Shown in pieces: positions 1 through 39,950 of a DNA stretch of 39,950 bases. The stretch covers positions 1-39,950 of IMG/VR virus record IMGVR_UViG_3300034101_004341, one strand, 5' to 3'. The notes beneath the pieces are model-generated. The model was not told where the DNA came from. It made no database searches and saw only the letters and a list, made by a program, of their open reading frames with translations. Source of the stretch: a virus. Position numbers and translations under genes: made by a program. Positions within the stretch are counted from its first letter, which is position 1. Each line of letters begins with the position of its first letter.

Positions 1-200
1 ACGGCAGTGCTTCTGAAAGAAACAAGGGATCCGTTAGGAACATCGAGGGATTCACTACGCATCTAACACCTACAGACACTATTACTAGTAAAGTTCGAGA
101 AATCCGAGAAGACTTGCAATCCGCTATCAGTTATGCTGGTGGTAAAGATCTTTCTGCACTTGATCTTTCGAAAGTACAGTATAGAATAGTAAACAATTAA
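1..200 (+). CDS. IMP dehydrogenase/GMP reductase-like protein, C-terminal fragment
   Basis: The frame beginning at base 3 is open from the left edge to the TAA at 198-200 and gives about 65 residues. It contains GSAS near the start, then KGSVRNIEGF, then SAISYAGGKDLSAL close to the end. This order matches the end of the IMPDH/GMP reductase barrel: the G-(M/S)-S loop, the EG.....YKG segment, and the (R)SG..Y.GA..L..L helix that precedes the last strand (here KVQYRIVNN). These enzymes interconvert IMP with XMP or GMP, so a phage copy would tune guanine nucleotide supply. The catalytic Cys loop lies outside the window, so IMPDH and GMP reductase cannot be told apart. The next gene begins one base after the stop, which suggests a shared transcript. 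Confidence 0.65.
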   Translation, partial: GSASERNKGSVRNIEGFTTHLTPTDTITSKVREIREDLQSAISYAGGKDLSALDLSKVQYRIVNN

Positions 201-201
201 T

Positions 202-690
202 ATGTCAAAAGAAGAATACGTTCAACTCGAAGCGGTCCGTGAGGCCCTCGAAAAAGTAGTCAAAGATGAGAACGCTATCGAAAAAGTTCTCGATCTTTTG
301 AGTGATGCTGCAGTACAGGTAGATGAAGCTAAACAAGCTGAAGAGCCTGAGGCTTCTGATACTAATGAAACCGAAGAATCCGACGAGCCTAAGATTAAGA
401 AGCAATACGGTATTCTTGTTTCTGACAAGGATGGCGTTATTAATAAAGACCTAGTAGGGTGGGTTTTCCAGATGCCTGAAAACGAAGATACTAGAGATGT
501 AGTAGAGCTTATTAAGAAAGCTGCATATAACTATAATGCTTCGAAGAAAGGCCGTAAATACCCAGTAAGCACTATCGGTCAGTCAATCGAGGGAGTGGGT
601 AATAAGTTTTTTAAGCCTTACAATGTAAGCCTTAAGACTAAGGAACCGGTGCTTGTAATTACTACGGATAACGTTTTGCCGCGTAGTTAA
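202..690 (+). CDS. Hypothetical acidic protein, 162 aa
   Basis: I do not recognise the family. Residues 1-45 look like amphipathic helix rich in Glu, Lys and Leu. Residues 46-63 are a strongly acidic linker (EEPEASDTNETEESDEP). The rest (about 65-162) is a more basic mixed alpha/beta segment with KKGRKYPVSTIGQSIEG and a hydrophobic C-terminal strand (EPVLVITTDN). No signal peptide or membrane segment is visible. The start is the ATG one base after the upstream stop. There is no clear Shine-Dalgarno, and the upstream bases are A/T-rich (AGTAAACAATTAAT). It is the last plus-strand gene before the convergent glycosyltransferase operon. A nucleic-acid-binding role is possible from the acidic-linker-plus-basic-domain layout, but this is a guess. 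Confidence 0.7.
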   Translation: MSKEEYVQLEAVREALEKVVKDENAIEKVLDLLSDAAVQVDEAKQAEEPEASDTNETEESDEPKIKKQYGILVSDKDGVINKDLVGWVFQMPENEDTRDVVELIKKAAYNYNASKKGRKYPVSTIGQSIEGVGNKFFKPYNVSLKTKEPVLVITTDNVLPRS

Positions 691-713
691 AACTCTGTTA
701 GAGTTTAAAATAG

Positions 714-742
714 AAAACTGAGCTCAAGCTCAGTTTTCTTTT
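714..742. terminator. Bidirectional rho-independent terminator
   Basis: AAAACTGAGCT (714-724) pairs perfectly with AGCTCAGTTTT (727-737) around a very short CA centre; in practice this is a 10-bp stem with a TCAA loop. A T-rich tract follows on the plus strand (TTTTCTTTT) and on the minus strand (TTTTCTATTTT). It sits between convergent genes and overlaps the stop codon of the minus-strand gene (730-732). A smaller hairpin, AAACTCT/AGAGTTT (690-706), lies just before it. Confidence 0.85.
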
Positions 743-2412
743 CGTAATTCTGCTTTATAATGAGCAAATCTATGGTGATTTATAGGAGATGCTAAAAGTA
801 CCGCGCTTTTAATTTTACCTTTTTTAGCCTCTTGATACATATGAGACATCCAAGTTTGCTCAAAAGGATGATCCCACTTAGTATCGAGAAACATTTTGGT
901 ATTACCCTGTCTTGTTACTAGTTGAGGCCAGTTACAATAGTATATCTCTCCGTCGGCATAGCTGAGCCCTTCAAGCGTATGTATATTGTTAAATTTAGTC
1001 AAAGGCGCATTAGGATCTAAACCAGACTCTGGTAATTTTGGTTTTTCGGGCCAAAATTGCTCTCTAATTTTTTGCGGAACATTATACCATGTCCATTGAG
1101 TTTTGTTGTCGCCGAAAAACTCGGTAAAGCTAAGTTTTAAAAAGTCATATTTTTGCTTTGCGACAATTTTGTGTATTTTATCGTAAAGATTAGGACAATA
1201 CCTTGTAAAGCCGGATGCGCACAATTCTTTATTTTCCTCCTTTAAGAGCATATCATCTTCTAGAAATATATAAAAATCATGATTAGACTGATCAAAATGT
1301 TCTGCTATAAATTGACGGCCACCGCAAATACCTAAATTGTCCTTTTTAATATGTGTAAAATTATACTTTTTACAGAGTTCAGCATACTTAGGAGTAGTCT
1401 CAAGGTCAGTACTATTATCCAATAAATAGTTGACTGTGTCAGTTATAAACCTAGGCTGCTTTAAATATGATTGTACTAATGTATCAAACTGATCAGGAGA
1501 ATTAAAAGTAATCACATATAAAGCAGTAGTAGTATTGGTAAGATCTAAAGGAATGTTTGTAGCTTTAGGGGTTTCAAGAAATACTTTATCATTTTTTAAT
1601 TGCTCTGCAAAATACCCTATTAACCCATTGTCTTCAATCATAAACCTACGATATAATTCAGGTTCAAGATGAGACATAATAGTAAAAATACTCTCTTCAG
1701 TACCCATGTAACCTTCTTGAAGAGAATTAGCTAACAAATGATAATACATATTGTTAGCTTTTTTTATAGCATCAATATGACCACCAAATAAACCGCCTCT
1801 ACACACATAAGAAACATAATCCACTTGAGCATATTTGTTCATTCCGTTTCTATCAAAGCCATGTATTTCGGTGTTACCTACATACGGAAATGAAAGAAAG
1901 AAAAAATCTTTTAAAAATGGAGTAATTTTGTTTAAAATTTTATCATGTGTAAAATAACCCGGATGCACTGTGTTTGTAATACCTCCATCAAGCCAAATAA
2001 AATATTCTGAATTGAAAGGATTAAAACAAGTCTGATCATGCAGCATAAACATCTTAGACATAACCATAGGGTTATAATATTCTAAGGTAGCCTGTGTACT
2101 ATTACGCAGCCATTCGGCCTGAGACAGCCACTTTTCGCTTTTTCTTATATTTTGTATCTTATCGTAAAAATCAAACTTAGTTTTAAACTCTTCTACTTCT
2201 TTTATATAGACACGGGTATTTTCTGGTTTGCGATTTTGCCAAACAATATTTTCATACTGTTTTTCGATATAAATTGACATATTAACATCGATCTGTAATA
2301 ACTTTATAAAATTGTCAATATAATGCTGAAAGGGTCTTTTAAATCCTTCCCCAGCATCATGCCTCTTAAGATCCCAAATACCTGTTACAACTGTTAAATT
2401 ATTCTTGGTCAT
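730..2412 (-). CDS. Two-domain glycosyltransferase: HtrL/YibB-like domain plus GT-A domain
   Basis: 560 residues with two domains. Residues 5-270 resemble the HtrL/YibB (WlaTC) family: an opening LTVVTGIWDL, a KRPFQHYIDNFIKLL stretch, IYIE, then VMSKMFML and the NPFNSEYFIWLDGGI block at about 131-145, whose WLDGG occupies the metal-binding DxD-like position. Residues 295-550 look like a GT-A transferase: TALYVITFNSP at 296-305, LLDNSTD at 330-336, GGRQFIAEHF at 364-373 and FLEDDML at 383-389 as the DxD motif. Both halves are complete, so this looks like a real fusion that could add two successive sugars. It is last in the four-gene operon and overlaps the upstream gene by 14 bases. Acceptor unknown. 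Confidence 0.75.
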   Translation of the reverse strand: MTKNNLTVVTGIWDLKRHDAGEGFKRPFQHYIDNFIKLLQIDVNMSIYIEKQYENIVWQNRKPENTRVYIKEVEEFKTKFDFYDKIQNIRKSEKWLSQAEWLRNSTQATLEYYNPMVMSKMFMLHDQTCFNPFNSEYFIWLDGGITNTVHPGYFTHDKILNKITPFLKDFFFLSFPYVGNTEIHGFDRNGMNKYAQVDYVSYVCRGGLFGGHIDAIKKANNMYYHLLANSLQEGYMGTEESIFTIMSHLEPELYRRFMIEDNGLIGYFAEQLKNDKVFLETPKATNIPLDLTNTTTALYVITFNSPDQFDTLVQSYLKQPRFITDTVNYLLDNSTDLETTPKYAELCKKYNFTHIKKDNLGICGGRQFIAEHFDQSNHDFYIFLEDDMLLKEENKELCASGFTRYCPNLYDKIHKIVAKQKYDFLKLSFTEFFGDNKTQWTWYNVPQKIREQFWPEKPKLPESGLDPNAPLTKFNNIHTLEGLSYADGEIYYCNWPQLVTRQGNTKMFLDTKWDHPFEQTWMSHMYQEAKKGKIKSAVLLASPINHHRFAHYKAELRKEN

Positions 2413-3292
2413 GTATATGTTTTAAAATTTTGTAAAAACTATTAGCATCTTCAGTTAAATAACTAGTTATCTCCCCTGGAGAATAAAACCACCACATATC
2501 GAATTTATGTAAATCGTACTTTTCAGGAAATACTGAATATAAACAATTAAATAAGTGCTCTTCAAAACAATGTATTTTATTGTCTATAGTTCCTTTTAGT
2601 AATTTTTCGTATAGAAAAAAGTTTTCTAAAACATCTTCCTTATAACCGCCAAATAATCCCGCTACAAGATGGTCTACAATATGAGATTTTTTATTAAATA
2701 TTTTTTCAGTCAAACTTGCAAGTGCAGAATTGTCTCCTTGTGCGAGTAAAGAGCAGTAAAACAATTTACCCTTTTGTACCATTTTAGGCAAATTACGGCC
2801 TAGTTTAGGATTAAAAATATTGTTGCTATTAAGTGGGTAATAACGTTCTTTTGGATGGGTTCTTAAAAGTTCTACCCCGCCTACCTTTTCAGGTATTATA
2901 CCATGATGAGTAAGCCCTGCGTCTATCCACATATATATGTCGTCGTTAGTTAAATTTTTTTCTATAGCGTCTTTTAACCAATACATTTTATTGAAACATA
3001 AAATTTCATTACGATCGTTAGGTATAGTTTTATAAAATGTTTTTTTCCAATTTATGTACTGTTCAAAATGTATGAATTGTTCTAATTCGTACTCGAACAC
3101 AAATAAATTTTTAAAATACGGGGTTAAGAGCGTTCTATAATTTTCAACATTTTCTTTTTTACAATATAAAATTAAACTATGCCCTAAATTACCTATATTA
3201 ATAAGAGAGGGTAAGAAAAACTCTATATCGCGACCGCGGCCGCCTATTACAGTTTCACAGTTATTACTATAAATTGCAGTTACAAAAATCAT
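2399..3292 (-). CDS. HtrL/YibB-like glycosyltransferase, 297 aa
   Basis: A single-domain relative of the first half of its downstream neighbour. It opens with IFVTAIY, carries a Gly/Arg-rich GGRGRD at 17-22, then CFNKMYWLKDAI at 99-110 and YMWIDAGLTHHG at 120-131, the equivalent of FIWLDGG in the neighbouring fusion. A later LFGGYKEDVL also recurs in the neighbour as LFGGHIDAI. These shared blocks place it in the HtrL_YibB-type GT-A group, whose members are linked to lipopolysaccharide or capsule assembly. No signal peptide or membrane segment, so probably cytoplasmic. It overlaps the gene upstream by four bases and the gene downstream by 14, implying translational coupling. Sugar donor and acceptor cannot be read from the sequence. 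Confidence 0.65.
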   Translation of the reverse strand: MIFVTAIYSNNCETVIGGRGRDIEFFLPSLINIGNLGHSLILYCKKENVENYRTLLTPYFKNLFVFEYELEQFIHFEQYINWKKTFYKTIPNDRNEILCFNKMYWLKDAIEKNLTNDDIYMWIDAGLTHHGIIPEKVGGVELLRTHPKERYYPLNSNNIFNPKLGRNLPKMVQKGKLFYCSLLAQGDNSALASLTEKIFNKKSHIVDHLVAGLFGGYKEDVLENFFLYEKLLKGTIDNKIHCFEEHLFNCLYSVFPEKYDLHKFDMWWFYSPGEITSYLTEDANSFYKILKHIHDQE

Positions 3293-3996
3293 TTTCTTAA
3301 GTTTTTACAATGTTCAAAATCCAATAAAGAAGTTGGCAGTTTATGCGGAGAATATAAATTCCAATTATATGTTATTACATAATGATTATTATCATTTGTA
3401 AAGTTTATATCTGAGTATATAGGTCTTTGTGTTATGAGCGGGGTAATAGGAGAATATGCTTTACCAAGAGGATAAATAAATTCATCTAAAAATACGTCGA
3501 TAGGTACTTGGGCGTGATTGGGGTCAGGATCTTCGTAATAGTCTATAATCTTTTTCGCTACAAAACGGTTATAAATTAACCCCACTGTACCGTATATACC
3601 TCTGTGTATATCTAAGTTTTTTAAAGGTAATTCACTTAAATTTATTAATTTATCTTCTACTTTACTTACAGGTCTATGAAAAGCAGGTCCTAGATTAATA
3701 ATATTACAAGACATGTCATTTAATTGTTTATTTAAAGCCGGTAAAAATTCTTTAACATACGGCATAAAAAATAAATCATCCTCAAAAGTTACAATATATT
3801 CATCACTACTTTCCAATAGTTTTCTAGCTATTTCTTTATGAGATAATAAACAACCAGTATAACTATTTGTATCTATTGCTTCAAACACTCTATACTTCCA
3901 ATTCATATAGGACATTTCTGCAACAGCACACTTTAGACGTTCAGGGCGTCTTTTTAAATTTATGACATAAGTAGGATAACTTTCTATATTTTTCAT
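3289..3996 (-). CDS. Glycosyltransferase family 25 (LPS/collagen galactosyltransferase type)
   Basis: 235 residues with the classic GT25 signature in order: TYVINLKRRPERL (9-21), VFEAID (37-42), YTGCLLSHKEIARKL (46-60), and YIVTFEDDLFF (67-77) with the EDD metal site. GT25 enzymes include bacterial LOS galactosyltransferases (LgtB/LpsA type) and animal procollagen galactosyltransferases. The length is typical for a bacterial member. It sits in a four-gene glycosyltransferase operon and has ATGA overlaps with both neighbours. The family link to collagen galactosylation is notable because the same window encodes a giant collagen-like fibre (34491-39950), though that fibre has no hydroxylysine candidates. 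The acceptor remains unknown. Confidence 0.85.
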   Translation of the reverse strand: MKNIESYPTYVINLKRRPERLKCAVAEMSYMNWKYRVFEAIDTNSYTGCLLSHKEIARKLLESSDEYIVTFEDDLFFMPYVKEFLPALNKQLNDMSCNIINLGPAFHRPVSKVEDKLINLSELPLKNLDIHRGIYGTVGLIYNRFVAKKIIDYYEDPDPNHAQVPIDVFLDEFIYPLGKAYSPITPLITQRPIYSDINFTNDNNHYVITYNWNLYSPHKLPTSLLDFEHCKNLRK

Positions 3997-5225
3997 ATAT
4001 TGCCTGTAATAGGTTCAGCCCAACCTTTGCTTATACTATGAGGCCACACTATCCAGCTAGATGGTTTAACATCGGTATTAAACTCTCTCCATATTTTACA
4101 ATATTTGTCTGGATCGTTAAACATACGAGCAATTTCCTCTTTATCAGCGTCTCTTCTATATAAATCTTTACCTTCTCCATCCTTAAACGCAACACACCAA
4201 AAATCATAATCCTTCTCAGGTACTTGTTCATACCTCAGATCTATACAATGTTTAAATATTCTACATATAGAGGCTTCCCAATCAATTACAGGAGGGTTAG
4301 GCGGGTAATTTCTATCTAAAGTGTATTGTTGCACACCTCTAAGTTTAAAGCTTATTCCAGCGTAGCGTTCATAGTCATGCAAAGTTCTTTCTGTGCCAAA
4401 ACCATATGGGCCAAAATCTATATCTCTCTTTTCCCCGTCCATTTCGAAAAGCTTACGGTTACGCAAATGGCATAGATTATTACTTTCTATCCAGGTACTA
4501 TGATCATCCCAGTGTTTAGTTCTTCCCTTACGAGTATATTCATGCCAAGCAATAATCTTGTGCGGATGAAAAAGATCATAACCCCACGTGTAAGCTCTTA
4601 CAGCAATACTAATTTCTTCTCCGTGAAAATAGTAATTAGGGTCATGAGGCACCTCTTTACAGAACTGTCCTAAAGTAAAACAAAAATGCGCCGAATAAAA
4701 ACGAGACGGAACAGGCTCAGTTCTTTGCATGTAATCATCTATAGAAGCTGGTAAAAAGAAAATGGCGCCTTCAGGTATAAAACGATCAAAATCCATTTTC
4801 CAAGGTATCATATGCCTTCCGGCAGGATCGTTTTCAGGGTCAAAACTTGATATATAACCTGTTAATAAAGGCTTTTTATGTCCTTTTGCCTGTAACTGCT
4901 TAAGCATTCCTATTACCGATTCATCCCAATCCTTAACAAAACGATGATGGGAATCTAGTTGTAAAGTATACGTTTCTCCCTTATATTGTTGCTGTATTAA
5001 ATTACGTATCCAACACGCTCCTTTAGCTTCTTTATAAGGAACATCTAAAATTTGTATATTAGCGAAGTTTTTTAATTCGTCAATATTTTCGTCTTTACTG
5101 TGCTGCCACCCTATACAAAAATGCAATCTTTCCGGATGCTTTGCGTTAGTAATACAGCTTAGAACTGTAGGAACTAGTTGCGGATCTCTATAAGCAGCTA
5201 TCTGTATAAAAATGGTTTCTTCCAT
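3993..5225 (-). CDS. GlcNAc-transferase, Skp1 GnT1-like family
   Basis: 410 residues. IFIQIAAYRDPQLVPTVLSCI (from residue 5), HPERLHFCIGWQ (30-41), VPYKEAKGACWIRN (62-75), and GETYTLQLDSHHRFVKDWDE (83-102) reproduce the ordered blocks of the GlcNAc (PF11397-type) family, with DSH as the metal-binding motif. FHGEEISIAVRAYTWGYDLFHP in the second half matches the family's catalytic GEE region. Characterised eukaryotic members transfer GlcNAc to hydroxyproline of Skp1; bacterial and phage members are uncharacterised. First gene of the four-gene operon, 41 bases after the gp5-like gene, with no clear ribosome binding site. The upstream A/T-rich CATTTATAAG might serve as a promoter element. Confidence 0.8.
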   Translation of the reverse strand: MEETIFIQIAAYRDPQLVPTVLSCITNAKHPERLHFCIGWQHSKDENIDELKNFANIQILDVPYKEAKGACWIRNLIQQQYKGETYTLQLDSHHRFVKDWDESVIGMLKQLQAKGHKKPLLTGYISSFDPENDPAGRHMIPWKMDFDRFIPEGAIFFLPASIDDYMQRTEPVPSRFYSAHFCFTLGQFCKEVPHDPNYYFHGEEISIAVRAYTWGYDLFHPHKIIAWHEYTRKGRTKHWDDHSTWIESNNLCHLRNRKLFEMDGEKRDIDFGPYGFGTERTLHDYERYAGISFKLRGVQQYTLDRNYPPNPPVIDWEASICRIFKHCIDLRYEQVPEKDYDFWCVAFKDGEGKDLYRRDADKEEIARMFNDPDKYCKIWREFNTDVKPSSWIVWPHSISKGWAEPITGNI

Positions 5226-5266
5226 ACGAAGAAACTTATAAATGTTAGAGCACTACTCAACTAACT

Positions 5267-7300
5267 TTAACCCGGAACTCCATTAATAGGGCCGTTAGGA
5301 TTACTATTCAAATTGCCGCCTGCACTGTTATAATGTGTAGCCGGGGCGGTTGCAGTAGCAGCAGAAGTTTCTGCGTTAACAGCACCTGCAGCAGCAGTGC
5401 GAACAGCGGCAGCATTAGCAACTAAAGTAAGAGGAAGATTTTTAAAGTAGTGAGTGTGTGGTTGATTAATAGTAAGTACCCCGCCAGAAATCGTACCGCC
5501 AGTTATTGTCACTACATTTCCGCTAGAAATAACACCGCCACCTGGTTTAGTTATAATGCCATTACTAATAATAGCATTACTAATAGTGTAGCCTGTATCT
5601 TGTATAGTGGTAGATTCTGTAACTTGAAACTCGTATGGCGCGGTAACATGTTGTAAATAGACTTCCCCGTTAGTATAACTACCGCCCCCTATCACCACAT
5701 TTTTAGATATACCTAAATTATCATCAATAACAACTTGAGCTTTATTACGAGTACGTATAGCTATAATATCCGCTATTACTGAAAGATTAGTGCCTCCGTC
5801 AAGATTGAAATCTTCTTTGGAAGCAATATTAACTTGTGTACCAGCTATAGCCATAATAGTACCACCTAAATTTATAGGCCCGGTAGTTTTAGTGTCTATA
5901 CCTCCTGATCCAACCACTAAAGAATATCTATTACCAATAGTCTGAGTAAAATTACCTCCTGGCGGGTCGTCGACGTATGTATATTCAATTAAATCTATAT
6001 CAGCTTCAGTTAATATAGTACCTGAATTATTTACGTTTCGAAATTGATTAACTTTTTTAGGGGTATCGTTGATTCTATAACTAGCTACATCATTAAAAAT
6101 TAATCCTGTATTACTAAATTGATGTTTAGTAACTGTTTGTATAAAATTACCGCCGTAGCCGAGTTCTCTTTCTGCTTCAGCTAATGCTTGTACATTAGAC
6201 TCAATAACCGACTGTAAAGAAGACTTATCTGAGGTATTTTCAGGCTGAGCTAAGATGTCTGCAATATTTTTATAAACCTCATGCCATTTTTTGAGGGCAT
6301 TAAAATTTAAACTACCTATTTTTAAAAGATAGTCTCCTTTTACTATATTATCATAATCTCTACCTATATAATGATTGCTGTGGCCATTAATAGTTTCAAA
6401 TTTATCCTTTAACGTAAGTTGTTGTAGGTTTTTTGGGCTAAATAAAGAATTATAAGCATTATTAAATTCTATAAACCCCCCAGCGAAATGGGTAATCTTA
6501 AACCGTTCTCTATCCATGGTATTAATAATTTCTATAGCAGCACCACGTTGATTAATAACCATTTTATTACGGTAAGTTTGAGTGCTAATATCTTCTCCGC
6601 GTATATTAGGACTCATATTTTCAAACGCTCCAGGGTAATCTTGAGCGCTACCGTCTTCCGTCATGAATATACTTTTAAAATCATCTTCTCCAGAAGCGGA
6701 TCCGACATAAACCGGATACGTTGCAATACCGTCTCTAAAAAATACCCAAACATGCGCGCCTACGTTAGGAACAGCAAAGACTCCTTTAGCAGCATTAGAA
6801 TAGGTTGAAGGCCTGTAACTGCTACCATATGGATTGAGTTTAGAGGTTTTATTACTTTGCGTGTCAGTAAAAGCATCCGTCACTCTAAAGTTATATTTTT
6901 CAAAAACTGCCCCGGGCTTTTCACCAAAACTTTCAGCATTAAGTTCATATTCCGTTGCGGTAGTAGAATTATTAGTACCGGTTAAACTAGACGCAAAAGT
7001 TGCATCTGAAACTGTAGCTGTTTCATAAAATGCATTATACGTACCTGATGCAGACCCACCAGCAATTGGACTGCAATACTCAGCCCACGGAAGCTCGTCT
7101 CTCAGTTCGTCTATAATAAGACTTAAATCGGAATTAATATTAAGCCCGGGAAATTTAAAATGACGATCTTGTTTTAATTGATTCCATTTATTATATACGT
7201 TAATACTAACATGAGGCACCCATACCTTAATACGCCCTCTATATTCAGGGTCGTTATTTTGTACGCAAATACCCAAATAAATATTATTATAAGATTTCAT
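5267..7300 (-). CDS. Baseplate central spike / hub OB-fold protein (gp5-like)
   Basis: 677 residues. The N terminus (NIYLGICVQNNDPEYRGRIKVWVPHV, 6-31) is the OB-fold entry seen in gp5/VgrG-type baseplate proteins, continued by VFAVPNVGAHVWVFF at about 174-188 and TYPVYVG at 194-200. About 235-560 is beta-rich and repetitive (NKMVINQRGAAIEI, SNHYIGRDYDNIVKGDY, TKTTGPINLGG), consistent with a spike stem. The end, from about 590, carries glycine-rich turns and TINQPHTHYFKNLPL, then an Ala/Thr/Asn-rich tail. No lysozyme domain like that of T4 gp5 is visible. It would form the membrane-puncturing tip bound to the hub. Its start overlaps the upstream stop by one base, and a gp27-like gene lies one gene further upstream, as expected. 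Confidence 0.75.
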   Translation of the reverse strand: MKSYNNIYLGICVQNNDPEYRGRIKVWVPHVSINVYNKWNQLKQDRHFKFPGLNINSDLSLIIDELRDELPWAEYCSPIAGGSASGTYNAFYETATVSDATFASSLTGTNNSTTATEYELNAESFGEKPGAVFEKYNFRVTDAFTDTQSNKTSKLNPYGSSYRPSTYSNAAKGVFAVPNVGAHVWVFFRDGIATYPVYVGSASGEDDFKSIFMTEDGSAQDYPGAFENMSPNIRGEDISTQTYRNKMVINQRGAAIEIINTMDRERFKITHFAGGFIEFNNAYNSLFSPKNLQQLTLKDKFETINGHSNHYIGRDYDNIVKGDYLLKIGSLNFNALKKWHEVYKNIADILAQPENTSDKSSLQSVIESNVQALAEAERELGYGGNFIQTVTKHQFSNTGLIFNDVASYRINDTPKKVNQFRNVNNSGTILTEADIDLIEYTYVDDPPGGNFTQTIGNRYSLVVGSGGIDTKTTGPINLGGTIMAIAGTQVNIASKEDFNLDGGTNLSVIADIIAIRTRNKAQVVIDDNLGISKNVVIGGGSYTNGEVYLQHVTAPYEFQVTESTTIQDTGYTISNAIISNGIITKPGGGVISSGNVVTITGGTISGGVLTINQPHTHYFKNLPLTLVANAAAVRTAAAGAVNAETSAATATAPATHYNSAGGNLNSNPNGPINGVPG

Positions 7301-8121
7301 TAATACTGTATTATTTCTCTTTCCGCGATAAGAGTGTTAGTGGTTAACTGTTTATAGCTTTGTACGTTAGAATTTGTAAAATTTACATTTATATCTATAT
7401 CTTCACAAGTTGCACTAACACTCCATGCATATGGGGTTAATAAATTACCTATAATATTAGTATTAAAAGGTAAGAAGTTAGCTAATTGCGGATAAAGACT
7501 ATTTATAGATTCTAAAATAGAGTCGCTTGAATTTACTCTTCTTTCGTAGTCTGTATTAGCCATTATTAAATTACCGTTTACCCCTGAACCAGGAGCTACG
7601 TCAGTACCTGTCCCAGGGCCTATTCTTTCTATATTATTAACAAAAAGCGTATTAGCTGCTGTGTAAAATTTAATAATACTACTTGATAGTCCATGTACAA
7701 GTAAACTATCGATAATAGAACTATATATTTTTGTATTAGTATTTTCGTTAGTGTTATATGCAGTTAAGTAATATAACGTGCCCACACTTTCTGAAAACAA
7801 ACGATAATAAAGACTGTCTTCAGTAATTAATCTATATACAGTAGGAGAAGAATAATACATTGCTTCATCCCACCAAAACTTACCCCAGAGTACAGGCAGC
7901 TCATCTATAGTAGTAGTTATAGAAAATGTTTGGTTATTTTGAGATATACCTTCAAGTTCTTTAAAAAAATCTACTTTGGATCCAATCGGGTTAGAAGAAA
8001 ATTGTGTTAAATAATATGCTTTGGTTATATACTGTTCGGTTTCAAAACCAGGAAAAGTATAGCCATACCAAAATATACTGGTATTATATACATCAAAGGT
8101 TCTTACTACAGTAGTAGCCAT
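7300..8121 (-). CDS. Unknown tail/baseplate protein, 273 aa
   Basis: I do not recognise the family. The protein is rich in Tyr, Asn, Thr and aromatic residues (for example VYNTSIFWYGYTFPGF at 11-26 and WGKFWWDEAMYY near 80-90) and ends with a beta-strand-like segment (DIDINVNFTNSNVQSYKQL). There is no signal peptide, membrane helix or low-complexity region. It lies between the gp27-like hub gene (14 bases upstream) and the gp5-like spike gene (one-base overlap downstream). This position argues for a baseplate structural or assembly role. Upstream of the ATG is GGTAAATAATATAAG, similar to the A/T-rich leader of the sheath gene. The function is inferred from position only. Confidence 0.6.
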   Translation of the reverse strand: MATTVVRTFDVYNTSIFWYGYTFPGFETEQYITKAYYLTQFSSNPIGSKVDFFKELEGISQNNQTFSITTTIDELPVLWGKFWWDEAMYYSSPTVYRLITEDSLYYRLFSESVGTLYYLTAYNTNENTNTKIYSSIIDSLLVHGLSSSIIKFYTAANTLFVNNIERIGPGTGTDVAPGSGVNGNLIMANTDYERRVNSSDSILESINSLYPQLANFLPFNTNIIGNLLTPYAWSVSATCEDIDINVNFTNSNVQSYKQLTTNTLIAEREIIQY

Positions 8122-8135
8122 CTTATATTATTTAC

Positions 8136-9662
8136 CTACGCTACCTCATCATCAATCTTAAGATTGCGACTTGCATAAGGTTTAACTGCGGTTATTGTAT
8201 TGGTGTATCCGGTTTGGGTAAATTCGTGTACAACACGCGTAACAAACCATTGGCCTAAAAATTTTTCATCAAAGTCATTATCAATATTGCCTGTAGGTCT
8301 GTCTAACCCTATAAAACGATTAACCTGTCTTAACGTACTTCCTGGTACATTAAAAGTAAGGCATTCATTTAAGAAGAGCCCGCTTTCAAGCATTACGTTG
8401 CGTCCTTCTGGATAGCGTTCTATTTTTGTTTCCCCGTAAGAATAAGCCGTGTTTATAGTTATTCCTTCAGTTTTATTCTTATTAAGAGCCAACAAAGCAT
8501 ACGGATTTAATGCGTATTTAAATTTGCTAATGTAATTTTGTTGGAAATAATTTTTGACGTTTTCTATAGTATTTTCTTTTAAATCCATTACGAATTCTTT
8601 ACGACCTATATGGTTAGAACAAACCGCTGTATTAACTAACATTGTATTACTGTCTATAGCGGACATGTTAACAAATTGATAATTATTAACTGTGCTTAGC
8701 TGTCCCATAGTTACGTTGCGGCGTCCTGTCGGATCTGGCGGGGTATAAGGCACAGAAGGTATAATGACACTGTTTGCTTCTGATGAACTAATATAAAATT
8801 GTTCAAGTTGATACTCTCCTGCTAAGCGAGAGTTGTTTACCGCTTTGTTTAAAAGAGAGGTTATAGAAAGTAAATTCCAAGTTTTATCGTATCTATCTCT
8901 AAAAAGTATTCCTACATCACCGGAATTTTCACCTTCTTTTGTGTCACATACATGTCTTTTAACTAAAAAATCTAAATTTGTAGAAACTACACTTTCAACT
9001 GTTGGGGTATAAAATATTTTACTAGCACCTATGTCCCATTCTTCAGAAAATTTTTGAGTACTAAGTTTATTATTAAGAGCGTATTTTATAAGGCTCTGTA
9101 TAGCAAGACCTGTAGGAACTCTACGCTTTAAATCTGGTAGTTGAGAAGAACGTCCGTTATATTCTGGATAGAGTTCATATAAAACTTCATTAGTGCTCCA
9201 ATTTGCATTTATTTCAGTACAAAACTGATAATCTGTTTCCCAAAAATATAGTTTTAAATTTTTCTCGCGAGGCTCGTTACCGGGTATATCTTCTGTATCA
9301 TACACAGTAAAAATATACCTCATATTCCAGAACGATGGTTCAAAGACATCTTGTTCTATAAAATTAGTCTCAACAACAGGTTTAATGTTAACAAATAAAA
9401 GGTCTCTACCGTCGTTACGAAACTTATAATTAAGTTCTGGTGGAGTAAATTCATTAGGTCTTTTTTCTAAAACATTGTATCCGTTTTGTAGTACTATGCT
9501 GCCTTGTTTGTACCATTCATGAGTACTTTCTTCTATAATTAAAGACAATATTGAACTCGCATTGATAGGAAACGCAATACCTTGTGTATTATAAAGTGTT
9601 ATGCTTACTTCATAATCTTGATTATTAAGTCTTAATCTATTCTTTACAGTATTATTTTCCAT
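8136..9662 (-). CDS. Baseplate hub protein, gp27-like
   Basis: 508 residues. The N-terminal half has beta-rich segments (YEVSITLYNTQGIAFPI, LSLIIEESTHEWYKQGSIVLQNGYNVL) typical of hub tube domains. A central TGLAIQSLIKYAL (about 184-196) is the helical stretch often seen in gp27/gpD-type hubs. The C-terminal LGQWFVTRVVHEFTQTGYTNTITAVKPY matches the closing beta-hairpin of that group (G-x-W-x-V-x-x-V-x-H ... Y-x-T). T4 gp27 has 391 residues, so this is a longer version. The trimer would cap the tail tube and hold the gp5-like spike, whose gene lies two genes downstream. It abuts the gp53-like gene with a one-base overlap. Identification is by motif and neighbourhood; sequence similarity to T4 is weak. 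Confidence 0.6.
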   Translation of the reverse strand: MENNTVKNRLRLNNQDYEVSITLYNTQGIAFPINASSILSLIIEESTHEWYKQGSIVLQNGYNVLEKRPNEFTPPELNYKFRNDGRDLLFVNIKPVVETNFIEQDVFEPSFWNMRYIFTVYDTEDIPGNEPREKNLKLYFWETDYQFCTEINANWSTNEVLYELYPEYNGRSSQLPDLKRRVPTGLAIQSLIKYALNNKLSTQKFSEEWDIGASKIFYTPTVESVVSTNLDFLVKRHVCDTKEGENSGDVGILFRDRYDKTWNLLSITSLLNKAVNNSRLAGEYQLEQFYISSSEANSVIIPSVPYTPPDPTGRRNVTMGQLSTVNNYQFVNMSAIDSNTMLVNTAVCSNHIGRKEFVMDLKENTIENVKNYFQQNYISKFKYALNPYALLALNKNKTEGITINTAYSYGETKIERYPEGRNVMLESGLFLNECLTFNVPGSTLRQVNRFIGLDRPTGNIDNDFDEKFLGQWFVTRVVHEFTQTGYTNTITAVKPYASRNLKIDDEVA

Positions 9663-10024
9663 TATTGCTGTAAGCTTTGTAAAACCGAACGAACATATTC
9701 AGGTTTTAATATTTTTAATTTTGTACCAGCTGTAGGATAGTTTACTGGATTAATAATATGATTTACAGAACAAATTACCCACCAAAGATAAATTGTACCA
9801 TAGACTTTGTATGATATAAAAGTATAAGGTAAATTATCGTTAGGTACTACGTATGTGCTATATACAGTTTCATTTATATCTTCAGGAAAATTAACTTTTC
9901 TTAAAATATTATAAAAGTACTGCCCGGCTTTATTTTGATATACATTAAAAATATTCTCATACCTAAACTGATCTAAGGTAGGTAGATTATTTATATCGTT
10001 TTGTTTTTGAGGATCGTCTGTCAT
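9662..10024 (-). CDS. Baseplate wedge protein, gp53-like
   Basis: 120 residues. The first part (FRYENIFNVYQNKAGQYFYNILRKVNF) is followed by YTFISYKVYGTIYLWWVICSVN at 66-87 and then NHIINPVNYPTAGTKLKILKPEYV. This is the gp53/LysM-like pattern: a Y-x-x-YG-x-x-x-x-WW-x-I-x-x-x-N core followed by a P-x-x-G-x-x-L-x-I-P-like strand. In T4, gp53 joins wedges around the hub. This protein is shorter than T4 gp53 (196 residues), so it may represent mainly the LysM-like core. It lies in a tight run of baseplate genes: one base separates it from the gene upstream and it overlaps the hub gene by one base. Confidence 0.6.
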   Translation of the reverse strand: MTDDPQKQNDINNLPTLDQFRYENIFNVYQNKAGQYFYNILRKVNFPEDINETVYSTYVVPNDNLPYTFISYKVYGTIYLWWVICSVNHIINPVNYPTAGTKLKILKPEYVRSVLQSLQQ

Positions 10025-10025
10025 A

Positions 10026-11249
10026 CTATATTCCCCCTACAGTTACTTTATAAGTTGGATCTTCAACAAATTGGAAAATATTACGAGCATTTTTTAAGAG
10101 TCCTTGCAAAGTAAATTGCACTCTATAAGCTTCAGGAATCATTTTTATATAAGGACTTACTGCTCCGTTTTCACTAACTTCTCCGGTATCTATATTAATT
10201 AAACGAGTAGTACCGACATTAGTAATACTAAAAGACTGAACATAGCATATAGGCAATTGCTTATAACCAGTTACAGTTGCACTATATAAACACGGCGGGT
10301 CTAGCAAATTAATACCTTTTCTATTTGCTAAGTTTTGATATGTAAGCAAATAACAAAATTCCCAATTGCGTCTAATATCTTTTACATCATGCGTGTTTAA
10401 TAAATAAAAAGCTACTTCTATTTTATCAGAATCAGTACCTGTAAACGATTGAGGTACTTCTCTGATTACAAGACCGCCACCTAAAGATAAGGCTGCTGTT
10501 GTTGCTCCAGTGTAAAAGTCTTTTAACCCTGAAACAGCGTTACCACCATCTCCTCCTTTGCTCGGGGCAGCAGTAGGGCTACCTTTACCTTTCATTCCTT
10601 TAAACATTTCTGCTAAACCACCACCTGCTTTTATAATACTGTCTTTAAGGGCAGTAGACTCTCCCCACGAGTTATTAGGAGAAGCCATATTAGACGCGTT
10701 TAAGTAAGGCAAATTATAAGTCCAACCGGTTGGATCTAAAGCGTAAAGGCCGGTATATGGTTTGAGACCGCTTTGTTCATCCGCACCGGAAACTAAATCT
10801 TGTTGAGCCGCTCTATTTAAAGCTTCTTCATTTGCTTTTGCGGCTGTTTCATTTGCTTCCTGTCCTAAACCCCCAAAAAGTGTTTTTAGAGAAGCTAATA
10901 CTGCTTCTCCGGACTGTTGTATAGCTGTACCTGTTCTTTGTATATTAGGTACAAATTCTTGTTTTATTACGTTTAAATTATCTGCCTCGCCCCTTAACAT
11001 ATATAGAAAACCTGATACTTCGCTTGAAAGTGCAAGTTTATATTCTGTTAGCTGCAACATTGGCACTATCTCTCTCGCGACAGGCTGCGAAAGAGTCCAG
11101 CGATATGCTCTATGCACATCTACTAATCCAGGTATACCTCTACTAAAGTGCGTACTATCCTCATTTTGAGGGACACTAATGTTTGGCACTAGTTTAGGGG
11201 CACCTAGTTTTTGGAATTCTTTTTTATAAAGATTTGCTTCGTATGCCAT
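10026..11249 (-). CDS. Baseplate tube-cap / tail initiator protein (gp48/gp54-like)
   Basis: 407 residues. Residues 30-90 carry the start of a tube-like fold (HFSRGIPGLVDVHRAYRWTLSQ). The middle (about 115-245) is Ala/Gly/Ser/Lys-rich and probably flexible (GMKGKGSPTAAPSKGGDGG). The last 140 residues return to a tube-like beta fold: IEVAFYLLNTHDVKDIRRNWEFCYLLTYQ, PPCLYSATVTG, ICYVQSFSITNVGTTR, and IPEAYRVQFTLQGLLKNARNIFQF. The last block (PEAY.V..TL..LL) resembles the end of T4-like gp48/gp54, which start tube polymerisation on the hub. The gene sits between the tape-measure candidate and gp53-like, consistent with that role. gp48 and gp54 cannot be separated here, and only one such gene is seen. 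Confidence 0.5.
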   Translation of the reverse strand: MAYEANLYKKEFQKLGAPKLVPNISVPQNEDSTHFSRGIPGLVDVHRAYRWTLSQPVAREIVPMLQLTEYKLALSSEVSGFLYMLRGEADNLNVIKQEFVPNIQRTGTAIQQSGEAVLASLKTLFGGLGQEANETAAKANEEALNRAAQQDLVSGADEQSGLKPYTGLYALDPTGWTYNLPYLNASNMASPNNSWGESTALKDSIIKAGGGLAEMFKGMKGKGSPTAAPSKGGDGGNAVSGLKDFYTGATTAALSLGGGLVIREVPQSFTGTDSDKIEVAFYLLNTHDVKDIRRNWEFCYLLTYQNLANRKGINLLDPPCLYSATVTGYKQLPICYVQSFSITNVGTTRLINIDTGEVSENGAVSPYIKMIPEAYRVQFTLQGLLKNARNIFQFVEDPTYKVTVGGI

Positions 11250-14242
11250 TAAATTAGTCCTCTAGAATAAATTAATTTATGTCTATACTTATTACGCTCT
11301 ATATACGGTATATCTCTTTCAGAGCTATTTTGAAATATATTAGTAGTAGTTGAGCCGCCAGTAATTGTATTCACACCAGCAACAGTGGAATTATCAATAA
11401 CTTGAGATTGATTGTTATTATTTTTCAAAGTTTCTATTAAAATTTCAATTTTTTCTACTAGTTCTGAGCCGGGCATACCAGGTAGCTTTGAGAGCGGAGA
11501 TTCAAGTGGCAGCTTAGATTTAGTATCAGGCTTTAAAGGTATTACCGCTTCAGTGCCGTGTAAGGTCATATCATAACCTTCTTCTGGACCTGAATACACC
11601 CCACCGAAACGAGCTTTTGTAGATGGGATAGAAGTTTCTACTTCTTCGTAAATGTTAAAAGGATTGTTTTTATACTGTAATTTTTCTGTTGTTTCTTTGG
11701 TAAAAGCTATAGCTTGACGCTGAGCGCTTTTATCTTTTCCCATAATTCTATCCCCTGCAGTTACGTAATTATTCCAAAGAGTTTGTTTCATGTCTTCACT
11801 TAACTCTTTACGAGCTTTTATTTGTTTTTCGAACCATTTTAAATTGTTATTTAATTCAGCCCAAAGTTTTGGCTCAAAGCGGTCTTTGTTATCTTCTTGA
11901 AGATAATCTTCTTTTAACTGGGTTAATATTTTTACCACATCTTTTGACGGCTGTTTTTGTTTAGAATTTTTTGGCTGTATTGTTTGTTTTGCTGTACTGA
12001 TTTGATCTGGGGTTAAGTCTCCTACTTTTTTACCGCTTTCAGTATTGCCAGTTTCGTTAGAATTTGAATTTAAAGGTACAATGGCTTCAGTACCGTGCAT
12101 TTCTACAAGGTACCCGTCTTTTGAACCAGAAAATACACCGCCTGTCTTGCCTTTAGGTATTTTATTTTGCACCGGGTCAGTGTTCATAAACCCAGGCATG
12201 TCTGCAGTAGGTTCATTAGCCTTAACCGGTATCTCATTACCTGGCAGTTCTTTTGATGAGTAACGACGAGCCCATTCATCATTTTGTTTTTGAGCAGAGA
12301 TATAACCTAACGGAGAATTAATTTTTGGTTTAATTTTCCATGTTTTTACATCGTTGCGTTTATATTGCTTTGCCCACGCTCGCATAGCTACATCATTAGA
12401 AGAGCTTTTAATTTGGGAAAAAACAGACGTTGATTTTGCTGCTGTTGAATCTTCTGCTTCAGGCTCAATACCTGCAGGTTGTAGCCAATCTGGTTCTGTC
12501 TTAGCAGCAGACGGAAGTGCCTGTTCTGGGGAAGAAGCTGTTGAAGACTGAGCTGGGCCTGGAGCATTAACAGACGGCCTTGCAACGGCTGCAGCCGCTG
12601 CTCGAGTTTGAGGTGCACTTACAGCTGGAGCGACTGGCGGTCTTGATGCTGCGGCCGCCGCTGCTCGAGTTTGAGGTGCACTTACAGCTGGAGCGACTGG
12701 CGGTCTTGATGCTGCGGCCGCCGCCGCTCGAGTTTGTGGTTGAGCTGCAGCTGGTGCTGGAGCGGTTGGTGCTACAGGAGTTGCAGGTGTTGCATCTGAT
12801 TGACCTCCGCTTTCACTATCTAACCCTAAAAATTTTGAAACTTTATCTATGATAAAATCTGGAACGAAAGGCAATTTTTTAAGAAAATTTAAAGTACCTT
12901 TCATTAAGTCTTTAAACTTGTCAGAGAGATATTTGGTTAAGCGGGATAGTAAACTACCTCCAGAGCTTTTAGGTACATCTATAGCTTTTGCGGGGTCTTC
13001 TTTACCGCCTTCTTCCCCGCCAAACATGTCTATAACTAAACCTACACCACTTGCAAGTAATGATACTACTGTGCCTGCGCCCGGGAAGAAACCAGCAACT
13101 CCAGCAACTGTATCTAATAGCCCTTTAAATATATTACCTGATTTAAAATTTGTAAATGCGCTAGCAAAAGAAAACAAACTACCTATTACCGGTAAGAATT
13201 TTAATTTAGATAAAACTTTAGGCGCAAACTTTACTACTGCTTGAGTTAAAATTGATAATATACTTCCTTCTTTAGTTGCTTCTCCTTTTTTAGAGTCTTC
13301 AGTTTGCCCGGTTAAATCTCTTGCTGCGTTAAGAAAACCTAAACCAATAGATATAGCGGTACCAATTCCAGGCACTAAAGTTGCAACTCCTGATGCTAAA
13401 TCTATTACCCCGCCTATAAAATCTCCTTCCTTTATACGGCTGATTGCCGAACCAAAATCAATAATAGTACCTATTATCGGTAATCTTCTAGCTATAGGTT
13501 TTATGAATTTTATTAGAGATGGAAATAATTTAGCAGCTTCTAAAGCTAATTTTTTACCGAATATCATTGTACCGAGTTTACCAAACTCTTTCATAAGACC
13601 CTTAAAGGGTCCATCATTAAACCAACTACCTACCGCTAAAGCTAAAGCAGCAGCTAAGCCACTTGCTAAGGGTAGTAGTTTTTTACCAAAAACACTTGAA
13701 AACAAACTACTTGCATCACTATCTCCACCACCGCCTTTTTGGGTAATTTCGTTTTTACCTTTCGCGCTTATACTAAGAGTTTCGAAAATCTTCTTTAAGT
13801 CATTTAAGACCTCTGGTTCTATTCTTTTAATTATTACAGGCTGAGGTTTTATTTCTTTTAAAGCTTCTGCAGCTTCTTCCCCTGTAGTATCTTCTCGATC
13901 AGGTTCGTTTTTACTTTTTGCACTAGCACCAAGAGTAATAAGAGCTTTTCTTAATTCTTCATCGGTAATAATATTAGTACTATCCTTTTTAGATGTAGCT
14001 GTAGTTTTTTGCTGTTTTTTGACAAACTTTTCTATTTTATCATGTATTTTAGATAAAAAGTCTGTTTGTAACTTATTCTCTTCTATTAAACTTTTTATCG
14101 TAGCTGTAAAATTAGCCGGTATTTGTATTTTAACAGGTTTATCTGTTTTCTCTTTCGCTTCTTGTACAATATCAGCTAGATCCGATTTCTTAGCGGTTTT
14201 TTTCGGTTTAGGGGTATTTTCAGGAACTGCATCCTCAGCCAT
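11249..14242 (-). CDS. Tape-measure-like tail protein, 997 aa
   Basis: Residues 1-165 are charged and helical (many Lys/Glu). Residues 189-410 are hydrophobic with at least two membrane-like segments (LLPLASGLAAALALAVGSWF; TLVPGIGTAISIGLGFLNAA). This hydrophobic part contains an internal duplication: 253-305 and 349-400 share LP(I/V)IG(S/T), F.SA, K.G(D/N), GVA...PG.GT and S. About 490-590 is Ala/Pro/Gln-rich with a 21-residue tandem repeat. The C-terminal half has two copies of a GGV(F/Y)SG..(D/E)GY...(M/L)HGTEA(I/V)(V/I)PL motif, widely seen at the ends of phage tape-measure proteins. Such proteins fix tail length and exit with the DNA to form a channel. At about 0.15 nm per residue this predicts a tube near 150 nm. 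A leader TAAGTATT lies 4 bases before the ATG. Confidence 0.65.
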   Translation of the reverse strand: MAEDAVPENTPKPKKTAKKSDLADIVQEAKEKTDKPVKIQIPANFTATIKSLIEENKLQTDFLSKIHDKIEKFVKKQQKTTATSKKDSTNIITDEELRKALITLGASAKSKNEPDREDTTGEEAAEALKEIKPQPVIIKRIEPEVLNDLKKIFETLSISAKGKNEITQKGGGGDSDASSLFSSVFGKKLLPLASGLAAALALAVGSWFNDGPFKGLMKEFGKLGTMIFGKKLALEAAKLFPSLIKFIKPIARRLPIIGTIIDFGSAISRIKEGDFIGGVIDLASGVATLVPGIGTAISIGLGFLNAARDLTGQTEDSKKGEATKEGSILSILTQAVVKFAPKVLSKLKFLPVIGSLFSFASAFTNFKSGNIFKGLLDTVAGVAGFFPGAGTVVSLLASGVGLVIDMFGGEEGGKEDPAKAIDVPKSSGGSLLSRLTKYLSDKFKDLMKGTLNFLKKLPFVPDFIIDKVSKFLGLDSESGGQSDATPATPVAPTAPAPAAAQPQTRAAAAAASRPPVAPAVSAPQTRAAAAAASRPPVAPAVSAPQTRAAAAAVARPSVNAPGPAQSSTASSPEQALPSAAKTEPDWLQPAGIEPEAEDSTAAKSTSVFSQIKSSSNDVAMRAWAKQYKRNDVKTWKIKPKINSPLGYISAQKQNDEWARRYSSKELPGNEIPVKANEPTADMPGFMNTDPVQNKIPKGKTGGVFSGSKDGYLVEMHGTEAIVPLNSNSNETGNTESGKKVGDLTPDQISTAKQTIQPKNSKQKQPSKDVVKILTQLKEDYLQEDNKDRFEPKLWAELNNNLKWFEKQIKARKELSEDMKQTLWNNYVTAGDRIMGKDKSAQRQAIAFTKETTEKLQYKNNPFNIYEEVETSIPSTKARFGGVYSGPEEGYDMTLHGTEAVIPLKPDTKSKLPLESPLSKLPGMPGSELVEKIEILIETLKNNNNQSQVIDNSTVAGVNTITGGSTTTNIFQNSSERDIPYIERNKYRHKLIYSRGLI
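12598..12723 (-). repeat. Perfect 63-bp tandem duplication inside the tape-measure gene
   Basis: Bases 12598-12660 and 12661-12723 are identical over all 63 positions. They encode two copies of the 21-residue unit that reads QTRAAAAAASRPPVAPAVSA plus P. A degenerate third partial copy lies just above (12724 onward, QTRAAAAAA with A/P-rich flank), and a diverged one just below 12598. The unit is far more GC-rich than its surroundings (GCGGCCGCC, CTCGAG). Perfect identity points to recent duplication or active homogenisation. Confidence 0.95.
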
Positions 14243-14246
14243 ATTA

Positions 14247-14254
14247 AATACTTA
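14247..14254 (-). promoter_or_regulatory. TAAGTATT leader motif before the tape-measure gene
   Basis: On the minus strand ACCTAAGTATTTAAT runs directly into the ATG at 14242. The same ACCTAAGTATTTAA occurs before the major tube gene (18801-18808). It could be a phage late -10-type promoter or a non-Shine-Dalgarno leader. Confidence 0.3.
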
Positions 14255-14277
14255 GGTATGCAACGTAGCTTCAGGTA

Positions 14278-15063
14278 TTAACTTATCGAAAACATACTTG
14301 CATCTATAGTAATATCTACAGCTCTGACGGTACCGTCTTTATCAATCCCTTCGAACCGCGTAACCTTGCGTTGCTGCTCAGCAACATCTTCAAGATAGGT
14401 TATTATACCACGTACAACAGAAGCAGGTAGTTTTTCTAGAACTTGATACTTTTTACCAAATGTAAGATTTTTATAGTTTATATCCTGAGGTTTGCCGTCT
14501 ATAACAATACTTATTTCTTTAATAAATTTAGAAACTTCCCCCATGAAAGCTTCTCCTAAAGATTCATTAATAGTAGTATCCTCTGTTCTTTTTTCCCTTA
14601 GTTCTCTTTCAAGTTGATATTGTTCGAATAGAGTAGGAGCTCCGACTTTAATAATAAAACTATCTAGCGTAAAAACGGTGCTTTCGGGTATATTTATTTG
14701 TAATGCTCTTTCTTTAAAAGTAGCCAAATTAATTTTATACTCTACCCCGTCTAGTTCTGTGCTATATTCTGTTCCATAACCGTTAATACGGTACTGCAGT
14801 AAAATTGATAAACTATCGATAGTCGTAAGCTGATTAAGAATTTCTTTCTCGGTACAATTTTCAGTAATAATACTATATGCTGCCGCTACAAAACGAGATT
14901 GAAAAATAGGATTATCTACCGCGGCTTTCAGTATAAGCTTTTGCTGGCCTGTAGTTATACTTTTAAACTTTACTTCTCTTTTTAAACTAGGTACATATAA
15001 AGAAATAGTATTTTCTTTATTAATTGCATCTAAAACTGAAAATACGCTATTAATATCATTCAT
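14278..15063 (-). CDS. Baseplate hub assembly protein, gp26-like
   Basis: 261 residues. The N terminus has ISLYVPSLKREVKFKSITTGQQKLILKAA (about 20-48), which matches the opening of T4 gp26-type baseplate proteins (PF12322-like: L-P-S-x-x-x-x-x-x-R/K-P/S-I/L-x-x-x-x-E/Q-K-x-L). It continues with helical segments, a short beta hairpin (LDGVEYKINLATFKERAL), and a C-terminal domain with ERELREKRTED, KEISIVIDGK and DGTVRAVDITID. T4 gp26 has 208 residues. gp26 acts in hub assembly rather than in the finished particle. It lies between the tape-measure gene and a second, similar protein, so the pair may correspond to the gp26/gp51 functions. Confidence 0.5.
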   Translation of the reverse strand: MNDINSVFSVLDAINKENTISLYVPSLKREVKFKSITTGQQKLILKAAVDNPIFQSRFVAAAYSIITENCTEKEILNQLTTIDSLSILLQYRINGYGTEYSTELDGVEYKINLATFKERALQINIPESTVFTLDSFIIKVGAPTLFEQYQLERELREKRTEDTTINESLGEAFMGEVSKFIKEISIVIDGKPQDINYKNLTFGKKYQVLEKLPASVVRGIITYLEDVAEQQRKVTRFEGIDKDGTVRAVDITIDASMFSIS

Positions 15064-15096
15064 AAAAACATTTAGATTTCAACCCCTGTTTGTCAA

Positions 15097-16017
15097 CTAT
15101 CCGTTTAAATTAAACTGAGATTCGGTAAAGCTACCTATAGTGCTTTTAGCAGGCATTTCACTATTAGATTGTTGGTTTTCTTGCAAGTATAAAGACCAGT
15201 ATAAGTACAACTCCGCTGGTGCTAATTTATCTAAATAATCTCCTTGAAAGTTTAATTTTGAAATTAAATTGTAGTTAAGTTTATAAAAATTATTCAAATC
15301 ATCAGTAAAGAGTAATTTATTAATATGCAAAAGAGTACGAATATCTGTTGAGAGTGGTATGTCGACTGCCGGGATCTTACTGAACGGAGATTCTATATAA
15401 AGCAATTTATTTCGAGTTAAAGTTAGTTCAGTATCGTAAAGGTTTTTAATAATTTTATTGTTAATATCAGCTGGTAAATTTTCAATTAATTTGCAACGTT
15501 CTTCGAAATTAATCTCGTTAAATTTTAAAATCTTACCCTCAACATTTATTTGATCCACGCTTGATGCTAACTGGTATATATACAAATTTTCAATATTCTC
15601 AGTTAGAAAATACTTTTCGTCTCTTGCTTTTACTATAGAATGGTTAACCTCTATATTCTTATAGGTTGTAGTGTTAGTATATTGTATTTCGCTAAGCTTA
15701 TCAAAAATAGTATCGAGTTTAATTGTATACTGAAATTCTTTACTAGTTTCCTTACAAACGGCATTAACCTTTAAGTCCGGATTAATGCTTACTGCCCGGG
15801 CATTTACTAATAATATAAGCTTATCAATAATATTAAGTCCTTCCTGAAGTATCCCAGGTACTATTTGTTCAACTACGTAGTTTGAATGTTGTATAAAAGA
15901 AGAACTGTCATTGTTATAAAGGGATTTAATTAAATCTTTATAGTCTTTTGAGTTTATTTCTTTTGCCCAGACTAATTTATTAAATCCAGGTAATTTAACA
16001 CTATAAGTAAATCCCAT
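15097..16017 (-). CDS. Second gp26/gp51-like baseplate assembly protein
   Basis: 306 residues. It opens FTYSVKLPGFNKLVWAKEINSKDYKDLIKSLY, the same layout as its downstream neighbour: a short strand, L-P/S, K-x-x-x-x-x-x-I, then a helix beginning with the acceptor of the K/E. The rest is strongly helical and Leu/Ile/Asn/Lys-rich (EQIVPGILQEGLNIIDKLILLVNARAV, EERCKLIENLPADINNKIIKNLYDTEL), and it ends in a short Ser/Thr/Asn-rich tail. No membrane segment. The resemblance to gp26-like proteins is only partial, so the call rests on the N-terminal pattern and on position. The gap to the next gene downstream is 33 bases. The 56 bases upstream contain A/T-rich GGTAATAAATAAATTAA before the ATG. Confidence 0.4.
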   Translation of the reverse strand: MGFTYSVKLPGFNKLVWAKEINSKDYKDLIKSLYNNDSSSFIQHSNYVVEQIVPGILQEGLNIIDKLILLVNARAVSINPDLKVNAVCKETSKEFQYTIKLDTIFDKLSEIQYTNTTTYKNIEVNHSIVKARDEKYFLTENIENLYIYQLASSVDQINVEGKILKFNEINFEERCKLIENLPADINNKIIKNLYDTELTLTRNKLLYIESPFSKIPAVDIPLSTDIRTLLHINKLLFTDDLNNFYKLNYNLISKLNFQGDYLDKLAPAELYLYWSLYLQENQQSNSEMPAKSTIGSFTESQFNLNG

Positions 16018-16073
16018 TTAATTTATTTATTACCAAATAAAAAAACCTCTACTATCCGATAGACTGTCTTATA

Positions 16074-16775
16074 TTAAAGCGACTTAATTGTATAGTAATT
16101 ATACGCCCATTCAGTAGCTACGGTTTTAGTATCAGCCCGTCCCCATGTAAGGGTTTCTGCGTCAAAAGAAGTAGGGGCGCAATCAAAAAAAGTATATACT
16201 TTACGCAAAATTTCTCTTTTGTTAGCGCGACTGTTATACATCGCAACAGTTATATTAGTTTTAATATTATAATTTGAATTTTGATTACGGGCAAATAACC
16301 CATAATGGGAAACAGCAACAACCCATGGTCTTAAAACTGTATCAATAAAAGAGTCAGTTGTTTCTAAAAAAGTTACACGAAGCGGTCCTTTACTCGCACG
16401 AGCTGTACTTACTACCCCAGACATTATACCGCCTGCTAGGTCTCCAAACTCTTCCGCAAGCCCCACTCTTTTAGAGCCAAGAGATTCATTAGGTAAAGTA
16501 ATTCCATTAGCAAAAAAACATTTCTTATTGTAGGTTTGTCCTTCTAATTGCCCTGTTAGTTTTGCACCTGTGTTAGTTATTGTCCATTTATTAGGCTCAA
16601 ATTGAGAAATTTGTTCATCGGTAAATGCCTTTAAACCGTTAGGAAATGAATCAATTGAGATTATAAAATTTGAATTTACCGGTATGCTAGTACTTGGATC
16701 AGACAAAAATTGCTGAAATAGGGACAAATCAGACTCAGGAGAATCTGGATTGGCTTTAGGTCCGAGTATTTGCAT
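16074..16775 (-). CDS. Divergent tail tube-like protein (gp19 family), 233 aa
   Basis: After a variable N terminus (1-35), residues 36-233 follow the tail-tube order: SNFIISIDSFP, a beta strand with TGQLEGQTYNKKCFFANGITLP, LRVTFLETTDSFIDTVLRPWVVAV, a strand with KTNITVAMYNSRANKREILRKVYTFFDCAPTSF, and a closing TEWAYNYYTIKSL. The last two blocks match the tube family's L.GC.....F and AY.Y. pattern. It is more diverged and longer than the major tube protein, so it may be a tube-end (terminator or connector) subunit. It is the most distal of four consecutive tube-like genes. The 31 bases upstream show no ribosome binding site or hairpin. Confidence 0.55.
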   Translation of the reverse strand: MQILGPKANPDSPESDLSLFQQFLSDPSTSIPVNSNFIISIDSFPNGLKAFTDEQISQFEPNKWTITNTGAKLTGQLEGQTYNKKCFFANGITLPNESLGSKRVGLAEEFGDLAGGIMSGVVSTARASKGPLRVTFLETTDSFIDTVLRPWVVAVSHYGLFARNQNSNYNIKTNITVAMYNSRANKREILRKVYTFFDCAPTSFDAETLTWGRADTKTVATEWAYNYYTIKSL

Positions 16776-16806
16776 ATATTTGTATTAATCTTTTTAAAAC
16801 TAGTTT

Positions 16807-17577
16807 TTAAGGCCCACGGCCACGTAAATTTGCTAATTCGTTTAACGATTCGCTAAGTTGCTCTACAGCATTTAAAATTGGCTGAGTTCTAGCTATTTCT
16901 CGCTCTATACGTTGTCTAGCTCTACCCTGCAAATCATCTAGTACTTTATCTCCTGTACTCTCCTCAGGAAGCCCTTCTACCCCTTGGGTTAATTCTCGAG
17001 TGCTTGTTAGTCCACGTGCTACGCCTACACCATTACCTACTTTTTCTGAAACCCAATATTGATAAGCTATATTGGCTGTTACGTCTTGTACTGCCCCGGA
17101 TCCTGTCATATTAAAGTTTATAGGTCCGACGTTTGTCACGAAACAACCTAATAAATTATAAGTTATTATTGGGTTTAATTTGTCGTCGAGTAAAGCTAGA
17201 GTAATTTTATATTTTTGTAAATCTCGAGGCCTTAAAAACCCTGCAGATGTTTCTTGATCGAAAGTGTCCTCCATGGACTTTTCAAAAAGTTTTCTAAGAT
17301 TATAATCTTGCGAACAATAAAAAGTCGCGGTCCAATTACTAGAACTATCGAACATTACATCTCCGGGTATATTAAAATTTAACCCCATAAAAGCAGCATT
17401 TTGCACGGCAATACTCTTACCGGGCAACGTTGCAGTTTTAAGAAATACTAAATCCTTTTCTTCAATTTGATCTATACCGTTTACAATAAAACTTATTATT
17501 CTCAATTGATAATCTCTTGCAAAATTACGGGTACTGGCTTGCTGGTAAAAGTCTTGTATTGTCTGATTAATTGCCAT
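16807..17577 (-). CDS. Tail tube-like protein (gp19 family) with C-terminal extension
   Basis: 256 residues. It starts INQTIQDFYQQASTRNFARDYQLRIISF, almost the same as the major tube protein (TIQDFYRVAQTRGFSRDFMMRVTSI). It then has NAAFMGLNFNIPGDV, SNWTATFYCSQDYNLRKLFEKSM, YNLLGCFVTNVGPINFN, and AYQYWVSE, the family's ordered blocks. About 70 extra residues after 190 are Arg/Glu-rich, helical and likely exposed (RQRIEREIARTQPILNAVEQLSESLNELANL). This extension suggests a non-polymerising tube relative, perhaps capping or contacting the baseplate or neck. TAAGTATT lies 7 bases before the ATG. Confidence 0.7.
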   Translation of the reverse strand: MAINQTIQDFYQQASTRNFARDYQLRIISFIVNGIDQIEEKDLVFLKTATLPGKSIAVQNAAFMGLNFNIPGDVMFDSSSNWTATFYCSQDYNLRKLFEKSMEDTFDQETSAGFLRPRDLQKYKITLALLDDKLNPIITYNLLGCFVTNVGPINFNMTGSGAVQDVTANIAYQYWVSEKVGNGVGVARGLTSTRELTQGVEGLPEESTGDKVLDDLQGRARQRIEREIARTQPILNAVEQLSESLNELANLRGRGP

Positions 17578-17584
17578 GTTCTAT

Positions 17585-17592
17585 AATACTTA
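17585..17592 (-). promoter_or_regulatory. TAAGTATT leader motif before a tube-like gene
   Basis: Minus strand AATAAGTATTATAGAAC precedes the ATG at 17577. Same core and similar spacing as at 18801-18808 and 14247-14254. Confidence 0.25.
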
Positions 17593-17599
17593 TTAACGA

Positions 17600-18133
17600 T
17601 TATATTGTATTGTCTGAAATAACGTATTGAAAGGCTAGATTGACAGAGCAGGTTGCTAATTCGCCCCCGTTTCCGACTGAAAAACCCATAGAGCCAATTC
17701 CAACAGGGTAACATCCAACTAATTTGTAATTTCTTATTTCTTTTAAATAACTATCAAGCAATACAAATTCTATATCTGATAGAGAAGTAGTATTAATATG
17801 TTTATGCTCGTCAAATGTTTGACGACTCCAAGATTCTAATATATCTCTTAAAACAAATTGAGAATCACAATAAAACGTTACTGACCAGCTAGTACTCTCA
17901 GGGTAACTAGAAGTCATAGGTACGTTAAAATCAAATGCCTTAAAACTTACTGAAGAGTAAGAAATATTACGGGAAGGTATAGTACCGCCTTGAGCGTATA
18001 TTAATAAGTCACTATTATTTTCATTAAATACCCCGGTAATGTTTTTTATACGAAAAGTATTAGTACGAGCAAAACTACGTGTTACTGCCGTCTGGTAAAA
18101 ATCTTTTATTCCGTATCCTTGGGGTGGGGCCAT
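17600..18133 (-). CDS. Tail tube-like protein (gp19 family), 177 aa
   Basis: It begins with IKDFYQTAVTRSFARTNTFRIKNI (about 8-31), the same opening as the other tube genes, followed by SSVSFKAFDFNVPMTSSYPESTSWSVTFYCDSQFVLRDILESW, a charged loop (DEHKHINTTSL), YKLVGCYPVGIGSMGF, and CSVNLAFQYVISD. Length and block order match tail tube subunits. It is the first gene after the terminator that follows the presumed major tube gene, so it should be expressed at a lower level or from its own promoter. Its leader contains TTCAAGTATTAAGTATATTAA, two overlapping TAAGTAT-like motifs. It is probably a minor tube or tube-end protein; a redundant second tube subunit is the alternative. Confidence 0.7.
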   Translation of the reverse strand: MAPPQGYGIKDFYQTAVTRSFARTNTFRIKNITGVFNENNSDLLIYAQGGTIPSRNISYSSVSFKAFDFNVPMTSSYPESTSWSVTFYCDSQFVLRDILESWSRQTFDEHKHINTTSLSDIEFVLLDSYLKEIRNYKLVGCYPVGIGSMGFSVGNGGELATCSVNLAFQYVISDNTI

Positions 18134-18138
18134 TTAAT

Positions 18139-18146
18139 ATACTTAA
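18139..18146 (-). promoter_or_regulatory. TAAGTATA leader motif after the tube terminator
   Basis: Minus strand CAAGTATTAAGTATATTAA lies between the terminator (18157-18186) and the ATG at 18133, a position where a new promoter would be needed to express the downstream minor tail genes. Confidence 0.3.
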
Positions 18147-18156
18147 TACTTGAACA

Positions 18157-18186
18157 ATAAAAAAGCCTCACTTTCGCGAGGCTTTT
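18157..18186 (-). terminator. Strong rho-independent terminator after the major tube gene
   Basis: On the minus strand AAAAGCCTCGC pairs with GTGAGGCTTTT around a GAAA tetraloop (one G-U pair) and is followed by a run of T (CTTTTTTATT). It lies within the 86-base gap between 18133 and 18220 and would end transcripts of the sheath-tube pair. The rest of the gap holds only the downstream leader motif. Confidence 0.9.
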
Positions 18187-18219
18187 GTTGCAAACTATAA
18201 TTTAAAGCACTACAGACTA

Positions 18220-18792
18220 TTAAAGCTGTATTCCAATATTAACCTGAAGAGACGACTGTGTTACGAAGTTAACGTGTCTCCAGTAATGGTAAGCTAACGT
18301 TGCAGAGAAGGTAGTAGGAGCCCCTGCACCGGTGGCGTCATAACCTTCAATAGCACCTAAGCCTACAATATAAACACCAAATAGTCTATAAACGTTGACT
18401 ACATTTTGTTTATCATCAAGCTGCTCTAGTTGAATAACTTTATCAGTACCACGTGTGTAAAGATCGCCTGTACTGGTTGCGTCATCAAACACTCCGTTAA
18501 TTTGCCAATTTTCTAATTTACTGCGAATAATGCCTCTTAAGTCATTACGGAACGTGACGCTCCAACTTTCAGACCCCGGGTACGTAACAGTACCAGGGGT
18601 GTTGAAGTTTAGACCCATATAAGGCACGGCTTGATTGGTGATCTGACGGTTCGGAAGCTGTTTTGTAGTTATATATACAAAATCATTTTCGTTGAACGTG
18701 TCTTCTCCTATAGAGGTAACACGCATCATAAAGTCACGTGAAAAACCTCTGGTCTGTGCTACTCTGTAGAAATCTTGAATTGTTTGTGACAT
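18220..18792 (-). CDS. Major tail tube protein (gp19-like)
   Basis: 190 residues with the full tube pattern: TIQDFYRVAQTRGFSRDFMMRVTSI (4-28), FVYITTKQLPNRQI, PYMGLNFNTPGTVTYPGSESWSVTFRNDLRGIIRSKLENW, YRLFGVYIVGLGAIEGYD, and FSATLAYHYWRHVNF. T4 gp19 has 163 residues. Hexameric rings of this protein form the inner tube through which DNA passes. I choose it as the major subunit among five relatives because it directly follows the sheath gene (21-base gap), is the most compact, and is followed by a strong terminator that isolates sheath and tube at high level. The upstream leader ACCTAAGTATTTAAACAAT is shared with the tape-measure gene. Confidence 0.85.
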   Translation of the reverse strand: MSQTIQDFYRVAQTRGFSRDFMMRVTSIGEDTFNENDFVYITTKQLPNRQITNQAVPYMGLNFNTPGTVTYPGSESWSVTFRNDLRGIIRSKLENWQINGVFDDATSTGDLYTRGTDKVIQLEQLDDKQNVVNVYRLFGVYIVGLGAIEGYDATGAGAPTTFSATLAYHYWRHVNFVTQSSLQVNIGIQL

Positions 18793-18800
18793 ATTGTTTA

Positions 18801-18808
18801 AATACTTA
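18801..18808 (-). promoter_or_regulatory. TAAGTATT leader motif before the major tube gene
   Basis: Minus strand ACCTAAGTATTTAAACAAT precedes the ATG at 18792. The first 14 bases are identical to the leader of the tape-measure gene. Lies in the 21-base gap after the sheath stop codon. Confidence 0.35.
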
Positions 18809-18813
18809 GGTTA

Positions 18814-21198
18814 TTAAGCTTGTAAAAGCTCGTTAAAGTCTTGAGAAGTTTTGGTTGCATAGAAATTTACTAAGATAAACTCAGCAGTACGTACTGGTTT
18901 AATATAAATGTCGACCACCATTGTGTTATCGTCAATTACATTAGCAGTATTGTTTGTTTCATTGCATACAATGAGATAATCGTAAAGACCTTGTGTATTT
19001 TTAGCTGTTTCAAAGAGAGGGGACAGAGTATTTACCGTGCGACTACGTGTGAATGTAGTGTTAGGTTCGAATACAAAGTATCTCATTGTGCGTAGGGTAG
19101 CCTTTTCCAGATAAAGGAATAGACGGCGTACGTTAATGCGATCAAATGCACTCGGAGCTTTTAGTAAGGTCTTTTGACCGAATACTGTATAGCCTTCGTT
19201 AGGGAAGAACACTACAGGATTTAGAGAGATCTTATAAAGCAAGTCACGCTGTTTCTGCTGCGGGTTAACACCTAGATCAGTTAAGCCGTTAATAACGCCA
19301 CGAGTTAGACCAGCTGGTGCAACCCATGGGTATGATAGAGCGTCACTAGCTGTCATCATTGCTGCAGCATAACCAGAGAACGGTACCCATACATTCTTTG
19401 AAGTAAAGATATCGTTAATCTTGGCCCAGTTTGCATAAGCTGTAGCATAGCTTGTATTGTATGCTGTATAGCTATTGCGTAATGGCCAATATATGTTTTG
19501 GGAGAAGTTCTTTGACTTATCGTCAAGGGTCTTATAATTTTCCCCGGTAACGAAAATCTGACGTAGTGGGTCAGAAATGAATAAGCAATCCTTACGACGG
19601 TTTCTTGTAAAGCTTTCAAACTGAGCGGTAATAGTATTCCAGTTATCAAGTAATACACTTGTTGTTACTGGGTTACCGTTCGAAGCTGTAAGAGCGTTAA
19701 CGTAACTTTGTAGGGTAGCACTTACAACTGTATCGTCGAAGTCTGCTGTGCCCGCTGCAACTGTTGTTGCAGCAATTGTTGAAAGACCGCCGTCGACTAC
19801 TAGATCAATGTCAACTACATCAGTATTTTCAGCTAGATTAAGAACGTAATCAAGCTTTGTGCTTACAGTACCAATAACTTTATTTTGATTGGTTGGTAGA
19901 GTTTCTGCATAGGTACCAACTGCATATAGGTTATTAGCTGGTTTAAAGGAGCCTACGGTGAGATAAGCAGAAGCTTGAGTATAGAATGTGTAGTCCGGAT
20001 CTGCGCTAGTAGAATTAGTAATAGTAGAGATTGTTGTATCCTTAAAGACTCTTACTCTCTTTGTTGAATTACCATTTGCATCCAGCCATACAGTCTTATC
20101 AGAAATGTTTGGATTTACTAATACTTGCAGATTGTTTGAATTGTCATTTGTAGCGGTCTGCAAGAAGAATGAAATTGGCTGACCACCTTGTTGATCCTGT
20201 ACAGTGCGTTGACTATAAAGAGATCCGGTATAACCTTCCTGTAGAACATACTGTAAAGTAGTAGTAGTTGGTGAGAAAGGAGAAGGACGTACACGGAAAA
20301 GTGATAAGATTAATGTATCACTATAACCTGATGCTGCGATATTGAATGTAGGAAGATCTTCAACGTCTTTGGATAAGCTGTTAATATTTGAAGTATATGT
20401 AGCGCTTAACGAGAAACCAATACGGTTATCAGGTATAAAAGTATAATTTTGATTAGAAGCTAAAGCATTGTCTGAGAAGTAGTTTGAGCCTACTGACCAA
20501 ATATGGCCTGCATCATCATAGTCGGTAGCAGGGTTATTACTGTAACTATCTCCAATATTGAGGTAGTAACCTTCAAACTTTTCGTTAATAGTGGTCTTGG
20601 CTTTGTTAAGTACGATTAAACCTGCAGCACTTAAGGAGTTTAATGCTCCGTTACCGGAAACAATAAAACTACTTAAACCAACGTTACCGGTAGTTGCCTT
20701 CCAGGTAAAATTACCCTGGGCAATACTTTGATATTGGGTTTCGGTAAGCTTTACCAGGGCAGGCTCTCCGAAATAGTAACCTTGAGCAGAGCTTAATGGA
20801 ACAGTACCCGCTACTGCACCGGAAGCAGGGTAGGTCGAAATTTCACTAGCAGCAGGAACTGCAACTACTGGATAAGCAAGAGCGCTGTATTCGCTAGCTG
20901 TACCTTCGCCACCTGCGGCGCCGTAAGGCAAGCGGGCGACTTTTACAGTAGGATTGCCACCGTTAGTAAGAAGCTGTCTTACTGTGTAATAAAAATAGCG
21001 TTCAGCCGCATTGGTTGGTGTGCCGTAGATTTGTTCGAAATCTGTAAGAGAGGTGAGCTCAACAATCTCATAAGTAGGGCCCTGAGGGGCAAAACCTGTG
21101 ATAAGCACATTTGTGCCGGCTGGTGTAATTGCTCTTGTAGAAAGATCGATTTCACGAACTTCTACACCTGGGGAATTAATAGTGCGTACGTTTGCCAT
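18814..21198 (-). CDS. Contractile tail sheath protein (gp18-like)
   Basis: 794 residues. The start NSPGVEVREIDLSTRAI is the diagnostic N terminus of T4-type sheath proteins (SPGVE.(K/R)EID). It continues with NVLITGFAPQGPTYEIVELTSLTDFEQIYG and the YFYYTVRQLLTNGGNPTVKVARL segment. A large variable beta-rich middle (about 100-520) follows. The conserved C-terminal half includes RKDCLFISDP, NVWVPFSGYAAAMMTASDA, YPWVAPAGLTRGVINGL, NPVVFFPNEGYTVFGQKTLL, INVRRLFLYLEKATLRTMRYFVFEPN, and the final DIYIKPVRTAEFILVNFYAT. It is longer than T4 gp18 (659) because of the middle insert. It polymerises around the tube and contracts on infection. Clear first gene of the sheath-tube unit; leader AATAGTATTACCTACT. 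Confidence 0.95.
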   Translation of the reverse strand: MANVRTINSPGVEVREIDLSTRAITPAGTNVLITGFAPQGPTYEIVELTSLTDFEQIYGTPTNAAERYFYYTVRQLLTNGGNPTVKVARLPYGAAGGEGTASEYSALAYPVVAVPAASEISTYPASGAVAGTVPLSSAQGYYFGEPALVKLTETQYQSIAQGNFTWKATTGNVGLSSFIVSGNGALNSLSAAGLIVLNKAKTTINEKFEGYYLNIGDSYSNNPATDYDDAGHIWSVGSNYFSDNALASNQNYTFIPDNRIGFSLSATYTSNINSLSKDVEDLPTFNIAASGYSDTLILSLFRVRPSPFSPTTTTLQYVLQEGYTGSLYSQRTVQDQQGGQPISFFLQTATNDNSNNLQVLVNPNISDKTVWLDANGNSTKRVRVFKDTTISTITNSTSADPDYTFYTQASAYLTVGSFKPANNLYAVGTYAETLPTNQNKVIGTVSTKLDYVLNLAENTDVVDIDLVVDGGLSTIAATTVAAGTADFDDTVVSATLQSYVNALTASNGNPVTTSVLLDNWNTITAQFESFTRNRRKDCLFISDPLRQIFVTGENYKTLDDKSKNFSQNIYWPLRNSYTAYNTSYATAYANWAKINDIFTSKNVWVPFSGYAAAMMTASDALSYPWVAPAGLTRGVINGLTDLGVNPQQKQRDLLYKISLNPVVFFPNEGYTVFGQKTLLKAPSAFDRINVRRLFLYLEKATLRTMRYFVFEPNTTFTRSRTVNTLSPLFETAKNTQGLYDYLIVCNETNNTANVIDDNTMVVDIYIKPVRTAEFILVNFYATKTSQDFNELLQA

Positions 21199-21248
21199 AG
21201 TAGGTAATACTATTATTTACTATTTTTAGACTTGATTTTTGCTTTTTT

Positions 21249-21827
21249 TTATAACAATTTGACATCTAGCTGCCCAAAAACAAACGTAAAAGAAGATTCA
21301 ATTTGTTCCCCGTCTCTATAGCTATAGCCGATTTCCCCTAAACCTGTGATAAACGCCCCGGAGTAATCAAATTGTATTTTTTTATTATTATACTCGTCCA
21401 ATCCGTATACTGTTATATTGGTTTTATAGCTTGTAGTGGTGTTGCCATCTGGATCTGGAATATTGCTAAAATTATATGAACTGTTTTTACTATCATTAAT
21501 TAAATTAAGCCATTTCCACAAAACCCACCAATTACTATAATAGTTGTCTATAGTAAAATTAACAGTTACCGCACCATAGGCCGGTCTTGCATAACTAGTA
21601 AATTTAGCGCCTTGTCCGCCGTACGGTGTATCTACTTCTGGTATAGCAATTGTAGGTACAACACTTCCGTAGACTGAATACTGTAGACTATCTAGATTTA
21701 GATAGTCAGTATTTCTATCTCCAGGACTAACTTTATTAATCTCTTTAAGTACGTTCGGTAAATTTAAGACAAGCAGAAACTTGTCTTTTCTATTTTTATT
21801 AAGAATCGATTGCTGAATAGCGCTCAT
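21249..21827 (-). CDS. Tail tube-like protein upstream of the sheath (gp19 family)
   Basis: 192 residues. The opening IQQSILNKNRKDKFLLVLNLPNVLKEI differs from the TIQDFY group. The core keeps the family order: SVYGSVVPTIAIPEVDTPYGGQGAKFTSYARPAYGAVTVNFTIDNYYSNWWVLWKWLNLI, KTNITVYGLDEYNNKKIQFDYSGAFITGLGEIGYS, and ESSFTFVFGQLDVKL. The pattern (conserved W, Y and G near the middle, F.GAF..GLG in the last third) suggests a tube-like protein of the neck or tube terminus. It overlaps the upstream gene by four bases (ATGA) and is separated from the sheath by 50 bases without a hairpin. Fifth member of the tube-like set in this window. Confidence 0.6.
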   Translation of the reverse strand: MSAIQQSILNKNRKDKFLLVLNLPNVLKEINKVSPGDRNTDYLNLDSLQYSVYGSVVPTIAIPEVDTPYGGQGAKFTSYARPAYGAVTVNFTIDNYYSNWWVLWKWLNLINDSKNSSYNFSNIPDPDGNTTTSYKTNITVYGLDEYNNKKIQFDYSGAFITGLGEIGYSYRDGEQIESSFTFVFGQLDVKLL

Positions 21828-23764
21828 TCATTAATTTTATTGGCTCTTTCAATAGGGGTATTTCTTGAAGAAGATTTAAAATTATTTATAGCTCTATTAA
21901 AAGCACTATAAAATTCATTTACCGGAGTTACGTTTTTCATTGGCCCCTTCGTTCTCGGTGTTTTTGCAGGTACAATTTGACCACCCGGGGAAGGTACTAA
22001 AGCAGTAGATGGTTCAATAGCAAGTTGCTGTTCCGGCTCTGCTTGTGGCGCTTGTTTTGGTTGTTCCCCGCTAGCATGCTGCACAATTGCTTGAGCTTGA
22101 GCTTCTGCTTGATTAATTATTTGTACAACCTGTTCTGGGCTTTTTGAAGAAGCAGCTTCTAGCGCTTCTTTAAGACGTGCTTCAAGTTCTTTTATTTCTC
22201 TATTAAGAGCTGCTCTTTCTCTTGCCAATGCTTTTTGGCTAGGGTCATTTCCTTTCACTTTTTGCGCACCGCCACCCCCACCCCCGCCACCGCCGCCCCC
22301 TCCGCCTCCTCCTCCACCACCACCGCCTCCTCCACCGCCTCCGCCTTCAGGTATAGGGTTAGAAGGTGCAGTAACCGTTTGAGCTGCTGCATTTGCAGTA
22401 GCTACAGCTCGATTAAGAACTTGTACAATTTGTCGAGTGTTATTATTTTGAGCAGCTCTACGTGCTTGTTCAAGCATTGTTCTTAAAGATTGTACTCGTT
22501 GGCGGAGTTCTGTTAATTGTTGCTGCGTTATAATCGCGCGTTTTCTGCCATAACCACCTCCGCCGCCTCCACCACCTCCGCCTCCACCTCCGCCCCCGCC
22601 TCCACCGTGTACACTTATATTTATACCACCCGGGCCATAACCACCCGGGCCATAACCACCCGGGCCTGGTCCAGGGCCTGGCGTCGGGCTGGGTGGGTTG
22701 CCGGAATAACCGCCAGATAAACTACCTGTGCCGGTTCCACCACCACCACCCCCACCACCAAATCTATTAAGAGCTGCCTTAATTAAAGGCACAACTGCAG
22801 TACCTGCGGGCCCAAATGCGATAGCTCCGATAGCAGCCCAAGGACCGTATTTACCTACCCATTTACTTAAACGGCCAAGAGCTCCGGCTCCTATAGTCTT
22901 TACCCCGCTCCAGGTATCTTTTGCTACTTTTTCTAGACCTCTTCCGAGACTTTTTGCGCCACGACCAAGACTTCTAGCTGCGCTGCTAGCAGCATTTTTT
23001 ATACCTTGCCAGACACCCTCTTCGTGAGTATTTTCATCAAATAAATAGAGGTCTTGATATGCTTCAAGTAAAACTTTCGGGGAGTATATTTCATTAACAT
23101 GCTCTGTAATAATATTTGTGTCTCCATTAGAATCAACAAATTCTTGTAGTTTTCTTATAGAGACTATATCCCCAGTTTCATAAAAATGTTTTACACATTC
23201 ATTAATAATAATTTCTTCTATAGTAGTTTCACCAACAGGGGTAGAAGAAGAATATTTTTTTATGATTTGATTAATTGCATTTGTATCATTAGTACTAGCT
23301 GCTTGCTGTAATTCAGCTAAAGCTTTAGGATTTGTTTTAGCAATTTGCTGTACAAGAGTGTCAATTACTGAAGGTAATTCGTTTTGCGGAATTTGCTGGG
23401 CAGCTTGCTGTATAGTTTCAGTGCCTTGTTGAGCTGGCTGCTGACCAGCCTGCTGAGCAGGGGCTGCTTGCTGAGCTTGAGCTGGAGCTGCTTGTTGAGG
23501 TGCTTGCTGTGCTGGTTGCTGGGCAGGGGCTGCTTGTTGGGCTGGTTGTTGAGCTTGAGCCGGAGCTGCTTGCTGGGCAGGCTGCTGAGCCGGAACTGCT
23601 TGTTGAGCTGGTTGGGCAGCAGGAGCAGGAGCACCTGAAGCAACTGGTGCTTCAGTCAGATAACTTTCAACTAAAGAACTAATATAACTATAATTTTGCT
23701 CCGCCATCCAGTTTTGGAATCTAGCAAGCTCATATTTCTCTTGAAGAGGGCCCAAGTTTTTCAT
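21824..23764 (-). CDS. Low-complexity Ala/Gln/Pro- and poly-Gly protein, possible packaged or structural protein
   Basis: 646 residues, family not recognised. Residues 1-38 are an amphipathic helix ending SYLTE, followed by APVASG: L-T-E before A fits the T4 prohead protease rule ((L/I)-x-E, then A/G/S). About 40-118 is Ala/Gln/Pro repeat (PAQQ, QAAPAQ). About 120-255 is a folded-looking helical part (ELPSVIDTLVQQIAKTN). About 255-340 has LGRGAKSLGRGLEKV and a hydrophobic YGPWAAIGAIAFGPAGTAVVPLI. The rest is Gly tracts (about 9, then 18, then 26 Gly), coiled-coil segments (TELRQRVQSLRTMLEQARRA; LARERAALNREIKELEARL), and a basic tail. It overlaps the tube-like gene by four bases and follows the nucleotidyltransferase by 3. 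Confidence 0.7.
   Translation of the reverse strand: MKNLGPLQEKYELARFQNWMAEQNYSYISSLVESYLTEAPVASGAPAPAAQPAQQAVPAQQPAQQAAPAQAQQPAQQAAPAQQPAQQAPQQAAPAQAQQAAPAQQAGQQPAQQGTETIQQAAQQIPQNELPSVIDTLVQQIAKTNPKALAELQQAASTNDTNAINQIIKKYSSSTPVGETTIEEIIINECVKHFYETGDIVSIRKLQEFVDSNGDTNIITEHVNEIYSPKVLLEAYQDLYLFDENTHEEGVWQGIKNAASSAARSLGRGAKSLGRGLEKVAKDTWSGVKTIGAGALGRLSKWVGKYGPWAAIGAIAFGPAGTAVVPLIKAALNRFGGGGGGGGTGTGSLSGGYSGNPPSPTPGPGPGPGGYGPGGYGPGGINISVHGGGGGGGGGGGGGGGGGGYGRKRAIITQQQLTELRQRVQSLRTMLEQARRAAQNNNTRQIVQVLNRAVATANAAAQTVTAPSNPIPEGGGGGGGGGGGGGGGGGGGGGGGGGGAQKVKGNDPSQKALARERAALNREIKELEARLKEALEAASSKSPEQVVQIINQAEAQAQAIVQHASGEQPKQAPQAEPEQQLAIEPSTALVPSPGGQIVPAKTPRTKGPMKNVTPVNEFYSAFNRAINNFKSSSRNTPIERANKINE
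22268..22345 (-). repeat. Poly-glycine tract, 26 Gly codons
   Basis: Twenty-six consecutive glycine codons on the minus strand using GGT, GGC, GGA and GGG in a mixed order, bounded by a Glu codon and Ala-Gln. The mixed codons mean selection keeps the amino-acid run rather than a slipping DNA repeat. Confidence 0.9.
22553..22606 (-). repeat. Poly-glycine tract, 18 Gly codons
   Basis: Eighteen consecutive glycine codons between His and Tyr, again with mixed codons. A shorter third tract lies near 22735-22760. Confidence 0.9.
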
Positions 23765-23767
23765 GTG

Positions 23768-24817
23768 TTAATATTTACGTAAATAGTAGCTATTTGTTTG
23801 AGAATTAAATCCAATCTCTATGTTGCTTGTACTTAATTTGCGTGGCAGTTTGGATCTATCTAAGTTGTAACGGTTAATTATTTCTTCTGCCTTTGCATTA
23901 GATATAGGTGTTATAGAATTATGTTGTTCTTTCTTTCTATGAATAACATCAATATCATCTCCGAGTTTATGCATTTGCGCGACGACCCCTATACTCTTTC
24001 TATTTGGATCTGTTAAGCGCCTATCCCAGGATCCCATTTTTCTATGATGCGGTCCGCGTTTTGTCGACATTTTTAAAAAATTCTTAAACGTGTCAACCAT
24101 TTCTTTCTGAACACTATCTAGAGAAAGCTCTTGGTCTTTTTTAGCAAGAACCCCTTTTACTAACCTTTCCACGTCTCCGGATCTTCTAAGCTCTTTAAAA
24201 GCTAGATTCTCAGGGGAAAATTCTCCGCCTTTCTCTAAGCCTACCTTACGAAAGTTTAAAAATTTTTCTTTAGCTTTTTCAGCACACTCTACATCGCAAT
24301 CCGGGGTGAGAGCAAAATTAATCATGTCAAGCATTGCCTGTTTTTTCTTATTAACCTGTTCAACATCTATATTTGCTTTCTCTTTTGTTGGCTTAGGTTC
24401 GGTTATCCATTCATTATTCTTTAACGAATATACCCCTGTAGAATGATGTGGCTCGGACATATCCTGCACATATAATTCAACATCATACCCTTTAATTGTT
24501 ATATCTCTAGTTGTATTCCAAACTGTTTTTTTAGCATTGAAATAGTCTTTCAATAATTCTTTATCGGCATTATATGTATCGTAATCTGTAATAATATGTA
24601 GATCGAAATCACTATATTTGGTATAATTGTAATTAGCTAGCGATCCAGTTAAAGTAATATCCTCTATATCAACATCTACATCTATAAATTCTAAGAAAGC
24701 TTCTGCTATCTCTAAAAGTTTATCTTTAATTTCTGGCTTAAGAGTTTTGTTTATCCATATTTGTGGATTAAGTTCAGTATGAAACTCATAGGTTAAGTCT
24801 TTTGCAGACGGCAGCAT
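23768..24817 (-). CDS. Pol-beta-superfamily nucleotidyltransferase, 349 aa
   Basis: Residues 54-75 read ITLTGSLANYNYTKYSDFDLHI, the GS...D-x-D signature of Pol-beta-type nucleotidyltransferases, with G58-S59, D70 and D72. YDVELYV near 111-117 supplies the likely third acid on the next strand. The remainder is helical and charged, with KMSTKRGPHHRKMGSWDRR (basic, possibly nucleic-acid-binding) and a C-terminal Tyr-rich end. Such enzymes transfer a nucleotide to RNA, a protein or a small molecule; the acceptor is unknown. I chose the ATG at 24817 because the frame's earlier start (24871) would run through the divergent gene's start; from 24817 the protein begins MLPSAKDL, 20 bases from that gene's start. 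Confidence 0.7.
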   Translation of the reverse strand: MLPSAKDLTYEFHTELNPQIWINKTLKPEIKDKLLEIAEAFLEFIDVDVDIEDITLTGSLANYNYTKYSDFDLHIITDYDTYNADKELLKDYFNAKKTVWNTTRDITIKGYDVELYVQDMSEPHHSTGVYSLKNNEWITEPKPTKEKANIDVEQVNKKKQAMLDMINFALTPDCDVECAEKAKEKFLNFRKVGLEKGGEFSPENLAFKELRRSGDVERLVKGVLAKKDQELSLDSVQKEMVDTFKNFLKMSTKRGPHHRKMGSWDRRLTDPNRKSIGVVAQMHKLGDDIDVIHRKKEQHNSITPISNAKAEEIINRYNLDRSKLPRKLSTSNIEIGFNSQTNSYYLRKY

Positions 24818-24821
24818 AGTA

Positions 24822-24835
24822 AGTAAATATTTACT
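24822..24835. promoter_or_regulatory. 14-bp perfect palindrome between divergent starts
   Basis: AGTAAATATTTACT is its own reverse complement and fills the 20-base gap between the divergent starts at 24817 (-) and 24838 (+). It presents AGTAAATA on each strand, one or two changes from the T4 late element TATAAATA. It could be a divergent promoter core giving nearly leaderless messages, or a repressor site. Confidence 0.35.
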
Positions 24836-24837
24836 GA

Positions 24838-25587
24838 ATGAGCCGATTTTTAAAGTTATTAGAAGAAGCAAAGATAGCTAATAACCCAGCTATCTATACT
24901 AAAAAACTAGATACTCTAATTAACTACTTAAAGGATAAAGAAAAAGTATTACTACTTACAACCAGTAACCGTTGGGAAGGCGACAAGGAGCAACCTAAGA
25001 GTACACAACTAGCAGAGTTTGTTAAAAAAGAAGTCGGTAACAATGCAGAATTAATTGACGTAAGCAAACTTACAATATATTGCTGTGAGGGTAATGTGAG
25101 TAAAATGGACGGTAATAATTGTGGAGTTAAAGACGCAGCTTTAAAAGACAAAGAAAAAAACCCTACCGGGGATCACCGTTGCTGGGCATCTATAAACAAT
25201 AAAGATGATGAATTATGGAAAGTATCTAAACCTTTATTTGAAGCTGATGCTGTAATATTTTTTGTGAGTGTGCGCTGGGGACAAGCTAATAGTGTTTATC
25301 AAAAATTAATTGAACGTCTAAACTGGATAGAGAATAGACATACAACTTTAGAAGAAGATAATATAATAGAAGGTAAAGACGCTGGTATTGTAGTTATAGG
25401 TCAAAACTGGAACGGTACAGCTGTCTTAGATACCCAGAAAAAAGTATTAGACTTTTACGGCTTTAACGTGCCTGATGAGTTAAGCTTTAACTGGCAATAT
25501 ACCGACGATACTTTAGATGAAACTCAAGAGAGCTATAAAAAAGCTCCAGAAGCGTTTGAAAAGTCTTTCGACATTAAACTGAAGTAA
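24838..25587 (+). CDS. Flavodoxin-fold NAD(P)H-dependent FMN reductase-like protein
   Basis: 249 residues. KVLLLTTSNRW (36-46) is the first strand and phosphate loop, KSTQLAEFVKKEV is helix 1, AELIDVSKLTIYCCEGNVS (71-88) leads into a Cys-containing loop (C82, C83, C95), ELWKVSKPLFEADAVIFFVSVRWGQANSVYQKLIERLNWI is the conserved A-D-A-(I/V)-(I/V)-x-x-(S/T)-P/V-x-x-(W/Y)-G segment, and DAGIVVIGQNWNG is a later strand. This matches FMN reductase/iron-sulfur flavoprotein-type enzymes that pass electrons from NAD(P)H to quinones or other acceptors. The N terminus MSRFLKLLEE-A is an add-on before the fold and looks like a T4 capsid-targeting leader (L-E-E before A). Plus-strand island; its end overlaps the convergent glycosyltransferase by 14 bases. 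Confidence 0.7.
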   Translation: MSRFLKLLEEAKIANNPAIYTKKLDTLINYLKDKEKVLLLTTSNRWEGDKEQPKSTQLAEFVKKEVGNNAELIDVSKLTIYCCEGNVSKMDGNNCGVKDAALKDKEKNPTGDHRCWASINNKDDELWKVSKPLFEADAVIFFVSVRWGQANSVYQKLIERLNWIENRHTTLEEDNIIEGKDAGIVVIGQNWNGTAVLDTQKKVLDFYGFNVPDELSFNWQYTDDTLDETQESYKKAPEAFEKSFDIKLK

Positions 25588-26266
25588 CTGGCCCGTAACG
25601 CTCTTCTATAATTTTCATATTGCGGGCATACGTAACTTGCTGGTTAGGATTAGCATTAACCGTTGACCCGCCTTCGTGAAAGATGGGGAACGGTCCCGCA
25701 ACTTTATTAGTACCTACAACTCCGTCTAGTCTTACTTCAGGCACTTGGTGTATACTGTACCCTGCATTGTACGCTCGAATGCAAAAATCAATATCTTCTC
25801 CACAGCCAGGGGTAAAAGTCTCATCAAGTAAACCGACTTTGTTTATTACTTCTCTTTTAATAGCCGCGCAAAAGAAAAGCACCCAGGGCTTATGGCCTTG
25901 ATAGCGTTTAATAAGCCCAGTAACTCCTGCTTTAGGGTGATTATTAAAAGGTTCAAGAAGTTGATCTAGCCAAGACTTATCAAATAAGACAGTATCGTTG
26001 TTAAGCAATATAACATAATCTCCAGTAGCAGCTGACATACCCATATTAACCGCTTTAGGGTACCCTAAAGGTTTAGGCCACTGAACCATATGAAAATGTT
26101 TATTTTTATACTCTGCTTCAAAAAGTACTTTTGTATAATCTGTACAGCCATTTGATACTATAATCACTTCCCCATCTGTCAAATCAGTATTATCTTTAAC
26201 ACTTTTAAGACATTTATTAAGAAGGTCCCAACGATTGAGTGTTGGTATTACTATAGAAAATTTCAT
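25574..26266 (-). CDS. Family 2 glycosyltransferase, 230 aa
   Basis: Typical GT2 order: KFSIVIPTLNRWDLLNKCLKSV (2-23), VIIVSNGCTD (34-43), PLGYPKAVNMGMSAATGDYVILLNNDTVL with NND as the metal site, VTGLIKRYQ, and the acceptor-side block NKVGLLDETFTPGCGEDIDFCIRAYNAGY containing the GxxED base. All catalytic features are present, so it should be active and cytoplasmic. Donor and acceptor are unknown. It overlaps the MGMFDNI gene upstream by four bases (ATGA), forming a two-gene minus-strand unit between two plus-strand islands, and its stop region overlaps the convergent reductase gene. Confidence 0.9.
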   Translation of the reverse strand: MKFSIVIPTLNRWDLLNKCLKSVKDNTDLTDGEVIIVSNGCTDYTKVLFEAEYKNKHFHMVQWPKPLGYPKAVNMGMSAATGDYVILLNNDTVLFDKSWLDQLLEPFNNHPKAGVTGLIKRYQGHKPWVLFFCAAIKREVINKVGLLDETFTPGCGEDIDFCIRAYNAGYSIHQVPEVRLDGVVGTNKVAGPFPIFHEGGSTVNANPNQQVTYARNMKIIEERYGPVTSV

Positions 26267-26841
26267 AGCTTGTAAGAGATACTATGAAAAAAGCTTCCTA
26301 ATTTATTACAGGTAGCATACCAGACCCTACGGGAAAACCACCGATAGGGTTTAGTATGAAAAACATATTTGTTATACCAAACGTTATTTTGTCTTTCAAT
26401 TTCTCCTGCCCAGTTTTTCTCTCTTTGTTTACGTTCTGTATTATCTTCTTTAGTAAACTCAAACAGTTCGATTCTGACAAGATTTCCTTCGTTAAATATT
26501 GCTTTAAATTCTACCCAGCAGTCATACTTGTCCTGCACGTCTATAATAGAATCATAAAAATATATTTCCCCGTGATACCCAATAGCTTGTAAATAAGGGT
26601 CTTTTGTTTCTAGACGTCCCATTCTATCAATCCATTTTTTAGCTTTTGGATCTCCTTCTATCCATGTTTCAGTCTTATAGAGTTGTCTAAACAACTTACC
26701 GTCTTGTATAAAATAAGACCCCATTACATTATCTAAATCTTTGGTTTGAAAAATCCATGTGTTTTTATCAAGACCAAGAGCGATCATTTCTTCCGAATAA
26801 GGAAGATTGCCAGATACACTGATATTATCGAACATTCCCAT
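26263..26841 (-). CDS. Conserved phage protein of the MGMFDNI type, function unknown
   Basis: 192 residues starting MGMFDNISVSGNLP. The WIFQTKDLDNVMGSYFIQDGKLFRQLY block (about 29-55) is, from memory, a widely shared pattern in phage hypothetical proteins. The C-terminal part is charged and aromatic (WAGEIERQNNVWYNKYVFHTKPYRWF). No membrane segment or catalytic motif is evident. It overlaps the downstream GT2 gene by four bases. Its start codon overlaps the TATAAATA element that reads outward in the other direction, so the two divergent units probably share a control region. Confidence 0.7.
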   Translation of the reverse strand: MGMFDNISVSGNLPYSEEMIALGLDKNTWIFQTKDLDNVMGSYFIQDGKLFRQLYKTETWIEGDPKAKKWIDRMGRLETKDPYLQAIGYHGEIYFYDSIIDVQDKYDCWVEFKAIFNEGNLVRIELFEFTKEDNTERKQREKNWAGEIERQNNVWYNKYVFHTKPYRWFSRRVWYATCNKLGSFFHSISYKL

Positions 26842-26848
26842 ATAAATA
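26841..26848 (+). promoter_or_regulatory. T4-late-type promoter element TATAAATA
   Basis: An exact TATAAATA at 26841-26848 lies 40 bases upstream of the plus-strand gene at 26888, in a 46-base divergent gap. This is the consensus read by T4 gp55-type late sigma factors. No -35-like box is evident, as expected for late promoters. Confidence 0.5.
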
Positions 26849-26887
26849 TTTTAGTGTAATTTTTTAGAAAATCAATAAGTAATAACA

Positions 26888-27223
26888 ATGCATTCCAAGC
26901 AAAATAGAAAATTATTAGAAATGTATACATTGCTCAAAGAAGACAATGATACTGTTTCTGGGCTTGGAGGGGATTTTGTTGTCGAGGATAAAGCAGCTCT
27001 TGATTGGAAACAAGTAGGACTATACGAGCCGGATACCCCCACTGAAACAAAACAAACTGAAATTGCATTAAAAGAACTTGAGAGTTTGCTCAATAAATTT
27101 GATATGGCTTTAGAAACGTGGCGTAAGAAATATGAAAAACTTGGAGCAAATGATACTGTTTCTAAAGAACAATTAGGTCAGTTTATTGCTAAGACTAGAT
27201 TAAATTTAACCAGATTAGATTAA
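26888..27223 (+). CDS. Small hypothetical protein, 111 aa
   Basis: Not recognised. It starts MHSKQNRKLLEMYTLLKEDNDTVSGLGGDFV. A central acidic/polar stretch (YEPDTPTETKQTEI) leads into a long amphipathic helix (IALKELESLLNKFDMALETWRKKYEKLG, about 60-87) and a final helix with TVSKEQLGQFIAKTRLNLTRL. This is compatible with a small coiled-coil or adaptor protein. The stop TAA overlaps the start of the next gene (TAATG), so the two are translated together. It may serve the downstream fusion enzyme. The leader contains AATAAGTAATAACA directly before the ATG; a later ATG at residue 12 is possible. Confidence 0.6.
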   Translation: MHSKQNRKLLEMYTLLKEDNDTVSGLGGDFVVEDKAALDWKQVGLYEPDTPTETKQTEIALKELESLLNKFDMALETWRKKYEKLGANDTVSKEQLGQFIAKTRLNLTRLD

Positions 27224-28884
27224 TGAATTTTCAACAATTTTATATTTTAAACGAAGGTGGAGCCGGTGGCCATATGGCGCATCCTTTTGATGTAGAAAAC
27301 GTCAACACCGGTCAAGATTTAATAGATCTATTTGATAGAACGGTACGCTTTCTTTCTAAAAACCCGGCCCCATTAAAGATAGATGGTGCTAATGCTAGTG
27401 TGCGCTTAGTAACTACCTCTGCAGGTACAAAACAATTTGCTCTGTATAGAGGGGCCAAAAAAGATGTAAAAGAAGCAATTACTATAGACAAACTTAAAGA
27501 ACGTTTTCCAGAGTCTCCGGGTATGGTTAAACTTGGTACTCAAGTTTTAACTATCTTTAACGAGTCTTTACTTAGTTCAATCGAAGAGCTACGTAGGTTA
27601 GGTTTATACAACGATCCTTTAATGTTTTTTAACACCGAGTTTGTAAGCGGTAGTACAAACGTAATAGGCTATAAGAATAACTTTTTAGCTATACATTTAA
27701 TTGAAAAGATTGTTGAAAAGAAGAGTTTAATAAAAGGATCTATAAGTTACGCAAGTCAAAAAGTATTATATGATAAAGATATTTTAGAGCAATACGTAAA
27801 GAAAGTAAATGCTGTAGCAGAAAAATACAATTTTAAAGTCATACATCAAATACCTGCCCAATTAGTAAACACTCCAGATTTTAATAAAGTTTTACAAAGC
27901 ACTCTTACTATTAATAATGAAAAGAAGACTTTAAAAAATTGGTTAGCACAAGCCATTAACCCTCTCAATAAAATAGTACACTTAAAAACTAATAAAACTG
28001 TAGCTGCAAATAACCAAGGGCTTTATTTAGATGTTATTGAAAGACAAGCCCAATTAGGGGATCTAATTGACGGTAACGATATAAAAGCCGCCACTGATGG
28101 TATAGTATTTTGGCATGCAACTCGTTTATTGGGTAAAGAAATATTAGATAATGTTACTTCTGAATTAGGTTCCGGTTCCACTCAAGAAGGTATAGTTATT
28201 AATTCAAAAAGCGTTGCCCCGATTATCTTTAAAATAACTGGCGACTTTTTTATACGTAATCAGCTAAGTCCATTTAAGAAAGTTGGCAAACCGCCTAGTA
28301 AGATAGCTGTTATTTACCCGGGTAGATTCCAGCCATTTCATTTAGGGCACGCTTCAGTATATAATAGTTTAAGAAAACAATTTCCAGGGGCAGATGTTAT
28401 TATAGCTACTTCTGATAAAGTCGAACCAATAGATTCTCCTTTTACTTTTGAAGAGCGTAAAAAAATGATTATAGCAAGTAACGTTGATGCTAATGCAGTG
28501 CAAAAAGCAGTCAATCCTTATCTTGCTAGAGAAATACTATCTCAATACGACGCAAGCGGTACTATAGCTATTTTTGCAGTAGGCGCTAAAGATATGACCG
28601 GGCCGGATGCTCGTTTTAAATTTGGTGTTAAAAAAGACGGTAACCCGACTTACTATCAACCCTTTACAGCTGTTAACGACTGTCTTACTTTAGACAGACA
28701 TGGCTATATAGTTACCGCCCCTACTATGTCTTTTAAAGTTTTAGGTACACCGATTACCGGTGCATCTGAAGTTAGAGAACTATGGAGAATTTCTAACGCT
28801 AATAAAAGAAAACAAATTATAATAGACCTGTACGGTGCTTTTATACCGGAACTGTATAATTTGTTTACTATTAAAATAAAGTAA
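27223..28884 (+). CDS. Fusion of KxDG nucleotidyltransferase (ligase-like) and HxGH adenylyltransferase domains
   Basis: 553 residues. Residues 12-23 GGAGGHMAHPFD introduce the first domain. K52-I-D-G55 with ANASVRL fits motif I of the covalent nucleotidyltransferase (RNA/DNA ligase) superfamily, FFNTEFV (135-141) fits motif III, EGIVI (322-326) motif IV, and IFKITG (335-340) motif V. Residues 361-553 form a second domain: VIYPGRFQPFHLGHASVY with the HxGH-type motif, SPFTFEERKKMI, and ITGASEVREL (511-520) as the ISxTxxR-type motif, as in NMN/pantetheine-type adenylyltransferases. The protein may couple NAD-related nucleotide synthesis to a nucleotidyl transfer or ligation. MNFQQFYILNE-GG at the N terminus resembles the T4 capsid-targeting leader. 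One base separates its stop from the convergent methyltransferase gene. Confidence 0.75.
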   Translation: MNFQQFYILNEGGAGGHMAHPFDVENVNTGQDLIDLFDRTVRFLSKNPAPLKIDGANASVRLVTTSAGTKQFALYRGAKKDVKEAITIDKLKERFPESPGMVKLGTQVLTIFNESLLSSIEELRRLGLYNDPLMFFNTEFVSGSTNVIGYKNNFLAIHLIEKIVEKKSLIKGSISYASQKVLYDKDILEQYVKKVNAVAEKYNFKVIHQIPAQLVNTPDFNKVLQSTLTINNEKKTLKNWLAQAINPLNKIVHLKTNKTVAANNQGLYLDVIERQAQLGDLIDGNDIKAATDGIVFWHATRLLGKEILDNVTSELGSGSTQEGIVINSKSVAPIIFKITGDFFIRNQLSPFKKVGKPPSKIAVIYPGRFQPFHLGHASVYNSLRKQFPGADVIIATSDKVEPIDSPFTFEERKKMIIASNVDANAVQKAVNPYLAREILSQYDASGTIAIFAVGAKDMTGPDARFKFGVKKDGNPTYYQPFTAVNDCLTLDRHGYIVTAPTMSFKVLGTPITGASEVRELWRISNANKRKQIIIDLYGAFIPELYNLFTIKIK

Positions 28885-28885
28885 C

Positions 28886-29425
28886 TCAATAGTAAAAGTC
28901 TTCTTTAACTACTTCTTGTTTCTTTTTTAAAGCAGCTATACCTTGCCCGTCAGTAATTACTTCAATTAAGTCATAATACTTTAACGACATTTGATAGTCT
29001 GAACGATTAAAGTCGTGAATAAAAACAATTACATTTTCATCTATAATATCCCAAAGATATTTTGCGCAATATTTTCTTGCTCTACCGTCTATAAGAGCTT
29101 TAGTAAATTTTAATTTTTTAGTCGCAGGTATGTGGATATAATCTTTAAATTGTTCGTACCTACACGGCTTGGGGTCCGGACTATGGGCAGCTTGATATAT
29201 TAACTCTACATTAGTAATATCATACGCGCTTATTACTTTTTTAAGATTGTTTATCCAATCTATATCGTGCTCTATAGAAATAACATTTTTCACTATACCG
29301 GAAAAGTATATAGTGCTGTTACCACTACCATATTCGAGCAGTGTATCGTCTCTGTTTAAATATTTTTCTATAAACTTATACTCATGCTCATGCATGAGAG
29401 GTCTAAAAGAGTTAAATTTATTCAT
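28886..29425 (-). CDS. SAM-dependent methyltransferase-like protein, 179 aa
   Basis: TLLEYGSGNSTIYF (28-41) is the class I motif I (E-x-G-x-G-x-S-T), VISIEHDIDWINNLKK (48-63) is motif II with an acidic residue to bind the ribose, and KALIDGRARKYCAKYLWDII followed by NVIVFIHDFNRSDYQ is the second half with D-G-R...H-D. This pattern fits small-molecule or sugar methyltransferases of the type found in surface-glycan clusters. It overlaps the GT8-GT9 gene by four bases. It probably modifies a sugar or a lipid-linked intermediate made by its neighbours, but DNA methylation motifs (such as DPPY) are absent. Confidence 0.65.
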   Translation of the reverse strand: MNKFNSFRPLMHEHEYKFIEKYLNRDDTLLEYGSGNSTIYFSGIVKNVISIEHDIDWINNLKKVISAYDITNVELIYQAAHSPDPKPCRYEQFKDYIHIPATKKLKFTKALIDGRARKYCAKYLWDIIDENVIVFIHDFNRSDYQMSLKYYDLIEVITDGQGIAALKKKQEVVKEDFYY

Positions 29426-31020
29426 CGGTTATTTTCGTATATATCCATTACTTCCTTCACAACAGTATCGACATCTGGTAGATATTCAAGTACTGTCTTT
29501 TCTTTTGGAATAAAATCAATAGTATCGTGTTTAAACTCTGTATGACGAACTTCAAGATCGTCTAAGAGAAGATTCTTACGAAGTGCTTTTGTTTTATAAT
29601 ACTGAGTACCATTACGGAATGGTAAAATATGGTCCTCGTGTTTGCAAGTAGGGAATGTAACAATCCAGTTATCAAACGCTCCCGCAACATGTAAAGGAGA
29701 TGAATCATTAGTTACTAAGCACCTTGAAAGGGAGATAAGAGCAAAAAGCTGACCGAGTGTGGTAAGATCTCTAAGATCGTAACCGTCTTCCGGCACTTTA
29801 ACCGGCAAATACCCTTGCTTTTCATCAATAGTTCTACCGATTAGTACTACGGTAAGTTTTTCTGAGAGTTTGTTAACAATATCCTGCCACCAATCAATTG
29901 GTAGGGTCTTTGAAGGCCACCATCTGCCTGCGTGAACAATTACAGTAGGTTTATCAGGATTTTTATTTTTAAACAAATCAATTACATAAGAAACGTCTTC
30001 AGTGTCTAGTTTTAATTGAATAGTTTTATCCTTATTAGGAATCGTTCTCTTAATCATGGACATCGAAGCAAAATCAGTAGGATGAAAAAGCACGTGGGAC
30101 AATTTATGCTCAGATTGCTCTTCATCCGGGCAGGTATGCATTGTTATTAATGCATCATTTATTCCTTTCCATTGATCGTAGTTAATTACCGGACAACTAA
30201 GATGTTCAAATAGTCTCGGAAAGTGAGTCACAACTGTAATGTTTGTGTCTGGATATAATTTTTGTACGTATCGTATAGCGGGCTCTGAACAGAGCTGGTC
30301 TCCTAGCCCTGCGGTTACCGAGATTAAAATATTACGCTTATATTTATATCCTTCTTGTTTGTCTTTTTCCCATTGTTCAATATCTTTAAGAATAACATCC
30401 ATTTGTATATTCTTTGGGGCCCCAGCATAATGTACTATATAAGAATTTAAACGAGAGATTCCACAAAATTTATCAAGAATGTCCATACGATTAAAATCAT
30501 AATGCAAATCATGCATTTCAATCTTATCGTTTAAAATTCTAAGATTAATATAGGGTTGATCTGTCTCAACAAAATCAACCCCTTTAGGAAGTCTAAAGAT
30601 TTGTTTATGTATACGTGAGATAACCATTACCCCGGAATTGTAAAATTTGCCGCCCCATTTTTTTAGCGGTTCATTATAATATTCTGAAGCTTGTTCAAGG
30701 TACTCAAAACGCGGAGCGTACCGGCCTTCGTTAAGCATACCTAGTTTATTTTCAGGTACAATTTTAAGAAGATCGGGGCAATCTTCTCTAATTAAAATAT
30801 CAATATCGAAGTAGATGATTCGTTTATATTGATTTAAAAGTTCAGCTATGAGAAATTTATTCCACTTCTGAGTGATATAATATTTGTTAAATTCGGCAAT
30901 ATTTAAAAAATCAGCACCAATTTTTTCGGCGTAGTTTTTAATAGAAGGCAAAGTAATCTTTGCAACTTCGTTATAGTAATCCCCAATTGAGATGGTTAAA
31001 ACTAGGCTCTCTTTTTTCAT
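29422..31020 (-). CDS. Two-domain glycosyltransferase: GT8-like plus GT9 heptosyltransferase-like
   Basis: 532 residues. The first domain opens SLVLTISIGDYYNEVA and has KRIIYFDIDILI (66-77) with D72-x-D74, GKFYNSGVMVIS (124-135) and TDQPYINLRI, typical of GT8/GT-A enzymes. From about 230 the GT-B-type GT9 domain runs: ILISVTAGLGDQLCSEPAIRYV (231-252), TVIVHAGRWWPSKTLPIDWWQDIV (359-382), VVLIGR (391-396), DLTTLGQLFALISLSRCLVTNDSSPLHVAGAF (418-449). GT9 enzymes add heptose to lipopolysaccharide core. The start lies inside the upstream gene (50-base overlap), but it is needed for the first beta strand of GT8. A fusion of these two folds in one phage protein is uncommon in my experience. Confidence 0.8.
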   Translation of the reverse strand: MKKESLVLTISIGDYYNEVAKITLPSIKNYAEKIGADFLNIAEFNKYYITQKWNKFLIAELLNQYKRIIYFDIDILIREDCPDLLKIVPENKLGMLNEGRYAPRFEYLEQASEYYNEPLKKWGGKFYNSGVMVISRIHKQIFRLPKGVDFVETDQPYINLRILNDKIEMHDLHYDFNRMDILDKFCGISRLNSYIVHYAGAPKNIQMDVILKDIEQWEKDKQEGYKYKRNILISVTAGLGDQLCSEPAIRYVQKLYPDTNITVVTHFPRLFEHLSCPVINYDQWKGINDALITMHTCPDEEQSEHKLSHVLFHPTDFASMSMIKRTIPNKDKTIQLKLDTEDVSYVIDLFKNKNPDKPTVIVHAGRWWPSKTLPIDWWQDIVNKLSEKLTVVLIGRTIDEKQGYLPVKVPEDGYDLRDLTTLGQLFALISLSRCLVTNDSSPLHVAGAFDNWIVTFPTCKHEDHILPFRNGTQYYKTKALRKNLLLDDLEVRHTEFKHDTIDFIPKEKTVLEYLPDVDTVVKEVMDIYENNR

Positions 31021-31750
31021 AGTTCTCTTTAAGTTTATATGAAGTTAAAGCTTTTTCAATCTCAACAATTAACTTTTCTGACATAATTTCTTTATACCCA
31101 CCGATTTTTCCTTTAACAGGGCCAAAATTAGGTAAGGATTTATCCTGAACATCGGGAATATTTGCTGCAATTTTCTTTTCAATCCAATTTTCAATTTTTT
31201 GTTTAAGAAAAGAATAATTTGTAAGCATATCTTCGTAATCAACTACAAGCATTTTATCTTTATACTTTAACCAACCATTAGTATGCAAAAACCAGCGATG
31301 AACATAACTTTCTGGTTCAATGATAATATGCGGATCGGGTACATATGGTTTAAAAAAATTAAAACCAATAGTGCCAGGTTTACTAAATACCCATTCTTCA
31401 AATGACGGAAAATTCTTTATTTCCGTAGAATGTAAAAATTTGTAGTAGCTGTTTAACACATCTTTAATATCTCGCTTAACATAAATAACTTTATATTTGG
31501 TAAACAAAAATTCTAAATAGTCTTCCATAAACTCAACTTGATGATGGGACTTGTTTACTGAATCTACAAAATATGCGTTAGATATAATATGTTTGTATGT
31601 ATTATGTTTATAGTCTTTTAAATTAAACTCGAGAGCTTTTGAGGTAAAACCGATAGTAGTAAACTGTCCTTTCTTATCATGGTTTATACAATTAATTAAT
31701 AAATGCGTACCAGATCGCTCGTGTGTTATAACAATTACCGGTTTAACCAT
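30971..31750 (-). CDS. Sulfotransferase, 259 aa
   Basis: VIVITHERSGTHLLINCI (5-22) matches the 5'-phosphosulfate loop of PAPS-dependent sulfotransferases. YKVIYVKRDIKDVLNSYYKFL (86-106) matches the 3'-phosphate-binding element (R93, D94, S101). W-F-L-x-x-x-x-x-W (about 152-160) and LVVDYEDML follow in the usual order. The enzyme would move sulfate from host-made PAPS to a carbohydrate or protein; no PAPS-making gene is in the window. It has a 50-base overlap with the downstream GT8-GT9 gene and sits 2 bases after the RCC1 gene. The nearby fibre is very Tyr-rich, so a tyrosine acceptor is conceivable, but a sugar acceptor is the more usual case. Confidence 0.8.
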   Translation of the reverse strand: MVKPVIVITHERSGTHLLINCINHDKKGQFTTIGFTSKALEFNLKDYKHNTYKHIISNAYFVDSVNKSHHQVEFMEDYLEFLFTKYKVIYVKRDIKDVLNSYYKFLHSTEIKNFPSFEEWVFSKPGTIGFNFFKPYVPDPHIIIEPESYVHRWFLHTNGWLKYKDKMLVVDYEDMLTNYSFLKQKIENWIEKKIAANIPDVQDKSLPNFGPVKGKIGGYKEIMSEKLIVEIEKALTSYKLKENYEKREPSFNHLNWGLL

Positions 31751-31752
31751 TA

Positions 31753-33966
31753 TTAAATATTATAAACTCTTACCGGTGTAAGTACAACTACATTTTCAGG
31801 CTGAATTGGCAATTGCCCGGAATCATTTCGGCCCCAACCCCAAACTTTTCCATTTTTATCTATAGCTATTGTAGAATTATTAATTGCAGCTATTTTGCAA
31901 AATGTTTTATTAGCCCCTACAACACTGACAGGGGTGTTTCGCTGAGTTGATGTATTGTCGCCAAGTTGTCCGTAAAGATTATAACCCCAGCCCCATGCTT
32001 TTCCGTATCTGTCTATAGCTACAGAATGGCCAAAGCCGCCTGCTATTTCACAAAATGTTTTAACCGCCCCTTGAACACTAAATACATCATCGTCTCTATC
32101 ATCCCAATTGGTATTTCCAACTTGCCCAAAGTCATTATATCCCCACCCCCAACACCTTCCACGTAAATCAATAGCAAGTCCATGATCAGAACCTGCGGCT
32201 ATTTTACAGAAAGTACGATTAGTTAATGCAACAGAGATAGGCGTATTCACGGATACAAGGGCATCTACATCTCTAGCCAATTTTCCGCCAGCATTATCTC
32301 CCCACCCCCACAGTCTACCTGTACTTCTTAAAGCAAGAGAAAATTGAGTTCCTGCTGCTACTTGACAAAATGTTTTTATTGCCCCAAGTACGCTTACAGG
32401 GGTATTCCGCGAGACCGTTGAATTATTTCCAAGGGCTCCAAACGTATTATTTCCCCACGCCCAAGCTCTGCCGTTTTTATCTATAGCTAAAGAATGAGCG
32501 TTTCCGCAATCTATTTGACAAAATGTTTTAGCGGCCCCAAGAATGCTAACAGGGGTATTTCGCTGAGTGGTAGAATTATCTCCAATTCTGCCGTTTGTAT
32601 TTAAGCCCCAACCCCAAAGTCTACCGGTATTAGCAATCGCCAAGGTCCAACCTCCGCCGCTTGCTACTTTACAGAAAGTTTTATTAACCCCTGCGAGGTT
32701 AATTGGAGTATATCTAGCAGTAGTTGTATTGTCTCCGATAAAACCAGATGTATTGACGCCCCAAGACCATATTTTGCCAACTCTATCTATCATTATCGAA
32801 AATCCACCACCAATATTAACTTGACAAAAAGTTTTATTTGCCCCTAAAACTATACTTTTTGGTGTTCGTACAAGAGCAGATAAGTTTGCTCCTAATTGAC
32901 CTTGGTCGTTCGGGCCCCAAGCCCAGGTATTGTTATTTTTATCGATCGCTAAAGCATGTTGATTACCAGCAGCAATTTGACAAAATGTCTTTATGGCCCC
33001 AGCTACGCTAACCGGCGTGTTTCTAGCTGTAACAGAATTATCCCCAAGAAGTCCGGTTGTATTAAATCCCCAACCCCAAGCTCTACCGTTTTTATCAAGA
33101 GCAAGAGTCTGTCCGTTACTAAGACTTATTTTACAAAATGTTTTAACTGCCCCTGCTAAACTGACCGGTGTTAATTGTTGAACGTTTGCACCATTTCCAA
33201 GCTGACCGCTATTATTAAAGCCCCAAGACCAAATTCTACCATTTTTATCAATTGCTGCACTAGTAGCGTTCCCTGCAGCTATTTCACAAAATGTTTTAAC
33301 TACACCCAAAACACTTACAGGGGTAAGAGAGCTAACAGTTGAATTTCTCCCAAGACGTCCATCACCCCCGTTGCCCCACGCCCATGCGCGTCCGTTTTTA
33401 TCAATAGCTAAACTCCATGCATTTCCTGCTGCTATTTTGCAAAACGTTTTAACCGCGCCTAGGACGCTTACTGGAGTTCTTTTGCTAACAATTGTATTAT
33501 CACCGAGGCGACCGTTGGCACCATCACCCCATGCCCATGCACGTCCAGTATGAGTCAGAGCTAAAGAATGGTTGCCAAGGCTTGCTGCTATATGGCAAAA
33601 CGTTTTTACTCCTCCAAGAATACTTACTGGTGTGAGTCGCTGGGTAATTGTATTATCTCCTACTTCGCCAGAAATATTTCTACCCCAACCCCATGCTCTA
33701 CCGTTTTTATCTATAGCTAAAGAAAAATTGGCCCCTGCACTTATTTTGCAAAATGTTTTTACTGCCCCTAAAACACTTACAGGAGTTGACCTGTTGGCTG
33801 CCACCCCGGACACATTAATACCAAGTTGACCGAAGTTATTGTATCCCCAGCTCCATGCTCGACCGCTTTGTACAGACAAAGAAAAGAGTCCGCCCGCGGC
33901 AACAAGATCAGTTATCGCTGTAGCTCCTGCTTTTCTTCGTAACACCGTGCTAAATACTAAACTCAT
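31753..33966 (-). CDS. RCC1-repeat protein, 14 repeats, probable double beta-propeller
   Basis: 737 residues, nearly all RCC1-type repeats of about 51 residues. The unit reads AAG..HSLAID.NGRAW.WG.N..GQLGDN......TPVSV.GA.KTFC(K/Q)I. I count fourteen, starting at about residue 25 and ending at the C terminus, equal to two seven-bladed propellers. Thirteen repeats end in TFC before K/Q/E/H-I/V, so a Cys recurs at the same point. Some blades diverge, for example the seventh with KNNNTW and PKSIVLGANKTFC. There is no signal peptide or membrane segment. In a phage this could be a receptor-binding or spacer part of the tail fibre. It lies between the small fibre-associated gene (7 bases) and the sulfotransferase (2 bases). 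Confidence 0.9.
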   Translation of the reverse strand: MSLVFSTVLRRKAGATAITDLVAAGGLFSLSVQSGRAWSWGYNNFGQLGINVSGVAANRSTPVSVLGAVKTFCKISAGANFSLAIDKNGRAWGWGRNISGEVGDNTITQRLTPVSILGGVKTFCHIAASLGNHSLALTHTGRAWAWGDGANGRLGDNTIVSKRTPVSVLGAVKTFCKIAAGNAWSLAIDKNGRAWAWGNGGDGRLGRNSTVSSLTPVSVLGVVKTFCEIAAGNATSAAIDKNGRIWSWGFNNSGQLGNGANVQQLTPVSLAGAVKTFCKISLSNGQTLALDKNGRAWGWGFNTTGLLGDNSVTARNTPVSVAGAIKTFCQIAAGNQHALAIDKNNNTWAWGPNDQGQLGANLSALVRTPKSIVLGANKTFCQVNIGGGFSIMIDRVGKIWSWGVNTSGFIGDNTTTARYTPINLAGVNKTFCKVASGGGWTLAIANTGRLWGWGLNTNGRIGDNSTTQRNTPVSILGAAKTFCQIDCGNAHSLAIDKNGRAWAWGNNTFGALGNNSTVSRNTPVSVLGAIKTFCQVAAGTQFSLALRSTGRLWGWGDNAGGKLARDVDALVSVNTPISVALTNRTFCKIAAGSDHGLAIDLRGRCWGWGYNDFGQVGNTNWDDRDDDVFSVQGAVKTFCEIAGGFGHSVAIDRYGKAWGWGYNLYGQLGDNTSTQRNTPVSVVGANKTFCKIAAINNSTIAIDKNGKVWGWGRNDSGQLPIQPENVVVLTPVRVYNI
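31756..33890 (-). repeat. Fourteen RCC1 repeats at about 153-bp period
   Basis: DNA copies of the C-terminal repeat half (GGGG-rich ACACCTGT.. AAAACATTTTG-type stretch) recur about every 153 bases through the gene. Copies are diverged at silent sites, so the array is old or was diversified. Confidence 0.85.
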
Positions 33967-33973
33967 AACTTAA

Positions 33974-34483
33974 TTATAATGTTACGGCAAGCGTAAAAAT
34001 GTCATTTACTTGTTGTTCAGTTAAATTTAAATTTGTTGCCATCATATTAACAAGAGGGTGCTCTTTTTTAATTTCTAAAGCGTACTCCCACTCTGCATAA
34101 GCAATTTCTTTTTGAGTGGGGTCGGTAATTGCATTAATTTGGGAATCTATTATAGATGGCATTATACCAGTTAAAATTAATGCAATTCTTAATTGTCTAG
34201 GAGTACAACTATCCGGGGGCTGTGGGAGTCTATCGTTAATTTCTTGTTGGGATAAATTTCTAACATATGATTCTTCGATCCATTTATAATTAGACAAATC
34301 TGCAAAAGATCTACGCTCTAGAGTTTGAGTTTGAGAATTGTAAACGGGATCTGACCGTCTCTCTATTTCGAGCTCAACTAAATAGTCTGGCAAAGTCCCG
34401 GGTTCTCCATCTACAAGATAACGTCCTTGCCTGATTGGTCCTTCTCTTTGCTGAGTATTTAAATTATATAGAAATGTTTCCAT
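33974..34483 (-). CDS. Small tail-fibre-associated protein, 169 aa
   Basis: First half: FLYNLNTQQREGPIRQGRYLVDGEPGTLPDYLVELEIER, then WIEESYVRNLSQQEINDRLP, a charged helical part. Second half: SCTPRQLRIALILTGIMPSIIDSQINAI, TQKEIAYAEWEYALEIKKEHPLVNMMATNLNLTEQQVNDIFTLAVTL. The C-terminal block (C-T-P-R-Q-x-R-x-A-L-x-x-x-G ... E-W-E-Y-A ... L-x-L-x-x-x-Q-x-(D/N)-x-(I/L)-F-x-x-A) is one I recognise from proteins encoded beside tail fibres in many tailed phages, where they help fibre folding or attachment. Seven bases separate it from the collagen-like fibre gene upstream and seven from the RCC1 gene downstream. Exact function unproven. Confidence 0.65.
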   Translation of the reverse strand: METFLYNLNTQQREGPIRQGRYLVDGEPGTLPDYLVELEIERRSDPVYNSQTQTLERRSFADLSNYKWIEESYVRNLSQQEINDRLPQPPDSCTPRQLRIALILTGIMPSIIDSQINAITDPTQKEIAYAEWEYALEIKKEHPLVNMMATNLNLTEQQVNDIFTLAVTL

Positions 34484-34490
34484 AAATTAA

Positions 34491-37400
34491 TTATGCAAGT
34501 TGTCTTTCCCCGAATAAAGTCCAAGTATCGGCTGCAACATATTTTAATGTTACAACCGCGTATTGTTTTTCAGTGTACCGAGTTTGACTTGTATTTATAG
34601 TCACGCCCGCGGATGGATTAAAAAATATTTGACCAGCGCCAGCTTGTTCAAAAATTATTTCAGTATTGCTTGCCCAAGCGGCGCTAGCTGCGGTAACAAC
34701 TGTTGCAGTAACAGTAGTTGCCGCGGTAGTACGAACGTATTCATATGCATAAGAACTATCTACGTTGAATGAAGTCGCGGCCGTAGATACTACTGGGAAA
34801 TAGCCCCAAATGTCTGAATTGCCGCTACTAGCATAAATTGTAGCGGTGGATCGAATAGGTCCAGAAACTTCAAATTTATATGTTGCTCCTTGTGTACCTA
34901 CACCCACATTAGTGCCGTTATCGAATATTTGACTATTACCAAGAGCTGCTGCACCAGTAAATTTAGATACAAAATTTGTAGTACCTGTTGCATTAGCGTT
35001 AGTACCTTGAGCGCCTTGATTACCTTGAGCGCCTGCTGCGCCTTGATTACCTTGTACCCCCGCTATACCTGAGTAACCTGAATAACCAGACGCGCCTTGA
35101 GCACCGGCAGCGCCTTGATTACCTTGTGCGCCTTGACTACCTTGACTACCGGTTGCTCCTTGAGCGCCTACTGCTCCTTGCGCGCCTTGATAGCCAGAGT
35201 AACCTGAAATACCAGAGTAGCCACTAATACCCGAATAACCTGAGTAACCAGATACTCCCTGAACACCGGCTGCTCCTTGGTTGCCTTGGGCACCTGCTGC
35301 TCCTTGGTTACCTTGATTGCCTTGTGCACCAGCTGCTCCTTGATTGCCTTGGTTGCCTTGGGCTCCGGCAGCGCCTTGGTTACCTTGGGCGCCTTGATAA
35401 CCTGAATAGCCAGATACACCTTGTACACCTGCAGCTCCTTGGTTGCCTTGGTTACCTTGAGCACCAGCTGCTCCTTGATTGCCTTGGTTACCTTGTGCCC
35501 CGGCTGCTCCTTGGTTACCTTGGTTACCTTGGTTACCTTGGGCGCCGGTAGCCCCTTGGTTGCCTTGATTACCTTGGGCACCATTATTACCAGAATAACC
35601 AGAATATCCAGATACCCCTTGTACCCCGGCTGCTCCTTGATTGCCTTGATTACCTTGCGCGCCAGCTGCTCCTTGATTACCTTGATTACCTTGTGCACCG
35701 GCAGCGCCTTGGTTGCCTTGGTTACCTTGGTTACCTTGATAACCGGAATATCCTGATCTACCGGAGTACCCACTAATACCGGAGTACCCACTAATACCGG
35801 AGTATCCGCTTATACCGGAGTAACCAGAATAGCCTGACACCCCTTGGGCACCAGCCGCGCCTTGGTTGCCTTGGGCTCCAGCGGCTCCTTGATTACCTTG
35901 AGCACCGGCAGCGCCTTGGTTGCCTTGTGCGCCTGCAGCGCCTTGGTTGCCTTGGTTGCCTTGAGCTCCGTTATTACCTGAATAGCCTGAATAACCAGAT
36001 CTACCAGAGTAACCACTTATACCCGAGTAGCCGCTGATACCGGAATAGCCGCTAATACCAGAGTAACCGCTAATACCAGAATAACCTGAAATGCCAGAAT
36101 AACCGCTTATACCAGAATATCCAGAATAGCCAGAACCTCCTTGATTACCTTGGGCCCCTGCTGCGCCTTGATTGCCTTGATTACCCTGGTTACCTTGATT
36201 GCCTTGTACCCCTGTAGCGCCTTGATACCCTGAATAACCAGATCTACCGGAGTAGCCGCTAATACCGCTATAGCCTGAATAACCAGATACGCCTTGTATA
36301 CCAGTTGCGCCTTGGTTGCCCTGATTGCCTTGGTTGCCTTGGACTCCAGCTGCTCCTTGGTTGCCTTGGTTGCCTTGGGCACCATTATTACCAGAGTAGC
36401 CCGAGTAGCCGGATCTACCAGAATAACCGCTAATGCCGGAGTAGCCGCTTATACCACTATAACCACTAATACCTGAATACCCTGAATACCCGGATACACC
36501 CTGTGTCCCTACTGCACCTTGATTGCCTTGGTTGCCTTGGTTACCCTGTACACCAGTTGCGCCTTGGTTGCCTTGATTGCCCTGATTGCCCTGGGCACCA
36601 TTATTGCCAGAATAGCCTGAGTAACCGGATCTACCAGAATAACCGCTAATGCCGGAGTAGCCACTAATACCAGAGTAACCGCTAATACCTGAGTAACCAG
36701 AATACCCGCTTGTACCTGAATAGCCGCTTGTACCTGAATAGCCGCTGATACCAGAGTAACCGCTTATGCCTGAATAGCCTGAATAACCGGATACTCCTTG
36801 GGCACCTACTGCACCTTGATTGCCCTGGTTGCCTTGATTGCCTTGATTACCCTGGGCACCATTATTGCCTGAATAGCCCGAATAACCGGATACTCCTTGT
36901 ACACCGGTTGCGCCTTGGTTGCCCTGATTACCTTGGTTGCCTTGCACGCCAGTTGCGCCTTGGTTGCCCTGATTGCCTTGGTTGCCTTGATTACCTTGTA
37001 CTCCTTGGAAGCCTTGATACCCTGAATAACCAGATCTACCGGAGTAGCCGCTAATACCGCTATAGCCTGAAATGCCAGAGTAGCCGCTAATACCGCTGTA
37101 ACCGCTAAAGCCACTAAAGCCGCTATAGCCGCTGTAACCACTGAACCCACTAAAGCCAGAAATACCTGAGTACCCGCTTATACCAGAATACCCTGAAGTG
37201 CCTTGTACTCCTTGTACCCCCTGGAAGCCTTGGTAGCCGCTATAACCACTTCTACCGCTAAAACCAGATATACCAGAATAACCGCTAATACCAGAATAGC
37301 CGCTAAAGCCAGATATACCGGAATAACCACTGATGCCGGAATAGCCTGATATACCTGAATAACCAGATACACCTTGTACGCCGGTTGCGCCTTGGTTGCC

Positions 37401-39950
37401 CTGATTGCCTTGGTTGCCCTGTACGCCCTGTACGCCTTGAAAGCCTTGATAACCGGAGTAGCCTGAAGCTGCTGCAGCCCCTTGGAAGCCGCTATATCCA
37501 CTAATGCCTGAGTAACCGCTTATGCCAGAATAACCTGATGCACCTTGTACCCCTTGTGCGCCTTGATACCCACTATACCCTGAAAAACCTGAATAGCCTG
37601 AAGCTGCTGCAGCGCCTTGGAAGCCACTATACCCACTGATACCAGAGTAACCACTAAAGCCGCTATAGCCAGAAATACCAGAGTAACCGCTAAACCCGCT
37701 GATACCGGAATAACCGCTTATACCGCTATAGCCTGAATAACCGGATCTACCGGAATAACCGCTTATACCAGAATAGCCGCTTATGCCGGAATAACCGCTT
37801 ATGCCGGAATAACCTGAGTAACCGCTAATGCCGCTGTAGCCGCTAAAGCCAGATATACCGGAATAACCGCTTATACCACTGAAACCACTATAACCGGAAA
37901 TGCCTGAGTAACCGCTTATGCCAGAGTAGCCTGACAGGCCTTGTACTCCTTGTACTCCTTGGAAGCCCTGGTAACCACTATACCCGCTAATACCGGAATA
38001 ACCGCTTATGCCAGAGTAGCCTGACAAGCCTTGTACGCCTTGTACTCCTTGGAAGCCCTGGTAGCCGCTATAACCTGATCTACCAGAGTATCCTGACAAG
38101 CCTTGTACCCCTTGTACCCCTTGGAACCCTTGATAGCCTGATATACCAGAATAGCCGCTAATACCACTGTAACCAGAAATACCAGAATAGCCCGATAAGC
38201 CTTGTACGCCTTGTATGCCCTGTATACCTTGTACTCCTTGGAAGCCTTGGTAACCAGAATAGCCTGATACGCCTTGCACACCGACCGCTCCTTGATTGCC
38301 TTGATTACCTTGCGCGCCTTGGAAGCCCTGATAACCTGAATACCCCGATCTGCCGGAGTAGCCAGATATACCACTATAGCCACTTATACCGCTGTAGCCA
38401 GATGTACCTGAATAACCACTTATACCGCTGTAGCCTGAAATACCTGAATAACCGGAGTAGCCTGAAAAGCCGCTAAACCCTGATATACCTGAATAACCAG
38501 AATACCCTGATATACCGCTATAGCCAGATATACCTGAGTATCCTGAATAGCCTGAGAACCCACTATAACCGCTTAAACCGCTGTAACCAGAAAGACCAGA
38601 GTAACCTGAAATACCGCTATAGCCTGAATACCCCGAGATGCCTGAGTAGCCACTATAGCCACTTGTACCGCTAATACCTGAATAGCCGCTAATGCCGCTG
38701 TAGCCTGAAGTGCCTGAATAACCTGAAATGCCTGAATATCCGCTGTAGCCACTTGTACCACTATAACCAGATATACCAGAGTAACCAGAAATACCACTGT
38801 AGCCAGATATACCTGAGTAGCCACTATAACCGCTTATACCGCTGTAGCCAGAGTAACCACTTATACCGCTATAGCCAGACAAACCAGAGTAGCCTGAAAT
38901 ACCACTATAACCAGAATAACCTGAGGTTCCTTGTACGCCTTGTACGCCTTGAAAACCTTGATAACCACTATACCCGGACGCTCCCTGTACCCCCTGTACC
39001 CCTTGGAAGCCTTGGAAGCCTTGGTACCCTGATGTACCAGAGTAACCACTAATACCGCTGTAACCTGAAATACCAGAATAGCCTGATAGACCTTGTACGC
39101 CTTGTACTCCTTGGAAGCCCTGGTAGCCGCTATAACCTGATCTACCAGAGTATCCTGATATACCGGAATATCCTGATAAACCAGAATAACCGCTAATACC
39201 GCTATAGCCTGAATAACCTGAAACACCGCTATAACCACTAATACCGCTATAACCACTATAACCGCTTGTACCTGAGTAACCGCTAGTACCACTTATACCC
39301 GAATAACCTGAAATACCGCTATAGCCAGAAATACCAGAAATACCAGAATAGCCACTTAGACCTGAGTAGCCGCTAATACCACTGTAGCCGGAGTAACCGG
39401 AATAACCGCTTAAACCTGAGTAACCGCTTGTACCACTATACCCTGAAATACCTGAGTAGCCGCTAATACCGCTATAACCTGAATAACCTGAAATACCGCT
39501 ATAACCAGAAACACCGGAGCCAGAATAACCACTATAACCAGAAATACCCGAATACCCCGAAATACCTGAATAACCGGAATAGCCGCTTATACCAGAATAA
39601 CCACTGTAGCCAGAGATACCTGAGTAGCCTGAGTAGCCTGAGTAGCCTGATACTCCAGACCCGGAATAACCTGATATACCTGAGTAACCTGAAATACCTG
39701 AGTAGCCTGATGTACCTGAGTAGCCGGAATAACCTGATGGTCCAGAATAACCAGATGTGCCTGAGTAGCCAGATATACCTGAGTAACCTGAATACCCTGA
39801 CTCTCCATAAGCAATTAATGCTGCTGTAAAGTATGTACCGGTACCGGCGCTATTAATATTTTGCCCAGCTGACGCACCTGTATAGGCAGTTACTTCTACA
39901 TAATCACTAGACCCGTTAAAATAGACTATTGTTGATAAAGATTGTCCTCG
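34491..39950 (-). CDS. Giant collagen-like tail fibre, 5'-partial (at least 1819 aa)
   Basis: The frame is open from the right edge to the TAA at 34491-34493, with no in-frame stop that I could find; the true start lies beyond 39950. The first 48 residues (GSSDYVEVTAYTGASAG, GTYFTAALIAYG) resemble the end of a C1q/TNF-like domain. Then 1603 residues (39806 down to 34998) are Gly-X-Y triplets with Y/I/F/V/N/A in X and mostly S or Q in Y. The last 168 residues are a non-repetitive C-terminal domain: TTNFVSKFTGAAALGNSQIFDNGTNVGVGT, YKFEVSGPI, then TEIIFEQAGAGQIFFNPSAGVTINTSQTRYTEKQYAVVTLKYVAADTWTLFGE, typical of phage fibre ends. It should form a trimeric fibre. No Pro-rich triplets and almost no charge except Arg. 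Confidence 0.9.
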   Translation of the reverse strand, partial: RGQSLSTIVYFNGSSDYVEVTAYTGASAGQNINSAGTGTYFTAALIAYGESGYSGYSGISGYSGTSGYSGPSGYSGYSGTSGYSGISGYSGISGYSGSGVSGYSGYSGYSGISGYSGYSGISGYSGYSGISGYSGISGYSGYSGSGVSGYSGISGYSGYSGISGYSGISGYSGTSGYSGLSGYSGYSGYSGISGYSGLSGYSGISGISGYSGISGYSGISGTSGYSGTSGYSGYSGISGYSGVSGYSGYSGISGYSGLSGYSGISGYSGRSGYSGYQGFQGVQGVQGLSGYSGISGYSGISGYSGTSGYQGFQGFQGVQGVQGASGYSGYQGFQGVQGVQGTSGYSGYSGISGYSGLSGYSGISGYSGYSGISGYSGYSGISGYSGISGYSGISGYSGTSGYSGYSGISGYSGTSGYSGISGYSGISGTSGYSGYSGISGYSGYSGISGYSGLSGYSGLSGYSGFSGYSGYSGISGYSGISGYSGYSGISGFSGFSGYSGYSGISGYSGISGYSGTSGYSGISGYSGISGYSGRSGYSGYQGFQGAQGNQGNQGAVGVQGVSGYSGYQGFQGVQGIQGIQGVQGLSGYSGISGYSGISGYSGISGYQGFQGVQGVQGLSGYSGRSGYSGYQGFQGVQGVQGLSGYSGISGYSGISGYSGYQGFQGVQGVQGLSGYSGISGYSGISGYSGFSGISGYSGISGFSGYSGISGYSGYSGISGYSGISGYSGISGYSGRSGYSGYSGISGYSGISGFSGYSGISGYSGFSGYSGISGYSGFQGAAAASGYSGFSGYSGYQGAQGVQGASGYSGISGYSGISGYSGFQGAAAASGYSGYQGFQGVQGVQGNQGNQGNQGATGVQGVSGYSGISGYSGISGYSGISGFSGYSGISGYSGISGFSGRSGYSGYQGFQGVQGVQGTSGYSGISGYSGISGFSGFSGYSGYSGFSGFSGYSGISGYSGISGYSGISGYSGRSGYSGYQGFQGVQGNQGNQGNQGNQGATGVQGNQGNQGNQGATGVQGVSGYSGYSGNNGAQGNQGNQGNQGNQGAVGAQGVSGYSGYSGISGYSGISGYSGTSGYSGTSGYSGYSGISGYSGISGYSGISGYSGRSGYSGYSGNNGAQGNQGNQGNQGATGVQGNQGNQGNQGAVGTQGVSGYSGYSGISGYSGISGYSGISGYSGRSGYSGYSGNNGAQGNQGNQGAAGVQGNQGNQGNQGATGIQGVSGYSGYSGISGYSGRSGYSGYQGATGVQGNQGNQGNQGNQGAAGAQGNQGGSGYSGYSGISGYSGISGYSGISGYSGISGYSGISGYSGISGYSGRSGYSGYSGNNGAQGNQGNQGAAGAQGNQGAAGAQGNQGAAGAQGNQGAAGAQGVSGYSGYSGISGYSGISGYSGISGYSGRSGYSGYQGNQGNQGNQGAAGAQGNQGNQGAAGAQGNQGNQGAAGVQGVSGYSGYSGNNGAQGNQGNQGATGAQGNQGNQGNQGAAGAQGNQGNQGAAGAQGNQGNQGAAGVQGVSGYSGYQGAQGNQGAAGAQGNQGNQGAAGAQGNQGNQGAAGAQGNQGAAGVQGVSGYSGYSGISGYSGISGYSGYQGAQGAVGAQGATGSQGSQGAQGNQGAAGAQGASGYSGYSGIAGVQGNQGAAGAQGNQGAQGTNANATGTTNFVSKFTGAAALGNSQIFDNGTNVGVGTQGATYKFEVSGPIRSTATIYASSGNSDIWGYFPVVSTAATSFNVDSSYAYEYVRTTAATTVTATVVTAASAAWASNTEIIFEQAGAGQIFFNPSAGVTINTSQTRYTEKQYAVVTLKYVAADTWTLFGERQLA
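34998..39806 (-). repeat. Gly-X-Y triplet repeat region, about 535 triplets
   Basis: Gly recurs every third codon over 4809 bases, with super-blocks. The right (N-terminal) part is mostly GYS and GIS. The middle adds GFQGVQGVQ blocks. The left (C-terminal) part is rich in GNQ, GAA, GAQ and GNNGAQ. A GRS triplet usually closes a GYS/GIS run before GYSGY(Q/S). Phase breaks are two GYSGSGVS sites (GS at 39516-39521 and 39657-39662), each one residue short, and Gly is replaced by Ala in two GAAAAS blocks near 37465 and 37600. Ser codons vary (TCA, TCT, AGC, AGT, TCC). Confidence 0.95.

Follow-up and report, generated by a model that had tools for sequence, protein, structure and literature searches.

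Collagens encoded by phages are already known, and the accepted sources of collagen stability are hydroxyproline, proline and charge pairs. EPclA and EPclB, side-tail proteins of E. coli O157:H7 prophages, are phage fibres in which Gly-X-Y blocks alternate with non-collagen domains (at both ends and between the blocks), the C-terminal part is exchanged and block lengths differ by multiples of three; for a collagen of E. coli prophages, a trimeric triple helix has been demonstrated (PMC3368898). In the EPclA-type E. coli phage collagens, Pro occupies 48% of the X positions (22% in other viral collagens) and about one-third of the residues at X and at Y are charged, while Tyr, Phe and Trp are absent; proline and charge have been proposed to stabilise the collagens of bacteria and viruses (PMC3368898, with its Table 4).

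The window analysed here, 39,950 nucleotides of viral DNA (IMG/VR record IMGVR_UViG_3300034101_004341), carries at one end a fibre gene that shares this plan with EPclA and EPclB but differs from EPclA both in scale (2,841 collagen residues compared to 111, or about 30 nm) and in chemistry (at X, 0.2% Pro and 43% Tyr, with few charges). Neither the PfN nor the PfC domain of EPclP was found by Pfam in its two end parts, and its repeat is not built of the Pro-rich, charged EPclP-type triplets (GPK, GPQ, GER; PMC3368898, section 6), which sets the fibre apart from the EPclP family.

Against cultured phages, blastn with a collagen segment gave one match and tblastn, under its low-complexity filter, gave none. 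The match, P19250A_0023 of the Methylophilaceae phage P19250A (KX815270), has 281 GYS/GFS/GIS-type triplets, which would span about 240 nm, with 4 Pro and 71% DNA identity to part of the repeat, but at 1,201 aa it holds less than one-third of the triplets, and it belongs to a 38.7-kb phage with other neighbouring genes. Its annotation names it a tail length tape-measure protein, yet its sequence is that of a GYS-type collagen fibre. The 735-kb phage LR756501 shares with our gene a beta-sandwich domain between collagen blocks (34.5% identity), but its triplets are GTS/GSS/GPQ, with proline in places, and its N-terminal domain is different; three consecutive collagen ORFs of GTS/GSS triplets in this phage encode 814, 2,830 and at least 2,599 aa. 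The PHROG collagen tail-fibre families phrog_6320, phrog_5073, phrog_819 and phrog_1806 were matched through the Gly-X-Y repeat only, and a literature search for the motif GYSGYSG found no paper.

The fibre gene and its domains

In the window the gene occupies one frame that stays open over 1,819 codons, with no stop before its terminal one (Table 1). A TTG-start ORF of 1,463 aa (34491-38882) is an artefact of the ORF caller. With the C-terminal domain as query, another contig of this phage came to light, L002 (IMGVR_UViG_3300044625_000718), which is identical to the window (100%) over 13,043 bases and continues upstream, and in which the gene is complete from ATG to stop. Its product of 3,371 aa is the longest phage collagen among the 239 loci fetched. 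The first-pass annotation had described about 1600 residues of Gly-X-Y, in GYS/GIS/GNQ triplets with practically no Pro, in a protein running off the window edge. Length and composition were borne out (1,597 to 1,603 residues depending on the count, with 1 Pro in 1,597) and the protein does run off the edge, but this collagen block itself starts inside the window, after the end of a C1q-like domain. A stop codon or frameshift within 38883-39950, named there as what could overturn the reading, was looked for and none was found, and the start codon sought beyond the window is the ATG in L002.

Table 1. Positions of the fibre gene, its domains and other features. Nucleotide positions refer to the window unless a contig is named; aa positions use stop-to-stop numbering of the L002 frame.
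Feature	Position	Strand	Remarks
3' part of 3,371-aa collagen-like fibre gene	34491..39950	-	5' part off window, = L002:395-5050
Complete fibre gene	L002:395-10510		ATG to stop
C1q-like domain, final 48 residues	39807..39950	-	whole domain = L002:4769-5194
Collagen block 3, ~1,600 residues Gly-X-Y (GYS/GIS/GNQ/GVQ/GAQ)	34998..39806	-	PF01391 E=1.4e-31 on one segment
Two G1G register breaks (GYSGSGVSG), likely hinges	39500..39665	-	span approximate
Two Gly-to-Ala sites	37470..37625	-	span approximate; context GFQGAAAASGYS
C-terminal tip, 168 residues	34494..34997	-	phage stalk motif and head
169-aa protein, phrog_6034 / phrog_14311 (function-unknown families)	33974..34483	-	directly after fibre gene
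N-terminal part	L002 frame, aa 1-55
Collagen block 1, 1,146 residues	L002 frame, aa 56-1201
Beta domain (beta-sandwich), 168 residues	L002 frame, aa 1202-1369
Collagen block 2, 92 residues	L002 frame, aa 1370-1461
C1q-like domain	L002 frame, aa 1462-1603
Collagen block 3, 1,603 residues	L002 frame, aa 1604-3206
Tip	L002 frame, aa 3207-3374
737-aa protein of RCC1 beta-propeller repeats	31753-33966	-	adjoins fibre
Sulfotransferase and several glycosyltransferases	30971-31750, 29422-31020, 25574-26266, 3289-5225	-	around tail and fibre genes
Four tail-tube paralogues (phrog_45, T4 gp19-like)	16807-17577, 17600-18133, 18220-18792, 21249-21827	-	around sheath gene
646-aa protein, PAQQ-type repeats and poly-glycine runs of about 20	21824-23764	-	beside tube gene
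Probable tape measure, 997 aa	11249-14242
Leucine-rich-repeat-like protein	L172:7474-8364	-	at contig end, beyond terminase gene
P19250A_0023	L203:4546-8151		annotated tape-measure protein

The two middle domains were modelled from an alignment in which two rows from the phage collection were left out. The domain between blocks 1 and 2 came out as a beta sandwich (pLDDT about 80-94). This domain is present in 42 viral loci, which include some of the same phage, and by fold it resembles fibre proteins of uncultured phages, one of them named for RCC1 repeats. The cocaine-esterase-type jelly rolls that were the best Foldseek match of the middle model (TM about 0.33) are taken as a generic beta-sandwich likeness only, and the bacterial genomes scanned with the beta-sandwich held no relative. 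The second joint was modelled with modest confidence (pLDDT about 55-71), and in Foldseek it matched the gC1q domains of C1QL1, C1QL3 and Cbln1 (probability 1.0, TM about 0.5 on target). Lying beside the predicted helix, it is a putative trimeriser. Complement C1q, C1QL and Cbln show the same pairing of collagen with a gC1q-type fold, but they are animal proteins with Pro/Hyp collagen and a terminal gC1q domain, whereas here the gC1q-like domain lies in mid-shaft.

The tip joins a common phage stalk motif (GTTNFVSKFTG..LGNSQIFDNGTNVG) to a head that is probably beta-rich, and is likely the receptor-binding end; its AF2 model was unusable at a mean pLDDT of 41, and its sequence has no match among solved structures. 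The N-terminal domain carries the motif FPHELPS..LERNN.DGTYTSYS. Pfam gave no match for the N-terminal part and none above cut-off for the C-terminal part, and PHROG gave none for the N-terminal, beta-sandwich or C1q-like domains. The 169-aa protein encoded directly after the fibre is a possible fibre-assembly or partner protein.

Relatives with the same kind of plan have 3,081, 2,315, 2,060, 1,933, 1,790 and 1,613 aa and differ in block lengths. The sister phage L003 (the 3,081-aa version) and two others, L005 and L006, have the stalk motif as in the window but a different head. Tips are exchanged between relatives while the plan is kept, and the number of repeats varies.

Genomic setting and place on the virion

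Judged by its genes for sheath (gp18-like, phrog_23), tube (gp19-like, phrog_45), head closure (gp14-like, phrog_679/460) and TerL (phrog_2/5989), this freshwater phage is a myovirus of the T4 superfamily. T4 has one tube gene, whereas four tube paralogues surround the sheath gene here, and a tube of mixed subunits is possible; relatives of all four are present in more than 70 fetched loci, and those inspected for gene order had the same one. The repeat-rich 646-aa protein is encoded beside one of these tube genes. Relatives of the RCC1-repeat protein next to the fibre were found in only five fetched loci. The sulfotransferase and the glycosyltransferases have a possible surface- or fibre-modifying role; the idea that they modify the fibre gained no support, as no more than 2 to 5 fetched loci contain relatives of these genes.

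We consider it probable that the gene encodes a modular homotrimeric adsorption fibre. Its short N-terminal domain would fix the fibre to the virion, at the neck or the baseplate, and the tip, the C1q-like trimer and the beta domain would align, register and clamp three chains that wind into three collagen triple helices, forming the shaft. The one-residue register breaks, together with the sites where Gly is replaced by Ser or Ala, would provide hinges, and the swappable tip would bind the host receptor. The fibre would then be a long, flexible tether, searching for the host far beyond the tail.

The whisker gene of T4, wac, is located close to genes 13 and 14, and its product, fibritin, is a trimeric alpha-helical coiled coil with a foldon. 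A fibre that is triple-helical but has no part in adsorption, decorating the collar or head as the T4 whiskers do and acting in sensing, aggregation or particle sticking, would agree with the gene order, as the fibre gene directly follows the neck head-closure gene (the N-terminal domain comes directly after the gp14-like Hc2 in the relatives checked). We nevertheless regard such a decoration as unlikely: no fibritin-type coiled coil was seen, the shaft being Gly-X-Y throughout and the end domains without a Pfam match, and tip exchange and neighbouring glycosyltransferases are marks of a host-recognition cluster (PMC7029224). In pelagimyophages this cluster lies between VrlC and gp14 (PMC7029224), and the present fibre adjoins its gp14-like neck gene in a variable region with fibres and glycosyltransferases, a correspondence that covers the gp14 border only.

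Composition and fold of the repeat

Block 3 contains 532 Gly among 1,597 residues, its most frequent triplets are GYS (179), GIS (87) and GNQ (62), and its only charged residues are 11 Arg. In the whole gene, Ile makes up a further 21% of X, Ser and Gln take 77% and 17% of Y, and the collagen residues include 3 Pro in 2,841, with charged residues in ~3% of triplets. The near-absence of proline supports the earlier description of the repeat as unlike animal or Streptococcus collagens, and by size and chemistry the protein appears unusual among phage collagens too. The scarcity of Pro and charge counts against a triple helix, whose stability here is putative.

The register Gly position is occupied by Gly in 942 of 949 cases in this gene (the others are 4 Ser and 3 Ala), and each of the six register shifts is a loss of one residue. 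We pooled 18 reading frames of this type (5,169 triplets), which are related genes, so that replacements and breaks are not independent events: the 29 lost Gly comprise 22 Ser and 7 Ala, the two smallest side chains after Gly, and no Asp, Val, Arg or Cys was found at the pooled Gly positions, though all four are one-step mutations from Gly codons. The 34 pooled register breaks are 31 G1G and 3 G4G, with none of the other types tested, and G1G and G4G are interruption classes of animal non-fibrillar collagens. Bulky residues number 3,608 at X versus 65 at Y, with one gene pair counted twice. With Gly at every third residue, the repeat scored 107 and 108.5 bits against Pfam Collagen (PF01391; cut-off 27.2, E about 1e-31). 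Codon identity between identical hexapeptides is 0.40-0.43, compared to 0.36-0.38 for shuffled codons; synonymous sites are thus near random, so that the protein pattern is an old one kept by selection and did not arise recently through DNA slippage. The repeat pattern agrees with a collagen triple helix and speaks against both disorder and a polyglycine-II bundle.

Were the Gly-X-Y stretches instead disordered, like the FUS-type [G/S]Y[G/S] low-complexity chains, they might condense or stick and form an adhesive brush on the virion. Their very high Tyr/Ser/Gly and Gln/Asn content, with nearly no Pro or charge, is of this kind, and the collagen part has a pLDDT of 22-32 in the AF2 model, which was run as a monomer and so could not have revealed a trimer. 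We find disorder improbable, however, as a strict three-residue register over up to 274 triplets, replacement of Gly by Ser or Ala only, breaks of the G1G and G4G types only and the asymmetry between X and Y would all be superfluous in a disordered chain, and the chain includes a C1q-like domain, a usual neighbour of triple helices. Polyglycine-II bundles occur in tip adhesins such as phage S16 gp38. A bundle of short strands in this style, suggested by the first-pass annotation as an alternative fold, has very little to recommend it beyond a glycine-rich and Pro-free repeat, because the repeat continues without interruption or turn signals for 274 triplets here and for 333 in the relative L006, leaving no room for the turns of a bundle, and because the repeat adjoins a trimer-type domain and lies in the shaft, not the tip.

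Length of the fibre and its implications

A collagen triple helix rises 0.286 nm per residue, at which the three blocks of the predicted triple-helical shaft would have a contour length of 812 nm. This is a contour length and not a reach, because a helix with breaks bends, and with its breaks and globular joints the real reach should be shorter. In mannan-binding lectin peptides, a one-residue GQG break bends the helix by 11-85 degrees and lowers its melting point, and one-residue irregularities in the stalk bend the helix in C1q and MBL (PMC9898670). The continuous helix of ~460 nm first put forward for the window was correct as arithmetic (1,597 x 0.286 = 457 nm), but the collagen is not in one piece: the ~2,840 residues are split up by two globular beta domains and by several breaks of the hinge type, and within block 3 alone the register is broken twice by one residue (GSGVSG) and Ala stands in place of Gly at two sites (GAAAASG). 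The accompanying proposal that the fibre is longer than the tail gains support from comparison with the tail suggested by the probable tape measure.

The window and contigs L182, L184, L185 and L186, which come from the same phage in other metagenomes, all end inside the fibre gene. Moreover, L006 and L007, two versions of one relative (1,790 and 1,613 aa) with identical flanks of 3 kb and 4.8 kb, differ solely within the repeat, where 135 and 396 bases are lost in frame, with 83- and 107-base direct repeats at the breakpoints, and this may be either natural repeat change or collapse by the assembler at those repeats. Although contigs that stop at different places within the gene and a relative with collapsible repeats could hint at an assembly artefact, that the length of the fibre reflects a chimeric or expanded repeat is barely conceivable, as the window and L002 agree over a stretch that includes ~5.4 kb of the fibre gene, L182, L184, L185 and L186 agree over blocks 1 and 2, the frame is open throughout, the sister phage has its own version of 3,081 aa, and no exact DNA repeat of 70 bases or more was found in the fibre gene, which can therefore be assembled from ordinary reads.

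Tentatively, the adsorption fibre proposed here may represent a class of collagen triple helix that needs neither imino acids nor salt bridges for its stability. Side-chain stacking and polar networks of Tyr/Ile at X and Ser/Gln at Y would hold it instead, with trimeric beta domains as clamps, in a fibre whose contour, near 0.8 micrometre, is possibly the longest known. If the fibre folds, it would offer a natural test of what other forces can stabilise a triple helix, and simple recombinant collagens that do without hydroxylation could be modelled on it. Such fibres are missed because contigs, like those of this phage, tend to break off within the gene. For phage biology, our analysis predicts a tether several tail lengths long, whose length varies between relatives and whose tip is exchanged.
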